A DNA stretch of 64,000 nt, taken from assembly GCF_002896875.1 (NCBI RefSeq), contig NZ_CP023278.1, positions 1,426,001 through 1,490,000 of the forward strand. Reading direction: 5' to 3'. The notes under the pieces were generated by a model. That model had not been told where the DNA came from. It was given only the letters and a program-made list of their open reading frames with translations, and did not search any database. This stretch comes from Nostoc sp. CENA543 (GTDB lineage: Bacteria > Cyanobacteriota > Cyanobacteriia > Cyanobacteriales > Nostocaceae). Of this stretch, positions 1 through 64,000 are shown piece after piece. Each line of letters opens with the position of its first letter. Position 1 is the stretch's first letter. Position numbers and translations under genes: made by a program.

Positions 1-2
1 TG

Positions 3-524
3 GCATTAGCGGGATTACACAGAGGCGATCGCGTGGGTGTAGGTGTATTTGATAACCAAATGCACACATGGATGCCACCGGAACGGGGACAAAATCATTT
101 AAATCAACTCATTGACCGGTTAACGCCAATTCAGCCAGTTTTATTAGAATCAGATTACTTGGGGGCTGTAACTCACGTAGTGCAGCAACAAACTAGGCGA
201 TCGCTAGTAGTAATTATTACAGACTTAGTTGATGCCACCGCCTCTACAGAACTCCTCGCCGCCCTGACACGACTAGCCCCCCGCTATCTACCATTTTGTG
301 TCACCTTAAGAGACCCCAAAGTAGATGATTTAGCCCATAGGTTTACAGATGATGTGACTCAAGCTTACACCCGTGCTGTAGCATTAGATTTATTAGCACA
401 GCGTCAAGTGGCTTTTGCCCAGTTAAAGCAAAAAGGCGTGTTGGTGTTAGATGCACCAGCTAATCAAATCAGTGACCAATTAGTGGAACGATATCTGCAA
501 CTAAAAGCTAAAAATCAACTCTAA
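3..524 (+). CDS. DUF58 domain protein, C-terminal part (cut by window start)
   Basis: The reading frame is open from the first bases of the window, so the gene begins upstream. The visible part continues a segment reading LAGLHRGDRVGVGVFDNQ, typical of the C-terminal half of DUF58 proteins, which have a von Willebrand A-like fold and often sit beside MoxR-type ATPases. The GTG at 33 lies inside this conserved stretch and is not the real start. About 173 residues are visible, ending at TAA 524. Function is unknown at the biochemical level. Membrane association cannot be judged because the N-terminus is missing. Confidence 0.75.
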   Translation, partial: ALAGLHRGDRVGVGVFDNQMHTWMPPERGQNHLNQLIDRLTPIQPVLLESDYLGAVTHVVQQQTRRSLVVIITDLVDATASTELLAALTRLAPRYLPFCVTLRDPKVDDLAHRFTDDVTQAYTRAVALDLLAQRQVAFAQLKQKGVLVLDAPANQISDQLVERYLQLKAKNQL

Positions 525-553
525 TGTGGGTGTTGCTGAACCCAGATATAAAC

Positions 554-593
554 CAATTCGCAATTCGCAATTCGCAATTCGCAATTCGCAATT
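554..593 (+). repeat. Heptanucleotide tandem repeat (CAATTCG)n
   Basis: Five complete CAATTCG units and a partial sixth run head to tail between the DUF58 gene and cbiG-cobJ. Such short tandemly repeated repetitive sequences are characteristic of heterocystous cyanobacteria. The same heptamer appears in the opposite orientation at 2528-2560, on the other side of cbiG-cobJ. Confidence 0.9.
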
Positions 594-679
594 ACTTTTT
601 GTCACAGGGTTTTACCCCGTGCCAAAACTTTTCGCCTTTTAAGGCGAGGTTTTAGACCCGATTGTTTCGATAATGCCCC

Positions 680-2380
680 ATGCCCAAGTCTATGAACAAG
701 ATTGCACCTGCCATTATCGTTTTAAGCCAAAATAGCGTAGCATTAGCCCGTAAACTGACCAGCATTTTACCAGGGGCGATAATTCACGGTTTAACAGGCC
801 GTACCTCTGGCGTAGATGTCAGCTTTACGAATTTTGGTGAGACACTACGAGAATTATTTGCCCAAGGAACACCATTAATTGGGATTTGTGCGGCGGGTAT
901 TCTCATTAGAACCCTAGCCCCGTTAATTTCCGATAAACGTCAAGAACCGCCAGTGTTAGCGGTGGCTGAAGATGGTAGCGCGGTTGTCCCTCTGTTGGGG
1001 GGACTCAATGGCGTTAATGACTTGGCGCGGCGGGTGGCTGAGGTGTTAAATACCCAAGCTGCAATTACCACCACAGGGGATATTCGTTTTCGCACAGCTT
1101 TACTATCTCCTCCCCCTGGATATCATTTAGCTAACCCAGAAGATGCCAAGAAATTTATTTCCGATTTGTTAGCCGGGGCGCAAGTCCAGCTAGAAGGAAC
1201 AGCACCTTGGTTAAGTAATAGTCAGTTACCGATTAATCCTGAAGGGAATTTAACAATTCGAGTCACGGAAAACTGTGTCGATTCTACAGTCGATTGTCTG
1301 GTATATCATCCCAAAACCGTAGCGATCGCCATTGACCACACCGATGTTACTCTAGAGACAATACAAGAATTACTCACTAATGCCAATATTGCCCCCGCAT
1401 CTATCGCTGGGATATTTGCACCCATCACCATCGCATCTCACCCAATTATTCATACTTTAGTTAATACTTATGGAGTATCGGCGCGCTTTTTCCCTAGCCA
1501 TCAACTAGCTGAAAATATCGCCTTAGCCGCTACAGGCACAGATGGTAAGTTAATTGCTCAATTATCGCATATAGCGATCGCCATCTCTCCCCAACCCCTT
1601 GACCCTGAGACTATCGGTCAGTCACAAGGTAGGTTAGCAATTATCGGTACAGGCCCCGGTAGTTCTCAATGGATGTCACCAGAAGTCAAAGAAATCCTCA
1701 AATCTGCCACCGACTTAGTAGGCTATAAAACATATCTAGATTTAGTCGGTGCTTTAGCAGTTGGTAAACAACGTCATGAGTCAGACAACCGCGAAGAAAT
1801 TGCACGGGCAACAATGGCACTAGATTTAGCCGCTAGTGGACGTTATGTGGTAGTAGTATCCTCCGGCGACCCTGGTATTTATGCAATGGCGGCGGCTGTA
1901 TTTGAAGTCCTCGACCTCCACCACAAACCCGAATGGGACAACATTGATATTCACGTCGCACCAGGAATTTCCGCCATGCAAGCCGCCGCCGCCACCATTG
2001 GCGCACCTTTAGGACATGATTTTTGTGCGATTTCCCTATCAGATATTTTGAAACCTTGGTCAGTCATTACACAACGCATTACCGCCGCCGCCCAAGCTGA
2101 TTTTGTTATGGCTTTTTATAATCCCGTTTCCAAAGAACGCACTTGGCAATTAGCCGCAGCCAGAGATATTTTACTGCAATATAGAAAACCTCATACACCC
2201 GTAGTTTTAGGACGCAATCTCGGCAGACCAGGACAAAGTGTCAAAGTCATCACCCTAGACCAGTTAGCACCAGAAGTTGCTGATATGCGAACAGTGATTA
2301 TCGTTGGTTCAAGTCAAACTAGAATGATTAACCGCCTCAACGGTGATGTCTACGTTTATACACCCCGTCGCTACCAATAA
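680..2380 (+). CDS. cobJ: CbiG-CobJ fusion: cobalamin biosynthesis protein / precorrin-3B C17-methyltransferase
   Basis: This 566-residue protein joins two corrin-pathway domains. Residues about 8-300 match the CbiG family, with the conserved stretch GICAAGILIRTLAPLI near residues 68-83 and a C-terminal CbiG-like part around 212-300. Residues about 317-560 form a SAM-dependent tetrapyrrole methylase of the CobJ/CbiH type, starting with the glycine-rich SAM loop GTGPG at 323-327 and containing SSGDPGIY and AFYNPVS. CobJ methylates C17 during ring contraction of the cobalamin precursor; CbiG opens the delta-lactone in the anaerobic route. The fusion is common in cyanobacteria. The ATG at 680 and the codon five positions later are both possible starts. 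No other cob gene is adjacent. Confidence 0.93.
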   Translation: MPKSMNKIAPAIIVLSQNSVALARKLTSILPGAIIHGLTGRTSGVDVSFTNFGETLRELFAQGTPLIGICAAGILIRTLAPLISDKRQEPPVLAVAEDGSAVVPLLGGLNGVNDLARRVAEVLNTQAAITTTGDIRFRTALLSPPPGYHLANPEDAKKFISDLLAGAQVQLEGTAPWLSNSQLPINPEGNLTIRVTENCVDSTVDCLVYHPKTVAIAIDHTDVTLETIQELLTNANIAPASIAGIFAPITIASHPIIHTLVNTYGVSARFFPSHQLAENIALAATGTDGKLIAQLSHIAIAISPQPLDPETIGQSQGRLAIIGTGPGSSQWMSPEVKEILKSATDLVGYKTYLDLVGALAVGKQRHESDNREEIARATMALDLAASGRYVVVVSSGDPGIYAMAAAVFEVLDLHHKPEWDNIDIHVAPGISAMQAAAATIGAPLGHDFCAISLSDILKPWSVITQRITAAAQADFVMAFYNPVSKERTWQLAAARDILLQYRKPHTPVVLGRNLGRPGQSVKVITLDQLAPEVADMRTVIIVGSSQTRMINRLNGDVYVYTPRRYQ

Positions 2381-2527
2381 TCTCCCCAATCCCAGAAAAA
2401 GTAAAAAGTAAAAAGGCAAAAGAATCTTTTCCCTTCTTTTTACCTTTTACCTTTATCCCTAATACCAATTCTCCAAAATTCGGCAACAGATGCAAAGCTT
2501 GAAACCCAGATATTATCTGACTTTCTT

Positions 2528-2560
2528 AATTGCGAATTGCGAATTGCGAATTGCGAATTG
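2528..2560 (+). repeat. Heptanucleotide tandem repeat (AATTGCG)n, inverse of the 554-593 repeat
   Basis: Four full AATTGCG units plus a partial unit. Read on the other strand this is the same CAATTCG heptamer found at 554-593, so cbiG-cobJ is bracketed by the repeat in inverted orientation. It lies four bases from the stop codon of the convergent permease gene. Confidence 0.88.
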
Positions 2561-2563
2561 GTC

Positions 2564-3763
2564 TTATCTTTGCAAACTCCGAGGATCAAGGGCATCTCTT
2601 AAACCATCACCTAGCAAATTAAACGCCAAAACTGTGACGATAATTAGCAAAGCTGGAGGCCAAATTAACCAAGGTTGCAGTACCAAAATAGAAGCATTAC
2701 TAGCTAAAGACAGCATATTTCCCCAGGATGGGTCAGGTTGCTGAATACCCAAACCAATCAAACTGAGTATTGCTTCTGAACCAATAAAACTGGGAACTGC
2801 CAAAGTAGCAGAGATAATTATATATGTAGCTGTTTGTGGCAAAACATGACGGATAATAATATATATCGGTTTACCACCCATAGCTCTTGCTGCTTGCACA
2901 AATTCCCGTTCTTTTATCGATAAAACTTGTCCCCGAATCACCCTTGCTAAACCAGCCCAGCTAATCACCGAAGTAATCAAAACAATCAATAAAAATCGTT
3001 GACTGCTGCTTAAACCACTGGGTAAAACTGCACCTAATGTCACTAATAGATAAATACTGGGGAAAGTCATCAGCACTTCTGCTATCCGCATAATGATGCT
3101 ATCAGTCAAGCCGCCGAAATAGCCAGAAATACCACCGATTAACAAACCTAGAGGGAAGGTAAAAATTACTCCAATAATCCCAATAAATAAACTAATGCGT
3201 CCACCATACAATAGACGGCTGAGTTGGTCGCGTCCTGGTTCATCAGTGCCTAAAATGTTGATTTTGGCTTCTCCATCTGCACCAAACAAGTGCCAATTTA
3301 AAGGTATACCAGGAATAATAGTAAAGTCATCCCATTTTGCAGGTAGTGGTACACTCAACCGGAACAGCCGAGATTTTTTAGTCGGTATACCAGGGATAAT
3401 GGTCGTTTTTTCCCATGTCGAGGGTAGAGGTAGACTCAACTGAAACAGTCGATATTCAGCACCAGAAACAAAGAAACGCACAGGAGAAGGCTTTGTGTAG
3501 TCTACAATTAATTGGCGATCGCCTGTTTCTAAATTCGTATCTCCCTGGGTTGTCGGATAAATGTGGGGGCCGATAAACTTACCCGATGTTTTATCAACCC
3601 AATAAATCCGCGTCGGTGGTAATAGTGAACCATTAGGCTGTGAAGTATATGGGTTATAAGGGGCGATAAAATCAGCAGCAATTACTGCCATATAGAAAAT
3701 CAACAGCACAACTGCCCCAAATCGCGCCAAAGGATTTTTCTGAAGTCTTCGCCACCAATTCAT
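2564..3763 (-). CDS. ABC transporter permease, DppC/OppC type
   Basis: A 399-residue inner-membrane permease of the dipeptide/oligopeptide ABC family. It opens with the N-terminal helix typical of OppC (residues about 12-34, then DFIAPYNPY), has a long periplasmic segment (35-175), the GTDEPGRDQLSRLLYGGRISL entry to the core domain, and about five further membrane segments. The cytoplasmic coupling loop reads EFVQAARAMGG. The C-terminus ends GDGLRDALDPR, as in this family. The periplasmic segment carries a duplicated 27-residue unit (105-131 and 132-158). No binding-protein or ATPase gene is adjacent, so substrate is unknown; di/oligopeptide or nickel are possibilities. Confidence 0.9.
   Translation of the reverse strand: MNWWRRLQKNPLARFGAVVLLIFYMAVIAADFIAPYNPYTSQPNGSLLPPTRIYWVDKTSGKFIGPHIYPTTQGDTNLETGDRQLIVDYTKPSPVRFFVSGAEYRLFQLSLPLPSTWEKTTIIPGIPTKKSRLFRLSVPLPAKWDDFTIIPGIPLNWHLFGADGEAKINILGTDEPGRDQLSRLLYGGRISLFIGIIGVIFTFPLGLLIGGISGYFGGLTDSIIMRIAEVLMTFPSIYLLVTLGAVLPSGLSSSQRFLLIVLITSVISWAGLARVIRGQVLSIKEREFVQAARAMGGKPIYIIIRHVLPQTATYIIISATLAVPSFIGSEAILSLIGLGIQQPDPSWGNMLSLASNASILVLQPWLIWPPALLIIVTVLAFNLLGDGLRDALDPRSLQR
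3302..3451 (-). repeat. 81-bp tandem duplication inside the permease gene
   Basis: The protein contains RLFQLSLPLPSTWEKTTII at 105-123 and RLFRLSVPLPAKWDDFTII at 132-150, each followed by PGIP. The period is 27 residues (81 bp), so the reading frame is kept. The two DNA copies have diverged, so the duplication is not very recent. Confidence 0.85.
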
Positions 3764-3764
3764 A

Positions 3765-3803
3765 GTTTTTAGTTATTAGTCATTAGTTATTAGTCATTAG
3801 TTA
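3765..3803 (+). repeat. Short tandem repeat of TAGTCATTAGTTAT type
   Basis: Alternating heptamers TTAGTCA and TTAGTTA run directly upstream of the permease start codon (that gene is on the minus strand). This is the same family of short repeats as at 20251-20291, 20861-20900 and 29929-29963. Confidence 0.8.
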
Positions 3804-3883
3804 AGGGTGAATAGTCGATATAGTCAAGGGGCAAGACGTAAACTTTTTCCCCATTCACCCTGCAAATTTTAGATTGACTAACT

Positions 3884-4753
3884 CTACAATTGCTCAACTA
3901 ATAATCTTTGTTCTTCCTGAATTTTTTCGTGTTCTACTACAAATACATTAGAGTAGAGATTGGCAATAATTTGCTTACCTTGCTGCGTCAAAGATAAATA
4001 GCGCAATCCATCTGTAATGTAAGGGTGAACTCCATTCCAATAGAATTTAGCGTAATTGTTGCGTAAATCGGCAGGCGTTTTATAACCTAAAACTTTACTT
4101 ACCCCAGTCTCTTCAAATTCATAAAACAAAGAGGTGATTTTCTTCAAATAACGGGGGTCACTTAACTGTCCAATTAAATCAGCAGCACGCACCAATCCCG
4201 CAAAGCTTGTGGTATCTTGATGATCTTCGGCTGTAGGAACCGGAAATCTCGTCAATTCAATATTACTTTTGATGACTTCAGCATCTATGAGCTTATGTCC
4301 GCCAAAACGCTCATCAATAAACAACTTAGCTCTATCTACATGATAGGGAGTCAGACTAGCATCAGAAGCCCCAGGCGGTAGAGAAATCATCCTGCCATTT
4401 TTGCCTGTAGAATATAAACCCTTGTTTTCTTGGTCTTGCCGACAAACTCCCTTAACATAGCCGATATCATGACACAGCAAGGAAATAATAAAGTGTAGCC
4501 AATCTTCACTAGAAACCCCACCCTCGCGGATATGCTTACCGCGTAAAATTTCCTGCCCTACCAGAGTTACTAGTATAGAATGTTCAACGTTATGATAGAG
4601 GGCATCACTGTTGGCTATATTTTCTAACGCCATGTTACCTGCCCAAGCAATGATATCTTCATACTCATTTTTGAAACAGCCGTATGTCCGGCTGTAACCT
4701 TCTCTAATTTGTCTGACAAAAGCATCAATTAAAATTTCAGTGGCGTTGAACAT
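3884..4753 (-). CDS. HD-domain metal-dependent phosphohydrolase-like protein
   Basis: A 289-residue soluble protein. It carries the HD-superfamily histidine/aspartate pattern: YHNVEHS gives H54 and H58, LLCHDIGYVKG gives H95-D96, and a downstream aspartate occurs in AADLIGQL (about D192). HD proteins bind a divalent metal pair and usually hydrolyse phosphate esters such as cyclic dinucleotides or nucleotides; the substrate cannot be told here. No GGDEF, EAL or receiver domain is attached. Its 5' side is a long AT-rich gap, so it is probably monocistronic. Confidence 0.8.
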   Translation of the reverse strand: MFNATEILIDAFVRQIREGYSRTYGCFKNEYEDIIAWAGNMALENIANSDALYHNVEHSILVTLVGQEILRGKHIREGGVSSEDWLHFIISLLCHDIGYVKGVCRQDQENKGLYSTGKNGRMISLPPGASDASLTPYHVDRAKLFIDERFGGHKLIDAEVIKSNIELTRFPVPTAEDHQDTTSFAGLVRAADLIGQLSDPRYLKKITSLFYEFEETGVSKVLGYKTPADLRNNYAKFYWNGVHPYITDGLRYLSLTQQGKQIIANLYSNVFVVEHEKIQEEQRLLVEQL

Positions 4754-5242
4754 ATCAGTTACTTGGGTTCGATAGCAATTATTTAAAGTTTTTTACAAAC
4801 AACATCTTCAGGATGTTCCTAAAGAGGATTGTCAGAATCTATATTTATCTTGCATTATCCATATTCCATTGTTATTGACTAGATGAGTGTGATCTCAAAA
4901 CCAAGTGTATGTGACTTAAATGATTACGATTGATTGACAAAAATATAAGGTTTATTCTGCCGAGGCATCACCGTATAAATACGGTTATTGTTTTATTTGA
5001 TAAATAAAATTAATACTAACATTCATGATGGCTATCGTGACAGTTATTACAACTAGATTGCCCATAATTATGGGAGGTTTAATATTTTGTGACTTAAATT
5101 AATATGTTTTGATTAATTGTGAAGATACTGACATGATTTGTGACTAAAGTCTGACATTGCTAGATGATTTGATTTTCCGCATTTTTTCAAAATGTTACGA
5201 TTCCCGTAAGCTTATGCTATAATTACTAGTACCTTAATTTAC
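4754..5242. other. Intergenic, no gene seen
   Basis: 489 bases of AT-rich DNA between the HD-domain gene and tRNA-Gly. No open reading frame of coding character and no convincing terminator were found. The minus-strand promoter of the HD gene and the promoter of the tRNA must lie here, but no clear -10/-35 pair could be assigned. Confidence 0.6.
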
Positions 5243-5314
5243 GCGGGTGTAATTCAGTGGTAGAATGTCACCTTCCCAAGGTGAACGTCGTGGGTTCGAG
5301 TCCCATCGCCCGCT
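5243..5314 (+). tRNA. tRNA-Gly (anticodon CCC)
   Basis: A full cloverleaf can be drawn: acceptor GCGGGTG/CGCCCGC, D-stem ATTC/GAAT, anticodon stem TCACC/GGTGA with loop TTCCCAA (anticodon CCC, reading GGG), T-stem GTGGG/CCCAT with loop TTCGAGT, discriminator T at 5314. CCA is not encoded. The restriction-modification island begins about 270 bases downstream. Confidence 0.95.
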
Positions 5315-5582
5315 TTGAAAAAAATACTATTTTATAGGCATTTCCAGCATTTAGCCTGCAAATATAGCATTAAATCTTATCACGATCGCCGAAGGTTTAG
5401 GCGGCTCTGTGAGACACTACGCGAACAGCGATCGCAATCTCTGCAATGGCATTGATAATATCAGTGAAGATGTGTGAGCGATTATATTCAAGCTACCTAT
5501 AAACGAGCTGGGAACGCGGTAAACTGGTTATTCTTTACAGAGATCGCGCTAATTAAACTTAACTTTATTACTGAAAATTCCT

Positions 5583-7799
5583 ATGGTGGCTAATATAGAA
5601 AGCTCTACTAACCAAGAGTTAGTCGGTTTTATTTGGAGTATTGCTGACAAACTGCGCGGCCCCTATCGTCCACCCCAGTACCGTCGGGTGATGTTACCTT
5701 TGATTGTGTTGCGTCGTTTGGATGCTGTCTTAGAGCCGACTAAGCAAGCTGTACTGGAGGCTAAGGCGAAATATGCGGCGATGGGTTTAGAGGGGGAGGC
5801 TTTTGAAAAGGCGATCGCAAAAGTTGCCATTGGGGGCGAACGTCAGCAGCCGTTGTATAATCTCAGTGAATTTACCTTTCAAAAATTATTAGGTGATCCT
5901 GATGGCATTGCTAGTAATTTAAGGGCTTATATTAATAGTTTCTCACCCAGAGCTAGGGATATTTTCGAGAAATTTGATTTTGATACAGAAATTCAAAAGC
6001 TTGATGAAAGTAATCGGCTATATCTAGTTATTAAAGAATTTTGTAAGCCTGATATTGATTTATCACCGGCGAAACTTTCTAATTTGCAAATGGGTTATCT
6101 ATTTGAGGAATTAGTAAGGAAATTTAACGAACAAGCCAACGAAGAAGCCGGAGACCATTTTACACCCCGTGAAGTTATTCGGTTGATGGTGAATTTGGTT
6201 TTTTGTGATGAACAAGATATTTTTAAACAAGGGATTTATCGCACAGTATATGACCCCACCGCCGGAACAGGGGGAATGTTATCTGTCGCGGAGGAATATA
6301 TTAAAAAGCAAAATCCTGAAGCGAATTTAGGGTTATTTGGGCAAGAATATAACCCTGAATCTTATGCGATTTGCTGTTCTGATTTACTGATTAAAGATGA
6401 ACCGATTAATCATCTGGTTTATGGCGATACATTAGGAGTAAAAAACGCTAAAAGCAGAAGTAATAACTTTTTACCCCATGATGGTCATCCTGATAAACAG
6501 TTTCACTATATGTTTGCTAATCCGCCCTTTGGGGTGGAATGGAAACCAGAAGAAGATTTTATTAAAGATGAGTATGAAAATTTAGGATTTAAAGGGCGTT
6601 TTGGGGCAGGTTTACCGCGCATTAATGATGGCTCATTGTTGTTTTTACAACACATGATATCGAAAATGCACCCATCCCCAGAGGTAGGGGGTGATGGTTC
6701 GCGGATTGCCATTGTATTTAATGGTTCGCCTTTATTTACAGGGGATGCGGGGAGTGGGGAAAGTAATATTCGCCGTTGGATTATTGAAAATGACTGGCTC
6801 GATGCAGTGGTGGCGTTACCTGATCAGATGTTTTATAACACCGGAATTTTTACTTATATTTGGTTAGTAACAAATAAAAAAGCCGCCCATCGTCGGGGAA
6901 AGGTGCAGTTAATTGATGGTACGCGCCATTTCCAGAAAATGAAAAAGAGTTTGGGTAATAAGCGCAATGAATTATCCCCTGAACATATTGCGGAATTGGT
7001 GCGGTTGTATGGGGATTTTGAGCAGAATGGGGTGAGTGAGGTAGAGTCAGAAGGGGAAACACAAAAGCGGGTTTGCTCGAAGATTTTTGACAATCGGGAG
7101 TTTGGCTTTCTTAAAATTACGGTAGAGCGTCCCTTACGGTTAAATTTTCAGGCGAGTGAGGAACGTTTGGCGAGGTTATCTGAACAAAAAGCGTTTCAGG
7201 ATTTAGCAACCAGTAAGAAGCGTAAAGATGCGAAGGTACAACAGTTAGAAATTGAGATGGGTGAAAATCTGCAAAATCAAATTATCGATGCGTTGCAGAA
7301 ATTGGATGGGGGTAAAGTTTATATGTCGCGGAATGAGTTTGAAAAAGATTTAAATCGGGTGTTAAAAAATGCCGGATTAAGTTTAAAAGCTCCTGTGAAA
7401 AAAGCGATTTTATCTGCATTGGGAGAGACAGATACAGAAGCGGAAATCTGCCGAGATGCGAAGGGGAATCCTGAACCTGATAGTAATTTACGGGATACGG
7501 AAATTGTCGCTTTACCTGATGATATTACGTTGCCGTTACCTTTGGGATATGACAAGGATGCAGATGTAAATGAGTTGGTTAAGTTGGTAAAGGGGCATTG
7601 TGAGGAGTATTTAAAAGCGGAAGTATTACCCCATGTACCCGATGCTTGGATTGATTTTGATAAGACTAAGGTGGGGTATGAGATTCCCTTAAATCGTCAT
7701 TTTTATGTATATCAGCCGCCTCGTCATTTACATGAGATTGAGAATGATATTAAGTCTTTGGAAGCGGATATTATGGCGATGCTGGGGGAAGTGGTTTAA
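5583..7799 (+). CDS. hsdM: Type I restriction-modification methyltransferase subunit HsdM
   Basis: 738 residues. An N-terminal HsdM helical domain (about 8-150) precedes a SAM-dependent N6-adenine methyltransferase domain. The SAM motif DPTAGTGGM is at 224-232 and the catalytic NPPFG at 313-317. The C-terminal 200 residues extend beyond the minimal HsdM and contain charged helical segments. Two M subunits with one S subunit form the modification enzyme; adding R gives the restriction complex. hsdS follows at 8378 after one small gene, and hsdR only at 13250, so the operon order is M-S-...-R with inserted genes. No clear Shine-Dalgarno precedes the ATG. Confidence 0.95.
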   Translation: MVANIESSTNQELVGFIWSIADKLRGPYRPPQYRRVMLPLIVLRRLDAVLEPTKQAVLEAKAKYAAMGLEGEAFEKAIAKVAIGGERQQPLYNLSEFTFQKLLGDPDGIASNLRAYINSFSPRARDIFEKFDFDTEIQKLDESNRLYLVIKEFCKPDIDLSPAKLSNLQMGYLFEELVRKFNEQANEEAGDHFTPREVIRLMVNLVFCDEQDIFKQGIYRTVYDPTAGTGGMLSVAEEYIKKQNPEANLGLFGQEYNPESYAICCSDLLIKDEPINHLVYGDTLGVKNAKSRSNNFLPHDGHPDKQFHYMFANPPFGVEWKPEEDFIKDEYENLGFKGRFGAGLPRINDGSLLFLQHMISKMHPSPEVGGDGSRIAIVFNGSPLFTGDAGSGESNIRRWIIENDWLDAVVALPDQMFYNTGIFTYIWLVTNKKAAHRRGKVQLIDGTRHFQKMKKSLGNKRNELSPEHIAELVRLYGDFEQNGVSEVESEGETQKRVCSKIFDNREFGFLKITVERPLRLNFQASEERLARLSEQKAFQDLATSKKRKDAKVQQLEIEMGENLQNQIIDALQKLDGGKVYMSRNEFEKDLNRVLKNAGLSLKAPVKKAILSALGETDTEAEICRDAKGNPEPDSNLRDTEIVALPDDITLPLPLGYDKDADVNELVKLVKGHCEEYLKAEVLPHVPDAWIDFDKTKVGYEIPLNRHFYVYQPPRHLHEIENDIKSLEADIMAMLGEVV

Positions 7800-7841
7800 G
7801 AGGTTGTTTGAAAGATGTCTGATGGTGTATCAAATACTTTA

Positions 7842-7918
7842 GACCCCCCTAAATCCCCCTTAAAAAGGGGGACTTTGATTCTAGTTCCCCCCTTTTTAAG
7901 GGGGGCTAGGGGGGATCA
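7842..7918 (+). repeat. Palindromic intergenic element rich in C and G runs
   Basis: ACCCCCCTAAATCCCCCTT and its near-complement AAGGGGGGCTAGGGGGGAT face each other around an inner pair AAAAAGGGGGAC/TTCCCCCCTTTTT, so the element can fold into a long hairpin. Similar palindromes are scattered in cyanobacterial genomes. It lies just downstream of hsdM and could end or weaken transcription into the following genes. Confidence 0.8.
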
Positions 7919-8003
7919 ATAGGTGTTTCAAAACACAGCCAACCACTTTTCAAACAACATCTAATGATTAAAATAAAATGTATAGTCGGGAGATTTTTCA
8001 ATT

Positions 8004-8309
8004 ATGCAAATCACAATTGATTTACCAGATAAATTAGCAGAGAAGATACAAGAGCAATGGGGTAATTTATCACAAAAGATAATTGCAAGCCTTGTATTAG
8101 ATGTTTTTCTAGAAGGCTTGATTGATTTTGATGAGCTAAAAGAGATACTTAATCTTTCATCTGATGATGAATTAAAGGAGTTTTTTAGACAAAAAAATAT
8201 GCTTCATGCTTCGGGTATCATTAATTTATCTGGTACTTGTCCTGAGCTTGAATTAATAGAAAATGATTTAGCAATGGATGATGATTTAAACGGTGTTTTT
8301 GATGAATAA
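8004..8309 (+). CDS. Small hypothetical protein, antitoxin-like N-terminus
   Basis: 101 residues, acidic C-terminal half. The first 30 residues (MQITIDLPDKLAEKIQEQW) resemble the DNA-binding N-termini of small UPF0175 or ribbon-helix-helix antitoxins, but the rest (many Asp/Glu/Leu) is not recognised. It sits between hsdM and hsdS, where many type I loci carry accessory toxin-antitoxin or small regulatory genes. No toxin gene is adjacent. Function unknown. Confidence 0.55.
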   Translation: MQITIDLPDKLAEKIQEQWGNLSQKIIASLVLDVFLEGLIDFDELKEILNLSSDDELKEFFRQKNMLHASGIINLSGTCPELELIENDLAMDDDLNGVFDE

Positions 8310-8316
8310 AAATAGA

Positions 8317-8350
8317 TGTAGGTTGGGTGAAGCGCAGCGCAACCCAACAA
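8317..8350 (+). repeat. Palindromic repeat, GTTGGGT...ACCCAAC
   Basis: TGTAGGTTGGGTGAAGCGC followed by AGCGCAACCCAACA forms an imperfect inverted repeat just upstream of hsdS. Elements of this type are widespread dispersed repeats in cyanobacterial genomes. Confidence 0.7.
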
Positions 8351-8377
8351 TTTCGCTAAGGGAGTTACAGGATAATA

Positions 8378-9733
8378 ATGGGTAAGTATCAGGGTTATGA
8401 AAAGTATAAAGCTTCTGGTGTTGAGTGGTTGGGGGAGATTCCTGAACATTGGAAAAGAAGTGTTTTTAGATATTATTTCGATATTCAATTAGGAAAAATG
8501 CTTCAAAACGAACCTCAATCAGAGAATGATGAAGAAATTTCCTACCTTAAAGCCATTCACGTTCGATGGGATAAAGTTGATACTGACAACCTTCCCAAAA
8601 TGTGGGCTTCACCAAGAGATAAAAAAAAATATCAAGTAAAAAATGGAGACCTTTTGATTTCTGAAGGCGGAGAAGTTGGAAGAACTGCTTTGTTAAAGGA
8701 ATTACAAGAAGATAGTATTATTCAAAATGCCTTACATAGAGTCCGTCCTTTATCTCAATCAAGTGTTGAATATCTTAATTACTTAATGAGGCATATTGCT
8801 GATACAGGATGGTTTGATATTTTATGTAATAAATCTACAATTGCTCATTTGACAAGTGAAAAGTTAGGTGCTTTAGCTTTACCCTTACCGCCACTGGATG
8901 AACAGGAGAAAATTGCCCGCTTTCTCGACCATAAAACCAAACAAATAGATGAACTCATCGCTAAGAAAGAATCCCTCATTGAAAAACTCGACGAAAAACG
9001 CACCGCCCTCATCAGCCACGCTGTCACCAAAGGGCTAGAGCCAAACGTCCCGATGAAAGATTCTGGTATTGAGTGGCTGGGTGAAATTCCTGAGCATTGG
9101 GAAGTTAAACGGGTTAAGTTTTTGATTCAGAACCTACAACAAGGTAGTTCACCTTTGGCGAGTAACATTCCTGCACAACCTGATGAATTAGGTGTATTAA
9201 AGTTGAGTGCCATATCAAGAGGGAATTTTATAAGACATGAAAATAAAGCACTAAAGCAGACAGATAATTTAATAAATTCTCTCTCTCTTAAACATGGTGA
9301 TGTATTACTGACTAGAGGAAACACACCAAAACTTGTAGGTGATGCCTGCGTCGTTCCACAAGATGAACCCAATCTATTAATCTCCGATTTAATTTATAGA
9401 ATTAGAGTGAAAGCTCCTGTGATTCTCCCAAGTTTTTTGGGTAAATTTTTAATTACACCTCAAGCTCGTTCAGAAATTGAGGCTGATGCAAGAGGTTCAA
9501 GTGGTTCAATGGTGAAGGTTTCCCAAAGACATATTTTAGATTGGTTAATCACTGTCCCACCCAAGTCAGAACAGCAAAAAATAATAGACTATTTAAACCA
9601 AAAAACATCCGAAATTGACCAACCAAAAGCAAAAATTCAAAAAGCCATTGAACTATTAAAAGAATATCGCACCGCCCTCATCACCAACGCCGTCACAGGT
9701 AAAATAGACGTGCGCCAAGTCCCCATACCCTAA
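8378..9733 (+). CDS. hsdS: Type I restriction-modification specificity subunit HsdS
   Basis: 451 residues with the two-fold layout of HsdS: each half starts with a near-identical box (SGVEWLGEIPEHW near residue 12 and SGIEWLGEIPEHW near 231), followed by a variable target-recognition domain and then a conserved helical spacer (PLPPLDEQEKIARFLDHKT near residue 169; PPKSEQQKIIDYLNQKT in the second half). The two target-recognition domains are unlike each other, implying a bipartite asymmetric DNA target. HsdS holds the M subunits and sets the sequence recognised. The ATG at 8378 is 68 bases after the preceding gene. Confidence 0.93.
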   Translation: MGKYQGYEKYKASGVEWLGEIPEHWKRSVFRYYFDIQLGKMLQNEPQSENDEEISYLKAIHVRWDKVDTDNLPKMWASPRDKKKYQVKNGDLLISEGGEVGRTALLKELQEDSIIQNALHRVRPLSQSSVEYLNYLMRHIADTGWFDILCNKSTIAHLTSEKLGALALPLPPLDEQEKIARFLDHKTKQIDELIAKKESLIEKLDEKRTALISHAVTKGLEPNVPMKDSGIEWLGEIPEHWEVKRVKFLIQNLQQGSSPLASNIPAQPDELGVLKLSAISRGNFIRHENKALKQTDNLINSLSLKHGDVLLTRGNTPKLVGDACVVPQDEPNLLISDLIYRIRVKAPVILPSFLGKFLITPQARSEIEADARGSSGSMVKVSQRHILDWLITVPPKSEQQKIIDYLNQKTSEIDQPKAKIQKAIELLKEYRTALITNAVTGKIDVRQVPIP

Positions 9734-9747
9734 CCCCAGAAACCACC

Positions 9748-9978
9748 ATGACACAAATCACCCTTGCACAACTTCCCGAAACCCTCCAAAACCTAATTAA
9801 CGAAGCGCAAAAAACAGGCGAACCCTTCCCCATCATACAAAATGGTGTTGCGTTAGCTATAGTTTCCCCCATTAAGAAAAAATCCCTTTTAGAAACCTTT
9901 TCTACCCTTGAACCATTAGACGAAGACTTTCCTGATGTGGATGAAGGATTATTACCCTTAGATGATATTGAGTTGTAA
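9748..9978 (+). CDS. Small Phd/YefM-like orphan antitoxin candidate
   Basis: 76 residues. The segment LINEAQKTGEPFPIIQNGVALAIVSPIKK resembles the N-terminal fold of Phd/YefM antitoxins, which bind DNA and neutralise a partner toxin. The C-terminus is acidic (DEDFPDVDEGLLPLDDIEL). It starts 14 bases after hsdS and is probably co-transcribed with it. No toxin gene follows directly; the next genes are Rpn-like nucleases. Assignment is by fold impression only. Confidence 0.5.
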   Translation: MTQITLAQLPETLQNLINEAQKTGEPFPIIQNGVALAIVSPIKKKSLLETFSTLEPLDEDFPDVDEGLLPLDDIEL

Positions 9979-10020
9979 AAATTAGTTATTAATAACGCTA
10001 TGTGCAATTGTATCTTAGAC

Positions 10021-10105
10021 CTAACCCCCAACCCCTTCCCTACAAGGGAAGGGGAGAAAGATTCAAAGCCTCTCTCCGCTTCGGGGAGAGGTTTGGAGAG
10101 GGGTT
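10021..10105 (+). repeat. Two-hairpin intergenic repeat
   Basis: CCCCTTCCC-TACAA-GGGAAGGGG and CCTCTCTCCG-CTT-CGGGGAGAGG fold as adjacent hairpins, flanked by ACCCCCAACCCC and a matching GGAGAGGGGTT. This is another dispersed palindromic repeat type of cyanobacteria. It separates the small antitoxin-like gene from the first Rpn-like gene. Confidence 0.75.
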
Positions 10106-10159
10106 ATAAAAATAAGTCCACATCGCATTATTTATACTTGTTATCTCCAAACATCAATA

Positions 10160-11059
10160 ATGATAGACCACGATAGATTATTTAAAGAATTAATTCAAAC
10201 CTTCTTTTGGGAATTTATAGAACTATTCCTACCAGAAGTATTAGATTACGTAAATAAAGACAGCCTGACATTTTTACCAGAAGAGATATTTACAGATGTC
10301 ACCTCTGGAGACAAAAGAAAAATCGACTTACTCGCCAAAGTCAAATTTAGAGAACAAGACACATATTTTCTGATTCACCTCGAAAATCAAGCATATAACC
10401 AAAAAGAATTTGAACGGCGGATGTTTCATTACTTCGCCCGTTTAGATGCTAAATATCTATTACCAATCTTCCCCATAGTCATCTTTTCTTACGACGAACC
10501 CAAACGCCCAGAAAAAAGCCAATATACAGTTAACTTCCCTAACAAAAAAATCCTGGAATTTAATTACATCGCCATTCAACTAAATAACCTCAACTGGCGC
10601 AACTTTTTAAACCAACCAAACCCCGTTGCGGCTGCATTAATGGCAAAAATGGACTTTAAACCAGAAGAAAGAGTCCGAGTTAAACTAGAATGCTTGAGGA
10701 TGTTAGTAACCTTGCAGTTAAACCCTGCTAAAATGGAACTAATTTCCGGTTTTATTGACACCTATCTCAAATTAAACGCTACAGAAGAACAAGCACTTGA
10801 TACCGAATTAAAACAAGCCAACTTAGTAGAAGAGGAAGGAATCATGGAAATTGTCACCAGTTGGATGGAAAGGGGAATTGAACAAGGAGAACAAAAAATT
10901 GTTAAGAGACAACTAAAACGACGCTTTAATAATATTGATTCTACCTTAGAAAATCGGATTGATTCTTTATCTGTAGAGCAAATAGAAAATCTAGCAGATG
11001 CGATTTTTGATTTCCAATCTGTAGAAGATTTGATAAATTGGTTAGACCAACAAAATTGA
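10160..11059 (+). CDS. Rpn/DUF4351-type PD-(D/E)XK nuclease family protein, copy 1
   Basis: 299 residues. The N-terminal part has a PD-(D/E)XK-like core: D56 in KIDLLAKVKF and E75-x-Q77 in LIHLENQ, as in Rpn (recombination-promoting nuclease)/DUF4351 proteins. The C-terminal third has a Gly-Ile-Glu repeat (ERGIEQGEQ) followed by a basic helix (KRQLKRRF) and the terminal DUF4351-like helices (LENRIDSLSVEQIENLADAIFDF). Proteins of this family are abundant in cyanobacteria and may cut DNA or promote recA-independent recombination. This is the first of three tandem copies (second 11174-12097, third a fragment at 12169). Confidence 0.85.
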   Translation: MIDHDRLFKELIQTFFWEFIELFLPEVLDYVNKDSLTFLPEEIFTDVTSGDKRKIDLLAKVKFREQDTYFLIHLENQAYNQKEFERRMFHYFARLDAKYLLPIFPIVIFSYDEPKRPEKSQYTVNFPNKKILEFNYIAIQLNNLNWRNFLNQPNPVAAALMAKMDFKPEERVRVKLECLRMLVTLQLNPAKMELISGFIDTYLKLNATEEQALDTELKQANLVEEEGIMEIVTSWMERGIEQGEQKIVKRQLKRRFNNIDSTLENRIDSLSVEQIENLADAIFDFQSVEDLINWLDQQN

Positions 11060-11086
11060 TAGCATATTTATAAGTAAAACTTAAAC

Positions 11087-11126
11087 TTTTATGGTGCGTT
11101 ACGCTTTGTTTTAATGCACCATAAAA
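11087..11126 (+). repeat. Hairpin repeat TTTTATGGTGC...GCACCATAAAA between Rpn copies
   Basis: A perfect 11-base inverted repeat with an 18-base loop separates Rpn copies 1 and 2. The same element with a slightly longer loop (extra GTTAC) separates copy 2 from the fragment at 12124-12168, so it was duplicated with the gene or served as the recombination point. It may also act as a weak terminator. Confidence 0.85.
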
Positions 11127-11173
11127 TCAGTTCATATCGTATTATTTATACTTATTATATCCAAACACCATCA

Positions 11174-12097
11174 ATGATAGACCACGATAGATTATTTAAA
11201 GAATTAATCCAAACCTTCTTTTGGGAATTTATAGAATTATTCCTACCAGAAGTATTAGACTACGTAAATAAAGACAGCCTCACATTTTTACCAGAAGAAA
11301 TATTTACAGATGTCACCTCTGGAGACAAAAGAAAAATAGACTTACTCGCCAAAGTCAAATTTAGAGAACAAGACACATATTTTCTGATTCACCTCGAAAA
11401 TCAAGCATATAACCAAAAAGAATTTGAACGGCGGATGTTTCATTACTTCGCCCGTTTAGATGCTAAATATCTATTACCAATCTTCCCCATAGTCATCTTT
11501 TCTTACGACGAACCCAAACGCCCAGAAAAAAGCCAATATACAGTTAACTTCCCTAACAAAAAAATCCTGGAATTTAATTACATCGCCATTCAACTAAATA
11601 ACCTCAACTGGCGCAACTTTTTAAACCAACCAAACCCTGTTGCGGCTGCATTAATGGCAAAAATGGACTTTAAACCAGAAGAAAGAGTCCGAGTTAAACT
11701 AGAGTGCTTAAGGATGTTAGTAACCTTGCAGTTAAACCCTGCTAAAATGGAACTAATTTCCGGTTTTATTGACACCTATCTCAAATTAAACGCTACAGAA
11801 GAACAAGCACTTGATACCGAATTAAAACAAGCCAACTTAGTAGAAGAGGAAGGAATCATGGAAATTGTCACCAGTTGGATGGAAAAAGGAATTGAAAAGG
11901 GAATTGAAAGGGGAATTGAACAAGGGGAACAAAAGATTATTAAAAGACAACTAAAACGACGCTTTAATAATATTGATTCTACGTTAGAAAGCCGGATTGA
12001 TTCTTTATCTGTAGAGCAAATAGAAAATCTGGCAGATGCGATTTTTGATTTCCAAGCTGTAGAAGATTTGATAAATTGGTTAGATCAACAAAATTGA
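11174..12097 (+). CDS. Rpn/DUF4351-type PD-(D/E)XK nuclease family protein, copy 2
   Basis: Nearly identical to copy 1 at 10160, including the D56, E75 and Q77 candidate catalytic residues. The start is set at ATG 11174 because it aligns with copy 1; an in-frame ATG at 11114 lies in the hairpin spacer and is not shared. The main difference is the Gly-Ile-Glu tract, which has three units here (EKGIEKGIERGIEQGEQ) against one in copy 1, in steps of 12 bases. 307 residues from this start. High DNA identity, including about 50 bases upstream, shows recent tandem duplication. Confidence 0.85.
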   Translation: MIDHDRLFKELIQTFFWEFIELFLPEVLDYVNKDSLTFLPEEIFTDVTSGDKRKIDLLAKVKFREQDTYFLIHLENQAYNQKEFERRMFHYFARLDAKYLLPIFPIVIFSYDEPKRPEKSQYTVNFPNKKILEFNYIAIQLNNLNWRNFLNQPNPVAAALMAKMDFKPEERVRVKLECLRMLVTLQLNPAKMELISGFIDTYLKLNATEEQALDTELKQANLVEEEGIMEIVTSWMEKGIEKGIERGIEQGEQKIIKRQLKRRFNNIDSTLESRIDSLSVEQIENLADAIFDFQAVEDLINWLDQQN

Positions 12098-12123
12098 GGA
12101 AATTTTTATAAGTAAACCTTAAA

Positions 12124-12168
12124 CTTTTATGGTGCGTTACGTTACGCTTTGTTTTAATGCACCATAAA
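12124..12168 (+). repeat. Second copy of the TTTTATGGTGC hairpin
   Basis: Same inverted repeat as 11087-11126, with the loop lengthened by a GTTAC duplication (GCGTTACGTTACGC). The truncated third Rpn copy begins directly at its right edge. Confidence 0.85.
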
Positions 12169-12483
12169 ATCCCTATCTCAAATTAAACGCTACAGAAGAA
12201 CAAGCACTTGATACCGAATTAAAACAAGCTAACTTATGTTGAAGAGGAAGGAATCATGGAAATTGTCACCAGTTGGATGGAAAAGGGAATTGAAAGAGGA
12301 ATTGAACAAGGGGAACAAAAGATTGTTAAAAGACAACTAAAACGTCGCTTTAATAATATTGATTCTACGTTAGAAAGCCGGATTGATTCTTTATCTGTAG
12401 AGCAAATAGAAAATCTAGCAGATGCGATTTTTGATTTCCAATCTGTAGAAGACATCATCAATTGGCTAGACCAACAAAATTGA
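12169..12483 (+). pseudogene. Rpn-like gene, copy 3: C-terminal fragment with frameshift
   Basis: The sequence from 12169 matches the last third of copies 1 and 2 (from TATCTCAAATTAAACGC on), so the N-terminal nuclease core is absent. Where the intact copies read ACTTAGTAGAAG this copy reads ACTTATGTTGAAG, a one-base net insertion that breaks the frame before the Gly-Ile-Glu tract. An ORF can restart at ATG 12256 giving 75 residues (helical C-terminal part with two GIE units), but whether it is expressed is unknown. The downstream spacer resembles that after copy 1, so this fragment may be what remains after unequal recombination. Confidence 0.85.
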
Positions 12484-12512
12484 TAGCATATTTATAAGTA
12501 CAGCTTAAATTG

Positions 12513-12546
12513 GTAGGGTGTGTTAGCGATAGCGTAACGCACCCCA
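12513..12546 (+). repeat. Inverted repeat GGGTGTGTTAGCG / CGTAACGCACCCC
   Basis: Imperfect 13-base arms around ATAG, related in sequence to the GGTGCGTTACGC hairpins at 11087 and 12124. It lies between the Rpn remnant and the toxin-antitoxin pair. Confidence 0.7.
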
Positions 12547-12575
12547 TACATACTATTTCTTAACGCTAAAAACTT

Positions 12576-12803
12576 ATGACTCAAAAAACTTATCAACTTC
12601 CCATAACCTTCGAGCAAATTCTTAATCTTGTCCTAGAGCTTCCAGCACAAGAACAAGAACAACTCATTCAAGCAATAAAAAACCACTCTCTAGAAAATAA
12701 AAATGAAGATTTAGTCAGTGTTTTTGACAGAATCGGCAAAAATGCTCAAGCCAAAGGACTAACAGAAGAAATTCTAGAAGAATTACTCGCCGATGAATCA
12801 TAA
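12576..12803 (+). CDS. Antitoxin-like small protein of PIN toxin-antitoxin pair
   Basis: 75 residues, acidic, helical; contains FEQILNLVLELPAQEQEQLIQAI, typical of small cyanobacterial antitoxins that precede PIN-domain toxins. Its stop codon overlaps the start of the PIN gene by 11 bases, so the two are translationally coupled. Antitoxins of this kind bind the toxin and usually repress their own promoter. No DNA-binding motif can be named with certainty. Confidence 0.7.
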   Translation: MTQKTYQLPITFEQILNLVLELPAQEQEQLIQAIKNHSLENKNEDLVSVFDRIGKNAQAKGLTEEILEELLADES

Positions 12804-13209
12804 ACTAATTGTCATTGACACCAATGTTTTACTTAGTGCTGCTTTGAGTCCAGATGGAACAGCCCGTAAAGCTCTCAATAAAGCTTATAAACAATTCAAA
12901 ATTGCTCAAAGTGAGGAAACTTATCAAGAATTGAAGACACGCATTTACAAAGCTAAGTTTGATAAATATATCTCAAATGAAGACCGACAATATTTTTTAG
13001 ATGCAGTTAAGAAATACAGTCAATTTATAGAAGTTAACTCTCAACTAAACACTTGTAGAGATCCAGATGATAACAAATTTTTAGAACTTGCTGAAGACTC
13101 TAATGCCGAGTTTTTAATCACAGGTGATAAAGACCTTTTAATACTCAAGGACTTACCCGAATATCAAAATCAGATTATTACACCAAGTGACTTTCTCGCC
13201 ATTGATTAA
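12793..13209 (+). CDS. PIN-domain toxin (VapC-like, COG1569 type)
   Basis: 138 residues with the PIN ribonuclease pattern: VIDTNVLLSAAL near the N-terminus gives the first acidic residue, CRDPDDNKFLELAEDSNAEFLITGDKDLL gives the later Asp cluster and the TGDKDLL strand. PIN toxins are metal-dependent RNases, often cutting tRNA or mRNA. It overlaps the antitoxin gene by 11 bases and precedes hsdR by 40 bases. Its position inside the type I locus fits a stabilising addiction module. Confidence 0.85.
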   Translation: MNHKLIVIDTNVLLSAALSPDGTARKALNKAYKQFKIAQSEETYQELKTRIYKAKFDKYISNEDRQYFLDAVKKYSQFIEVNSQLNTCRDPDDNKFLELAEDSNAEFLITGDKDLLILKDLPEYQNQIITPSDFLAID

Positions 13210-13249
13210 TTCACGTTTTATACTTGATTATGTTTATACCTGGTGAATT

Positions 13250-16200
13250 ATGCACACGGAAGATAAATTTGAGGACATTATTGAACGGGAATTACTGCAA
13301 ATTAGTGGCTATCACCAAGGTAAAGCAAATGACTACGACGCAGATACAGCCCTTTTTCCCAGGGAAATTATTAATTTTATCCAAAGAACTCAACCCACAC
13401 AATGGAAACGCCTAGCTAACACTAGCCCCGATGATGCTGAGAAAATTGTTATAGATAGCCTGACTAAAGAACTCAAAAGCCGGGGTATGCTTGATGTTCT
13501 CCGCAATGGCTTTAAATGTTACGGTAAAACTCTACAAGTCGCTTACTTTCAGCCAAATACAGGGATGAACCCCCAAACTTTGGCACTTTACGAACAAAAT
13601 CGCCTCACTATCACGCGCCAAGTTAAAATTAAAACCGGACGCATCCCTGATATTCTCCTCAGCATCAACGGTTTACCCATCGCAACTATCGAACTGAAAA
13701 ACCCCCTGACTGGGCAAACTTACCAAAATGCTATTCATCAATATAGAACGGAGAGAGATCCTAAAGATCCCCTATTTGCTTTTAAACAACGCTGCTTAGT
13801 TCACTTCGCTGTAGATACCGAAGAAGTTTGGATGACTACTAAGGTGGCTGGGGAAAATACTTATTTTTTACCCTTCAATAAAGGTAATCATCATGGTGCA
13901 GGTAATCCAATCGGCGATAATGAAGAATATCGCACGAGTTACTTTTGGTTAGAAGTTTTACAAAAAGATAGCCTTTTGGATATCTTAGCCCGTTTTTTAC
14001 ATATCGAAATTAAGGAAACTAAAATTCCTACCGCCACTGGGGTGAATTACCAGAAAAAAGAAACTCTGATTTTCCCCCGCTATCATCAACTGGATGTGGT
14101 GCGGAAACTCATCACCCACGCTAAACAATATAAAGCCGGACATAATTATTTAATTCAACATTCCGCAGGTTCAGGAAAATCAAACTCCATCGCCTGGTTA
14201 GCCCATCGCCTCGCTAATCTCCACGACAACCAAGACGAAAAAATCTTTCATACCGTTGTTGTGATCACAGACCGCACTGTTCTAGACCAACAACTACAAA
14301 ACACTATATATCAATTTGACCATAAAGCCGGAGTTGTGCAGAAAATTGACGAAGACACCCAACAACTCGCCACAGCCCTCAGCGACGGTGTACCGATTAT
14401 CATTTCTACAGTGCAGAAATTCCCCTTTATTACTAAAGCCATTGAGACTTTAGGGAAAAAAGGTAAAACCATAGATATTACTACTAAAGATAAACGCTTT
14501 GCGGTGATTGTGGATGAGGCGCATGGTTCGCAAACGGGAGAAACCGCCCAAGAACTCCGCAAAATCTTAAATCAAGATGGGATAGAAGCAGCGATCGCAT
14601 CCCAACTGCTAGAAGATGAATTAGAGGAAGATGACCTCAGTGATGAAGCCAAACAACAACTCCTTAAAGAACAACTCACCCGCACCAAACAACCAAACCT
14701 GAGTTACTTCGCTTTTACCGCCACTCCCAAACACAAAACCCAACTTGTATTCGACGAACCGGGAGAGAACGGCCAAGTTCCCTTTCATCTCTACACTATG
14801 CGCCAAGCGATTGAGGAAGGCTATATTAAGGACGTTTTAGCCAATTACACCTGTTACGACCGCTATTACGAACTTGTCCGCATATCTGAAAATGACCCTG
14901 ACTTACCCCGTCGCCAAGCAGCTAAGGCGATCGCTCGATTTATTGAACTCCATCCCCACAATATCGGCCAAAAAGTTGAAATTATTGTAGAACATTTCCG
15001 CAACCATACCCGCCACAAAATTGGGGGTGGAGCTAAAGCAATGGTTGTCACCAGTTCCCGTGAACACGCCGTTAGATATAAACGCGCCTTCGATCAATAC
15101 ATTAAAGAAAAAGGCTATAGCGATATTAAATCCCTAGTTGCCTTTTCTGGTTCTATTACCCTGGATGAATTACCGGGAGAAAAATTTACGGAAGTCAACA
15201 TGAATGGTGGGATAAAAACTTCTGAAATTCCTGATAAATTTGCCAGTGATGCCTATCAAGTGCTGCTTGTCGCTAACAAATTCCAAACCGGATTTGACCA
15301 ACCATTACTGCATACTATGTTTGTGGATAAAAGACTTGATGGAGTCCAAGCCGTCCAGACTTTATCTCGCCTCAACCGTACCACCACAGGGAAAGAAGAT
15401 ACTTTCGTCTTAGATTTCGTCAACAAACCTGAAGATATCTACAAAGCCTTTAAACCCTACTACGAAGAAACTCCCGTTGGCGAAACCGCCGATCCACAAC
15501 AATTAAATGACCTGTCTTACCAACTTTATGAATGGCAACTTTTCAGCCAAGACGATGTAAACCAGTGGTGTGAAATTTGGTTTCGCCCGAAAACCTCTCT
15601 TACTGGAAGCGAACACAAAAAATTAAATACATTACTAGACCCAATTATTGAAAATTATCAAGCTCTGCAAGACCCACAGAAAGAACAGTTTAAAACCCAA
15701 CTAACCAGTTTCCGCAATCTCTACCTATTTCTGGCACAGATTATTCCTTATCAAGATTCAGAACTGGAAAAGCTTTATGCTTATGGGCGGTTTCTCCTCA
15801 AGAAATTACCCCGCAGTACCGAAGCACCAAAAATTGATTTATCTGGAGATATCGAACTAAAATTTTATCGTCTTGAGAAAATCAGTGAAGGAAAGATTGA
15901 TTTAACCGAAGGTCAAGCAGAACCATTACGGGGTGCGATCGCCATTGGGACTCGTCAGCCAGATCAAGAAGTTCCCCTATCACAGCTTATCGACACCCTT
16001 AACGAACGTTTTGGTACTAACTTCACCCCAGCCGACCAACTCTTTTTTGAGCAGATTACCGAAACTGCGATCGCTAATGAGTCCATCAAGCAAGCGGCTC
16101 AAGTCAATACAAAAGAAAACTTTGCCCCCGTTCTCGAAAAGCATCTAGAAAATCTCTTTATCGAACGTATGGACGGTAACGAGAAAATCTTTATGCAGGT

Positions 16201-16285
16201 GATGAATAGCGAAGAATTTAAAGCTGTTGTGTTTGAGAAATTACTAGCTAGTATTTACGAGAGTATCAGAAGCGAACATTCATGA
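13250..16285 (+). CDS. hsdR: Type I restriction endonuclease subunit HsdR
   Basis: 1011 residues. An N-terminal PD-(D/E)XK nuclease domain shows D134 (GRIPDILLSI) and E148-L-K150 (ATIELK). The helicase-translocase part has Walker A SAGSGKS at 305-311, DEAH at 422-425, the YFAFTATP motif, and QTLSRLNRTT near residue 700. HsdR translocates DNA and cuts unmodified DNA far from the site. All key motifs are present, so the gene looks intact. It lies 3.5 kb downstream of hsdS, separated by Rpn and toxin-antitoxin genes, yet in the same orientation. Confidence 0.95.
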   Translation: MHTEDKFEDIIERELLQISGYHQGKANDYDADTALFPREIINFIQRTQPTQWKRLANTSPDDAEKIVIDSLTKELKSRGMLDVLRNGFKCYGKTLQVAYFQPNTGMNPQTLALYEQNRLTITRQVKIKTGRIPDILLSINGLPIATIELKNPLTGQTYQNAIHQYRTERDPKDPLFAFKQRCLVHFAVDTEEVWMTTKVAGENTYFLPFNKGNHHGAGNPIGDNEEYRTSYFWLEVLQKDSLLDILARFLHIEIKETKIPTATGVNYQKKETLIFPRYHQLDVVRKLITHAKQYKAGHNYLIQHSAGSGKSNSIAWLAHRLANLHDNQDEKIFHTVVVITDRTVLDQQLQNTIYQFDHKAGVVQKIDEDTQQLATALSDGVPIIISTVQKFPFITKAIETLGKKGKTIDITTKDKRFAVIVDEAHGSQTGETAQELRKILNQDGIEAAIASQLLEDELEEDDLSDEAKQQLLKEQLTRTKQPNLSYFAFTATPKHKTQLVFDEPGENGQVPFHLYTMRQAIEEGYIKDVLANYTCYDRYYELVRISENDPDLPRRQAAKAIARFIELHPHNIGQKVEIIVEHFRNHTRHKIGGGAKAMVVTSSREHAVRYKRAFDQYIKEKGYSDIKSLVAFSGSITLDELPGEKFTEVNMNGGIKTSEIPDKFASDAYQVLLVANKFQTGFDQPLLHTMFVDKRLDGVQAVQTLSRLNRTTTGKEDTFVLDFVNKPEDIYKAFKPYYEETPVGETADPQQLNDLSYQLYEWQLFSQDDVNQWCEIWFRPKTSLTGSEHKKLNTLLDPIIENYQALQDPQKEQFKTQLTSFRNLYLFLAQIIPYQDSELEKLYAYGRFLLKKLPRSTEAPKIDLSGDIELKFYRLEKISEGKIDLTEGQAEPLRGAIAIGTRQPDQEVPLSQLIDTLNERFGTNFTPADQLFFEQITETAIANESIKQAAQVNTKENFAPVLEKHLENLFIERMDGNEKIFMQVMNSEEFKAVVFEKLLASIYESIRSEHS

Positions 16286-16435
16286 TTAGAGCTGATTCGT
16301 CAAGAAAATCTCAAGAGAACTGAATCTGACTAAAATCAGGTTATAGGCTAAATCGGGTGTAGTTATATTGATTTCGATGAGCCGTTTACCCGAAATTGAG
16401 AATCCGCACCACACTATGGCAGATTTATTCATAGC

Positions 16436-16585
16436 TTATGGCATAGGATGGAAGAGCAGATCAGGGAAAAAGTAATTAAAAATAACCCAGGTAGAAAAGG
16501 CAATAGATATCGCTATAACTGCGAGAACTGGTATTAAAGAAAGATATCTTAGGAAATATGACTGTTCTTTGTTTTTTGTCTGCAT
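16436..16585 (-). CDS. psaJ: Photosystem I subunit PsaJ-like protein
   Basis: 49 residues from ATG 16585, chosen because GGAGG lies 7 bases upstream and PsaJ proteins are about 40-50 residues. The ending FFPDLLFHPMP and the core FLRYLSLIPVLAVI, with one membrane helix, match the PsaJ signature. PsaJ is a small one-helix subunit at the edge of photosystem I that contacts PsaF. Its usual partner psaF is not adjacent; the gene lies 50 bases downstream of a DUF4383 membrane protein gene. This may be a second, divergent PsaJ copy. The eight or so extra N-terminal residues are unusual. Confidence 0.8.
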   Translation of the reverse strand: MQTKNKEQSYFLRYLSLIPVLAVIAISIAFSTWVIFNYFFPDLLFHPMP

Positions 16586-16635
16586 AATATCCTCCAAATG
16601 CCATGAATATTTCCACAAGTTTTTGTTGTCCAAAA

Positions 16636-17115
16636 TTAAAGATTTTGTGATACATTAGTACCCATTACTTTAGAAGGCATGACAAGGCCATAGTAAACAG
16701 CAGCGATCGCAGATAAAGCATTGAGCCAAACATTATTACCAAAGAGTGGCATTAAACCAAAAAATGTCTTAGTGAAAGGCAACAAACCCATAATTGCTAA
16801 TACAACATAAGCAATTGCAAAGGTACGATTAAATAAACGCGCACTGCTAGCACTGGTATAAGAAGCAATGCCTAATAGTCCCACAGCACACCGCACTAAA
16901 TTATGTAAGAAATTGGTGGGAAATAAGCCAAATATATAACCAAAACCAGCAGCGTAGGTATTAGGGGACTCATCTAAGGGAATAAAAGATGCACTTGTTC
17001 CTGGTAAAGAGACCACAGCAGGTGTAAATCCTGCTAAACCCAATAATAAAAAGAGAATACCGATAGACAAAGCACAGTAACGCTCTACCATTCTTGCAGT
17101 TTCGCTGTTTTCCAT
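16636..17115 (-). CDS. DUF4383 membrane protein
   Basis: 159 residues with four hydrophobic segments (about 13-33, 56-84, 92-112, 125-145). The motifs GYIFGLFPTNFLHNLVR and LFNRTFAIAYVVLAIMGLLP are typical of DUF4383 proteins. Start ATG 17115 has GGAG 6-7 bases upstream. It is the first gene of a probable two-gene operon with the psaJ-like gene. Function is unknown; the pairing suggests a thylakoid or stress-related membrane role, which is inference. Confidence 0.8.
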   Translation of the reverse strand: MENSETARMVERYCALSIGILFLLLGLAGFTPAVVSLPGTSASFIPLDESPNTYAAGFGYIFGLFPTNFLHNLVRCAVGLLGIASYTSASSARLFNRTFAIAYVVLAIMGLLPFTKTFFGLMPLFGNNVWLNALSAIAAVYYGLVMPSKVMGTNVSQNL

Positions 17116-17671
17116 ATTCTTCTCCTAATATGATGCAATTGTCGGTGAAGATTAACTGCTAACTTAAAGCGCATAACAGTTAATACGTTTAACCTAAAAT
17201 AATGCTCTGTTTGGTTCGATTAATTGGAAGATATAACACTTTTTATTCAAAAGAATAATTTTAAATATTCACTCTATCAAAAGGTATGGTTAAAATTTGA
17301 AATCAAAGTGGGAATATGACTTAAATAATTACTTGCTTCGTTTAATTATTTGTATATTCTTCTACTACTACAAAAAAGGAATACTCAATTAGTATAGGTA
17401 GCCCGATGTGACACTTCTGAAATAGTTAATGCTTTAATGCCTTGAATCCAAAATATGATTACAAGTTGTACCAGAAAACTGGTTCATTATTCCAGGTGGT
17501 TCTCAATTTGAGTCAGCTAATAGTAAGATACGGCTACTCTTTGTTTTAATTTAACGGTCTAAAGACTGATACTACTTTATACCTTTAGAGCTATGAAGCA
17601 AAAACAAATAATGATTATTGTCAAGTAATTGAGGAAGTAAGTTTTTTGCTACTTAAGTGAGGTTTACGATC
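17116..17671. other. Intergenic, divergent promoter region; no gene seen
   Basis: About 555 bases of AT-rich DNA between the divergently transcribed DUF4383-psaJ pair and the small peptide gene. No repeat, terminator or coding-type ORF was found. Promoters for both sides must lie here. The segment 17640-17671 up to the peptide start is conserved with 32750-32780. Confidence 0.6.
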
Positions 17672-17923
17672 ATGTCACAACAAATTATTTCGTCAGATTC
17701 AATGCCTATTGAATCTGATAGACAACTGTTGCTTGAATTAACTACAGAAGCAGCAGCTACAATCATTGGTGGACAACAGCGCAGATTTACAAGAAACCAA
17801 GTGCGGGATCTTTTAGGAAAAAGGGATTTCCGAAACAAGTGTGAATATTCAGATCCAGAAATATTTGAAAGAAGAAGACAGCTTTATGTTAGGTTTACAG
17901 CAACTTGTCCAGTTGGGGGCTAA
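17672..17923 (+). CDS. Double-glycine-leader peptide (CTB-like bacteriocin precursor candidate), peptide 1
   Basis: 83 residues from ATG 17672. The leader MSQQIISSDS, the later LTTEAAATIIGGQ, and the upstream bases AAGTGAGGTTTACGATC closely parallel the gene at 32781. A GG pair at about residues 34-35 is a likely leader-peptidase cleavage site. The core after GG is basic (RRFTRNQVRDLLGKRDF), with two cysteines. This leader pattern matches the cyanobacterial CTB-type bacteriocin-like precursors. No maturation enzyme or transporter gene is within the window. An upstream GTG at 17657 is part of the ribosome-binding region, not the start. Confidence 0.65.
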   Translation: MSQQIISSDSMPIESDRQLLLELTTEAAATIIGGQQRRFTRNQVRDLLGKRDFRNKCEYSDPEIFERRRQLYVRFTATCPVGG

Positions 17924-17992
17924 AATTCCAGTTAGTTTAATCTTTCCGTATTCAACTCTGGAAAATCTAGCAAAGGTTGTTTGGTGAAGCGA

Positions 17993-18031
17993 TAATAAAA
18001 GAAGGTTGGAAGCCTCAAACCTCCAACCTTC
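17993..18031 (-). terminator. Rho-independent terminator of ftsH
   Basis: GAAGGTTGGA and TCCAACCTTC form a perfect 10-base stem (18001-18010 with 18022-18031). On the minus strand the hairpin is followed by TTTTATT, the usual U-run, 24 bases after the ftsH stop codon. Confidence 0.88.
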
Positions 18032-18054
18032 TACGTTCTAGCTTTCTTCAGGAA

Positions 18055-19941
18055 TTACAGTTGCGGAACGTATTGAGATTTTTCTGGTACATCTGTGTAC
18101 TCAGCGACAATTTGCCGGAATTCGTCACCGTCGATAGTTTCTTTTTCAATCAGCAAATCGACTAAGCGGTCTGTCACAGTGCGATGTTCCCGCATAATCT
18201 TCTTAGCGTTTTCATAGCATTCTTCGACAATTTCTCGGACTTGAGAGTCGATTCTAGCGGCAATTGATTCAGAATAATCGGATCTGGTCATCCAGTCACG
18301 ACCCAAGAATACTTCCCCTTGTTGGCTTTCCAAGGATAGAGGGCCTAAATCAGACATCCCGAAGCGTGTCACCATTTGACGCGCCATTCCTGTCACTTGT
18401 TGTAAGTCGCCGCCTGCACCGGTGGTGACTTCCGCCGCGCCGAAAATGACATCTTCTGCTGCACGACCACCCAAAGCACCAGTAATTCTAGCTTTGAGTT
18501 GAGAACGGGAAATTAAACCTTGTTCTTCGTTGGGAGTAAACCAAGTTAAGCCTTGTGCTTGTCCCCGTGGAATGAGGGTAACTTTCTGCACTGGGTCATG
18601 GTCTTTTAATAAAGTTCCGACTAAGGCATGTCCGATTTCGTGGTAAGCAATTAAGCGTTTACTCTTGCTGTCTACTAATGGTGTCCCTTCCATACCAGCG
18701 ACAACTCTATCTACAGCGTCGTCAATTTCGGTAAGAGTGATACCTTCTTTGCGTCTTCTGGCGGTGAGAATTGCAGCTTCATTGAGGAGGTTAGCTAAAT
18801 CCGCACCGGTGAATCCTGGTGTACGGCGAGCGATCGCTTCTAATGATACGCTGGTGTCAAGTTTTTTGTTGCGCGCATGGACTTGCAGAATTTCCAAGCG
18901 GCCTTTGATATCTGGTGCATCCACTGTAACTTGTCTGTCAAAACGACCAGGACGCAACAGGGCTGCATCTAATACGTCAGGACGGTTGGTAGCAGCAATA
19001 ATAATGATGCCTGTGTTACCTTCAAAACCATCCATTTCGGTGAGTAACTGGTTGAGGGTTTGTTCTCTTTCGTCGTTACCGCCACCGATACCTGCACCCC
19101 GTTGTCTACCTACAGCGTCAATTTCATCAATAAAGATGATACAGGGAGCGTTATCTTTAGCTTTTTTGAACAAGTCACGGACACGGGAAGCACCCACACC
19201 CACAAACATTTCTACGAATTCTGAACCAGAGATACTAAAGAATGGTACACCAGCTTCACCTGCGATCGCTTTTGCAAGTAAAGTTTTACCTGTTCCTGGA
19301 GGCCCGACTAGTAACACACCTTTGGGAATGCGCGCCCCAACAGCTGTAAATCTTTCTGGTTGTTTTAAGAAAGTTACAACTTCTTGGAGTTCTTCTTTAG
19401 CTTCTTCAATCCCAGCTACGTCGTCAAATTTTACACCGGTTTTCGCTTCCATTTGGAAACGCGCTCTGGATTTACCGAAGTTCATTGCTTGACCAGGGCC
19501 ACCAGGGATGTTGTTCGAGCGACGGAACAAAAAGAACAATCCCGTAATCAATAAGATTGGGAAAATTAGATTGCCTAAAAGTCCCCAGATAGCACCATCA
19601 TTGCGGACTGGATGAGCATCGAAACTAACTTGTTTGTCTTTAAGTTTACTAATTAACTCTGGTGCGTTAATTGGTAAATCTACACGCCAGCGTTGAGTAC
19701 GATTTTCAATATCTTGGTCAACAGCTTCGATAATTGCTGTTCTACCACCTTCATAAAGATCCACACTGGTTACACGACCAGCATCCAAGTATTCCAGAAA
19801 GCGGCCGTAAGTCATGCGCGTATTAGCAGCATTTCTCGTCATGTCAGCAGGATTTCCTGCAAACGCCCCTTGCCAAAAGAAAAAGCCAATTACCAAAGCA
19901 GGCAATGTCCAGAGTACGAGGACTCTCCAGGAGAATTTCAT
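18055..19941 (-). CDS. ftsH: ATP-dependent zinc metalloprotease FtsH
   Basis: 628 residues. Membrane helices at about 5-27 and 118-140 frame a lumenal domain. The AAA domain has Walker A GPPGTGKT at 213-220, Walker B IIFIDE at 268-273 and the second region of homology [21 protein letters not shown]. The zinc site is HEIGH at 434-438. FtsH forms membrane hexamers that degrade damaged membrane proteins; cyanobacterial FtsH homologues take part in photosystem II repair. Which of the usual four paralogues this is cannot be decided here. The gene ends at a clear terminator and seems monocistronic. Confidence 0.96.
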
Positions 19942-20162
19942 TTTAATTTGCCTCTAGATGCCAATTTACAATTAGATATTTCTAGCAGCTAAAATCGCTA
20001 GATAGTTGTGAAACGGATGTTTATAACTCCATTTTGTTTAATTTGATATCAAATCAGGCAATACCACAAAGCTAGACCTGCTTATGTGAAATCTGAGATC
20101 CCGACAAGAATCTTAATTAAATTTAACCTAATTCTAATACAACATGGCGATCAAGGGGAGGG

Positions 20163-20291
20163 ATTGGGGACTGGGGACTGGGCATTGGGCATTGGGCATC
20201 GGGAATTGGGCATGAATATTAATCTGTTCCCTGTTCCCTGTTCCCTGTTTCCTAATGACTAATGACTATTGACTATTGACTACTGACTACT
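20163..20291 (+). repeat. Cluster of heptanucleotide tandem repeats
   Basis: Within the ftsH upstream gap (19942-20286), three repeat families follow each other: GGGACTG/GGGCATT units (20163-20214), CTGTTCC units (20224-20250) and AATGACT/ATTGACT units (20251-20291). The last runs into the stop region of the secreted-protein gene. The remaining bases of the gap are AT-rich and show no gene. Confidence 0.85.
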
Positions 20292-20781
20292 TCACCTCCG
20301 TAATTTTTAATGTATAGGGAAAATATTTGCCTTCATCGTAAGAACCAATCCAGACTTGATAATCTCCTGGTAGCCATTCACCTACTATGCCGGGGTTTTT
20401 GCCGTCTAAGTCGTCGTTACACCAAGTCCCGCCAGTGCCTTTAACGATGATGGTAGTGTCTTGGGGTGAATCTATTTGCAGCTTTAGGTAGTTAAATTTA
20501 CTGGTTAATTTAATAGTGTGGTCTGGTGTTTCATCTACAAAGCCGTTACATGGCCCTGTAGATGTGTCTATCCTCCCAGCAATTTTGTGTCCTGCGACCG
20601 AGCCACCACTCATACCCCGAACTGTGAGAGGGTCTGGTGAAAATTTGTGACTGATAGTAATGTCTCCAAAAATCGGGGGTGCGTCTTGGGCTGTGCTGGC
20701 GGCAGGAAGTGCCGATATAACGCCAAGTGTAACTATCATTAAAGATAATCGAGTTCCTTGAAATAGCGTTGTTTTCGACAT
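20287..20781 (-). CDS. Secreted hypothetical protein
   Basis: 164 residues from ATG 20781. Residues 1-33 look like a Sec signal peptide (basic start, hydrophobic LSLMIVTLGVISALPAAS, cleavage near TAQDA). The mature part is a small beta-rich domain with two cysteines (GPCNGF and GTWCNDDLDGKNPG) and a Gly-Asp-Tyr-rich end (GEWLPGDYQVWIGSYDEG), resembling cyanobacterial secreted proteins with pre-peptidase C-terminal-like folds. It probably acts in the periplasm or is exported. Function unknown; no operon partner. Confidence 0.65.
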   Translation of the reverse strand: MSKTTLFQGTRLSLMIVTLGVISALPAASTAQDAPPIFGDITISHKFSPDPLTVRGMSGGSVAGHKIAGRIDTSTGPCNGFVDETPDHTIKLTSKFNYLKLQIDSPQDTTIIVKGTGGTWCNDDLDGKNPGIVGEWLPGDYQVWIGSYDEGKYFPYTLKITEVK

Positions 20782-20860
20782 AGTGATCACATAAGTATAT
20801 CAGTGTTCTTGAAGACACTAATTTTACCAATTAAGTTCCAGAAATGAGAGAAATTGACTA

Positions 20861-20972
20861 TGTAGTCATTAGTCATTAGTCATTAGTCATTAGTCATTAG
20901 TTTTTCTTCCTTGTCTCCCCCTGCTCCCTGCTCCCTGCCCCCTGCCCCCTTGCCCCCTTGCCCCCTGCCCCA
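20861..20972 (+). repeat. Heptamer repeats CATTAGT and C-rich CTCCCTG/CCCCTTG
   Basis: Five CATTAGT units (20861-20900) are followed by a C-rich tract of CTCCCTG, CCCCCTG and CCCCTTG units (20912-20972) immediately downstream of gltX. Both are of the short tandem repeat type seen across the window. Confidence 0.85.
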
Positions 20973-20976
20973 ATCC

Positions 20977-22413
20977 CTACCCTATCGCCTGATTTAGACG
21001 CGGTTTATCTAAGCCAATCTGATTGAGGAGTAACCAAGATTGGATGAGGTCTGGCCCGTGTACGTCTCCTGTTAGGGCGGCACGCAGCGATCGCATGACT
21101 AGTCCTTTTTTGACGTTTTGGGCTTTGACTACTTGTTTAATAATGTCTTGGGCAAATGCTTCTGTGAGTTGGGGTTGAGTTTCTAAGGCGGCGATGATAG
21201 CTTGTAGAACTTCACTAGAGCCTGGTTGTTGTAATTGTTGGCTACCTTCTGCGCTCAATTCTATCGTCTCGCTAAAAAACATTTTGCTCATCTCGACAGC
21301 ATCTGTTAACCGCGTCAAGCTAGCACCGAGTAAACCCACTAATTTCTCCAACCAAGCCCTGTCTCGTCCGCCATCAAATTGATATCCGGCAGTTTCCCAA
21401 TAAGGAATAATTAAATCTGTGAGCTGGTCTATGGGCATATTATGGATATATTGACTGTTTAACCAGTCGAGTTTTGCCCAGTCAAATTTTGCGCCGGCTT
21501 TATTAACACGCTCAAAAGTAAATTCTTTGGCGGCGGCTTCTAAGGTAAATATTTCTTGGGTCGAGTCTGGTGGCGACCATCCTAACAAGGTCATGTAGTT
21601 AACTAAACCTTCGGCGGTAAAGCCCATTTGCTTAAAGTCAGAGATGGAGGTCACGCCATCCCGCTTGGAAAGTTTACGCCCTTCCATGTTTAAAATTAAG
21701 GGCGAATGGGCAAATTCGGGAATTTCTGCACCAAGAGCTTCATAAAGCAGAATTTGCTTGGCTGTATTGGCGATGTGGTCTTCTCCGCGAATCACATGAG
21801 TGATTTGCATATCAATATCATCTACCACAACCACAAAGTTGTAGAGGGGTTGACCAATGCCTTCCTCGGAAGCACGGGCGATGACCATATCACCACCTAA
21901 ATCACTACCGCGCCAAGACATTTTGCCTCTAACAAGGTCGTTCCAGACAATTTCTCGGTCATCGTCAATTTTAAAGCGGATGACGAAACTCCGCCCTTGG
22001 GCTTGGAATTGAGCTTCTTGTTCTGGGGTGAGGTTACGGTGGCGGTTGTCGTAGCGGGGGGCTTCGTTTTTGGCTTTTTGTGCTTCTCTTAAGGCTTCGA
22101 GTTCTTCAGATGTGGTGTAGCAGCGATAAGCTAAACCTTTGTCTAGAAGTTTTTGTACGGCTTGTTTGTACAGGTCTAGACGGTCGGATTGAAAGAACGG
22201 CCCTTCATCCCAGTTCAACCCTAACCATCGCAATCCTAACAGAATATTTTCTGTATATTCGGGGCGCGATCGCTCTAAATCTGTATCTTCAATGCGTAAA
22301 ATAAATGTCCCGCCGTGGTGACGGGCAAACAACCAGTTAAATACGGCTGTTCTCGCTGTACCGATGTGTAAATTCCCAGTTGGACTAGGAGCAATTCTGA
22401 CTCTGACAGTCAC
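20977..22413 (-). CDS. gltX: Glutamyl-tRNA synthetase
   Basis: 478 residues, class I aminoacyl-tRNA synthetase. The HIGH-like motif is HIGT at 16-19 within [12 protein letters not shown], and the KMSKS-like motif is KLSK at 247-250, followed by RDGVTS. It charges tRNA-Glu, which in cyanobacteria also feeds tetrapyrrole synthesis, and as a non-discriminating enzyme usually also tRNA-Gln. Length and motif order are normal. It lies just downstream of tRNA-Asp on the same strand, about 140 bases apart. Confidence 0.96.
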
Positions 22414-22552
22414 AGTAGTTCTCTCTTTCGCAAAGCAATGATCACTATAACAAGTGCTGAGTATTGAGTCATGTGTTCTAAGTTAGGAATCTATGTATAT
22501 ACTTAGAACTGAACTTACTCAGCACTTGTTTCTCATTAATCTTGGTTTAGAA

Positions 22553-22626
22553 CGGGACTGACGGGGCTCGAACCCGCAACTTCCGCCGTGACAGGGCGGT
22601 GCTCTAACCAATTGAACTACAGTCCC
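22553..22626 (-). tRNA. tRNA-Asp (anticodon GTC)
   Basis: The minus strand folds into a cloverleaf: acceptor GGGACTG/CAGTCCC, D-arm with AATTGGTTAGA, anticodon loop CTGTCAC giving anticodon GTC, T-loop TTCGAGC, discriminator G. It is followed on the minus strand by gltX. CCA is not encoded. Confidence 0.95.
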
Positions 22627-22718
22627 TTGATTCGCAACTTCCCTATTATGACTTAGTTACCCTGGGTTGTCAACCTAGTTGGGTGGAAATTTTGGAAAAT
22701 TTTTTTTGAGGACTAGCG

Positions 22719-22758
22719 ATCGCCCTGATCTGGCATGATTTTGGGTATGGCGATCGCG
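22719..22758 (+). pseudogene. hen1-derived fragment, left of the BrnT pair
   Basis: About 40 bases starting GATCGCCCTGATCTGGCATG and running to GGTATGGCGATCGCG. They match 23589-23628 almost base for base and are related to the part of hen1 reading AATGATCGCCCTTATGTGGC (about 27462-27510). This looks like a short decayed hen1 piece that now forms a direct repeat on the left of the toxin-antitoxin pair. Confidence 0.6.
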
Positions 22759-22778
22759 TTTTGTAGGAGCATCAACAA

Positions 22779-22810
22779 GGCGATGCCTACGGCGGGCTGC
22801 GCCAACGCAC
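22779..22810 (+). repeat. Dispersed repeat GCGATGCCTACGGCGGGCTGC, left copy
   Basis: GGCGATGCCTACGGCGGG followed by CTGCGCCAACGCAC abuts the stop codon of the BrnT partner gene. A second copy at 23419-23452 lies at the other end of the pair in the same orientation. This sequence type is a common dispersed repeat in cyanobacteria. Confidence 0.8.
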
Positions 22811-23106
22811 TAACAATTGGTTTGAGAACGAATTTCTTGTATAATATTAGAAATTTCTGCTTCTGATTCAATATGTCGTGCCAGCACTTGAGCAGTAGCC
22901 TCTAGCAAGCGGTTAGAAAATAACTTAGCTAAATCTTGGCGTAACCCTTGCCCAATGTAAAATTTAAGTAATGCCTCACAGGACATATCTCGACTGTCTG
23001 CTATCTTTTTCAGAGATTCTAAAGTATCTTTGGGTATTTCTAGGGATACTGTTTCATTTGGGCGTGGGTGCAGTTGTAAGATAAATTCCTCTTCAGGATT
23101 GTTCAT
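22810..23106 (-). CDS. Antitoxin of BrnT-type pair
   Basis: 98 residues from ATG 23106, which has GAGAG upstream; a longer frame to 23166 only overlaps brnT further. The segment VSLEIPKDTLESLKKIADSRDMSCEALLKFYIGQGLRQD resembles the ribbon-helix-helix/BrnA-type DNA-binding region of BrnT partners. It overlaps the toxin gene by 14 bases, the normal toxin-first order for BrnT systems. It probably represses the pair and neutralises BrnT. Confidence 0.75.
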   Translation of the reverse strand: MNNPEEEFILQLHPRPNETVSLEIPKDTLESLKKIADSRDMSCEALLKFYIGQGLRQDLAKLFSNRLLEATAQVLARHIESEAEISNIIQEIRSQTNC

Positions 23107-23398
23107 AAAGTTTTCTCTCTGTACGAGTCGCAGGACAAGCAGAAATGATGCGAGTTCGTAATCCACGTTCTACATAGACTACAAGCAAAAAACGTTGTTC
23201 AAGGGAGTACCCAATGATAAAAGCGCGTTGTTCGCTGCTAGAAGCATTGATAGGGTTTGCATCACCAGTTTGGTAAAAAGGATCGAAAAAAACCTCGGTG
23301 GCTTCTTCAAAGGTAACACCATGTTTTTCAATATTGCTCCGCGCTTTGTTGCTATCCCACTCAAATTCAACACCTTGTAGGCGATAAACAATATCCAT
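23093..23398 (-). CDS. brnT: BrnT family toxin
   Basis: 101 residues with the BrnT pattern: FEWDSNKARSNIEKHGVTFEEATEVFFDP at the start, then IGYSLEQRFLLVVYVERGLRTRIISACPATRTERKLYE. BrnT is a ribonuclease toxin with a RelE-like fold that slows translation under stress. All these family segments are present, so it looks intact. The pair is bracketed by two layers of direct repeats. Confidence 0.88.
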   Translation of the reverse strand: MDIVYRLQGVEFEWDSNKARSNIEKHGVTFEEATEVFFDPFYQTGDANPINASSSEQRAFIIGYSLEQRFLLVVYVERGLRTRIISACPATRTERKLYEQS

Positions 23399-23418
23399 AC
23401 ATATATTTTATTGTCATA

Positions 23419-23452
23419 GGCGCGATGCCTACGGCGGGTTGCGCCAATACAC
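23419..23452 (+). repeat. Dispersed repeat GCGATGCCTACGGCGGGTTGC, right copy
   Basis: Near-identical to 22779-22810, in the same orientation, beginning about 20 bases upstream of the brnT start codon. Together the two copies flank the toxin-antitoxin pair. Confidence 0.8.
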
Positions 23453-23538
23453 TTCCTATGTATGATAGCCTGTTGCTTAAAACAATTGACCGTATGTGAA
23501 AATCCCGTTTGGCACTGCGATTGCACTTTGATTCTCAG

Positions 23539-23630
23539 ATAGCGATCGCTGTACAGCCGCGTTGTTATTAGATGTTAGTCCGGTGAACGATCGCCCTGAT
23601 CTGGCATGATTTTGGGTATGGCGAGCGCGC
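23539..23630 (+). pseudogene. Remnant of a hen1 gene with internal deletion
   Basis: From AGCGATCGCTGTACAGCCGC the frame reads SDRCTAALLLDVSPV and then directly NDRPDLA before a stop. In hen1 at 27242 the same region reads SDRCTAALLLDVDPV, then after about 17 residues NDRPYVASSF. So this is a hen1 fragment with an internal deletion and later decay. Its second half (23589-23628) is the 40-base sequence also found at 22719. Confidence 0.75.
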
Positions 23631-24045
23631 CTGTTTTCACTGATGCTGAAGGTAAATGCAGCAAAAGCTACTATTGATTCTGAGAGAGCGATCGCCATTG
23701 TGGCATTTAGTGATTAACTTGTCTCTCCTGCTGTGATTTCTTGGCAAACTTCAAAAGAAACTAATAGTTGAGCATACAGCGATCGCAAGACCTCTACATC
23801 CCCAAGTGTCGCTACCATACTGTCCCTAACACACCATACCTATCTACGTATCTGTTCAAAAATCAAATATGAATCCTATATATAATTTTACTTTTAACAC
23901 TATATTCTCCATTCTCCCAAAATATCAGGTGATATCCGATTTTTAAAACATTGGTAATTGTCATGAGTGAGTGAATTACTTGAATGGGAAAGCAAATAGC
24001 TTAAAAAATAAAGCTATCTGCTTGTTTGCTAACCGAACTCAATTG
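23631..24045. other. Intergenic, no intact gene seen
   Basis: AT-rich DNA with a few HIP1 octamers and another GAGAGCGATCGCCATTGTGGCA stretch that may be further decayed hen1-like sequence. It holds the region downstream of the TPR ATPase gene, but no clear terminator hairpin was found. Confidence 0.5.
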
Positions 24046-26976
24046 TTACCCTTGTATTAATGCTTTAAACTGTTCATCATTTCTAATACCATCAAAATCG
24101 GGGTTGCCTTTTGCTTCTTGACGGCATCGAGAAGCATTGAGATGTATTGCTTGTTGCAAATTTTCAATTGCTAGCTCAATGTTTCCTTGCAAAGCGTAAC
24201 AGCAAGCTTTGCCATAATGACCACTTTCATCGTTAGGTTTTAATTCTAGTGCTTTCTCACAACTGACTAATGCTTCCTGATAGCGTCCTGCACGAGCTAG
24301 GACAATACCTTGATTAGCCCACCATAGAGGATCGTCTGGTTGAAGTTTGACAGCTTCATTTACATTTGCCAGTGCTTCATCATAACGACCTAATAAACTT
24401 AGGACTATACCCTTAACACTCAAAAAACCTGCTTCATTCGGTGTAATCTTTAACGCCTGATTACAGCTAGTCAATGCTTCCTCATAACGCTCTAAGTTCC
24501 TCAGTGCATTACTTCGATTTATCCATGCTTCGGGGAATTCATCGTTAATAGCTATGGCTTTGTCACAGCTAGTCAATGCTTCTTCATAACGATCTAAGTT
24601 CCTCAGTGCATTACCTCGATTTATCCATACTTCGGGGAAGTCATCTTTAATTGCTATGGCTTTGTCACAGCTAGTCAATGCTTCTTCATAACGCTCTAAC
24701 TTCCTCAGAGCATTACTTCGATTTATCCATGCTTCGAGGAAGTCATCTTTAATTGCTATGGCTTTGTCATAGCTAGCTAATGCTTCTTCATAACGCTCTA
24801 ACTTCCCTAGTGCATTACCTCGGTTGAACCATACTTCGGGGAAGTCATCTTTAATTGCTATGGCTTTGTCATAGCTAGCTAATGCTTCTTCGTGACGCTC
24901 TAAATTTCCCAGTACATTACCTCGGTTGAACAATGCTTCTAGTAAGTCGTCCTTAATTGCTAAAGCTTTGTCATAGTTAGGCAAAGCCTCTTCATATTCT
25001 TTTAATCTATACAGCCAATTACCGACATCTAAAAACAGACGACTGCTGAATTTAGGATAAGTATCAGTAGCAATAAGTTCAGCTTGTTCAATTGCCCGCA
25101 TTAGCAAATCTTTTCGCTGAATAGGGTTGCTTCTTAGGGATTTATACAACATTCCTGCATACTTACCCAGCCCATCTTTTAACAAGTCAACTTGAGTGAA
25201 ACCAGGTCTTAATGCTGCCTCTATTTCTTCTTTAGAGGGGCCAGTCCCGGTTTCATACTGAATATCATATTGAGATGGATCATCCGCTAACATTACCCAA
25301 CTAAAGATAAATCCCAATTTTATGCTTTTCAACAACTTCTCAGTCGAATCTGGTAAGAGTCGATAATTCTCTACTGCTGCTTCCGCAACAACTGCTGCAA
25401 AAGGAATCATCACTACTTCCAGTTGCTTTAAATAGCGAGAAGCAAACAAATGGGATATGAATTGACGCTGACCTTCATCTCTTCTTGCAAAAAGAGCATG
25501 ATAGAGAAATTCAGCAGTGTGCTGTCGCCAATCAGCGTTTTCGTATTTTTCTGGCTCAGGACTATATTGGGTAACTTCTTGGTTCGCTTGTTGCTCAAAA
25601 TATATAGCTAGCAATTCATGGATTGCACGAAATTGTGTTTTATCATCTTGACAGAATGAAAGTCGAAAAACATTACGGGCCACATCATCCAAGCGATAGC
25701 GACCTTGAACAAACTCAACAAAATCACACTTTATTAGCCAATCAAAACAGTTGAAATTAGCACAAGCACCAGTTTCAAAGTCTATTCCTTGTTTTTGCAT
25801 TAAATACTCAATTAACGACCGATAAAACCAACGGCAACAAGCTGCTATTTGGACTATTTCCTTTTGCTTTGTACTCAATCCTTGCAGTAGTAGATTAGTA
25901 ATTTCTTGGTTGCCACGAGAAAAATCAATCTCTCTATTGGCTTCCTTCTCTCGTTTAATCCATTGAAGATAATAAGGTAAACCTTTAGTTGCTTTATATA
26001 TTTTCTGAATATCACCAGATTTGGTAATGCCGATATGCTGAAGATATTCCTTTGTCTGTTCTTTATTGAATTCATCTAGTCGTTGTTCATAAATCAAATC
26101 CCTATCCTGCTGAAATTTACGCCAACTTTCCTTCTCAAGTAGAGAACGCCGTCCTGCTACCACAAGGCGAACAGGATAAGATTTTAAAGTCGTATCTTCT
26201 AATAAATACTGCCAAAGCCAAGTGTCAATGTCTGGTGGTGCTTTTTCATAGGTATCTAAAATCAACACAGTGGAGTGATTATGCTTTTGAGCTTTCTGTA
26301 TCAAACCCTGAGCAAAGGCATGAGTTAACTTAGGTATGGGTTCGAGCATTAATTCCTGAAGCTCTTTGTCATTTTTCGTTGCTGGATGCTGTTGCAATAG
26401 TTCTTGCATACGCTCTTTACTTGATTTAATCGCCTGTGGTGCATCCGATAACATTCCTCCAGCTTTGACCACAGCATCCAGACCTAAACTTAATGCTGTT
26501 CCAGGATCTCCCAAGTAGGCTGCACCTGTTGCTAGCAGTGTTCCTGTTCCTAGTTCCAGCCAATCTTTAACCGTGTTTTGTTGTTCTGTATCAACTGATT
26601 TACCTCGAACTGGTTCAGTTTTAAGCTTATAAAAAGTCTCATAATATTGCTCATAAAGTGACGTAAACGGATCGGGTTTATGTGATAAATTTCTTAGGGA
26701 AAGTCCAGTAGATTTTGGTAATAGCTCATAAAGCTTCTCCATTAACTTCAGTGGCGTTTGGATATCTGGTGTAAGGCCAAAAGATACTGCGGCAAAGTCA
26801 GCTTGCGACTCGTGCATCTCTTTTAGCTTTTTGATGAGGGTAGTTTTGCCAACTCCTCCAAACCCGTAAACCTGAAACAGCAGTGGGTTAGATTCTGGAG
26901 ATTCTAATGCTTTAGCAAATTTAGCTAAAAAGTCCTTGGCCTGCTGGCGATAAATGTAAGGTATCTGGTTGCTCAT
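24046..26976 (-). CDS. STAND-type P-loop ATPase with C-terminal TPR repeats
   Basis: 976 residues. Walker A GFGGVGKTT is at 38-46 and a Walker B-like STVLILDTYE near residue 237. The central helical region resembles the winged-helix/arm part of STAND ATPases (NB-ARC/NACHT-like). From about residue 640 there are about nine tetratricopeptide repeats; five or six central units of 34 residues (motif RYEEALTSCDKAIAIKDDF) are nearly identical. STAND proteins act as ligand-triggered switches in signalling, and some in anti-phage defence. No separate effector domain is visible at the N-terminus. No cotranscribed partner. Confidence 0.85.
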   Translation of the reverse strand: MSNQIPYIYRQQAKDFLAKFAKALESPESNPLLFQVYGFGGVGKTTLIKKLKEMHESQADFAAVSFGLTPDIQTPLKLMEKLYELLPKSTGLSLRNLSHKPDPFTSLYEQYYETFYKLKTEPVRGKSVDTEQQNTVKDWLELGTGTLLATGAAYLGDPGTALSLGLDAVVKAGGMLSDAPQAIKSSKERMQELLQQHPATKNDKELQELMLEPIPKLTHAFAQGLIQKAQKHNHSTVLILDTYEKAPPDIDTWLWQYLLEDTTLKSYPVRLVVAGRRSLLEKESWRKFQQDRDLIYEQRLDEFNKEQTKEYLQHIGITKSGDIQKIYKATKGLPYYLQWIKREKEANREIDFSRGNQEITNLLLQGLSTKQKEIVQIAACCRWFYRSLIEYLMQKQGIDFETGACANFNCFDWLIKCDFVEFVQGRYRLDDVARNVFRLSFCQDDKTQFRAIHELLAIYFEQQANQEVTQYSPEPEKYENADWRQHTAEFLYHALFARRDEGQRQFISHLFASRYLKQLEVVMIPFAAVVAEAAVENYRLLPDSTEKLLKSIKLGFIFSWVMLADDPSQYDIQYETGTGPSKEEIEAALRPGFTQVDLLKDGLGKYAGMLYKSLRSNPIQRKDLLMRAIEQAELIATDTYPKFSSRLFLDVGNWLYRLKEYEEALPNYDKALAIKDDLLEALFNRGNVLGNLERHEEALASYDKAIAIKDDFPEVWFNRGNALGKLERYEEALASYDKAIAIKDDFLEAWINRSNALRKLERYEEALTSCDKAIAIKDDFPEVWINRGNALRNLDRYEEALTSCDKAIAINDEFPEAWINRSNALRNLERYEEALTSCNQALKITPNEAGFLSVKGIVLSLLGRYDEALANVNEAVKLQPDDPLWWANQGIVLARAGRYQEALVSCEKALELKPNDESGHYGKACCYALQGNIELAIENLQQAIHLNASRCRQEAKGNPDFDGIRNDEQFKALIQG
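24480..24990 (-). repeat. Tandem 102-bp units coding near-identical TPRs
   Basis: Within the STAND ATPase gene, successive 102-base units share long runs of identity, for instance GCTTCTTCATAACGCTC and GCTATGGCTTTGTCA repeat five times. The similarity at DNA level shows recent amplification or gene conversion among the repeats. Confidence 0.85.
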
Positions 26977-27241
26977 TTGGTAATGGAAATACTGAATAGC
27001 TGTATAAGATTTTAGCGAGTCTTAATTTGATTCAGCATCTCACAATACCCTGTTTTCAGGAATTATTTAAAAGTAAGGTTGAAACTTCGTAATTTTGATT
27101 TTACATTTGATACACAATGATCTCCCCTTTCCCCTTCCTAACTGCAAACTTAATATTCCTCAACAACACCATTATTGATTTCCGTAATCGCTTACGCTGG
27201 AGCGGTATTCATTAACTATTCGCATATTTCCATACCAGTGA

Positions 27242-28635
27242 ATGCTGCTTACTATCACCACGACTTACTCCCCAGCGACGGAGTTAGGCTACTTACTCCA
27301 TAAACACCCAGAGCGTTGTCAGTCCTTTGCTTTGAGTTTTGGACAGGCACACGTATTTTACCCAGAAGCAAATAGCGATCGCTGTACGGCAGCGTTGTTA
27401 TTAGATGTTGACCCGGTAAAATTGGTACGGGGTAGGAGTGCGAGTTTAGAACAGTATGTCAATGATCGCCCTTATGTGGCATCATCTTTTATGAGTGTTG
27501 CGATCGCACAAGTATTCAGCACGGCTTTGGGTGGACGCAGTAAAGATAGACCAGAATTAGCCCAAACTCCCATACCTTTATTAGTCAAAATATCTGTATT
27601 ACCCTGTCGTGGTGGTGAAGGTTTCCTGCGGGACTTGTTTGAGCCTTTGGGTTACACTGTCAAAGCTACTGGTCATCTTTTAGATGAAAAATTCCCAGAG
27701 TGGGGAGAGAGTAAATATTTCACTGTGGAATTACAAAATACTCTCACAGTCAGTGATTTGTTAAGTCATCTCTATGTTTTAATTCCTGTACTTGATGATG
27801 ATAAACACTATTGGGTAGGGGAAGAAGAAATCGAAAAATTACTGCGTCATGGTGAGGGTTGGTTGTCGCAACATCCAGCTAAGGAACAAATCACTAGACG
27901 TTATTTGAAACGTCAGCACCGTTTGACGCGTCAAGCATTAGCACAGTTAGTAGAGGAAGATAATCCTGATCCTGATAGTACAGAAGCAACTCACGCTGAG
28001 GAAGAGGCGGCGGTAGAAAAGCCGATTAGTTTAAATCAGCAGCGTATGAATGCGGTAGTTACTGCTTTGAAAGAAAGTAATTCTCGGCGTGTAATTGACT
28101 TAGGTTGTGGTCAAGGGAATTTATTAAAATTGCTCATTAAAGATAGCTTTTTTGAGCAAGTTACAGGTGTGGATGTTTCCTATAGATCGTTAGAAATTGC
28201 TCAAGAACGATTAGATAGGTTAAGACTTCCTCGGAATCAATGGGAAAGATTACAACTGATTCAGAGTGCGTTGACTTATCAAGATAAACGCTTTGCTGGT
28301 TACGATGCTGCGACTGTCATTGAGGTGATTGAGCATTTAGTTTAGATTTACCGCGTTTGGGGTCATTTGAGCGAGTCTTGTTTGAGTTCGCTAAACCCAA
28401 AACGGTGATAGTAACAACGCCGAATATTGAATATAATGTGAAATTTGAAAATCTGCCGGCGGGGAAATTGCGACATAAAGACCACCGTTTTGAATGGACG
28501 CGATCGCAGTTTCAAGCTTGGGCAAATAAAATAGTAGAAAAGTTTGGTTATGCTGTGGAGTTGCAAGCGATAGGGGAGGAAGATACAGAAGTCGGTTCAC
28601 CTACACAAATGGCAGTTTTTAGTTACAATAATTAA
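27242..28635 (+). pseudogene. hen1: 3' terminal RNA ribose 2'-O-methyltransferase Hen1, frameshifted
   Basis: Residues 1-240 match the bacterial Hen1 N-terminal domain (MLLTITTTYSPATELGYLL, GGEGFLRDLFEPLGY), and from about 265 a methyltransferase domain begins with VIDLGCGQGNLL. The metal-binding motif EVIEH is read just before a stop at 28345. The rest continues in another frame from about 28346 to 28635 (GSFERVLFEFAKPKTVIVTTPN, then DHRFEWTRSQF). The break is explained by a 5-bp tandem duplication TTTAG-TTTAG at 28336-28345; removing one copy restores EVIEHLDLPRLGSFERV. Hen1 methylates the 2'-OH of the 3' end of damaged RNA before Pnkp ligation. As written, the metal site is split and the enzyme is inactive unless frameshifting occurs. 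Confidence 0.9.
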
Positions 28636-28649
28636 TCTATTTATGAGGA

Positions 28650-29099
28650 ATGGAAGTAGTTATTTTTATTGGCATTCAAGGCGCAGGTAAATCGACTTTC
28701 TATTGTCACTATTTTTTTCACACCCACATTCGCATTAATCTAGATATGCTCAAAACTCGTCATCGAGAGCAGATTTTTTTACACGCTTGTTTGGAGAGTA
28801 AACAATCTTTTGTTGTCGATAATACTAATCCGACTGTAGAAGAAAGACAGCGTTATATTATCCCAGCTAAGGCGCAAGGTTTTCGAGTTGTGGGGTATTA
28901 TTTTCAAACTGAATTAGAGGAGTGTAAAAAAAGAAATAGTCAAAGACCTGCTAAACAAGTTGTGCCGCTTGTGGGGTTATTAGGGACGTATAAAAAACTG
29001 GTTTTACCAAATTGGGAAGAGGGTTTTGATGCAATTTATAAGGTTAAACCAGATTTAAATTATTCATTTATTATTGAGGAATGGCAGCGTGAAATTTGA
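28650..29099 (+). CDS. P-loop kinase-like ATP-binding protein of the RNA-repair cluster
   Basis: 149 residues. Walker A GIQGAGKST is at residues 8-16, followed by INLDMLKTRHR and VVDNTNPTVEERQRYI, the pattern of small polynucleotide-kinase-like (AAA_33/Pnkp kinase) proteins. The C-terminal half has YFQTELEECKKRNSQRP, which fits the lid and arginine region. It lies 14 bases after hen1 and overlaps the Thg1-like gene by 11 bases, so it is part of the same operon. It may phosphorylate RNA 5' ends or be a smaller paralogue of the Pnkp kinase domain; this is inference. Confidence 0.8.
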   Translation: MEVVIFIGIQGAGKSTFYCHYFFHTHIRINLDMLKTRHREQIFLHACLESKQSFVVDNTNPTVEERQRYIIPAKAQGFRVVGYYFQTELEECKKRNSQRPAKQVVPLVGLLGTYKKLVLPNWEEGFDAIYKVKPDLNYSFIIEEWQREI

Positions 29100-29850
29100 T
29101 GAATTAGATAGTAGAATGCGGGTGTTTGAAACAGCCCACGATCATTGTGTATTACCTGGAATTTATATAGTTGCTAGATTAGATGGACGTAGTTTTACTC
29201 GTCTGACTAAAGAAGTACATAAGTTTGAAGCTCCTTACGATGTCAGATTTCGAGATATGTTGCTGACAACAATTGAGCATTTAATGAATTGCGGTATTGA
29301 TATTCAGTATGCCTATACTCAAAGTGATGAAATTTCCTTACTGTTTGCATATCATGAAGCTACATTCAATCGTAAGGTGAGAAAATTAAACTCAGTTTTA
29401 GCAGGAGAAGCTAGCGCAAAATTTTCTTTACTATTAGGTGATATGGGTTGTTTTGATTGTCGCATTTCACAACTTCCCAATGTGGAAGAAGTGGTAAATT
29501 ATTTTCGTTGGCGACACGAAGATGCTCACAGAAATGCTTTGAATGCTCATTGCTATTGGTGTCTACGGCGTGATGGTCAAAGCGCAACGCAAGCCACTAG
29601 TATGATGAAAGGGTTATCTGTGGCTGATAAAAATGAAATGTTATTCCAACATGGGATTAATTTTAATCAGCTTCCTAATTGGCAAAAACGGGGTGTGGGT
29701 CTTTATTGGGAAGAATATCAAAAAGAAGGATTTAATCCTATCACTGGTGAAAGTGTTCCTGTGTTACGGCGACGCATTCGGCGGGATTTAGATTTACCGA
29801 TGAAGGATGAATATAGTCAGTTTGTTGCTGAGTTATTACATAATCTATAG
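29089..29850 (+). CDS. Thg1-like 3'-5' RNA polymerase (tRNA-His guanylyltransferase family)
   Basis: 253 residues from GTG 29089, preferred because GAGGA lies 8 bases upstream; a TTG at 29074 would add five residues. The catalytic pattern of Thg1 is clear: RLDGRSFTRLTK with metal ligand D32, and TQSDEISLLF with D80-E81. The region RNALNAHCYW replaces the HINN motif of eukaryotic enzymes, as in bacterial Thg1-like proteins, which repair 5'-truncated tRNAs by adding nucleotides in the 3'-5' direction. Location between a kinase-like gene and pnkp strongly suggests a role in RNA end repair. Length and motifs look intact. Confidence 0.92.
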   Translation: MKFDELDSRMRVFETAHDHCVLPGIYIVARLDGRSFTRLTKEVHKFEAPYDVRFRDMLLTTIEHLMNCGIDIQYAYTQSDEISLLFAYHEATFNRKVRKLNSVLAGEASAKFSLLLGDMGCFDCRISQLPNVEEVVNYFRWRHEDAHRNALNAHCYWCLRRDGQSATQATSMMKGLSVADKNEMLFQHGINFNQLPNWQKRGVGLYWEEYQKEGFNPITGESVPVLRRRIRRDLDLPMKDEYSQFVAELLHNL

Positions 29851-29928
29851 TGGTTCATTTAGTTGAATTGTATAGTTAATATTACTCACGCAAAGGCGCA
29901 AAGGCGCAGAGAAAGATAAAAAGAGAAA

Positions 29929-29963
29929 CTAATGACTATTGACTAATGACTATTGACTATTAA
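29929..29963 (+). repeat. Heptamer repeat TAATGACTATTGACT
   Basis: Alternating AATGACT and ATTGACT units fill the 35 bases just before the pnkp start codon. The same family is seen at 20251-20291. Confidence 0.8.
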
Positions 29964-29965
29964 TT

Positions 29966-32623
29966 ATGAAAATTACTATTCCTGAGTTATCTTTGGTTGT
30001 TTTGATTGGTGCTTCTGGCGCGGGAAAATCGACTTTCGCACGTCACCATTTCCAGAGTTTTGAGGTGTTGTCTTCTGATTTTTGTCGGGGGTTGGTTTCT
30101 AATGATGAAAATAATCAGTCGGCTTCTGGGGATGCTTTTGATGTGCTGCACTATATTGCAGCTAAAAGATTAGCCGCAGGTAAGTTGACTGTGATTGATG
30201 CTACTAATGTGCAGGCGGAAGACCGTAAGGCTTTACTGCAAATGGCGAAACAATATCATTGTTTTGCTGTGGCGATAGTTTTTGATTTACCAGAAGCATT
30301 ATGTCATGAAAGAAATCAAAAAAGAAGCGATCGCAATTTCGGTTCTCATGTCGTGCGTCGTCACACTCAAATGTTACGGCGTTCTCTGCACAGTCTAGAA
30401 AAAGAGGGTTTCCGTTATGTCTATACTCTAAAATCTGTGGAGGAAATTGCATCTGTTGAAATCGAAATTCAACCTCTATGGAATAACAAAAAACACGAAC
30501 ACGGCCCCTTTGATATCATCGGCGATATTCACGGTTGCTGTGATGAATTAGAAGCATTACTACAACAGTTAGGCTACGTGAGGAGGCAGGAGGGCAGGGA
30601 GCAGGGGAGACAAGGGAGACAAGGAAGCACAGAAGATTTTACCCCAATGCCCGATGCCCAATGCCCAATGCCCAATGTCCCATCCTTTTGGAATTTCCCC
30701 ACCTATTACCACCCAGAAGGACGTAAAGCTGTGTTTCTTGGTGATTTAGTAGACCGTGGCCCCCGCATTTTGGATACAGTCAAGTTAGTGCGGAATATGG
30801 TTGCAGCCGGGACAGGCTTTTGTGTTTGTGGTAATCATGAACACAAGTTTTTGCGAAAATTACGGGGTAAAAATGTCAAGATAACTCACGGGTTACAGCA
30901 AAGTATTGATGAAATGGAAGCGTTACCTGATGGGGTGCGTGAACCTTTCAGCCAAGAACTCGCAGGATTTTTAGATTCTCTCATCAGTCATTATGTCCTG
31001 GATGACGGACACTTGGTGGTGGCTCACGCCGGGATGAAAGCGGAAATGCAAGGACGCGGTTCTGGTGCGGTGCGGGAATTTGCTATGTATGGAGAAACGA
31101 CGGGTGAGATTGATGAGTTTGGCTTGCCTGTGCGTTACAATTGGGCGGCAGATTATCGGGGTGAGGCTTTGGTAGTTTACGGTCATACCCCTGTCCCGGA
31201 AGCGGAATGGTTGAATAATACGATTGATATTGATACAGGCTGTGTTTATGGTGGGAAATTAACCGCCTTACGCTATCCCGAAAAAGAATTGGTGAGTGTA
31301 CCGGCGGCGCGTGTTTACCGTGAACCAACGAAACCATTAGGCAATAAAAGTATTACTCGGACAGCACAACAAGAATTAGATGATGTACTGAATATTGAGG
31401 ATGTCTTGGGTAAGCGGATTATTAATACTAAACTCCAGCCCAATGTTACCATCCGGGCAGAAAATGCGATCGCAGCTTTAGAAATCATGAGTCGGTTTGC
31501 AGCTAACCCCAAATGGCTGATTTACCTACCGCCTACCATGTCCCCACCTGAGACATCTTCCATCCCTGGTTACTTGGAACACCCCACCCAAGCTTTTACC
31601 TACTACCAAACCCAAGGAATTACAGAGGTAGTCTGTGAAGAAAAACACATGGGTTCACGGGTAATTGCGGTGATTTGTCGTGATATCGCCGCCACCGAAA
31701 AAAGATTTGGGGTGGTGGATGAAGGTATAGGAATTTGCTACACCCGCACCGGCAGACGCTTTTTTGATGACCCAGCATTAGAAGCGCAAGTCTTAGCAAG
31801 GGTGAATCATGCTTTAACTGCCAGTAACTTTTGGTCAGAGTTTAATACAGATTGGGTGTGTTTAGATTGTGAATTAATGCCTTGGTCAGCTAAGGCGCAA
31901 GGTTTGCTAAGGGGACAATATGCACCTGTGGGAGTTGCATCACACCTCGCTTTAAATGATGCTGTAACTTTATTAGAACAGGCTAATACGCGCAATTTAG
32001 ATGTCACTACCCTACTCACTCACTACCAACAACGCGCAGAGATGGCGAGTCAATACGTCGCTGCTTACCGTCGCTATTGTTGGCAAGTTGATGATATTGC
32101 AGATTTAAAACTTGCACCCTTCCACATTTTAGCCACCGAGGGACAAGTTCACACCGATAAAGACCATCGTTGGCACATGGAACAAGCCGCCAAAATCTCC
32201 CACTCAGACCCGGCTTTACTTCTAGCAACTAATTACAAAGTCATCGATTTAACTGACCCCAGTAGCCAAGCTGAGGGGGTGCATTGGTGGTCAGAAATGA
32301 CACAAGCAGGCGGTGAGGGGATGGTAGTAAAACCTATGCAGTTTATTGTCAAAGGTAGTCGGGGTATTGTCCAGCCTGCGGTGAAGTGTCGTGGACAGGA
32401 ATATCTGCGAATTATCTACGGGCCTGAATATTCAGCCGTAGATAATTTACAACGTCTGCGTCAACGGGGTTTATCTTTGAAGCGTTCCCTAGCCATGCGC
32501 GAATTTGCTTTGGGTGTGGAAGCATTGGAGAGATTTGTGAGTCATGCACCTTTACGTCGTGTCCATGAATGTGTGTTTGGGATTCTAGCTTTGGAGAGTG
32601 AACCAATAGACCCCAGATTATAA
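29966..32623 (+). CDS. pnkp: Polynucleotide kinase-phosphatase/ligase Pnkp
   Basis: 885 residues in the three-domain layout of bacterial Pnkp. The kinase domain has GASGAGKST at 15-23. The 2',3' phosphatase domain is a metallophosphoesterase with GDIHG 186-190, GDLVDRG 259-265 and GNHEH 289-293. The C-terminal adenylyltransferase domain has EEKHMGSR at 558-565, with K560 as the AMP-accepting lysine. Pnkp repairs RNA ends and, with Hen1, seals cut RNA. Residues about 206-241, between two phosphatase motifs, are a repeat-derived insert (see separate entry). The gene is 115 bases after the Thg1-like gene and is followed by a strong hairpin. Confidence 0.95.
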   Translation: MKITIPELSLVVLIGASGAGKSTFARHHFQSFEVLSSDFCRGLVSNDENNQSASGDAFDVLHYIAAKRLAAGKLTVIDATNVQAEDRKALLQMAKQYHCFAVAIVFDLPEALCHERNQKRSDRNFGSHVVRRHTQMLRRSLHSLEKEGFRYVYTLKSVEEIASVEIEIQPLWNNKKHEHGPFDIIGDIHGCCDELEALLQQLGYVRRQEGREQGRQGRQGSTEDFTPMPDAQCPMPNVPSFWNFPTYYHPEGRKAVFLGDLVDRGPRILDTVKLVRNMVAAGTGFCVCGNHEHKFLRKLRGKNVKITHGLQQSIDEMEALPDGVREPFSQELAGFLDSLISHYVLDDGHLVVAHAGMKAEMQGRGSGAVREFAMYGETTGEIDEFGLPVRYNWAADYRGEALVVYGHTPVPEAEWLNNTIDIDTGCVYGGKLTALRYPEKELVSVPAARVYREPTKPLGNKSITRTAQQELDDVLNIEDVLGKRIINTKLQPNVTIRAENAIAALEIMSRFAANPKWLIYLPPTMSPPETSSIPGYLEHPTQAFTYYQTQGITEVVCEEKHMGSRVIAVICRDIAATEKRFGVVDEGIGICYTRTGRRFFDDPALEAQVLARVNHALTASNFWSEFNTDWVCLDCELMPWSAKAQGLLRGQYAPVGVASHLALNDAVTLLEQANTRNLDVTTLLTHYQQRAEMASQYVAAYRRYCWQVDDIADLKLAPFHILATEGQVHTDKDHRWHMEQAAKISHSDPALLLATNYKVIDLTDPSSQAEGVHWWSEMTQAGGEGMVVKPMQFIVKGSRGIVQPAVKCRGQEYLRIIYGPEYSAVDNLQRLRQRGLSLKRSLAMREFALGVEALERFVSHAPLRRVHECVFGILALESEPIDPRL
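30581..30690 (+). repeat. In-frame short-repeat insert inside pnkp
   Basis: GGGAGCAGGGGAGACAAGGG-like units and four ATGCCCA-type heptamers lie inside the phosphatase domain coding region, giving the low-complexity peptide GREQGRQGRQG and PMPDAQCPMPN. The frame is preserved. The same motifs are otherwise intergenic in this genome. Confidence 0.85.
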
Positions 32624-32657
32624 ACCCGCTTGGAAAAATTAGCTCAATTAACATCTA

Positions 32658-32698
32658 CCTCTAGCGAGAAATTCAACAGCTAAGTTTCTCGCTAGAGG
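32658..32698 (+). terminator. Terminator-like hairpin after pnkp
   Basis: CCTCTAGCGAGAAA pairs perfectly with TTTCTCGCTAGAGG (14 bp, 13-base loop), followed by TTAATTTAAT. It lies 35 bases after the pnkp stop codon and before the second leader-peptide gene, so it probably ends the RNA-repair operon. Confidence 0.7.
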
Positions 32699-32780
32699 TT
32701 AATTTAATCTATTAAAAATATATCTATATATTAAGGCTATAGGTTGTCTAAACCTATATACGTAAGTGAGGCTAACAATC

Positions 32781-32960
32781 ATGTCAAAACAAATTATTGC
32801 ATCTGATTTACTGGTTGATTTATCTACAACAGAACAGCAAATTATTGCTGGTGGACAAGACCGTGGTGGCGATCGCGGAGATTTTAGAGGAGATGATCGA
32901 GACAGGGATCGTAAATATTACTGCCGTTATTGCTACGATTGCCGTCCTTACCGTGATTAA
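32781..32960 (+). CDS. Double-glycine-leader peptide (CTB-like bacteriocin precursor candidate), peptide 2
   Basis: 59 residues from ATG 32781; AAGTGAGGCTAACAATC upstream parallels peptide 1 at 17672. The leader MSKQIIASDLLVDLSTTEQ ends at IIAGGQ, so cleavage after GG near residue 25 is likely. The core is very rich in Asp, Arg and Gly (DRGGDRGDFRGDD) and ends with three cysteines in an aromatic tail (YYCRYCYDCRPYRD). It resembles cyanobacterial CTB-type bacteriocin-like precursors, with a core unrelated to peptide 1. No modification enzyme or exporter gene is nearby. Confidence 0.7.
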   Translation: MSKQIIASDLLVDLSTTEQQIIAGGQDRGGDRGDFRGDDRDRDRKYYCRYCYDCRPYRD

Positions 32961-33009
32961 TTCTATTTAATCAAAAGCTGATTAAATCGTTGATCTGAAA
33001 TTTTTCTAT

Positions 33010-33036
33010 CGCTCAAGATTTATCAAATCTTGAGCG
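33010..33036. terminator. Hairpin between convergent peptide 2 and P-ATPase genes
   Basis: CGCTCAAGATTT and AAATCTTGAGCG form a perfect 12-base stem around ATC. A second small inverted repeat, ATTTAATCA/TGATTAAAT, lies at about 32965-32987. Placed between two converging genes, it could serve as a bidirectional terminator, though no strong U-run follows. Confidence 0.55.
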
Positions 33037-33056
33037 AATATCAATAATATTAAATA

Positions 33057-35768
33057 CTATTTATTTCTTTTATGTTTCCCTTTTTGACGATTAATTAACT
33101 TTGCAATTTGCCCAATAATTAAAGGTACAAGACTCATCCCCACAATTAATAACCATCCATAAACACCAGGATCAGCTGTTTGCAATACATCTGATAATAC
33201 AGGAACATGAACAGCGATTAATAGCAATCCTGTACAAAAAATCAGCGCGCCCCACACATAAGGATTGCGGGTAATCTCATTTTGCAGCAAACCAGAATCG
33301 CGATCGCGCATATTGAAAACGTGCCACAATCGCGTAAAACCCAAGGTCATAAATGTAATCGTCACTGCTTGTTGTTCGTTCAATCCCAGCCAAGTTAAAG
33401 CCAGAATAAAAGCACCACCTAAAGTGGCTGCAATCACTAATCCGTAACCTGCGATCGCCAGCCAATGACGACGAGTTAAAATTGGCTCATTTGCTGGTCT
33501 AGGTGGACGTTTCATTAAGGCGGGTTCACCTTCTCCTACACCCAAAGCCAAGGCGGGAAAGGCATCATTAACAACGTTAATATACAATATCTGCAATGGT
33601 AAAAGTGGTAAAGGTGCATTCAATAATGAGGCGGTTGCTACTAAGATAATCTCACCGACATTCCCAGATAAAAGATAAACAGTGAACTTCCTAATATTAT
33701 TAAAAATCGCTCTACCCTGTTCTACCGCCGCCACAATCGAAGCAAAAGCATCATCTTGGAGTACCATATCAGCCGCTTCTTTAGCAACTTGAGTTCCCCT
33801 CTGTCCCATTGCTACGCCGATATCAGCTTTCCTCAAAGCTGGCGCATCGTTGACACCATCACCAGTCATCGCTACTACGGCTTGATGACGTTGATGTAAA
33901 TCAACTAAATTCAGCTTTTGTTCGGGACTAACTCTCGCTAAAACCGCAGCTTGGACGATACGCTGGCGTTCATCTAGTGATAGTTCCTCAAAGCTTTTCA
34001 GGTCTTGACCTTTAATTACATCTGCTTGTTGATTGTCTGTTAAACCGACAGCGATCGCAATATTTTTAGCAGTTACAGGTTGGTCGCCTGTCACCATCAC
34101 GACTCTGATTCCCGCTTCCTGACATTCTTTAATCGCTGGTATCACCTCTTCACGGGGAGGATCTAATAAACCCACAATTCCCAATAATGTTAAATCTGCG
34201 TAGGGGTCGGCTTTCTCTGATTGAGTGATTTTTTGCGCTAAGGCGAGAGTTCTTAAACCCTGTTGTGCTAATTGATTGATTCTTTCTTGCCAATCTTGTC
34301 GTACTTCTTCAGTCATTTGCACTGTGTCTGAGTCGGTGAGAACACGAGTACAAGCTTGCAGCACCGCTTCTGGCGCACCTTTGACTGCAAATCGATACTG
34401 TCCTTCGATTTTGTGAATCGTCGTCATCATTTTCAAATCTGGGTCAAAGGCTTCTTCCCGTACTTCTGGGATTTTTTGCAGCAATTGCGGACGCTGCATC
34501 CCTGCTTTTGCACCTGCAACTAATAATGCAACTTCCATTGGGTCGCCTACTACCCGACTTTCATTTGAGCCTTCTGGCTGCAAAGCTGCATTGTTACATA
34601 ATATCCCCACTTCTAACAGTGCTGGGAGGACTTTATCTTCGGAAGGATTCAACTTTTGATGGTTGCGTTGAAATTCGCCTTGGGTTGCTAATCCTTCGCC
34701 AGTGACTTGAACTTCCCCCGCATCTATAAATATGCGGCTGACAGTCATTTGATTTTCTGTGAGTGTCCCCGTTTTATCAGTGCAGATGACGCTAGTTGCA
34801 CCTAAAGTTTCCACCGCCGAGAGTTGGTTAATTAGTGCATGACGTTTCGCCATGCGCCACATTCCCCGCGCTAAGGCGACAGTCGCCACAATTGGTAATC
34901 CTTCTGGAACTGCTCCTACTGCTAGAGCGATCGCAGTTTCTACCATCAAGAATACATCTCTACCTGCCACAATGCCAGCGATCGCTACAACAATCACAAT
35001 GGCAATTGTCACCCAAACTAACCACTGACCCAACTCATCCAATCGCTTTTCTAGGGGCGTTTTGTCTTCTGCTCCCGCTCGTTGTGCTAACTCAGAAATA
35101 TGACCTAACTGGGTTTTCATCCCCGTGGCTACCACCACCCCTGACCCAGAACCACGGGTTAAAGCCGTACCCTTGTACAACATATTATGATGTTCTGCTA
35201 AGGGTATATCTGCGTTTAACGGTTGCACATCTTTACCTACGGGAAGAGATTCCCCCGTCAGTGATGATTCATTGACTTGCAGACTTGCAGCTTCAATAAT
35301 GCGTAAATCAGCTGCGATCGCATCCCCACTTTCTACAATGACAATATCCCCAGGAACTAATTCCACCGCCGGAATTTCTTGCAATCTCCCATTACGTCTG
35401 ACTTTCGCTGTCGTGCTACTGAGTTTTTGCAGTGCTTCCATTGAGCGAATCGCTTTGTATTCTGTAAAAAAACCAATTGCCGTATTAATCACAATGGCAA
35501 TAATTACCGCGATTCCCTCAATCCATTGACTAAAAGCGAAAGATAAAACCGCCGCTACAGCTAAGATACCAATAATCAAACTTTGGAATTGTTCTATAAA
35601 TATGCGCCAAGCACTTTTCCCTTTAACTTCCTGCAAGCGATTTTCACCATATTGCTTGCGTCGTTGTTCTACCTCTGATTCCGTCAAACCTGCATCTGAA
35701 GAGACATGAAGCTGACGCAAAATTTCGTCTAAAGAAAGTGTCCAAGGTTGATCAGGAAGCTCCGCCAT
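33057..35768 (-). CDS. Cation-translocating P-type ATPase, Ca2+-pump type
   Basis: 903 residues. The N-terminal cation-ATPase domain (about 8-75) is followed by the TGES actuator motif (LTGESLPVG, about 170-178), the phosphorylation site DKTGT with D331, the MVTGDQPVTA nucleotide region and MTGDGVNDAPAL hinge. The M4 helix reads VGAVPEGLP, a hallmark of type II Ca2+ pumps. About ten membrane segments with four at the C-terminus are present. It likely exports or sequesters Ca2+ (Mn2+ or Na+ possible). Monocistronic; gene is convergent with peptide 2. Confidence 0.93.
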   Translation of the reverse strand: MAELPDQPWTLSLDEILRQLHVSSDAGLTESEVEQRRKQYGENRLQEVKGKSAWRIFIEQFQSLIIGILAVAAVLSFAFSQWIEGIAVIIAIVINTAIGFFTEYKAIRSMEALQKLSSTTAKVRRNGRLQEIPAVELVPGDIVIVESGDAIAADLRIIEAASLQVNESSLTGESLPVGKDVQPLNADIPLAEHHNMLYKGTALTRGSGSGVVVATGMKTQLGHISELAQRAGAEDKTPLEKRLDELGQWLVWVTIAIVIVVAIAGIVAGRDVFLMVETAIALAVGAVPEGLPIVATVALARGMWRMAKRHALINQLSAVETLGATSVICTDKTGTLTENQMTVSRIFIDAGEVQVTGEGLATQGEFQRNHQKLNPSEDKVLPALLEVGILCNNAALQPEGSNESRVVGDPMEVALLVAGAKAGMQRPQLLQKIPEVREEAFDPDLKMMTTIHKIEGQYRFAVKGAPEAVLQACTRVLTDSDTVQMTEEVRQDWQERINQLAQQGLRTLALAQKITQSEKADPYADLTLLGIVGLLDPPREEVIPAIKECQEAGIRVVMVTGDQPVTAKNIAIAVGLTDNQQADVIKGQDLKSFEELSLDERQRIVQAAVLARVSPEQKLNLVDLHQRHQAVVAMTGDGVNDAPALRKADIGVAMGQRGTQVAKEAADMVLQDDAFASIVAAVEQGRAIFNNIRKFTVYLLSGNVGEIILVATASLLNAPLPLLPLQILYINVVNDAFPALALGVGEGEPALMKRPPRPANEPILTRRHWLAIAGYGLVIAATLGGAFILALTWLGLNEQQAVTITFMTLGFTRLWHVFNMRDRDSGLLQNEITRNPYVWGALIFCTGLLLIAVHVPVLSDVLQTADPGVYGWLLIVGMSLVPLIIGQIAKLINRQKGKHKRNK

Positions 35769-35925
35769 GAATGCCGCCCCACAGGATAAGTTGCTTAATT
35801 GCTAGTACATACGCTTATTTTTTACTTAACTACTAATTTTTCTAGAGATTATCTATCAGAGGTAATGATTGGTGCTGAAATCTATCTTGAGAGAGTGTAA
35901 GGATTGGGATTTGTTAACATTCGTT

Positions 35926-36210
35926 AGTGCTGTTAGCGGTAGCACGGCGTTCAGCCCGTGCAATTAATCTTACTAGCGTTGCTGATTAATGGGATGATTT
36001 ATGTTTCGCGCATACCGCTAACGCGGAACCCGTTCGCGTTAGCGTCTCCGTTCGCGTAGCGTCCCGCAGGGAAGGAGAAGGGTAGGCGCAAAGGCGCAAA
36101 AAATCGGTAGTTTACTTTGCTAGAAAAGCTTAATTCATCACGCATTTATGCAACGCCATCTCACTTTTTACTCAGCACCGGCTAAACGCCGCGCTACCGC
36201 TAACAGCACT
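35926..36210. mobile_element. MITE-like element with 31-bp terminal inverted repeats
   Basis: The left arm AGTGCTGTTAGCGGTAGC-ACGGCGTTCAGCC (35926-35956) and the reverse complement of the right arm (36180-36210) agree at 29 of 31 positions. The 223-base interior has no gene but holds a further hairpin GCTAACGCGGAA/GTTCGCGTTAGC and GCGTAGCGTCCCGCAGGG-type repeats. No clear target duplication was seen. It fills most of the gap between the P-ATPase and luxR-type genes. Confidence 0.65.
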
Positions 36211-36238
36211 TATTACTCAGCACTCAACACTCTTTTGG

Positions 36239-36949
36239 TCAAAAAATTCGTAACTTTGCCACCATCTCAGCTCTTGCAGATACACCCAACTTCCGAAACA
36301 TTCGTTTTAAAGTCTGCTTGACTGTATTTTGACTAATCCATAATTGCGCCGCGATTTCTGCATTAGTCAGACCTTGCGCCACCAAACCAGCAATCTGGGT
36401 TTCTCGCGGAGTTAAACCCATCTCAGGGTTGAGTAAACTTAACTGCTCTGAAGAACGCAAATTGGCTAATTTAGCGGAAATATGGGCGCAAATGGCACTT
36501 AATTGCAGCAAATCTTGAGTATTAAATGCTGGCGTTCCACTAGTACGGGCAAAGTTAACTGTGCCAATCAGCTTACCATCACCGACAATCGGCCCAGTCA
36601 TAATATGCTCATGATCATATATTCTGCCGCAGCCACTTTGATATAAATCACTTTGCTTCCAAGCTGCTTCAGTAAAAATAATTTGCTCATGGGCAGGGGC
36701 ATGATGAGAAATTACATACTGCATTACCTGATCTAAATTTTTACCGAAAGTCGAGTAATAATCAATGAAACTATCAGGTAAGCCTTTCATTTCAATATTG
36801 CCACTTTGCCCTGGCTGACCATGTAAATAAATACTCCAGTGTTGGCTAGCAAATAAATCTCCGGCCGCATCCATGTAGTAGGAGCAGAGTTTTCTTTGTG
36901 AAGGAGCGTTAGCTATTTGCTCAATTAATGCCTGTAACGCGTAAGACAT
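36239..36949 (-). CDS. LuxR-family transcriptional regulator
   Basis: 236 residues. The C-terminal helix-turn-helix is clear: LTPRETQIAGLVAQGLTNAEIAAQLWISQNTVKQTLKRMFRKLGV (about 184-229). Residues 20-165 look like a GAF/autoinducer-type sensor domain (GPIVGDGKLIGTVNFART). It is transcribed divergently from the DJ-1-like gene with only 88 bases between start codons, so it probably controls that gene or itself. Signal unknown. Confidence 0.85.
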   Translation of the reverse strand: MSYALQALIEQIANAPSQRKLCSYYMDAAGDLFASQHWSIYLHGQPGQSGNIEMKGLPDSFIDYYSTFGKNLDQVMQYVISHHAPAHEQIIFTEAAWKQSDLYQSGCGRIYDHEHIMTGPIVGDGKLIGTVNFARTSGTPAFNTQDLLQLSAICAHISAKLANLRSSEQLSLLNPEMGLTPRETQIAGLVAQGLTNAEIAAQLWISQNTVKQTLKRMFRKLGVSARAEMVAKLRIF

Positions 36950-37037
36950 GAATCAAAGTGTACTCAACTGGGTAATTGTCAGCCAAAATATCCAATTCTA
37001 GGATAACTGTATTCATCACAGTCTGGGAAATAACAGT

Positions 37038-37730
37038 ATGTCAAGTGTAAAACACACAATCGGTTTAGTCATTTATCCTGATATGACCCAGTTAGATATT
37101 ACAGGGCCGCATCAAGTTTTTTCAATGATGCCTGATACTCAAGTTTTGCTGTTGTGGAAAAACTTAGAACCTGTTGTCAGCAATGGGTTAGCAATTTTAC
37201 CGACTACTACTTTTGCTGAATGTCCGCAACTCGATGTTTTATGTGTTCCTGGTGGGGCGATGGGAACTGTAGAGATGATGCAAGATGCGGAAATGCTGGA
37301 GTTTCTGCAAAAGCAAGCACAAACAACTAAGTATGTTACAGCTGTGTGTACAGGTTCGCTAATTTTAGCGGCTGCGGGTTTACTGCAAGGATATCGTGCA
37401 GCTTGTCATTGGGCTTTTCGGGAACAGTTGGCCTCAATGGGTGTAGAAGTCAGTCACGAACGAGTGGTGATAGACCGCGATGGAAGGATCACAGGCGGCG
37501 GTGTCACCGCAGGGATTGATTTCGCTCTCACTATTGCTGCTGTTTTGCGTGGGGAAGATACGGCTAAATTTCTGGAATTATTGTTGGAATATAACCCTGC
37601 ACCACCTTTTGGGGTTGGTTCACCAGAAAAAGCCGATTCTCAATTGAAAAAAGCTGTGTTAGACATGGGCAAACCGTTAATTGCCGCCGCAGATGCAGCC
37701 AGTCAACAAGCTGCTGCTCGTTTCAGATAA
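37038..37730 (+). CDS. DJ-1/PfpI family protein, isonitrile hydratase-like
   Basis: 230 residues. The DJ-1/PfpI fold is shown by LDVLCVPGGAMG and by the nucleophile elbow AVCTGS with C104. D20 in TQLDITGP together with C104-T105 matches the residues known to be needed in bacterial isonitrile hydratase (InhA), which converts isonitriles to N-formamides. That function is therefore plausible but not proven. It is divergent from the LuxR-type regulator. Confidence 0.82.
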   Translation: MSSVKHTIGLVIYPDMTQLDITGPHQVFSMMPDTQVLLLWKNLEPVVSNGLAILPTTTFAECPQLDVLCVPGGAMGTVEMMQDAEMLEFLQKQAQTTKYVTAVCTGSLILAAAGLLQGYRAACHWAFREQLASMGVEVSHERVVIDRDGRITGGGVTAGIDFALTIAAVLRGEDTAKFLELLLEYNPAPPFGVGSPEKADSQLKKAVLDMGKPLIAAADAASQQAAARFR

Positions 37731-37752
37731 TGCAGTCTGACCGCTCAAACAA

Positions 37753-37787
37753 CATAAAAAAACCCCGCCCCATAAACTGGGGTGGGG
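37753..37787 (-). terminator. Rho-independent terminator ending the gas-vesicle-associated operon
   Basis: CCCCGCCCCA pairs with TGGGGTGGGG (one G-T pair). Read on the minus strand the stem is followed by a run of seven T, about 80 bases after the CDC48-like stop codon. It also lies just after the + strand DJ-1-like gene, so it may stop both. Confidence 0.88.
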
Positions 37788-37867
37788 AAGAGGAGGATCA
37801 AAATTAGGTATATTTTTCGCGCCTTTGCGTCTCTGCGCGAAACAAAACTCATTCCCAATCAACAACG

Positions 37868-39706
37868 CTAACCTGCACGCTGCTCTGTTAACACTTGATA
37901 AGCATAATTGAAGTCATCGTTGGAAATCTTAATTTCAGTCGGATCTGCTAGACCTTCCGCACGGAAACGACGAATAGCTTCTACAGCCGCTTGATTGCTA
38001 AGTAAAGTTAAATCTGCACCGTTCCAATCTTTCGTCATCTCTGCCCAATAGTTCAAATCCACATTGTCTAGTGGTCTTCCTTGACAATGGACTTGCAAAA
38101 TCGCCAGACGACTAGCCAAGTCTGGTAAATCAACTTTCATCTGTAAATCCAAGCGTCCGGCGCGTAACAAAGCTGGGTCAAGAGCATCAGGTCTATTGGT
38201 CGCACCAATCACGAGGATAGTGCTACCTACTTCTATCCCATCCAACTCAGTCAGTAATTGTCCAACGATGCGATCGCTCACTCCTGAATCCCCACTAAAA
38301 CTACCGCGTGCGGGGGCTAAGGTGTCGATTTCATCAATAAAGACTACGCAAGGTTCTGCTTGACGGGCTTTGGCAAATAATTCTCGCACCGCCTGTTCAC
38401 TCGCGCCTACCCAACGACTCATTAATTCTGGGCCATTGACACCAATAAAGTTGGCTCTCGCTTGGGAAGCGACGGCTTTGGCTAACAAAGTTTTACCTGT
38501 TCCTGGAGGCCCCCACAACAAAATCCCTTTGGGTGCTAGGGCTTTGGTTTGTAAATAAAGTTCTGGATAGAGTAACGCCCCTTCGACAGATTCCCGTAAG
38601 GTTTGTTTAATGTTATCCAAACCGCCAATATCATCCCAAGCAATTTGAGGAACTTCTACTTCTACACTTCGTAGGACAGCCGGTTTGATTTCTTTGAGGG
38701 CTTGTAAGAAATCGGCTGCACTTATTGTCATATTCTCTGGAATCTCGCCATCTATAGAAGGGACTTGACGACGTAAAGCAGTGTAAGCAGCCTTTTGACA
38801 GACAGCTTTCAAATCAGCCCCGACAAATCCCACCGCCCGTTCTGCGATCGCATCTAAATCAACGGCTGCTTCTAAAGGCATCGAACGAGTGAGGATTTGC
38901 AATATTTCTTTGCGTCCTTTGACATCAGGGACGCGGAATTGTACTTCTCGGTCAAACCTTCCTGGACGACGCAACGCCGGATCAAGATGGTCGGGACGGT
39001 TAGTGGCTGCCAACACAATCACGCCTTGACTTTGGGAAAAACCATCCATCAAACTCAATAATTGAGCAACTAGACGTTTTTCCACTTCCCCTTCTACCGC
39101 ACTGCGATCGGGTGCTAAACTATCGATTTCGTCAATAAAGATAATACAAGGAGCATTTTTCGCGGCTTTTTCAAAAATCCCCCGCAGTCTTTGTTCCGCC
39201 TCTCCATAGTATTTACTGATGACTTCCGGCCCTACTAAAGCAATGTAGTTCACACCCAATTCTTCAGCTAAAGCGCGCGCCGTCAGAGTTTTTCCCGTCC
39301 CAGGAGGGCCAACTAACAATACGCCTCTTGTTGCTTCAAGTCCCAATTTCGCCAATAAGTCGGGACGTTTTAAGGGTATGGCAATTAACTCTTTGAGTTC
39401 TTTGAGAACCTCTCCCAATCCCCCCACATCCTTTAACGTATAGTCTACAGAGCTATGGGGTGGGACAACTTCAGCCTCATCACCATTCCCACTATTAGAA
39501 CTAGGCGCAGCTGGAGTGCGAAACCGACTAGTACCGACATCATTACCCATATTGCTAGGACGCGGTATCGTCCCATAGCGGGGAATACTACTCATCGGAC
39601 GTGAATTAATCTGCACATCCGTCTTAATTTCTCCCTTCTCAATTTTCTCTTCTAAAGTTTTTACCAAATCTAATAATTGCTCAAAGCCTTTGAAAAATTC
39701 ACTCAT
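37868..39706 (-). CDS. CDC48-type AAA ATPase with two AAA domains
   Basis: 612 residues. A non-AAA N-terminal region of about 90 residues starts with a helical segment (EQLLDLVKTLEEKIEKGEI). The first AAA domain has GPPGTGKT at 133-140 and IIFIDEID near 189; the second has GPPGTGKT at 399-406 and VVFIDEID. Both retain AATNRPD/GATNRPD sensor motifs. CDC48/p97-like enzymes unfold or extract proteins. It is the last gene of the minus-strand run that starts with gvp genes, 28 bases after the ArsA-like gene, so a role in gas-vesicle assembly or turnover is inferred. Confidence 0.92.
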   Translation of the reverse strand: MSEFFKGFEQLLDLVKTLEEKIEKGEIKTDVQINSRPMSSIPRYGTIPRPSNMGNDVGTSRFRTPAAPSSNSGNGDEAEVVPPHSSVDYTLKDVGGLGEVLKELKELIAIPLKRPDLLAKLGLEATRGVLLVGPPGTGKTLTARALAEELGVNYIALVGPEVISKYYGEAEQRLRGIFEKAAKNAPCIIFIDEIDSLAPDRSAVEGEVEKRLVAQLLSLMDGFSQSQGVIVLAATNRPDHLDPALRRPGRFDREVQFRVPDVKGRKEILQILTRSMPLEAAVDLDAIAERAVGFVGADLKAVCQKAAYTALRRQVPSIDGEIPENMTISAADFLQALKEIKPAVLRSVEVEVPQIAWDDIGGLDNIKQTLRESVEGALLYPELYLQTKALAPKGILLWGPPGTGKTLLAKAVASQARANFIGVNGPELMSRWVGASEQAVRELFAKARQAEPCVVFIDEIDTLAPARGSFSGDSGVSDRIVGQLLTELDGIEVGSTILVIGATNRPDALDPALLRAGRLDLQMKVDLPDLASRLAILQVHCQGRPLDNVDLNYWAEMTKDWNGADLTLLSNQAAVEAIRRFRAEGLADPTEIKISNDDFNYAYQVLTEQRAG

Positions 39707-39734
39707 ACAATCACTCCCAAAATTGACTAATAAT

Positions 39735-41639
39735 TCAGCGTTTATTTGTAGTTAATTCCTCAACTTCAAATAAAAGATTCGCCGCCCCCTTAATTCGGGC
39801 AAGAGGCTCAACAGAGCGAGGCAAGTTCGGTAAACGAATCATAATTTGCTCTGGAAATAAACTTTCATCGATTTTCACCTCTTGACGGTAGCGATTCTGC
39901 ACTACATAACGCTGACTCACACCCATATTTTTCAGGGATGCTGTTAAGCGAATGTGTTCAGATATAATTGCTGCTTCTGATTGAATCACGCCCACAAATT
40001 GCGTATGTTGGGGATTTTTTAATTTCTTTTGTGCTTGGACAACTTGTTGTCGTAGTCCTCTTAATCGTCCAATAAAATCTACTCTACCCAAAACATTTTG
40101 ATATTTAATCCACAGTTTAAATATCCAAGATAACCAATCACTTAAAGCCGATGGCATTTCTAAAAATCGCATCAAGTGACCTGTAGGTGCTGTATCTAAA
40201 ATAATTAAATCTTGCTGATTGCTATCTAATAAATCCATCACTGTTACAAGGGACAACATCTCATCAATCCCTGGTAAAGCTTGGGACATAATTTGTCTCC
40301 AAGCTTCTGGAACATAGGCAATATTTACCGTTGTATCTGTTTGTGAACCTTCGCCGCTAATCATATCTGCTAATTCCCACAGATAATCAGCCCGGAATTG
40401 TTCTAAAACTTGATTAGCATCGATTTCTTGTCCACTCAAGTTATGTGTCAAAGATATCGGTTCATGACCTAAATCTTTTCCAAAAGCATCCCCTAAAGAA
40501 TGGGCTGGATCTATAGAAATCACACGGATTTTCTTATCTGGATGTCTTTCAGCACAAGCCCAGGCTATACCAGCAGCTACCGTTGTTTTACCAACACCTC
40601 CTTTACCCCCAATAATAATTAATTGACATCCTTCATTCACAAAATCTGTAAAGCTAGGTAAAATTTTAGCCGGCCAATGAACTTCCGGTGCTGCTACTAG
40701 TTCCACACTCTGAATTTTTTGAATTTGCGCTGCTAAAGCATCTAAAGATACTCCACCCAATGGTTCTACTCTCTGTTGGGGAACGGTAAATACAGGCTGT
40801 TGATTCACCAGATGTAAGTATTTATCCAGGAGATTTTGCTGTTCGGCGTAACGGTCAGGTTCGATTTCTGCGTTGGTTAATATTCTATTAATAAATAAAC
40901 CAGCAAATGGTACTTCTAGGGTGGCTAAACTGTCAATAAAACGCTCAGTTTCTAAAAGACACATCGGCTCAGAAATACCCACAACTAAGCAACCTGTAAA
41001 TTTCTCATCTTGCAGCAAGCGTCTACCTTCTGCTAGTTGAGTCTTCATTTCTACTAAAAAGTCATCGACTTCATCAGCTGTATAACTACCTGTAAAACTT
41101 CTAGTAATGACGCGGTGTTTTTCTTGAAATAATTCTAAAGAATTTAAGATAACATCTAAAAAATCTTTTAGGCGCAATAGATTTAACGTGTGTCCAGAAG
41201 GGGCCATATCTACAACTACACGATCAGCTTCTTTTTCCGCTAATAAGCGTTGAATTTCTAATAACCCCATTAATTCATTTAAACCAGGCCAGTCTAAATC
41301 CCAAACGGGTGCTAAATCATCCCCATCTGCTAAACTACCACGCTCAACGAGTAGTTCTAAAAAACGGCTATATTTGCCCTTAAACTCTAATAATAACTTT
41401 TCTGCATCTAAGGCTTGAACGCTCAAATTTGGTAAATCAGTTAATGGTAAAGCAATATCTTTAACTTCTGTGAGTAAGACATCTCCTAAAGAGTGGGCGG
41501 GATCTGTCGATAGTAACAAAATCTTTTCCTGCGGAAATTCTCTCGCCCAATAACGAGCGAAACTGCAAGCGAGAGTAGTTTTACCAACCCCTCCCTTGCC
41601 GCTAAACATAACTAAATTTAGAGAGTCGTAATATTTCAT
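39735..41639 (-). CDS. Tandem ArsA/Get3-type ATPase in the gas-vesicle cluster
   Basis: 634 residues made of two ArsA-like halves. The first P-loop is FSGKGGVGKTTLACSF near residue 13, the second IIGGKGGVGKTTVAAGIA near 347. Each half has the switch DPAHSLGD and a DMAPSGHT/DTAPTGHL motif. No arsenite-binding cysteine triad is apparent. Get3-type proteins carry hydrophobic membrane segments to their target; ArsA drives arsenite export. Here no arsenical gene is near, and the gene is 16 bases downstream of gvpW. I infer a chaperone-like role for hydrophobic gas-vesicle proteins. Confidence 0.9.
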   Translation of the reverse strand: MKYYDSLNLVMFSGKGGVGKTTLACSFARYWAREFPQEKILLLSTDPAHSLGDVLLTEVKDIALPLTDLPNLSVQALDAEKLLLEFKGKYSRFLELLVERGSLADGDDLAPVWDLDWPGLNELMGLLEIQRLLAEKEADRVVVDMAPSGHTLNLLRLKDFLDVILNSLELFQEKHRVITRSFTGSYTADEVDDFLVEMKTQLAEGRRLLQDEKFTGCLVVGISEPMCLLETERFIDSLATLEVPFAGLFINRILTNAEIEPDRYAEQQNLLDKYLHLVNQQPVFTVPQQRVEPLGGVSLDALAAQIQKIQSVELVAAPEVHWPAKILPSFTDFVNEGCQLIIIGGKGGVGKTTVAAGIAWACAERHPDKKIRVISIDPAHSLGDAFGKDLGHEPISLTHNLSGQEIDANQVLEQFRADYLWELADMISGEGSQTDTTVNIAYVPEAWRQIMSQALPGIDEMLSLVTVMDLLDSNQQDLIILDTAPTGHLMRFLEMPSALSDWLSWIFKLWIKYQNVLGRVDFIGRLRGLRQQVVQAQKKLKNPQHTQFVGVIQSEAAIISEHIRLTASLKNMGVSQRYVVQNRYRQEVKIDESLFPEQIMIRLPNLPRSVEPLARIKGAANLLFEVEELTTNKR

Positions 41640-41655
41640 AATAAGTTGCAGATAA

Positions 41656-42342
41656 TTAAATAAAGTGATACGGGGGAAGAGGTTCTCCTAAAATTAAATT
41701 CCAGTGAGGAGAAGCTTTTTGCCAAACTGCAACCTGTGCTAAAAGGGCAGCTTGCTCATGACGATCAATTAAAAAATATAAGCGAAATTCTTCTGCTTGT
41801 TGTTGTACTATAACGGATGATGGATAAATTTCTGTGATGTTGTCAATTAATTGATTTCTCTGCTCATTTTGGTCAAGATTAAAAATTTTTTGCTTTTCAT
41901 AGTATTGTTTTTTAGCTAAAAAATAATCTCTTCCACTACCTACTGCTAGCTGTTTTGGCTCTGCTAATACTTGGGGGACGAGTTTTAATGTGTATTCATC
42001 TTTATTTTGAAGATTTTTAAGCTTCTGTAAGTATTCTTCAGCATGATCGTCTATGTGATTGAGCAAGCTTTCTTGGGAATGGAAATGAGTTCCAAATCTC
42101 AGAGGTAAAATTGTCGTTTGCTGGAATAGTTCCCGAATCACACGGTCGTGAGCTAACACCATCTTGATGACTTGTTCATCATCATTTTGATATGTGGCTG
42201 GAGATATTCCCAGTTCGACAATAGCTGATACATTAGCCCCATTTATCAAAATTACTGGAGCTATATTTCCCTCTGGTAAGGTTAAGGGAAAATCGGGAGT
42301 TTTCAGGAAAGCGTAAGTGTATAAATTTTGCGATCGCATCAT
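41656..42342 (-). CDS. gvpW: Gas vesicle protein of GvpF/L family (GvpW)
   Basis: 228 residues of the GvpF/L family: LYTYAFLKTP at the start, ILPLRFGTHF at about 97-106 (the conserved LPLRFG box) and LYFLIDRHEQAALLAQV towards the end. GvpF/L proteins are assembly factors that bind GvpA. It lies after gvpG and gvpV, the position of gvpW in Dolichospermum flos-aquae, and 16 bases before the ArsA-like gene. An alternative start is the second Met. Confidence 0.8.
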   Translation of the reverse strand: MMRSQNLYTYAFLKTPDFPLTLPEGNIAPVILINGANVSAIVELGISPATYQNDDEQVIKMVLAHDRVIRELFQQTTILPLRFGTHFHSQESLLNHIDDHAEEYLQKLKNLQNKDEYTLKLVPQVLAEPKQLAVGSGRDYFLAKKQYYEKQKIFNLDQNEQRNQLIDNITEIYPSSVIVQQQAEEFRLYFLIDRHEQAALLAQVAVWQKASPHWNLILGEPLPPYHFI

Positions 42343-42462
42343 TTTAATTGCAGAAAATATTTTATTTTTTGTACTAGAAATAAATAAATCTATTCAATTC
42401 TTAATCTCTTTACATCATAAAAATTTTAGTTATAATGCTATCAATTAATTCAGGTAAGTCTT

Positions 42463-42780
42463 ATGAAGAAAACTCGTAATCGAGGAGCAATCAGACCTAA
42501 AGTTACTACTATGCCTCGTAGTAAATCTGAGGCTTCTAATCAGTTAGAACTTTATAAATTAGTTACGGAACAACAGCGAATTAAGCAAGAACTCAATTTT
42601 ATTGAACAGCGTACAGTGCTACTTAAACAACGCTTGATCACTCTTCAAACCCAGATAGAAGGTACAGAAAGGAATATCCAAAATTTACGGTCTTCAGATA
42701 CGAATACTTATCCTTCTATATCCTATCCACAAATACCCTTTGAATCCAATAACTACCAAACTTTTGAAATAGAATATTAA
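42463..42780 (+). CDS. gvpV: Gas vesicle protein GvpV (opposite strand to the cluster)
   Basis: 105 residues. The basic N-terminus with RGAIRPKVTTMPRS followed by a coiled-coil (LVTEQQRIKQELNFIEQRTVLLKQRL) matches GvpV, a minor protein of cyanobacterial gas-vesicle clusters. It sits between gvpG and gvpW, as expected for gvpV, but on the + strand, while all other gvp genes are on the minus strand. It has its own terminator at 42808. A G+A-rich GGTAAG precedes the ATG. Confidence in the name is moderate, as it rests on remembered family features and position. Confidence 0.65.
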   Translation: MKKTRNRGAIRPKVTTMPRSKSEASNQLELYKLVTEQQRIKQELNFIEQRTVLLKQRLITLQTQIEGTERNIQNLRSSDTNTYPSISYPQIPFESNNYQTFEIEY

Positions 42781-42807
42781 TTGGTTACAGCAAATAATAA
42801 ATTATTA

Positions 42808-42827
42808 ACCCGCAGATGCGGGTTTTT
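42808..42827 (+). terminator. Rho-independent terminator of gvpV
   Basis: ACCCGCA and TGCGGGT pair closely and are followed by TTTT, 28 bases after the gvpV stop codon. Confidence 0.85.
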
Positions 42828-42906
42828 AATTATTGGATTTCACTGTCAGTCCTAATTACACTTACCAAAGTATGCACAACACACTTAATATCATCAGTGC
42901 ATTTAA

Positions 42907-43356
42907 CTAAGGTGATAATACTAGATTCTCCTTATCTTCATAATCTGTACTCATTTTTGGAGTTTCTTGGTAAATTTCATTTAACTCTGAGACGTTCGCC
43001 AAGGCTGGTTGCAGGATTAAATCTTCATCTGCTTCTACCTCTTCATCTAGATTTAACTCTGAGATGTTCGCCAAGGCTGGTTGTAGTATCAAATCTTCAT
43101 CTGCTGCTACTTCTTCATCTACATTTAACTCTTCTTCTAAAGCTTGAATTCTCAATAGCAGTTCTTCCTCTTTTTCCTCAAACTCTTCCTCTGAGATTTC
43201 GCCCATATCAAAGGATAGTTGTAAGCTTAATAATTGTTTATGTAAATTTTCTTTAGCATCAAATTCAGTGTTGGCACGTTCTTGAATTTGCTCCCCAATC
43301 CACACAAGTCCACTGATTGGCCCCATAACCGGAAATAGTAAGATTTTCCCCAACAT
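42907..43356 (-). CDS. gvpG: Gas vesicle protein GvpG with duplicated acidic C-terminus
   Basis: 149 residues. The first 75 residues are typical GvpG: LFPVMGPISGLVWIGEQIQERA then a helical EEEFEEKEEELLLRIQ. Beyond that, two near-identical 24-residue acidic repeats (77-100 and 101-124, motif LNVDEEVAADEDLILQPALAN) extend the protein, and about 25 further residues follow. GvpG usually has 80-100 residues, so this extension is unusual. It starts 11 bases after gvpF ends, in the same operon. GvpG is a minor assembly protein that interacts with GvpF and other assembly factors. Confidence 0.88.
   Translation of the reverse strand: MLGKILLFPVMGPISGLVWIGEQIQERANTEFDAKENLHKQLLSLQLSFDMGEISEEEFEEKEEELLLRIQALEEELNVDEEVAADEDLILQPALANISELNLDEEVEADEDLILQPALANVSELNEIYQETPKMSTDYEDKENLVLSP
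42985..43128 (-). repeat. 72-bp tandem duplication in gvpG
   Basis: Two 72-base units code LNVDEEVAADEDLILQPAL and LNLDEEVEADEDLILQPAL respectively, each followed by AN(I/V)SE. The high DNA similarity suggests a recent duplication. Confidence 0.88.
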
Positions 43357-43367
43357 AATATTGACTC

Positions 43368-44114
43368 CTAAGCATTAATTTGAGCAAATGTATATGGTGC
43401 TGTAAAATTATTGTAGCGAATGCGTAAACGTTCACCAAATTGTTGATCAATCGCTTCTACGCGCTCACTAAATAAAGATTCTTTATCCCAGGGAATCAAG
43501 AAAGCAGCGTTGTAAATCATGTCCTCTGTCATGGGGTCACTTTCTACCACTTCATTGGCCAAAGGTTTCAACTCATTAAAGAAAGTTTGAATTACAGATT
43601 GTTTACGAGCTGTTAAATTACTTTCAATTAATTGTCCAATATGAATGACTTCCTCCATGCTTAAGGCCTTACCTTCCATTTGGTCACGCTGCTGCTTCAA
43701 ACTAGGATTAGACTCCATCATCGCTTGTAATTCAGCTTTGGGATTCCAAAAAATCTTGATGCTTACTTCTCGCGTGTCATGCAATTTTTGAAATAATTCT
43801 TCTAGTTTCTCTTTATATGGTTTAATAAGTTGGATAATTACTGTATCCCAACTTTTCACCACTAATCCAAACCTTAAAGGAAGGAGTGTGCGAAATCCTT
43901 CTTGCATGGCTTGTTCGAGGACTTTTTCATGACTAAGTAAATTCCGGCGAGAAGCTAAATATTTTTCTTGCTTTGCTTCTGAATATAAAAAACTTAATCC
44001 ATCAATGACTTGACTATATACTGGCTGAGAATCTAATCCTTTGATGGCAATTGTTGAGGGAATTGCATCAGGAAAAATACCATACAGATAGAAACCACAA
44101 TCCATGATCAGCAA
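43368..44114 (-). CDS. gvpF: Gas vesicle protein GvpF
   Basis: 248 residues of the GvpF/L family with the start FYLYGIFPDAI, the conserved LLPLRFGLVV near residue 99, and IFWNPKAELQAMM. GvpF binds GvpA and is required early in vesicle assembly. It lies between gvpK (12 bases upstream in the operon) and gvpG (11 bases downstream). The first residues MLIM leave two possible starts. Confidence 0.92.
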   Translation of the reverse strand: MLIMDCGFYLYGIFPDAIPSTIAIKGLDSQPVYSQVIDGLSFLYSEAKQEKYLASRRNLLSHEKVLEQAMQEGFRTLLPLRFGLVVKSWDTVIIQLIKPYKEKLEELFQKLHDTREVSIKIFWNPKAELQAMMESNPSLKQQRDQMEGKALSMEEVIHIGQLIESNLTARKQSVIQTFFNELKPLANEVVESDPMTEDMIYNAAFLIPWDKESLFSERVEAIDQQFGERLRIRYNNFTAPYTFAQINA

Positions 44115-44126
44115 AATATTAACTAA

Positions 44127-44600
44127 TTACAAGGGTTTTGATGTTAAAACTAAGCGCAATTTGGCATTAATCAGATTGATTTGTGCTAACCCTAAATCTA
44201 TCTCGCCATCTACCACAATCCCAGTGTTTAAAAGACGGTCTAATAGCTCTAACACTGAAGGTTGAGTTCCAGGTTCACCAGGATAATAAGAACCAGGGGA
44301 TGGTAGAAGAGTCCCGACATCCCCTAAATTGATATTTAAGTCGGCGGGAGTGATTTCAAAAATCTCGCATAAATTTAAAACTTGTTCTTCTAACTTTTGC
44401 AAGCTTTCTGCGGCTCGTTCTAGTTCAGATTCGCTCAAACATCCCTGATCCATGCGTCGAATTACTTGCGCCTCCATCAGCTGACGCACTAGTTCCACTA
44501 CAGTTAACAGTAGAGGAACTAAACCTGCTTTGTTATTGGCTTTAGAAGTGGTGAGTGGCAAATCAACAGGATTTTCAACCGGAGTGCAAACCATTGTCAT
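44127..44600 (-). CDS. gvpK: Gas vesicle protein GvpK
   Basis: 157 residues. The conserved GvpK region is present: GLVPLLLTVVELVRQLMEAQVIRRMDQGCL (about 25-54) and ILNTGIVVDGEIDLGLAQINLINAKLRL-type ending (LLNTGIVVDGEIDLGLAQI). GvpK is an essential minor protein of assembly. It starts 80 bases after gvpJ. Confidence 0.94.
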   Translation of the reverse strand: MTMVCTPVENPVDLPLTTSKANNKAGLVPLLLTVVELVRQLMEAQVIRRMDQGCLSESELERAAESLQKLEEQVLNLCEIFEITPADLNINLGDVGTLLPSPGSYYPGEPGTQPSVLELLDRLLNTGIVVDGEIDLGLAQINLINAKLRLVLTSKPL

Positions 44601-44680
44601 AATGCCATCTACCTTTTCTAAAGTTCTGAAAATTACTGCTATCTTGAGGCAAAATTACTCTGAGTGTTTGCAGAAATTAA

Positions 44681-45112
44681 CTAAGCCTCAAGTTGAGAAT
44701 CTGCTTCTATTGGACTACTAACTTCATTCTCAGTATGAGCAGATAATGTTACGGTCTCTTGCTCCTTGGCTGCTGTTAACATACGTAACTGAGTTTCTAA
44801 ACTTTCTAGCCGTTGATGCAGTTGTTGGTTCTCTGCAATTAAATCCTGAGACCTACTACTGAGATAGGGGTCATTTTCCCACCAATTTATACCCATCTCA
44901 CGGGCTTTATCAACGGAAGAAATTAGCAAACGAATGCGGATATGTAAGAGTTCCGTGGAAGCAATGGAAACAGAGATATCACCAGCAATCACAATTCCTT
45001 TATCTAACACCCGTTCGAGAATATCTGCTAAGGTAGAACCCTGTGTGGATGTAGAAATTGTGCGACTAGAGTTAGTCGCAGGACGTGTTGGCTGTAGTGG
45101 AGTGGTAGTCAC
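44681..45112 (-). CDS. gvpJ: Gas vesicle protein GvpJ
   Basis: 143 residues. The GvpA-like domain (TLADILERVLDKGIVIAGDISVSIASTELLHIRIRLLISSVDKA, about 27-71) is followed by a polar, coiled-coil tail (AENQQLHQRLESLETQLRML). The long tail distinguishes GvpJ from GvpA. GvpJ is a minor wall-related protein, probably at cone tips or nucleation. It begins 2 bases after the gvpN stop. Confidence 0.92.
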   Translation of the reverse strand: MTTTPLQPTRPATNSSRTISTSTQGSTLADILERVLDKGIVIAGDISVSIASTELLHIRIRLLISSVDKAREMGINWWENDPYLSSRSQDLIAENQQLHQRLESLETQLRMLTAAKEQETVTLSAHTENEVSSPIEADSQLEA

Positions 45113-45114
45113 GA

Positions 45115-46182
45115 TTAATTAGACTCTTCGGTTGTAGGTATATTTTTGTTAATCACTAAGCCTTTTTGCTGGGAAGGCGCAGTATTTTCTTCCATTGCCT
45201 CTTCTTCCGGCTCATTCACTGCTTCATCTGATGCAGCGTTATGATGTGATTCTTCTAGTGACTGTGTGTGCAGTTGGTTGAGCAATTCTAGGAAAATAGT
45301 CGTAGCTTCACTAGCAGACCAATTGGTGCGATTAAATAGCACATCTGCACAAATTTCTCGAAAATCTGAGTTTTCTGGTAAAACCAAGATGTTGTGTTCT
45401 GCACAAACTTTACCAATCATCAAACAAGACCGTAAGCCAGAAGTCTTTTCTCCACCTGTTCCTAACCGGAATGCTTTCACTAAGCGGACAATTAACTGAG
45501 CATCTTCTCTAGAAATACCAGTTTTATGAACTATAATCTCGATTTGAGTTTGTTCATCAGGTTCTGGCATATTAATAGTCACTAACCGATCCATCAACGC
45601 GTCTTGCGTTGAATGAACTCCGCAGTATTCCTCTGGATTAGAGGTAAAGATAGCCCGAAATTGGGGATGAACGTGGAGATATTCTGGTTGGTTGCTGCTG
45701 GGAGGAAGGGTGAGAATTTTTTCTTCTAAGGCCGAAAGTAAGACGTTATTTACTTCTGGTTTAGAACGGTTGAATTCATCATAGACTAGGGTCAGACCTT
45801 CACGACAAGCTAAAGTTAATCGAGAATCAACCCAATTTTGTTTGAGTTCATCTTCAACTTTGACAACGTTGTGAATGTAGTTGTCTAGCAATTTCTTATG
45901 GGTGTAACCAGATTCACTACCAATTAGGTCAGAACTTTTAAATTCGTCGTCTCCGAAGACTAACATAATTGGTCTATCGAGACAGTTAGCTAAGTGCATA
46001 GCTAAAGTTGTTTTCCCTGTACCAGCCGGGCCACGCAAGTGAATGGCAAACCCTGATGTGAGATAACGTAATGCACGGATAGCCACTCGCTCAATTGCGG
46101 GTGTGACGACAAACTGTCCAGGACGAACACGAAGAACGGCTCTTTTTTTATTATTTACAGTATGATTTGCAGTAAGGGTCAT
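45115..46182 (-). CDS. gvpN: Gas vesicle AAA ATPase GvpN
   Basis: 355 residues from ATG 46182, chosen because family proteins begin shortly before [16 protein letters not shown]; an upstream start at 46242 would add 20 unrelated residues. Walker A is GPAGTGKT at 51-58, with [17 protein letters not shown] as Walker B and [11 protein letters not shown] as sensor. GvpN is a MoxR-type ATPase needed for growth of vesicles to full size. The C-terminus has a long Glu-rich tail ([10 protein letters not shown]), not part of the AAA domain. Confidence 0.93.
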
Positions 46183-46541
46183 AAGATGAAGTTGCAGTGA
46201 AGAAATGTTGCCAAATAAAAGAATTGATGTGAGTACACACAATCGATAAACTATGTGTTATTTTAAATATAGAAACTATTAGATAGTATCTACATATGAA
46301 TAACTCCCTTAAACTATAGGATTTATATAATGTTAGGTAATAACTTGAGGGTAGACTGCTGTATTTGAATAACTCCTTGCATTAAATCAAGCAATATCTT
46401 AGAATATTCAAAGTTTTACATTAAACTCATTGTTGAATTCGCCCCCTTGTCTAACCAGTGTTTAACCTGGAAGATAGGGGGGTTTTACTATCTAGCACAG
46501 CCAATGAATTCACTTCATTGTTTGAGAGCGTTGACTAAATG

Positions 46542-46925
46542 CTAACCGAAAATGCTGGCAAACAAATCTTGACGAAATTGCCGCAGATTTCGTCTTTGTT
46601 CTTTAGCTCTTTTAGCTCTGTCCTTTGCCGTTGTTGCTAAAAAGTTGTGGGTGTTTTGCTCCAGATTTTTATGGAACTGATGCAAAAACTTGGCTTGTGC
46701 TTTAGCTTGGGCTTCTCTTGTTTTAGCTGTTTCTTGGAGAAAATCTTGAGTTGTATACTCAAGTTCTTCGCGGAATGCACGCAGTTCTTGTGCTTGCTTT
46801 TTAGCTTGTTCTTGTCTGTGTGCTTGTGTTTCGGACAAGAATTCACGAGTCTCTCTGAATAGTTGATGGACTTCCTCAGTGAGTGACTGATGCTCTTGCC
46901 GGAGTCTTGGTATTAAAGCCGTCAT
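46542..46925 (-). CDS. gvpC: Gas vesicle outer protein GvpC, short form
   Basis: 127 residues. After a 28-residue N-terminal part, the 33-residue repeat of GvpC can be placed exactly: repeats begin at F29, F62 and F95 (FLSETQAH, FLQETAKT, FLATTAKD); the last is shortened. GvpC lies on the outside of the GvpA ribs and stiffens the vesicle. The Dolichospermum flos-aquae protein has five repeats and about 193 residues, so this one is clearly shorter, which may mean weaker or wider vesicles. GGAG precedes the ATG by 6 bases. Confidence 0.9.
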   Translation of the reverse strand: MTALIPRLRQEHQSLTEEVHQLFRETREFLSETQAHRQEQAKKQAQELRAFREELEYTTQDFLQETAKTREAQAKAQAKFLHQFHKNLEQNTHNFLATTAKDRAKRAKEQRRNLRQFRQDLFASIFG

Positions 46926-46960
46926 GAGGTTCTCCGCAATATAATTAACATCTGCAAGGA

Positions 46961-47001
46961 ACTACATTTACTGGATAATGAATATTCAGTAAATGTAGCT
47001 C
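46961..47001 (-). promoter_or_regulatory. Hairpin in the gvpA-gvpC spacer
   Basis: CTACATTTACTG (46963-46974) pairs perfectly with CAGTAAATGTAG (46988-46999). It lies between the last gvpA and gvpC and lacks a U-run, so it may act as an mRNA 3' stabiliser or attenuator that raises gvpA over gvpC levels. Function is inferred. Confidence 0.6.
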
Positions 47002-47120
47002 ATAGAATACCTGCTCTTTTTCGCTGATTCCTTTTTGATAATTCTTGGTTTAGAAACATCAGGATGAGCGAACAAAAGCAGAATCAATATCAGGATTACA
47101 AATTAGGTAATTCTGAATAA

Positions 47121-47336
47121 TTAAGCAGGCATTGCGGCGGACTGTGTTAGACCTACTGCTTCTGCATATTTCAGGTAGGTTTCTACAGATGCAATCACGA
47201 TGCGGGCTTCAATTGCTAATAGTTCAATACCAACTAAAGAAACACGAACCCAAGCATCTACAACGATACCTTTGTCTAAGATACGGTCGATAACTTCTGC
47301 CAAGCTGGAGGAGGAATTAGTTTTTTCTACTGCCAT
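47121..47336 (-). CDS. gvpA: Gas vesicle structural protein GvpA, copy 3
   Basis: 71 residues, same sequence as the other two copies: [20 protein letters not shown], then the conserved [19 protein letters not shown] and [20 protein letters not shown]. GvpA forms the hydrophobic-faced ribs of the vesicle wall. Third in transcription order, just before the gvpA-gvpC hairpin. Confidence 0.97.
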
Positions 47337-47386
47337 GATTTTGTACCTTAAGTAATGTTGTTTGTGAGTTGAACCGTAAGAATGTG

Positions 47387-47423
47387 GAATATCACAAGTG
47401 CTAACTAGCTCACTGTGATATTC
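47387..47423 (-). repeat. Hairpin in the gvpA spacer (between copies 2 and 3)
   Basis: GAATATCACA and TGTGATATTC form a perfect 10-base stem, extended by GTG/CAC inside. The same hairpin occurs 320 bases on, at 47707-47743. It may protect the abundant gvpA transcripts from decay. Confidence 0.75.
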
Positions 47424-47440
47424 GAGAATCTACTGAATAA

Positions 47441-47656
47441 TTAAGCAGGCATTGCGGCGGACTGTGTTAGACCTACTGCTTCTGCATATTTCAGGTAGGT
47501 TTCTACGGATGCAATCACGATGCGGGCTTCAATTGCTAATAGTTCAATACCAACTAAAGAAACACGAACCCAAGCATCTACAACGATACCTTTGTCTAAG
47601 ATACGGTCGATAACTTCTGCCAAGCTGGAGGAGGAATTAGTTTTTTCTACTGCCAT
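47441..47656 (-). CDS. gvpA: Gas vesicle structural protein GvpA, copy 2
   Basis: Identical 71-residue GvpA. It lies exactly 320 bases from both neighbours, together with its spacer, as a member of a tandem array. GGTAC-AAAATC precedes its ATG, as for copy 3. Confidence 0.97.
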
Positions 47657-47706
47657 GATTTTGTACCTTAAGTAATGTTGTTTGTGAGTTGAACCGTAAG
47701 AGTGTG

Positions 47707-47743
47707 GAATATCACAAGTGCTAACTAGCTCACTGTGATATTC
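47707..47743 (-). repeat. Hairpin in the gvpA spacer (between copies 1 and 2)
   Basis: Same 10-base inverted repeat GAATATCACA/TGTGATATTC as at 47387-47423, one base different in its surroundings (AGTGTGG versus AATGTGG). Confidence 0.75.
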
Positions 47744-47760
47744 GAGAATCTACTGAATAA

Positions 47761-47976
47761 TTAAGCAGGCATTGCGGCGGACTGTGTTAGACCTACTGCT
47801 TCTGCATATTTCAGGTAGGTTTCTACGGATGCAATCACGATGCGGGCTTCAATTGCTAATAGTTCAATACCAACTAAAGAAACACGAACCCAAGCATCTA
47901 CAACGATACCTTTGTCTAAGATACGATCAATAACTTCTGCCAAGCTGGAGGAGGAATTAGTTTTTTCTACTGCCAT
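47761..47976 (-). CDS. gvpA: Gas vesicle structural protein GvpA, copy 1
   Basis: Identical 71-residue GvpA, first in transcription order. Start set at ATG 47976; the frame extends 7 codons further but all GvpA copies start with MAVEK. The gene has two silent differences (CGATCAA versus CGGTCGA) relative to copies 2 and 3, and its 5' leader differs. The promoter must lie in 47977-48364. Confidence 0.97.
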
Positions 47977-48364
47977 TGTTTTACACCTTAAACTCATTGT
48001 TGATTTTCAGTATTAGCTCGGCGTTTGCCTGCGTCTTACTGAATCAATATTAGACGTGTCTCTTCATGAATGTAAAGACTTTGACAGGAGGAATTTTGTA
48101 AAGAAATACAAAAAGAAACACATCGAAACACTAAAAATGTACGTTTTCAGTTTTATTTGTATACTTTTGAATTTTTTTGATGAACAATGTTAGTTTTAAT
48201 CTGCTATTTTGTTTTTTTTGTTGTTTTTAGAGTATTTTTTTCTCAAGAACAACAGTAGTTGCTCTCCGATAGAAAATGAAGCAAATTAAGTAATAATACG
48301 GTTTTTAAAAGTTCAGGAACATAACATAGGATGTTTTCAACAATTATTTTTTTTGAAAAACATC
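47977..48364. promoter_or_regulatory. Divergent upstream region of gvpA
   Basis: 388 bases between gvpA copy 1 and the divergent small gene at 48365, with long T-rich runs (TTTTTTGATG, GTTTTTTTTG). The gas-vesicle promoter must be here; no confident -10/-35 boxes or operator could be named. Confidence 0.5.
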
Positions 48365-48631
48365 ATGTCTACAGAAGCTTCCTCTGATCAAGTACGTCAC
48401 GGAGCGTTAGCGGGACTAATTGCTACTTTTGTGGAGCAAGGACATCCACCTCAGTACGCTCAAGTAATGGCAACTTCTATTATTTTTCAGACAGACTTAG
48501 ATTTAAGAAATGCCCAGATTTCTCGTCTTTTGAATTGGTTAAAGCAGGAAAATGAGAGTATTTATACATCTGCTTTAAAAGTTGTGGAAAACACCCGTGA
48601 GGAATTTGAGCGACGAGTACAGCAGGGTTGA
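48365..48631 (+). CDS. Small hypothetical protein divergent from gvpA
   Basis: 88 residues from ATG 48365 (an earlier ATG at 48353 is possible). Composition is soluble and helical: QVRHGALAGLIATFVEQGHPPQYAQVMATSII then LDLRNAQISRLLNWLKQENESIY. No known family was recognised. The location, head to head with the gas-vesicle operon, could mean a regulatory or accessory link, but this is only a guess. Confidence 0.6.
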   Translation: MSTEASSDQVRHGALAGLIATFVEQGHPPQYAQVMATSIIFQTDLDLRNAQISRLLNWLKQENESIYTSALKVVENTREEFERRVQQG

Positions 48632-48786
48632 GGTATGGGGGAAGTAGGGGACTGGGGATTTAGAGAGAGATATTTTGATTCTTGGGTTGTGAATTTGAGT
48701 TGATGGTATTGATTGACAAATAGGATATGATTTTGCAGAATTCAGCAATCGGTATGGATAGCTGAATTTTTTTCTCATTCCCAGTC

Positions 48787-50415
48787 ATGTACAAAATCCT
48801 TCCCAAAGAAACGGCCTCTATGTACACTCGCGATGGTGTACGCCTTGACGCAGATATCTATCGCCCTGATGCAGCAGGTGAGTTGCCTGTGTTATTGATG
48901 CGACAGCCCTATGGGAGAGCGATCGCATCCACTGTGGTTTATGCTCATCCTATGTGGTATGCGGCTCATGGCTATATTGTTGTGATTCAAGATGTGCGGG
49001 GACGTGGTACTTCCCAAGGTGAATTTCAGTTATTCCAGCATGAGGTTGCTGACGGTGCGGATAGCGTCAATTGGGCTGCAAGTCTACCGAATAGTAATGG
49101 CATGGTGGGAATGTATGGCTTTTCCTATCAGGGAATGACTCAATTATATGCCGCGATCGCCAAACCCCCAGCCTTGAAAACTATTTGTCCGGCGATGATT
49201 GGCTATGATTTGTATGCTGATTGGGCTTATGAAGGTGGTGCATTTTGTTTGCACACTAACTTAGCTTGGGCGGTACAATTGGCGACAGAAACAGCCAGAT
49301 TACGTGGTGATCAAGCAGCATATCAAGCGTTATTAGCTGCATCCCGTAATCTGCCGCTAAATAATCCTGAAATTCTACAACAACTCGCGCCAGAATCTTT
49401 TTATCACGATTGGGTAGTCCACAGCGAACCTGATGACTATTGGCAAGAACTTTCACCCAAAAGCCATTTTGCAGGGGTTGATTTGCCGATGTTACATATC
49501 GGCGGTTGGTTTGATACGTATCTGCGCGGAACACTGCACCTCTACAAAGATATGGTAGCCCGTGCAGCTACTCCCCAACATTTAATTATTGGCCCTTGGG
49601 CGCATTTACCTTGGGGACGGAAAGTTGGTGCGGCTGATTTTGGTCAACTAGCAGCTAGTCCCATAGACGAAATGCAGATTCGTTGGTTTGACCAGTTTCT
49701 CAAGGGTGTAGATACAGGCTTATTGGATCAGCCTCCTGTATGCTTGTTTGAAATAGGTAGCAATGTTTGGCAGAAATTCTCCAGCTTGATCACACCATTA
49801 CACAAATACTATTTTTTGTCAAGTATAGGACTAGCAAGTATTAGAGAAGATGCAGGAAAACTGATTTCCCATGCCCCATGCCCTATGCCCCATGCCCCAG
49901 ATGTATTAGTCCACGACCCTTGGCGACCTGTGCCAGCAGTAGGAGGTCATGCAGGGATGCCGGCTGGTGTATTTGAGCGATCGCAGATTGATTGTCGGTC
50001 TGACGTTTTAACCTACACCAGCGCACCTTTAACCGCAGATTTAAGTCTCTTGGGCGATGTACTAGTAGAAATCTGCTGTCAATCAGACCAAGATAGTTAT
50101 GATTTGTGCGCTGTGTTGTCGCAAGTTGATCCTGATGGCAGAGTTTTTAACATGACGCAAGGTTATTTACATTGCCGGGATGGGAAACACAGCATCACTA
50201 GAAAAATACAATTACAGCCAATATGTATACGCATAACCAAAGGTAATTGTTTGCGTTTGAGTTTGAGTTTAGCGTGTTACCCAGCGTATACAATGAACTC
50301 TGGCAATGGGGCTGTATTGAGTAGTGAGAGTTTGATGAATGCCCAAATCATCACGTTGACTGTTGATTGTGGTGCTTCTCAGGTTTTGTTACCGATTATG
50401 AGGAATGGGGAATAG
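48787..50415 (+). CDS. CocE/NonD family hydrolase (X-Pro dipeptidyl-peptidase-like)
   Basis: 542 residues. The alpha/beta-hydrolase domain has RQPYGRAIAS, the nucleophile elbow GFSYQG (about 117-122) and GGWFDTYLRG. A C-terminal jelly-roll domain begins after VHDPWRPVPAVGGHAGMP. Such enzymes hydrolyse esters or amides, e.g. cocaine esterase and acyl-peptide-type substrates. Substrate unknown. Residues about 361-372 (HAPCPMPHAP) derive from a repeat insert (49868-49902). Monocistronic. Confidence 0.88.
   Translation: MYKILPKETASMYTRDGVRLDADIYRPDAAGELPVLLMRQPYGRAIASTVVYAHPMWYAAHGYIVVIQDVRGRGTSQGEFQLFQHEVADGADSVNWAASLPNSNGMVGMYGFSYQGMTQLYAAIAKPPALKTICPAMIGYDLYADWAYEGGAFCLHTNLAWAVQLATETARLRGDQAAYQALLAASRNLPLNNPEILQQLAPESFYHDWVVHSEPDDYWQELSPKSHFAGVDLPMLHIGGWFDTYLRGTLHLYKDMVARAATPQHLIIGPWAHLPWGRKVGAADFGQLAASPIDEMQIRWFDQFLKGVDTGLLDQPPVCLFEIGSNVWQKFSSLITPLHKYYFLSSIGLASIREDAGKLISHAPCPMPHAPDVLVHDPWRPVPAVGGHAGMPAGVFERSQIDCRSDVLTYTSAPLTADLSLLGDVLVEICCQSDQDSYDLCAVLSQVDPDGRVFNMTQGYLHCRDGKHSITRKIQLQPICIRITKGNCLRLSLSLACYPAYTMNSGNGAVLSSESLMNAQIITLTVDCGASQVLLPIMRNGE
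49868..49902 (+). repeat. In-frame CATGCCC heptamer insert in the CocE/NonD gene
   Basis: CCATGCCCCATGCCCTATG and two further units encode HAPCPMPHAP. It is the same repeat family as in pnkp and between genes. The frame is kept. Confidence 0.8.
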
Positions 50416-50467
50416 GGAATAGGGAAATATGCGTATAAATTTTATATCAAGTCTCAAAAGCTTGATT

Positions 50468-51328
50468 TTATGATTGAGTTTGGGAGTGGGAATTTTCTAA
50501 GACTAATTGGTCTAATGCGTGCTGCATTTTAGTGACTACTAATTGATAACATTCGTTGACGTATTCGCGATCGCTTGCAGCTTCCCGCCCGTAGCGTTCA
50601 AATATAATGGGTGGACAAACTCTGGTGTGAATCTGCACAGGGAAAGGAATGTTAGGTAAGGGGCCAATTGCTAATCCCCAAGGCCAGCCTAAATAAATGG
50701 GAAATACTTCTGGATCAATATTCAACAACCAAGGCATTCCCCAATCATGCAACTGTGCCACTACCTTGTATATGTCAGCTAAGACAATTAATGTATCATG
50801 CGCCCCATAGGAAATTGCAGGTACGATTGGCACGTTTTCCCGCAATGCTAATTTGATAAAACCTTGCCTGCCCGCAAAATAAATTTGATTGCGTAGATGA
50901 TGGGGGCGAAATACGTCTTCTGCACCGCCAGGATATACCAATACACTAGCACCAGAACGCAAAGCTGCGATCGCCATTTTGGGATGAGCCATGACTGCGC
51001 CAGTTTTGGCGGCTAATTGTGCGATCGGAAGACTAATTTGCCACGCTTTCGGGTGCATTAAACCATACGCAGGTTTTTCAACACCAAAGCGGCGGAACCA
51101 GTCATACATCATCATCAACATATCTGGCGCGGCTAGTCCCCCATTGTGAGAACCAACAATTAACACTTTTTCCTGTGGCTGGATATGTTCCCAACCACTG
51201 GTTTGTACACGGAAATAGTAATGGTAGAAGAAACCCAAAACGGGCATGATGGACTTGATAAACGCTGGATCTCTTTCATTTAAAGACCATCCAGGTTCGG
51301 TGATTTGGGGACGTTGCTTTGTTAACAT
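50468..51328 (-). CDS. Lysophospholipid/glycerol acyltransferase family protein
   Basis: 286 residues. SHNGGLAAPDMLMM holds the acyltransferase His-Asp pair and YPGGAEDVFRP is the later conserved box, both as in PlsC/DAGAT-like enzymes. FFYHYYFRVQTSGWEHI near the start and a hydrophobic centre suggest membrane attachment. It likely transfers acyl groups to lipid acceptors; the substrate is not known. No partner gene. Confidence 0.83.
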   Translation of the reverse strand: MLTKQRPQITEPGWSLNERDPAFIKSIMPVLGFFYHYYFRVQTSGWEHIQPQEKVLIVGSHNGGLAAPDMLMMMYDWFRRFGVEKPAYGLMHPKAWQISLPIAQLAAKTGAVMAHPKMAIAALRSGASVLVYPGGAEDVFRPHHLRNQIYFAGRQGFIKLALRENVPIVPAISYGAHDTLIVLADIYKVVAQLHDWGMPWLLNIDPEVFPIYLGWPWGLAIGPLPNIPFPVQIHTRVCPPIIFERYGREAASDREYVNECYQLVVTKMQHALDQLVLENSHSQTQS

Positions 51329-51477
51329 TTAGGCATTTTAGCAGCAGTTTCGTTGTGTGTGGAATGGTAGAGGAGATTAAACGCCAAGGTACGCTGAGAG
51401 TTTTTTGGGATGGGGTTTTTTACATTTTTTTGATTCGGTGATACGCTATCTGCGTCAGGAGTGTAGAGGTAAAAGTA

Positions 51478-52578
51478 ATGAACAAGTTGCGGGTGGGATT
51501 ACTGTTTGGTGGTCGTTCTGGAGAACATGAAGTTTCTATTAGTTCCGCACGGGCGATCGCTAAAGCCCTCAGTGCGGCGGAAAATGGTCATAAGTACGAA
51601 ATATTGCCTTTTTATATCGAAAAAAACGGCCGTTGGCTAGCAGGCGAAGCCCCGCAACAAGTTCTGCAATCAGGTGTACCTTTATTAGACGCACCAAATA
51701 GTCCAGTTTCCGAAACACATGATTTAGTTTCTCATGGTAAAACCCCAGTCCTTGAGCGTTGGCAATCACCTTCTCAAGTTGCAGAAGTAGATGTCTGGTT
51801 TCCGATTCTGCACGGGCCGAATGGCGAAGACGGGACGATTCAAGGTTTACTGACTCTAATGCAAGTGCCGTTTGTCGGTTCTGGGGTGTTAGGTTCGGCT
51901 TTGGGGATGGATAAAATAGCCATGAAAATGGCCTTTGAGCAAGCAGGCATACCTCAAGTAAAATATAAAGCCGTTACGAGAGCGCAGGTGTGGTCAAATC
52001 CTTGCGTGTTTCCGAAATTGTGCGACGACATTGAGGCGGAATTGGGCTATCCTTGCTTTGTCAAACCTGCCAACCTTGGTTCATCGGTGGGGATTAGTAA
52101 AGTGCGATCGCGCCAAGAATTAGAAGCAGCTTTAGATCAAGCCGCCAGTTATGACCGTCGCATTATTGTAGAAGCTGGAGTTACAGCTAGAGAAGTAGAA
52201 TGTGCCGTTTTAGGTAATGACAACCCCCAAGCCTCTGTCGTTGGAGAGATTACGTTCAATAGCGACTTCTACGATTATGAAACTAAATATACTGAAGGTA
52301 AAGCAGATTTACTGATACCCGCATCCATCCCCGACGAAATTAGTCGCCAGGTTCAAGAATTAGCCATAAAAGCATTTGCTGCCGTTGATGCGGCTGGTTT
52401 AGCCAGAGTAGATTTTTTCTATGTAGAAGCCACCGGAGAAGTCTTGATCAATGAGATTAACACTTTACCTGGATTCACAGCTACTAGTATGTATCCTCAA
52501 CTCTGGTCTTATAGCGGCGTTCCCTTCCCAGAACTAGTGGATCGTTTAATTCAGTTGGCATTAGAGAGACATCAATAA
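51478..52578 (+). CDS. ddl: D-alanine--D-alanine ligase
   Basis: 366 residues, ATP-grasp. [10 protein letters not shown] near the N-terminus, [34 protein letters not shown] and [19 protein letters not shown] are the Ddl signatures. It makes D-Ala-D-Ala for peptidoglycan. Family length and all motifs present. Start ATG 51478 has GGAG-like AGGAGTG about 17 bases upstream. Confidence 0.96.
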
Positions 52579-52579
52579 A

Positions 52580-52614
52580 GGCAAAAGGTAAAAGGTAAAA
52601 GGTAAAAGGTAAAA
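52580..52614 (+). repeat. Heptamer repeat (AAAAGGT)n
   Basis: Four AAAAGGT units in a row right after ddl, followed by C-rich CCCCCTGCC units (52650-52700). Short tandem repeat type. Confidence 0.85.
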
Positions 52615-52825
52615 AGCACGATTAACATAGAGCATTGAGTGTATATACCCCATTCCCCCTGCCCCCTGCCCTCCTCCTCTAAAAATCCCCCTGCCCCCCT
52701 GCCTCATTTTGTAGCCTAGATAGCACAAAAAAGTTACTATACTTTGAAAATTGGCTACGGATACCTGATAGCTCGCCCCTTTAGTACAATCTATGGACTA
52801 GAGGGGAAACAATCTGTAATTGATC

Positions 52826-53458
52826 ATGGAAAACAGTCAAAGCTTACAGCATGAGCTAACCCAGGTAAACAAAACCAAAGCAGAATCAAAAAAAAGAAGG
52901 TTCAACTTTTTTATGTTTCTGCTGACACGCCATCCTTTGCTGTTATTGATCGGTTTGTTAGCAACGTGTCTAGGGTCTGCAACTCTTGCTTTGCATAGCC
53001 TAATTCATGTTAGTGATGTGGAACAGGCAGAGTCAGAATCAGTTCCATCTGTGGTGGAAGTACCTGTTAGTGCTAATACCGATGTGAGTAATCCTATCCC
53101 ATTATGGATGGTTGTGGCGATCGCTTTTAGTTGCGCTAGTGGTTGCTGGGTAATTCTCCGGTTAACTCACCAGTCTAAACAACCTTCTACAGTGGCAAAT
53201 CAACGTGTGGCGACAACTCGGACATCAACAGTCAATCGCCGTCAAAGAATAGCCAGACGGACTGTAAAACCCCAGCCAGTTTTGGCATCGGCACAACCCA
53301 TAAGGGCGATCGCGCCTATGTCCTCACGCCAAACATCTGTGATGAAGGTTCTACCGCCAGAACAAAAGCACCCTTTAGATAGGGGTAAGGAATCCTTAGC
53401 TGATTTAGTTGATTGGCGTAAACATAATTCTTTATCGGCTTTATTGCAAAAGTATTAG
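52826..53458 (+). CDS. Hypothetical single/double-helix membrane protein
   Basis: 210 residues from ATG 52826. Two hydrophobic segments (about 29-54 HPLLLLIGLLATCLGSATLALH and about 93-113 IPLWMVVAIAFSCASGCWVI) frame a short loop; the rest is basic and Ser/Thr-rich (RRQRIARRTVKPQ). It does not match a family I know. Possibly an envelope protein with a cytoplasmic basic tail. Confidence 0.55.
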   Translation: MENSQSLQHELTQVNKTKAESKKRRFNFFMFLLTRHPLLLLIGLLATCLGSATLALHSLIHVSDVEQAESESVPSVVEVPVSANTDVSNPIPLWMVVAIAFSCASGCWVILRLTHQSKQPSTVANQRVATTRTSTVNRRQRIARRTVKPQPVLASAQPIRAIAPMSSRQTSVMKVLPPEQKHPLDRGKESLADLVDWRKHNSLSALLQKY

Positions 53459-53565
53459 TCTAGCGGGGAAAAGGGGTGTAGGGGTATAAGGGTGTAAGTG
53501 TGTAAGGGAAAGACTTTTTCATGTTTTCTGATGTCCGCAGTTCATGATGGCTATTTATCTATTCT

Positions 53566-53595
53566 GAAAATCCAAAATCCAAAATCCAAAATTTA
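53566..53595 (+). repeat. Heptamer repeat (AAAATCC)n
   Basis: Three to four AAAATCC units in the gap before the 53692 gene. A related GTGTAAG repeat occurs at 53475-53505. Confidence 0.75.
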
Positions 53596-53691
53596 GATGA
53601 CTCTGGCTCTGATAGTATTTTTGGTAATTTCCTGGTAAAAGAGGAAACTAATTGAATAAACATCAGACAGGTGAAATGAAGGAGGAGTGAC

Positions 53692-54129
53692 ATGGGACTG
53701 AGTGAAGGACTCTTAGACCCTAACAAAAAAGCTATAGTTGTAGATGATTGCTGCAACATGATAGAAACCCAGCTAGCGTCTAAATCTGGTGTGAGTGGTA
53801 TCGCCCTGAAAGCTGCTTTTGCTGCTTTGAAAGGAGTCAAACCAGGATACATTCCCTATATTGTCGAACAGTTACTACCACCATGCTTTAATGCGATTGA
53901 TCCCATTTGGAGCGAAGGTACACAGAAAGGAGATCCTGTAGCACACTTAATTGCTAGTCGTTCTCTCACCGCCGATGCCCTACTTAGTGTCACTGACACT
54001 AGAGTTAAAAGCAGCACTCGCTCTATCGTGCGCGGAACATATGATAAGTTCCGTGGTTCAGCTAAAAAACATATAGAGGAAGCCATCCCAGACTTTGCTA
54101 AGGTGATAGAAAATTATACAAAAGCTTGA
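53692..54129 (+). CDS. Conserved hypothetical protein (DUF6918-like)
   Basis: 145 residues, soluble, alpha-helical: LLDPNKKAIVVDDCCNMIETQLASKSGVSG..ALKAAFAALKGVKPGYIPYIVEQLLP. Proteins of this type are found widely among cyanobacteria and actinobacteria but lack known function. GGAGGAG lies 5-6 bases before the ATG. A rho-independent terminator follows at 54233. Confidence 0.7.
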   Translation: MGLSEGLLDPNKKAIVVDDCCNMIETQLASKSGVSGIALKAAFAALKGVKPGYIPYIVEQLLPPCFNAIDPIWSEGTQKGDPVAHLIASRSLTADALLSVTDTRVKSSTRSIVRGTYDKFRGSAKKHIEEAIPDFAKVIENYTKA

Positions 54130-54232
54130 ACGAGGAAGAGGGTAGGGAGCAGGAATTAGGGGAGATTAAATGCAATATCCTGCTTGTTGATGCTAAGATT
54201 TCTCTTGAAATTTTGAATTTTGAATTTACATA

Positions 54233-54259
54233 CCCCATGTTCTTTTGCATGGGGTTTTT
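54233..54259 (+). terminator. Rho-independent terminator
   Basis: CCCCATG/CATGGGG stem with an 8-base loop followed by TTTTT, about 100 bases after the 53692-54129 gene. Confidence 0.9.
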
Positions 54260-54312
54260 CTTATGCGAATTTTTCTTTCTCGGCTTTCTCTGCTTTCCTG
54301 CATTTATCGAGC

Positions 54313-54492
54313 TTAAGTTTCATCTTGACCAAAGGTTACGCAAGGACTATCAACTTCTTGGAGTGGTTGAAATGAACTGCAAAAAACCACCGCAGAACAG
54401 TTAATTCCAATTTCATCGGGGTGAATACACTCTACTTGATCCTGTGCTTGAACATGAAAAATGCAATCATGGCATAAAGTCTGAGATGGCAT
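54313..54492 (-). CDS. Small cysteine-rich hypothetical protein
   Basis: 59 residues from ATG 54492 (AGGAG lies about 12 bases upstream). Six cysteines, including CHDCIF, VECIHPDEIGINC and VVFC, suggest metal (zinc or iron-sulfur) binding. Not recognised. Confidence 0.55.
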   Translation of the reverse strand: MPSQTLCHDCIFHVQAQDQVECIHPDEIGINCSAVVFCSSFQPLQEVDSPCVTFGQDET

Positions 54493-54750
54493 ACTCGTAA
54501 ATACTCCTGAGAGCCGATGCAATTTTGTTGTAATTCTTTATGTTTAATTTAAGAAATTTCTGAGGACAACACTACCTATTTTCCATAAAATTGCTGTATC
54601 CTAGATTTCCTTGGGTAATTTTTTCAACACTAAGTTCATAAAACTTTCTTACGGATCTACATCTTGATTCTTGAAGAACTTTATTGTCTGTCCAAGAATC
54701 GGCGTTTAGATTCTCTTTTTACTGTCAATCTTTCAAACTGAGCAGAGCAA

Positions 54751-55020
54751 ATGGATATAAGACTAATCAAAAAATCAGAAAAACTCCTCATGGAGAAAAT
54801 AAAAATGATGGAGGAAGCGCAAGAGCAAAGTCTTCCATCTGATAATTTGGCAGACCAAGAACCTATCGCCGAAGAAAAATCAAATTCATATATTGAAGCA
54901 AAACAACCATACTATATTCCACAGCGTGACTATCCTTTAGTCCAGTCTGTTGGTAACTCCGGGTGGCAGGTTTCTGATATTTGGCGAGATATCAGAGTCG
55001 ATAACTTTTGCGATGATTAG
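54751..55020 (+). CDS. Small hypothetical protein
   Basis: 89 residues; an acidic/basic helical start (LIKKSEKLLMEKIKMMEEAQ) and an aromatic C-terminus (YYIPQRDYPLVQSVGNSGW..IWRDI). Weak Shine-Dalgarno (GAGCAGAGC). No family recognised; real coding is likely but unproven. Confidence 0.45.
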   Translation: MDIRLIKKSEKLLMEKIKMMEEAQEQSLPSDNLADQEPIAEEKSNSYIEAKQPYYIPQRDYPLVQSVGNSGWQVSDIWRDIRVDNFCDD

Positions 55021-55224
55021 TCAACTAAATTAACCCAGACAATTAGGGTTAATAAAATTAATGTGAGCAACTAAACATCGTTTCGGAAATGATGATGTTG
55101 ATCACAGAGAATTTGTTCTACTCACTTTTAACAATACCAACTAATGAAGCTGCTGTGAGTGTAAGAGGAATTCCTTCTAGCACTCATGGTCATTAATAGC
55201 TTTGCACAAATCATCAGGGATAAT

Positions 55225-55731
55225 TTATTTGAGCAAAGATAAAATTTCAAACTCTTGACGAATATCTACGAGCGATCGCTCTAGCAAGGGTGCAAAATCT
55301 AAAAATGGCACATAATTTTGGCGTTGACGAGTCTTAAACCACAGCATAATCAACTCTGGTAATAATTTGGGCAAGACTAAAACAATTGAACTATACAGCC
55401 ACCAAACTCCATGCTGATTGATTAAGTCGTCATACATGACTTGAATTGCAGGGCTAATAGTTGGATCTTTGAGTGTGCGTAAGTGGTCGCTAAACTTGTA
55501 GTCGCTTGTCCACCAAATCAAAGGTAAAAGTTTGAGTTCATCATACATTCCTGTGTCGCAGCCGTAGATTACATGGCTAGCATCGTGTGCTAGCAAGATT
55601 TTGGCAAATGCTGCTGGCTGTGTCCGAGGATCGGTAACATTGGGATTGACCGCATAGTATTCATCTAATCCTTGTTGCAGTGTTTGGGTACTGTGTTTAT
55701 CTGTGTAACAGGGCTGGATATGTTTACTCAT
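55225..55731 (-). CDS. COQ4-like protein with HDxxHx11E motif
   Basis: 168 residues. AHDASHVIYGCDTGMYDE contains H-D-x-x-H followed 11 residues later by E, the zinc-ligand pattern of COQ4, a protein that holds ubiquinone-synthesis intermediates. The C-terminal region PELIMLWFKTRQRQNYVPF is also COQ4-like. Cyanobacteria make plastoquinone rather than ubiquinone, so the role is uncertain. Divergent from a TetR-type gene with a perfect palindrome between; so probably repressed by it. Confidence 0.7.
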   Translation of the reverse strand: MSKHIQPCYTDKHSTQTLQQGLDEYYAVNPNVTDPRTQPAAFAKILLAHDASHVIYGCDTGMYDELKLLPLIWWTSDYKFSDHLRTLKDPTISPAIQVMYDDLINQHGVWWLYSSIVLVLPKLLPELIMLWFKTRQRQNYVPFLDFAPLLERSLVDIRQEFEILSLLK

Positions 55732-55749
55732 GATTCATATCGAATTACA

Positions 55750-55768
55750 TTACGAAACTGTTTCGTAA
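55750..55768. promoter_or_regulatory. 19-bp palindrome, predicted TetR operator
   Basis: TTACGAAACTGTTTCGTAA is a perfect 9+1+9 inverted repeat between the start codons of the COQ4-like and TetR-type genes (18 bases from one, 16 from the other). Position and symmetry are typical for an autoregulated TetR operator. Confidence 0.85.
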
Positions 55769-55784
55769 ATATAAAATAACATTT

Positions 55785-56375
55785 ATGAGTGATACACCGA
55801 AAAAATCACAAGGGAGGCCAAGGAGTACCCAAGCACATCAAGCCATACTGCAAGCAACTTTAGAACTGCTGGCAGAAGTGGGATTTGATGCTATGAGTAT
55901 AGATGCGATCGCTACTCGTGCGGGGGTGGGAAAACCCACTATTTACAGACGTTATGCAGGGAAAGAGGAACTAGTTGCAGATGCAATTGAGAGTGCTAGA
56001 CAAGATGTGGTGATTCCTAACACGGGTAATCTTTGGAATGATATTGATGAATTGATTCAGAACGCAGCACAAATCACCCTGAGTCCCTTGGGGAGAAAGA
56101 CTGTTGCAATGATTATTAGCAGCGCATCGAATAATTCTCAGTTTGCTCAAATTTATTGGACAAAATACCTACAACCCCGACGAGAAGCCTTTGCTGTAGT
56201 GCTGGAACGAGCCAAAGCTAGAGATGAAGTTGCGTCAGATTTAGATCCTGGGTTAGTTTTCGACACTATGAGTGGGATTATGCTCTACGCGCTGATCTTT
56301 CAACCTACATCCGAATCATGGGAAGAATATGTGCGACGTGCTTTACATCTTTTACTCAACAAGACTGTAAGCTAA
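55785..56375 (+). CDS. TetR/AcrR-family transcriptional repressor
   Basis: 196 residues. The helix-turn-helix is seen in AILQATLELLAEVGFDAMSIDAIATRAGVGKPTIYRRYAGKEELV (about 19-63), followed by a ligand domain of TetR_C type. It likely represses itself and the divergent COQ4-like gene through the 19-bp palindrome. Ligand unknown. Confidence 0.92.
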   Translation: MSDTPKKSQGRPRSTQAHQAILQATLELLAEVGFDAMSIDAIATRAGVGKPTIYRRYAGKEELVADAIESARQDVVIPNTGNLWNDIDELIQNAAQITLSPLGRKTVAMIISSASNNSQFAQIYWTKYLQPRREAFAVVLERAKARDEVASDLDPGLVFDTMSGIMLYALIFQPTSESWEEYVRRALHLLLNKTVS

Positions 56376-56382
56376 TTGAATT

Positions 56383-57153
56383 TTATTGTTTGTAACGTTG
56401 AGCATAGCGTTCATAATCTTCAAATCGTAGCTTGGCGATCGCACTTCTGTTAAAAGTTCGCGCAACAATCCCTTCAGCCCGACCTTTTGCGCCTGCATCC
56501 AACGCCACATTAGTTTTCGGTATCATTGTCTGAAGTAGCTCATGTGCTTCTTTGATGCTAGTGGGTAAAGATGCAACTGTCGCCAGGCGTGGTGTTAACT
56601 CAAATCCATAATCTTTGGCGGTTTTGTTCAGTTGTGGTTCCTCTAGAAATGATTGACCACCGTTTTCGCGCCAAGCTGATATTTGCTGAAGTGATTTCTC
56701 GAATAGTGTGGCGATATCTGTCAGAATTGCCACATCAAATAATCGCCAAGCAACTTTCTGATCAGCAGTGTATTGTTTACTAGCAGCAGTAATCTTGCCA
56801 CCATACAACTCAAGATACACAACAGTAATGCAATCTTGAGACTGGGGTAATAAATCTGCAACACCTTGGAGTGAATTGACAATTCCCAGCGCAGGATTCC
56901 CAATTAAATCCCCTTTGGCAAATAATAACTCTTCTCGACTGCCCAATACATAATTACCATCAGGTAACAAAATAATCCGCGAGTTGGTACCATCTACTTT
57001 TTCAGTCAAAATCACTTCACCATCAAAAGTGACGGTTTCTTCCAATAATTTACCTTTGTCTCCTAGAGCATGATAGGTGGGAATGCTGGGATATTTAGTC
57101 AATGAGTTGAGTTTATTTAAGTCGCAACTCCGCAATGAAAAATCAAAGCTCAT
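56383..57153 (-). CDS. RNA ligase (Rnl2-like nucleotidyltransferase)
   Basis: 256 residues. Motif I EKVDGTN has the nucleophile K52; YLELYG (113-118), EGIVART (227-233) and KLRFEDY (241-247) match later ligase motifs. This is the pattern of Rnl2-type RNA ligases, which seal 3'-OH/5'-phosphate RNA ends. No OB or extra domain follows. It ends 8 bases from the convergent TetR gene. It is the second RNA-end-sealing gene in the window, besides pnkp. Confidence 0.85.
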   Translation of the reverse strand: MSFDFSLRSCDLNKLNSLTKYPSIPTYHALGDKGKLLEETVTFDGEVILTEKVDGTNSRIILLPDGNYVLGSREELLFAKGDLIGNPALGIVNSLQGVADLLPQSQDCITVVYLELYGGKITAASKQYTADQKVAWRLFDVAILTDIATLFEKSLQQISAWRENGGQSFLEEPQLNKTAKDYGFELTPRLATVASLPTSIKEAHELLQTMIPKTNVALDAGAKGRAEGIVARTFNRSAIAKLRFEDYERYAQRYKQ

Positions 57154-57240
57154 ACATCTACAACAACCTATTACAATACTACAATTGTAGTATTAGGGTT
57201 ATGAATGTCAATTCCTAATGTGTAAGTGGAAGATTAATTT

Positions 57241-57317
57241 CGTAGTAAGGACTTTAGTCCTTTTCTGTTCGCGGAGCGTCTCGCAGAGAAGAGAGAACTA
57301 AAGTTCTCACTACAAAC
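57241..57317. repeat. Palindromic dispersed repeat GTAGTAAGGACTTTAGTCC...
   Basis: GTAGTAAGGACTTTAGTCC and GAACTAAAGTTCTCACTAC form imperfect facing arms around CGCGGAGCGTCTCGCAGAG. This is a dispersed repeat type common in cyanobacteria. Confidence 0.75.
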
Positions 57318-57329
57318 CTTTTATGTGTC

Positions 57330-58349
57330 TTAGCCAGATAATGCGCGATAAGCTTTTGGCGTTTGTCCCGTCCATCTTTTGAAAGCACGATGAAAAGCAC
57401 TAGGTTCAGAAAAGCCCAAGAGGAACGCTACATCATAAATTGGGGTGTGAGGAGATTGTAAATACCGTAGGGCTAATTCTTTGCGAGTTTGGTCTAAAAG
57501 TTGCTGGTAAGATGTGCCTTCAGCTTGCAATTCTCGCTGTAGTTGGCGCACACTAATGGCTAAATTTCGGGCTACTGCTTCTATGGGAGGGAGATTTCCC
57601 TTGAGTTGTTTGATGATTTCCTGCACAACCTTTCTAGTGTAATCATCCTCTCGATTCATCGCCTCAAGCATGGTTTGTGCGTGTTGTTCAAAGACAGTGA
57701 GAAGATGAGGATTAGCTGATAAAATTGACCAATTCAAGCAGTTAGCATCGAAAATGATGCGATTTGTCGGCATAGAAAAATGTAAGCCTGTGGCAAATAT
57801 GCGTTCATATTCAGAGATGTCATCAGGACGCGGATATTTAAACCAGACTGCTTGAAGTAGAAGCGGCTTTCCTGTTAAAACTGGCGTTGCGGTTAGCAGT
57901 GATGCAAAGGTACTCTCAATTGCATATCGTGGTTGTTCTAGTAAGTAATTTTTCACGTCCTCTACAATGTCGCAGTCGCAAAATACAAAACCATCAGCCA
58001 CAGAAAAATGAATATATGCGCCTTGGCTAAAGAGTCTGGTATATCGAGAGAGTTTTTCTAGAACTTCCCGATATGTTTGACAGTTGACTAAGACATAACC
58101 AACAATGCCAAAAGTCGCGAGGTTAAAGGCTTCACCCAGGTGGAGAGCAAAGTTAGCATCTGTGCGCTTGACTACCTCTTGCCACAAAGCACTGTGCAGA
58201 GTTCCTGGAATCTGCTGATCAGGCATTTTCAGCAAACTAGGGTCAATTCCCACATCTTGACACAGGCGATCGCCATCAATTCCATATTTCGCTGCGGCGA
58301 ACTGTACAATACCTCGTGTGATGTAGACGGAAAAGGTGGCTTCTTTCAT
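57330..58349 (-). CDS. AraC-family transcriptional regulator
   Basis: 339 residues from ATG 58349; the frame extends further upstream but only through short-repeat DNA. The N-terminal AraC-type arabinose-binding-like domain (LHLGEAFNLATFGIVGYVL) is followed by the two helix-turn-helices (ARNLAISVRQLQRELQAEG; FLLGFSEPSAFHRAFKRWTGQTPKAYR). It is divergent from the cupin/DUF4386 pair and may control it. Confidence 0.92.
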   Translation of the reverse strand: MKEATFSVYITRGIVQFAAAKYGIDGDRLCQDVGIDPSLLKMPDQQIPGTLHSALWQEVVKRTDANFALHLGEAFNLATFGIVGYVLVNCQTYREVLEKLSRYTRLFSQGAYIHFSVADGFVFCDCDIVEDVKNYLLEQPRYAIESTFASLLTATPVLTGKPLLLQAVWFKYPRPDDISEYERIFATGLHFSMPTNRIIFDANCLNWSILSANPHLLTVFEQHAQTMLEAMNREDDYTRKVVQEIIKQLKGNLPPIEAVARNLAISVRQLQRELQAEGTSYQQLLDQTRKELALRYLQSPHTPIYDVAFLLGFSEPSAFHRAFKRWTGQTPKAYRALSG

Positions 58350-58400
58350 GTGGGGACTGGGGATTGGGGATTGGGAGGTGGACAAGGTAGACAAGGTGGG
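58350..58400 (+). repeat. Short-repeat tract GGGGACTGGGGATTG
   Basis: GGGGACT/GGGGATT heptamers directly upstream of the AraC start codon; further CTCATTA/CTCAGCA units continue at 58410-58490. Confidence 0.8.
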
Positions 58401-58587
58401 ATTGATTTTCTAACTCAGCACGCTGCTCAACGCCTCACTTCCGCTAACATCACTCATTACTCAGCACTCACCACTCATCACTCATTGGCGTGATTAGTCA
58501 ACTTATTGGCAGGATGTGTCAATTCAGGATTGAGTCGAAAACTTATTGTTTAAGTGTAGTCAGTTAACACTTGAGGGAGTTTTTCAG

Positions 58588-59160
58588 ATGAATCCTATAA
58601 TTTCTAGACAACAACAGCCAGAAGTAATTGTCAATCCTGTGACTGGCGATCGCATGACTATTTTAGAAAGTGGTGAGGCTTATGCCAAAATCCGCTTTGA
58701 TTTGCCTCCCCATGCTAAAGGTAGTCCACTGCACTACCATACCCAAATGAGTGAGACTTTTACTGTCATTGCAGGTTGTCTCAGAATGGAAATTGGTCAA
58801 AAGGGAAATTGGCGGACGCTATATGCAGGCGAGAGTCTACACGTTCCCGCAGGTGTACATCACAGTTTCCATAATCCTTGTGATCATTGGGTGGCGTTTA
58901 CTAGTGAAAATCAGCCAGCGACTGGATTTGAGCAGTTTATCCGGGGAATGTATGGTTTAGCGATTGATGGCAAGGTGAATCATGAAGGAATGCCAACCAA
59001 TCTGCTGCAATTGGCTTTATTGCTGAAAAAAGCAGACTTAGTGATTGTCGGTATACCGCTATTTGTACAAACCTTGTTAATCGGTATGTTAGAGAAGCTA
59101 GCACAGGGAATGAAAGTAGAGCGATCGCTGGCTAAATACTGGAAAAGAGGTGCTAAATGA
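58588..59160 (+). CDS. Cupin-domain protein
   Basis: 190 residues from ATG 58588 (GAGGGAG about 8 bases upstream); the frame begins earlier but without support. The cupin metal site is in GSPLHYHTQMSETFTVIAG (two His and a Glu), and VPAGVHHSFHNP supplies the second cupin box. It may be an enzyme or a sugar/metal binding protein. The stop overlaps the next start (ATGA), so the two are cotranscribed. Confidence 0.85.
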   Translation: MNPIISRQQQPEVIVNPVTGDRMTILESGEAYAKIRFDLPPHAKGSPLHYHTQMSETFTVIAGCLRMEIGQKGNWRTLYAGESLHVPAGVHHSFHNPCDHWVAFTSENQPATGFEQFIRGMYGLAIDGKVNHEGMPTNLLQLALLLKKADLVIVGIPLFVQTLLIGMLEKLAQGMKVERSLAKYWKRGAK

Positions 59161-59882
59161 GTCGTGCTAATCTAGTTAAAACCACTGGGATATTATTCAT
59201 TGTGCTGGTCGTGCTGCTAAATATTCCTTACGCCTTGCTAATTCACAACTTTGAGTATGATGATATCCTCAGAGAACCTGTAGACTATGTGTTGCAAAAG
59301 TTTCAATCTGGGGGTGCGGGATTAATTTTGACTTGGTTTATCTTCGGGTTGGCTGCCTTGTTGTTTATTCCTGCCAGCACCCTGCTACACCAGATTATGG
59401 CACAGAAGGATACACCATACCTCAAAACAGCTACGTTGATGGGCGCACTTTCGGGAATACTCCAGTCTGTCGGGTTAATGCGGTGGGTATTTGTTGTTCC
59501 TGTCTTGGCGAACCTATACAACAATCCTACAGCTAGTAAGACAACACGGGAAACTATCAGTGTTATCTATCAAGTAGTGCATCAATATGGTGGTGTGGTG
59601 ATTGGTGAATATCTAGGTCAAACTTTGCTTGTATTCTGGACTTTGGGTGTGGGAATAGCAATGCTGCACTCACCCTTATTTAAATCCTGGGTGGCGTACT
59701 TTGGATTAATGACAGTACCTTTGTTAGTGTTAGGGCAAAGTGAATTGCTAACAACGGTTATTCCTGCATCACCTGTATGGGAAGTCACTCCTGTCGGATT
59801 TATTTTGTGGGAAATCTGGATACTGATAATCGGAATATCTTCGGTACGAACACCGCAACACAGGATTGCATTGAGAAAGTGA
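59157..59882 (+). CDS. DUF4386-type membrane protein
   Basis: 241 residues with about six hydrophobic segments (9-31, 55-77, 88-115, 140-165, 172-195, 211-229). The layout and the cupin partner agree with DUF4386 proteins, which are unknown membrane proteins. It overlaps the cupin gene by 4 bases. Confidence 0.75.
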   Translation: MSRANLVKTTGILFIVLVVLLNIPYALLIHNFEYDDILREPVDYVLQKFQSGGAGLILTWFIFGLAALLFIPASTLLHQIMAQKDTPYLKTATLMGALSGILQSVGLMRWVFVVPVLANLYNNPTASKTTRETISVIYQVVHQYGGVVIGEYLGQTLLVFWTLGVGIAMLHSPLFKSWVAYFGLMTVPLLVLGQSELLTTVIPASPVWEVTPVGFILWEIWILIIGISSVRTPQHRIALRK

Positions 59883-60103
59883 GATTAATTATGGCAGAGT
59901 CCGCTTTGGTGCAATTGCTCAAGGAAAAGAGTCTAAAGAATAGTGATCACTAATTGAAATTAGTCAAAATTAGATGACAATACTATTGTTTACAGATTTG
60001 CGCCCAACTACGCTAGGGTAAAATCAATTCCCAGCCAATTACAGATTCAGACTATTGGCAAATTTGTAACTGCGCCAGGTTAAGCACACAGCACACATTG
60101 ATT

Positions 60104-62410
60104 ATGCAACGCATAATATACTCCAGGCAATTTGCTACCATGCGTCGATGGCTAATGATTTCACTGTTAGGCTTACTTGCCTTAATTGCGGCTCATGGGA
60201 TGGCATTAATTTACCGCATTCAGCCTGGAGTGTCGCTGTGGTTTCCCCCTTCTGGGGTAGCGATCGCCTTAACTTTTTGGTTTGGCCCTTGTGGTATTAT
60301 CCTCACTGGACTAGCATCTTTTTTGATGTCTCCCGCTTGGGGGTTTCATGGTTGGGAACGGTTGATTGCTTTGCCGGATATGCTAGAACCTCTAGTGGCT
60401 TGGCTATTTTATCGTTATTTTTGGCAAGGTTCTCGCACACTCAATACCCTCAAAGATGTTGCCTTTTTTATTTTCAGCGTACCTCTAATTGCCAGTGCAA
60501 CTTTAGCGATTGTTGGTAACTTGACTCTGGTGGCTATAGATAAAATGCCAATTACCAATTTAGGGAATAGTATTCCCCATTGGTGGTTAGGTAATGCAAT
60601 GGGAGTCATGGCTATTACCCCGACGGCTTTGTTAGTGATTACTCCCTATCTGCAATCTCACGGCTGTTTACCCAGTGCTGAACCTTTAAACTCTTCATTT
60701 GTTTCGCCTAATTTCCCGCCTTCCCGCCGCTTTCTCTTAGAATTCAGCACCATCATTTTACTTTGTGTGGCGATCGCCTCTCTCACCGTCGCTGAAACTC
60801 ATGAGGATGGCTTTCGATTTCAGCAATTATCTTTTTTGAGCTTTATTCCAGTAATTTGGGCTGCAACTCGCTTTGGTGTCACCTGTGGGATGTTAATCTC
60901 TAGCTTTTGCGTATTGGTGACTTTGTTCTTTTATTTAGTTGCTTATCCCAACGCTATGTCCTTACCGACATTTCCCGTAGAAGCAGAGGTGCTGCACGTT
61001 CACAAGCTGAGTCTATTAGTACAGTGTATTGTGAGTTTATTTGTGGGAATTGCGATTACAGAACGGTCAAAAATTCAAGTAGAGTTAGCAGTAGAAAGAG
61101 TCCGACGGGGAGAATATCAAGTCCAGGCAGAATTATCAGAAAAACTCATCCAACTCAATCAATCATTGGCTAAAACCAATACTTCCTTAGAAGAATCCCA
61201 CCGTGAAAAAGATGAATTACTCCAGCGTGAACAAAATGCAAGAAGTGACGCGGAAAAAGCCAATCGGTTAAAAGATGAATTTCTAGCCGTGCTTTCCCAT
61301 GAATTGCGTACTCCCTTAAACCCGATTTTAGGCTGGGCGACATTATTAAAAAGGAGTAATTTGGATGAAGCTACAAAGATGCGAGGGATAGAAACTATTG
61401 AGCGCAATGCTAAATTACAAATTCAACTCATTGAAGATTTATTAGATGTTTCTCGCATCCAACAGGGAAAAATCAATTTAAATATTCAGCCTATAGATTT
61501 AGCTAACACAATTTTAGAAGCCCAAGAAACTGTCAGACTAGCAAGAGAAGCAAAAAATATTAGCATAGAAACAATATTAGATCACAACATTGCTGTGGTT
61601 GCAGGTGATGCAGCCAGGTTACAACAAATTATCTGGAATTTGCTAGCTAATGCGGTAAAGTTTACGCCTTCAGATGGGAAGATACAAGTTGTTTTACAAC
61701 AGGTTAATAACTATGCTCAGGTTCAAGTTAAAGATAATGGTAAAGGTATTAGCTCAGAATTTCTTCCCTATGTATTTGACTATTTTCGCCAAGCGGATGC
61801 TACACTGACAAGACAATTTGGTGGACTAGGTTTAGGGCTAGCGATTGTTAAGCATCTAACAGAAATACATGGTGGTACTGTCACCGCTAGCAGTGAAGGA
61901 GAAGGGAAAGGGGCAACATTTACAGTCAGATTACCATTAATGTCTGATAGACCCCAAATGATCCAAAAAAACGGACAAAGTAATCATGCTTTAAGTTTGT
62001 CGGGTTTCTCTATAGTAGTAGTGGATGATGATATCGATACAGGTGACTTTCTTCATTACATATTGTCACAATCTGGAGCGAGAGTAACAGCAGTAACATC
62101 AGCTGGCGAAGCTTTAGAAATTATCGCTAAATCTCAAGTTGATTTACTATTAAGTGATGTTGGAATGCCAGGAATCGATGGTTATACACTCATGCGATTA
62201 ATTCGAGCTATGCCTCTAGAAAAAGGTGGGAAAACACCTGCGATCGCTCTTACAGCCTATGCAGGAGAAATTAATCAAAAACAAGCATTAGATGCGGGCT
62301 TTCAAAAGCACTTAGTTAAGCCTGTAGAAACAGAGATATTATTTCAAACCATATCAGAAGTTTTAGCTACAGCCAGTTCAGAATCTAGTTGTATTTCTAT
62401 ACAAAATTAA
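60104..62410 (+). CDS. Hybrid sensor histidine kinase, MASE1-HisKA-HATPase-REC
   Basis: 768 residues from ATG 60104. A MASE1 membrane-sensor region of about eight helices (residues 15-325) is followed by a coiled-coil, HisKA with LSHELRTPL (H399), the HATPase (NLLANAVKFTP, GLGLGLAIVKHL) and a C-terminal receiver domain with D685 in LLLSDVGMPGIDGY. So it phosphorylates its own receiver and possibly a partner. Signal unknown. Confidence 0.93.
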   Translation: MQRIIYSRQFATMRRWLMISLLGLLALIAAHGMALIYRIQPGVSLWFPPSGVAIALTFWFGPCGIILTGLASFLMSPAWGFHGWERLIALPDMLEPLVAWLFYRYFWQGSRTLNTLKDVAFFIFSVPLIASATLAIVGNLTLVAIDKMPITNLGNSIPHWWLGNAMGVMAITPTALLVITPYLQSHGCLPSAEPLNSSFVSPNFPPSRRFLLEFSTIILLCVAIASLTVAETHEDGFRFQQLSFLSFIPVIWAATRFGVTCGMLISSFCVLVTLFFYLVAYPNAMSLPTFPVEAEVLHVHKLSLLVQCIVSLFVGIAITERSKIQVELAVERVRRGEYQVQAELSEKLIQLNQSLAKTNTSLEESHREKDELLQREQNARSDAEKANRLKDEFLAVLSHELRTPLNPILGWATLLKRSNLDEATKMRGIETIERNAKLQIQLIEDLLDVSRIQQGKINLNIQPIDLANTILEAQETVRLAREAKNISIETILDHNIAVVAGDAARLQQIIWNLLANAVKFTPSDGKIQVVLQQVNNYAQVQVKDNGKGISSEFLPYVFDYFRQADATLTRQFGGLGLGLAIVKHLTEIHGGTVTASSEGEGKGATFTVRLPLMSDRPQMIQKNGQSNHALSLSGFSIVVVDDDIDTGDFLHYILSQSGARVTAVTSAGEALEIIAKSQVDLLLSDVGMPGIDGYTLMRLIRAMPLEKGGKTPAIALTAYAGEINQKQALDAGFQKHLVKPVETEILFQTISEVLATASSESSCISIQN

Positions 62411-62418
62411 ATTTATTT

Positions 62419-63300
62419 ATGGCAATCAATCAAGTCAGAAAAGCAGTAATTCCGGCTGCCGGGTTTGGTACTAGATTATTTCCTGCTACCAAAGTTGTCA
62501 AAAAAGAACTATTCCCGATTATTGACGAAACAGGGAGAGCAAAACCTGTAATTTTAGCAATTGTGGAAGAAGCAATCAGTGCGGGTATTACAGAAGTAGG
62601 TATTGTTGTCCAACCTGATGATGTGGAGATTTTTGCCGATTTATTTCACAATCCACCCAAACCACAACTTTGGCAAAAACTCTCACCATCCAATCAAGAA
62701 TATAGTCAATATCTGCAAGAATTAGGTAAGAAAGTTGTCCTATTAACCCAACAAGAACAAGAAGGATATGGTCATGCAGTATTTTGTGCTAAAGAATGGG
62801 TACAAAATGAGCCATTTTTAGTAATGTTGGGTGATCATATCTATAAATCTGACATTGATAAATCCTGTGCGCGACAATTGATTGAAATTTATCAACAATT
62901 TAATCAAAGTGTAGTTAGCTTAACTACCATGCCTGCTGAAATTATCGATAAAGCTGGATGTGTAGCAGGAGTATGGCAAGAGTTAAATTCACTATTAACA
63001 ATCACACAACTAGCAGAAAAGCCCAGTATTGATTATGCACGCCAGCATTTACGAGTAGAAGGCATAGCAGAAGATGAATTTTTATGTGTATTTGGATTAT
63101 ATGTATTGACACCAAAAATTTTTGATTTTTTGGCACAAAGCATTGAGGAAAATAGCCGCTATCGTGGTGAGTTTCAGTTAACAACTTGCTTGGATAAATT
63201 GTGTCAAGCCGAAAGGATGACAGGTTATGTCATACAAGGTAAATGTTTTGATACAGGTTTACCAGACACCTATCGCCAAACCTTAATTGATTTTATTTAG
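62419..63300 (+). CDS. galU: UTP--glucose-1-phosphate uridylyltransferase-like protein
   Basis: 293 residues. KAVIPAAGFGTRLFPATKVVKKELFPI is the nucleotidyl-transfer signature, followed by GYGHAVFCA and DHIY. GalU makes UDP-glucose for cell wall and exopolysaccharide. The start at ATG 62419 is 8 bases after the histidine-kinase stop; a longer frame at 62389 overlaps it and is unlikely. Confidence 0.88.
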   Translation: MAINQVRKAVIPAAGFGTRLFPATKVVKKELFPIIDETGRAKPVILAIVEEAISAGITEVGIVVQPDDVEIFADLFHNPPKPQLWQKLSPSNQEYSQYLQELGKKVVLLTQQEQEGYGHAVFCAKEWVQNEPFLVMLGDHIYKSDIDKSCARQLIEIYQQFNQSVVSLTTMPAEIIDKAGCVAGVWQELNSLLTITQLAEKPSIDYARQHLRVEGIAEDEFLCVFGLYVLTPKIFDFLAQSIEENSRYRGEFQLTTCLDKLCQAERMTGYVIQGKCFDTGLPDTYRQTLIDFI

Positions 63301-63349
63301 ATGAGATAAGACATAACCTTGTTATCAAAGTTTTCATCAGCAAGCAGCT

Positions 63350-63694
63350 TTAACATTTTTCCTGTTCAGCCTTGTAATTTAGCAGTCTATCACGCCAACC
63401 TTGCGAATCAAATCTAGACTGATTCACTTTGCGAATCGCTTGTGCTTGCTGCTGTCTTTGTTGTAAGTATGCTTCAACTTCTTGCTGGTATTTGAGATAA
63501 AAAGCAATTGTGGCGTATACATCAGCTAGCTGAAGTGATGGATAGCGATGAACAATTTCTTCGGCTGTTGTCCCTTGTTTAAAAACAGCAACTATGGTGT
63601 CTAGTGTGATGCGCGTTTTACTCACTAGAACCACACCGTCAGAGTTTATTTCTAGTGGTGCTGGTTCAGCTACAATTGTTAGTATCATAAACAT
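63350..63694 (-). CDS. DUF433 domain protein
   Basis: 114 residues (or 112 from the third codon). VSKTRITLDTIVAVFKQGTTAEEIVHRYPSLQLADVYATIAFYL is the DUF433 region, a small helix-turn-helix domain often found with PIN or DUF5615 toxins. No toxin gene is directly adjacent on its 3' side within this window. May be an antitoxin or a regulator. Confidence 0.85.
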   Translation of the reverse strand: MFMILTIVAEPAPLEINSDGVVLVSKTRITLDTIVAVFKQGTTAEEIVHRYPSLQLADVYATIAFYLKYQQEVEAYLQQRQQQAQAIRKVNQSRFDSQGWRDRLLNYKAEQEKC

Positions 63695-63824
63695 AATTAT
63701 ATATATTTTGATTGTAACATTTGAAGTGTATTGGTAGGCGATCGCACTACTGCTTTCATAGCTATTTAATTAACGACAGCTTCAGCGTCTAGACTCTTAA
63801 ATTAATACTCAAAGAATATACCAA

Positions 63825-64000
63825 TTATACTGAAGCCATTTCAGCAGTTTGGTTAGGCGATAAGGGTTCAAAATGAAGTAGCATCATCTGTTCTAAACGT
63901 AAACCAACAGATTCGTAAACACGTCCATCACGATCACTAAATTCAACCTCAAATGCTGTACCATTTGCCAATACTTCTACCACTGTGCCAACTTGTCCAC
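63825..64000 (-). CDS. DUF4926-type protein, C-terminal part (cut by window end)
   Basis: The minus strand from the window edge reads GQVGTVVEVLANGTAFEVEF, then SDRDGRVYESVGLRLEQM, ending at TAA 63825. This is the pattern of DUF4926 proteins, small beta-barrel proteins often paired with DUF6883 toxin-like proteins. The start lies outside the window. Confidence 0.75.
   Translation of the reverse strand, partial: GQVGTVVEVLANGTAFEVEFSDRDGRVYESVGLRLEQMMLLHFEPLSPNQTAEMASV

Follow-up and report, generated by a model that had tools for sequence, protein, structure and literature searches.

Why would a cyanobacterium place a Thg1-like 3'-5' polymerase and a small P-loop kinase between hen1 and pnkp, the genes of an RNA-repair system whose Pnkp ligase is activated by the Hen1 N-domain (PMC4411300)? 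This arrangement is found in a 64,000-nucleotide stretch of the Nostoc sp. CENA543 genome (NZ_CP023278.1), referred to here as the window. An initial annotation read it as a possible single pathway in which Thg1 rebuilds the 5' end, ends are phosphorylated or dephosphorylated, Pnkp seals and Hen1 marks the joint. Thg1-like enzymes activate RNA bearing a 5'-monophosphate, their first step being 5'-adenylylation (PMC3701042), and they prefer 5'-truncated tRNA according to a review that leaves open the natural substrates of the bacterial proteins (PMC6471195).

Layout of the locus

Table 1. Features of the RNA-repair locus, with positions in the window.
Feature	Position	Strand	Description and basis
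hen1, 5' part	27242..28345	+	Complete Hen1_L ligase-activating domain and first half of methyltransferase domain; frame stops past EVIEH
hen1 frame break	28340..28356	+	17 nt from codon 366 to downstream part; relatives 12 nt
hen1, 3' part, different frame	28357..28635	+	Remaining methyltransferase domain; TIGR04074 profile positions 375-461, 147 bits
kin, 149 aa, 5'-OH polynucleotide-kinase-like	28650..29099	+	AAA_33, 58 bits; profile and fold matches
thg1-like 3'-5' polymerase, 253 aa, GTG start	29089..29850	+	PF04446, PF14413; D32, D80, E81
kin stop/thg1 start overlap, 11 nt	29089..29099	+	Sequence coordinates; equal overlap in 48/80 genome-contig loci
thg1-pnkp spacer, 115 nt, short direct repeats	29851..29965	.	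Sequence coordinates
pnkp, 885 aa, open; kinase, phosphatase and ligase domains	29966..32623	+	Domain profiles; K560

The four plus-strand coding regions lie where they were initially annotated, and the motifs were recovered at the positions given: DLGCGQG at residue 286 and EVIEH at residue 361 of Hen1, GIQGAGKST at residue 8 of the kinase (here called kin), D32, D80 and E81 in Thg1 and K560 in Pnkp. Two parts of the description need revision, however. hen1 is not one open gene, and of the spacings reported as small or negative only kin/thg1 is an overlap, the hen1 remainder being 14 nt from kin and thg1 115 nt from pnkp. The 11-nt overlap presumes a thg1 start at GTG 29089; the mechanical open reading frame begins at TTG 29074, and the GTG was chosen because the MKFDELD start is common to relatives. 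A promoter and terminator scan of the cluster gave 15 promoter-like and 5 terminator-like sites, no better than the 13.6 and 5.6 in shuffles.

The metallophosphatase-containing Pnkp scores 1453 bits against TIGR04075 (cut-off 750), with its ligase region matching PNKP_ligase. Hen1 carries a Hen1_L domain of 397 bits, no second copy of which was found in the genome, and also matches the equivalog TIGR04074. The end of this 462-position profile falls in another frame beyond the end of the open reading frame. The junction spacing of 17 nt compares with 12 nt, in frame, in all 26 related rows measured, which represent 25 distinct contigs (L023 and L048 being the same contig). An intact hen1 was rejected on the open reading frame end, the out-of-frame profile remainder and this junction comparison. 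Since all 26 related rows are in frame, a programmed frameshift is thought unlikely; an assembly error may lie behind the break. Residues 1-224 of the window Hen1 match the solved part in 4dqz and 4drf, and the 5' part spans 114 residues of AvaHen1-like methyltransferase chains, with the methyltransferase domain not complete in a single frame. The ligase-activating N-domain is present and open in the same cluster as pnkp, and the window Hen1 is probably still able to activate the Pnkp ligase but hardly to place the protective 2'-O-methyl mark. Marking of the sealed joint, as initially proposed, is unlikely in this genome because the methyltransferase domain is frameshifted.

The Thg1-like polymerase and its partner kinase

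The window Thg1 matches PF04446 with 112 bits and additionally the Thg1C domain (PF14413). D32, D80 and E81 are the same in all 11 aligned rows; judged from this alignment, the enzyme retains its catalytic residues. G-1 addition to tRNA-His is the eukaryotic founding function of the family (PMC6471195) and could be considered as a role. In this genome, however, the DNA of tRNA-His already has a G ahead of position 1, together with C73 (positions assigned by hand from the acceptor stem), which makes an identity role extremely improbable. Alternatively, Thg1 might adenylylate 5' ends without adding nucleotides and feed the resulting App-RNA to the ligase. The first Thg1 step would produce such ends (PMC3701042) and ligation through 5' App was suggested previously (PMC2904730), but the Pnkp ligase performs its own adenylylation and the polymerase residues do not vary in the 11 rows, so that we regard this role as most unlikely.

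Profile matches of kin include mammalian PNKP, CthPnkp and T4 Pnk, polynucleotide kinases being nearest by sequence, and a Foldseek search with its predicted structure (pLDDT 91) returned mammalian PNKP at ranks 1-8. On these grounds kin groups with 5'-OH polynucleotide kinases and is compatible with a role in 5'-OH end healing. It also matches, more weakly, seryl-tRNA(Sec) kinase (E 2e-8) and the folds of PFKFB and gluconate kinase, which would allow for a small molecule or charged tRNA as substrate instead of RNA. We consider this very unlikely, given that polynucleotide kinases rank top in both sequence and fold and that the constant partner of kin is an enzyme using 5'-phosphorylated RNA.

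This partnership is widespread. Among 80 related genome-contig loci, 61 have kin upstream of thg1, with overlaps of 4, 11 or 14 nt in 58 of these 61 and of exactly 11 nt in 48; this order is also seen in 10 of 13 retrieved cyanobacterial and 11 of 17 retrieved planctomycete loci. The pairing was seen in ten named phyla, frequently with the identical overlap. Full-length kin matches numbered 12 in 386 cyanobacterial genomes, 11 of them adjacent to thg1 and a single one (G229) standing without it. Further, kin and Thg1 distances are correlated (r 0.70, 76 loci; 0 of 1000 permutations). Sequence comparison shows kin and thg1 to be a conserved pair of genes that overlap in most cases. As kin is absent from 19 of the 80 loci (one truncated at the contig end) and a kin above 100 bits from 42 of 43 viral-contig loci, this Thg1 can work without it. 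One viral locus (L145) has a weaker kinase-like open reading frame of 48 bits immediately upstream of thg1. A phage origin of Thg1 was rejected based on these viral loci and on the phage matches, found in 118 of 50,697 records and below 60% identity in every one.

Association with RNA-repair genes

The initial annotation had named a lack of conserved linkage between the Thg1-like gene and pnkp as a refutation. This did not come true, as thg1 is linked with pnkp/hen1 in Planctomycetota and in further cyanobacteria. More generally, kin-thg1 recurs next to Hen1/Pnkp, the RlaP nucleotidyltransferase, RNA ligase and HD-Pnk, the last of which we take to be the RNA_ligase-associated HD+AAA_33 protein. 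In cyanobacteria and in L069/L073 the pair sits between hen1 and pnkp; it is also found inside Rnl/HD-Pnk/Hen1/Pnkp islands, and is followed downstream by an RNA ligase/HD-Pnk pair in L071, L123 and G630. More repair islands are present in G573, G630 and one Deinococcus plasmid. RlaP, kin-thg1 and Hen1 occur together in five islands (L069, L073, L106, L217 and the plasmid stretch L221), four of them with Pnkp, and in L043 RlaP occupies the hen1-pnkp slot that kin-thg1 fills in the window. Next to the window cluster, neither RlaP nor an RNA ligase/HD-Pnk pair was found.

In most Thg1 loci no Pnkp/Hen1 is seen. Hen1, Pnkp, RlaP or RNA ligase is near 19 of 80 loci, and Hen1 is near 13 of the 61 kin-thg1 loci and not seen in the other 48 stretches, some stretches being short. 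Because Pnkp owns a kinase domain and no Hen1 is seen in these 48 stretches, kin more likely serves Thg1 than Pnkp. Thg1 is present in 13 and Pnkp in 16 of the 386 cyanobacterial genomes. Two phyla each have 8 genomes with both, compared with 0.54 and 1.7 expected when relatedness is ignored, and the two genes lie apart in 5 of the 8 planctomycete and 4 of the 8 cyanobacterial genomes.

In a first quick tree of 119 rows, cassette Thg1s were scattered. A second quick tree comprised 85 rows, 34 having been removed, among them long branches and near-duplicates, and AU tests on it did not reject a single cassette clade (p 0.197, 0.101 and 0.604). For this reason, independent origins of the Pnkp link are not claimed, and one ancestral linkage may explain much of the cassette distribution. 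Such a history, the patchy cyanobacterial presence of both genes and the occurrence of the kin-thg1 pair on a mobilizable plasmid would all fit linkage without joint function, with kin-thg1 and Pnkp/Hen1 being two RNA-related modules carried along in islands that are mobile or passed on horizontally. The variety of RNA-repair partners (RlaP, RNA ligase, HD-Pnk, Hen1 and Pnkp) and of their orders argues against this explanation, which we judge clearly unlikely.

Proposed mechanism

With moderate confidence, we read the locus as a Pnkp/Hen1 cassette for RNA repair with a separable two-gene module, kin-thg1, inside it, and propose that kin supplies the 5'-phosphate for Thg1-like rebuilding of damaged 5' ends while Pnkp/Hen1 seal internal breaks. 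kin would phosphorylate 5'-OH ends on tRNAs, or on other RNAs, that have suffered damage; the Thg1-like protein would then activate this phosphate using ATP and add lost nucleotides 3'-to-5' opposite a paired strand. Pnkp, turned on by the Hen1 N-domain, would heal and seal internal breaks as a separate activity.

Two activities that work separately within one repair island account for the same data as a single fill-and-seal pathway. In the latter, following a break with nucleotide loss, the 3' fragment would have its 5' end refilled by kin-Thg1, after which Pnkp/Hen1 would seal and mark the same molecule. The position of kin-thg1 between hen1 and pnkp and inside the larger islands is in agreement with such a route, as is the prediction that RlaP, found in the same slot in L043, restores lost nucleotides before ligation (PMC7824862). 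However, a broken anticodon loop gives no paired template, which Thg1-like enzymes require, kin-thg1 is mostly separate from Pnkp, hen1 is broken in the window, and the module carries its own kinase despite the kinase domain of Pnkp. We regard the single fill-then-seal route as possible but rather unlikely. A wider version, in which gaps in RNA are filled from either side, RlaP, where present, extending the 3' end and kin with the Thg1-like protein the 5' end opposite the paired strand, before Pnkp/Hen1 or RNA ligase/HD-Pnk closes them, appears distinctly improbable; the window cluster shows the reverse-synthesis arm only. If true, RNA gaps would be repaired in a new way, with synthesis in the forward and in the reverse direction coupled to ligation.

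Relation to known systems

Anantharaman, Iyer and Aravind described a Thg1-polynucleotide kinase neighbourhood in 2010, with RNA ligase in some bacteria, and proposed a kinase-made 5'-phosphate for Thg1 and a role in RNA repair (PMC2904730). Given this work and the RlaP prediction, the initial assessment of the pathway as new or little described was too strong. The thg1 and P-loop polynucleotide kinase genes of that neighbourhood are present in the window and in the 61 loci, whereas Hen1 is unnamed in the text searched; compared with that text, the Hen1/Pnkp, RlaP and HD-Pnk islands and the common 11-nt overlap are added here. A Thg1-Hen1/Pnkp link was not found in the literature searched, which left out the key 2016 review by Burroughs and Aravind.

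The window shares with the Pnkp-Hen1 system (PMC4411300; 4drf, 4dqz, 3jwh) a full-length three-domain Pnkp and the Hen1 N-domain on one strand, but differs by two additional genes between hen1 and pnkp and by the out-of-frame methyltransferase domain. Fold and catalytic residues of the window Thg1 are those of Thg1-like proteins such as BtTLP (PMC3701042; PDB 4kgk), while its own group is coupled to kin. Thg1s on Bacillus plasmids share only about 31-32% identity with the window protein, and their records yielded no kin match. RlaP (PF10127; PMC7824862) resembles kin-thg1 in its predicted function and slot, yet has a Pol-beta fold and extends the opposite end. RNA ligase/HD-Pnk pairs (Pfam RNA_ligase; HD+AAA_33) likewise combine kinase, end healing and ligase, with ligase and phosphatase domains unlike those of Pnkp.

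The kin partnership suggests that the natural Thg1-like substrate begins as a 5'-OH end, which assays with pre-phosphorylated tRNA (as in PMC3701042) would miss. With Hen1, Pnkp, RlaP, RNA ligase and HD-Pnk as neighbours, kin-thg1 falls within a response to RNA cleavage, and its presence in several types of RNA-repair cluster makes this role easier to test, the partners being named. In a padloc defence scan of ten window proteins, kin, Thg1 and Pnkp had no match; weak or generic matches were seen for Hen1 (mad2) and for an FtsH-like window protein (IetA).

Results and discussion

The genes hen1, kin (a small kinase gene), thg1 (encoding a Thg1-like 3'-5' polymerase) and pnkp are arranged in this order in the window, and all motifs named for them in the initial annotation were found where it had placed them. 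Among the matches listed, the closest Thg1 relatives were those of Nostoc sp. CMAA1605 and Trichormus sp., which places the window in a cyanobacterial genome. Flanking features are included in the table. In the related locus L023, the place of the divergent TPR-NTPase gene is taken by a copy of it (82% identity over the first 311 residues, where the contig stops). The reading frames at 22810-23398 (-), ca. 4 kb upstream of hen1, likely represent a toxin-antitoxin pair based on family matches.

Coordinates of features in the window and in compared loci
Stretch	Feature	Coordinates	Strand	Remark
Window	CopG antitoxin match	22810-23166	-	weak: 22 bits against a cut-off of 28
Window	BrnT ribonuclease toxin family match	23093-23398	-	86 bits
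Window	976-aa TPR-NTPase	24046-26976	-	N-terminal NTPase region, many TPR repeats; upstream of and divergent from hen1
Window	Hen1 coding region	from 27242	+	
Window	kin, small P-loop kinase	28650-29099	+	
Window	Thg1-like gene	29089-29850	+	GTG start
Window	Pnkp	29966-32623	+	885 aa
Window	P-type ATPase		-	downstream of the cluster
L035	Thg1 homologue	7831-8616	-	no kin
L043	RlaP nucleotidyltransferase	6309-7121	+	between Hen1 and Pnkp
L096 (Bacillota)	ADP-ribosylglycohydrolase	10752-11714		immediately 3' of kin-thg1; Pfam-confirmed
L081 (Bacillota)	ADP-ribosylglycohydrolase	2846-3814		immediately 3' of kin-thg1; by similarity

Compared with structure chains, a profile built from 11 kin proteins matched mammalian PNKP (E 1e-18), the Clostridium thermocellum Pnkp kinase domain (8e-12; chains titled polynucleotide kinase), seryl-tRNA(Sec) kinase (2e-8) and T4 polynucleotide kinase (3e-6). 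A Foldseek search with the predicted kin model (mean pLDDT 91) returned mammalian PNKP at ranks 1-8 and fungal kinases at ranks 9-11, followed by the C. thermocellum and T4 polynucleotide kinases. The natural reading is that kin encodes a putative 5'-OH polynucleotide kinase.

Using a Thg1 profile in named genomes, we analyzed the best 80 of at least 552 confirmed candidate loci, a set biased towards window-like forms and containing two duplicates (L048 shares the contig of L023, L089 that of L026). In 61 of these 80 loci, kin (>100 bits, same strand, no more than 800 nt upstream) preceded thg1. The two genes overlapped by 4, 11 or 14 nt in 58 of the 61, with exactly 11 nt in 48 loci from eight named phyla; one further locus had a gap of 36 nt, L111 a distance of 560 nt with an opposite-strand reading frame in between, and in L124 a single reading frame carried both matches. 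The 61 pairs covered ten named phyla (Cyanobacteriota 18, Planctomycetota 9, Pseudomonadota 9, Bacteroidota 6, Myxococcota 5, Bacillota 4, Chloroflexota 3, Acidobacteriota 2, Lentisphaerota 2 and Thermodesulfobacteriota 1) and two loci without phylum name. Among fetched loci, the pair was present in 10 of 13 cyanobacterial (window excluded) and 11 of 17 planctomycete cases. Across 386 cyanobacterial genomes, the kin profile yielded 12 full-length matches above 200 bits, 11 adjoining Thg1 and one standing alone (genome G229), and two matches scoring 137 and 133 bits from genomes that lack a Thg1 match, the former split across two frames; all further matches were below 60 bits. Distances between kin proteins correlated with those between Thg1 proteins (r 0.70, 76 loci, 0 of 1000 permutations). 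Counting against a fixed pairing, no kin was found in 19 of the 80 loci, one of which (L097) ends at a contig edge, or, at >100 bits, in 42 of 43 viral loci. As read from its translation, the kin-less Thg1 homologue in L035 lacks the RLDGR motif together with the first catalytic aspartate and is possibly an inactive form. Judged by gene arrangement and distribution, kin and thg1 are one unit.

The pairing of Thg1 with a polynucleotide kinase is already known. Anantharaman et al. (2010) described this kinase as the most persistent bacterial Thg1 neighbour, noted that some neighbourhoods also contain MACRO or RNA ligase genes and put forward a role in RNA repair (PMC2904730). Hen1 is not mentioned in that text. 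To the known pair, the present analysis adds the placement of kin-thg1 within Hen1/Pnkp, RlaP and HD-Pnk (HD plus AAA_33 protein) islands, the common overlap and the counts. Among the papers searched, which did not include a 2016 review of RNA repair systems, none linked Thg1 to either Hen1 or Pnkp.

The first step carried out by Thg1-like enzymes is the activation of a 5'-monophosphate with ATP (PMC3701042), and the enzymes of bacteria and archaea prefer 5'-truncated tRNA (PMC6471195). Ends left by metal-independent RNases require a kinase prior to ligation (PMC7824862). We propose that kin would provide the 5'-phosphate for the Thg1-like enzyme. Because Pnkp has its own kinase domain, yet a second kinase is tied to thg1, the arrangement suggests that kin works for thg1. 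In the tRNA-His identified in the genome, G-1 and C73 are both encoded in the DNA. Refilled ends might then be sealed by Pnkp. Templated addition depends on a paired strand, and a broken loop provides none.

Of the best 80 of at least 552 loci, 19 contained one or more of the genes for Hen1, Pnkp, RlaP and RNA ligase (stretch lengths differ); Hen1 was present in 13 of the 80, twelve of them also with Pnkp. Among these twelve, Pnkp is spread over two reading frames in L058 and located 4.3 kb (L064) or 2.3 kb (L076) downstream, and the L051 stretch stops at a contig edge. Hen1 is a short piece in L055, and Pnkp a C-terminal piece of 117 aa in L096. The gene order varies: cyanobacteria have Hen1-kin-thg1-Pnkp, L069 and L073 have Hen1-RlaP-RlaP-kin-thg1-Pnkp (RlaP by Pfam in L069), and L106 has Hen1-kin-thg1-RlaP-Pnkp. 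In L043, a locus without kin-thg1 from a cyanobacterium that lacks Thg1, RlaP occupies the slot that kin-thg1 has in the window. In genomes G573 and G630, kin-thg1 precedes the genes for RNA ligase, HD-Pnk, Hen1 and Pnkp (RNA ligase, HD-Pnk and two RlaP genes after them confirmed by Pfam in G630; own profiles, a Pnkp search and reading by eye in G573). Pseudobacteroides cellulosolvens carries kin-thg1-RNA ligase-Rnl2-HD-Pnk and a Pnkp at another genome site. Plasmids also contribute: the mobilizable Deinococcus taeanensis plasmid NZ_CP083459.1 (L221) encodes kin-thg1 and, further along, Hen1-RlaP-RlaP, and a Thiodictyon plasmid encodes thg1-RlaP.

Thg1 was found in 13 and the Pnkp ligase in 16 of 386 cyanobacterial genomes, both together in 8 (0.54 expected; hypergeometric 1.3e-9, ignoring relatedness); the genes adjoin in 4 of these 8, one with a relic Pnkp. 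For Planctomycetota, a sample centred on one genome already known to carry the cassette (Hen1/Pnkp genes with kin-thg1), the numbers were 18 and 23 of 246 with 8 shared (1.7 expected; 4e-5, ignoring relatedness), ca. 12 kb apart or closer in 3 of 8. When 119 Thg1 proteins were placed in a quick tree, the cassette forms fell at several positions, but a single cassette clade was not rejected by tests on an 85-row tree. Independent recruitment is possible.

The hen1 reading frame of the window ends at 28345, immediately after EVIEH, and the remainder of the methyltransferase domain (TIGR04074 positions 375-461) is encoded further on in a different frame. The junction spacing is 17 nt, whereas all 26 related rows compared, which come from 25 contigs, have 12 nt and keep the frame there (row L044 extrapolated by five residues); one of these, L040, has its hen1 frame broken at another site. 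Comparison with the two nearest relatives, L049 and L048, gave dN/dS values of 0.03 and 0.07 in the part of hen1 before the break and of 0.16 and 0.13 in the part after it, with 0.33 and 0.07 for thg1, 0.17 and 0.12 for kin and 0.08 and 0.08 for pnkp. Based on the values for both hen1 parts, we conclude that the break is either a recent event or an assembly error. No second Hen1_L was found in the genome. The entire Hen1 N-domain, which turns on the Pnkp ligase (PMC4411300), lies within the open part, and we infer that this strain would carry out sealing without the methyl mark. In genome G338, kin and thg1 are open but hen1 and pnkp are reduced to pieces.
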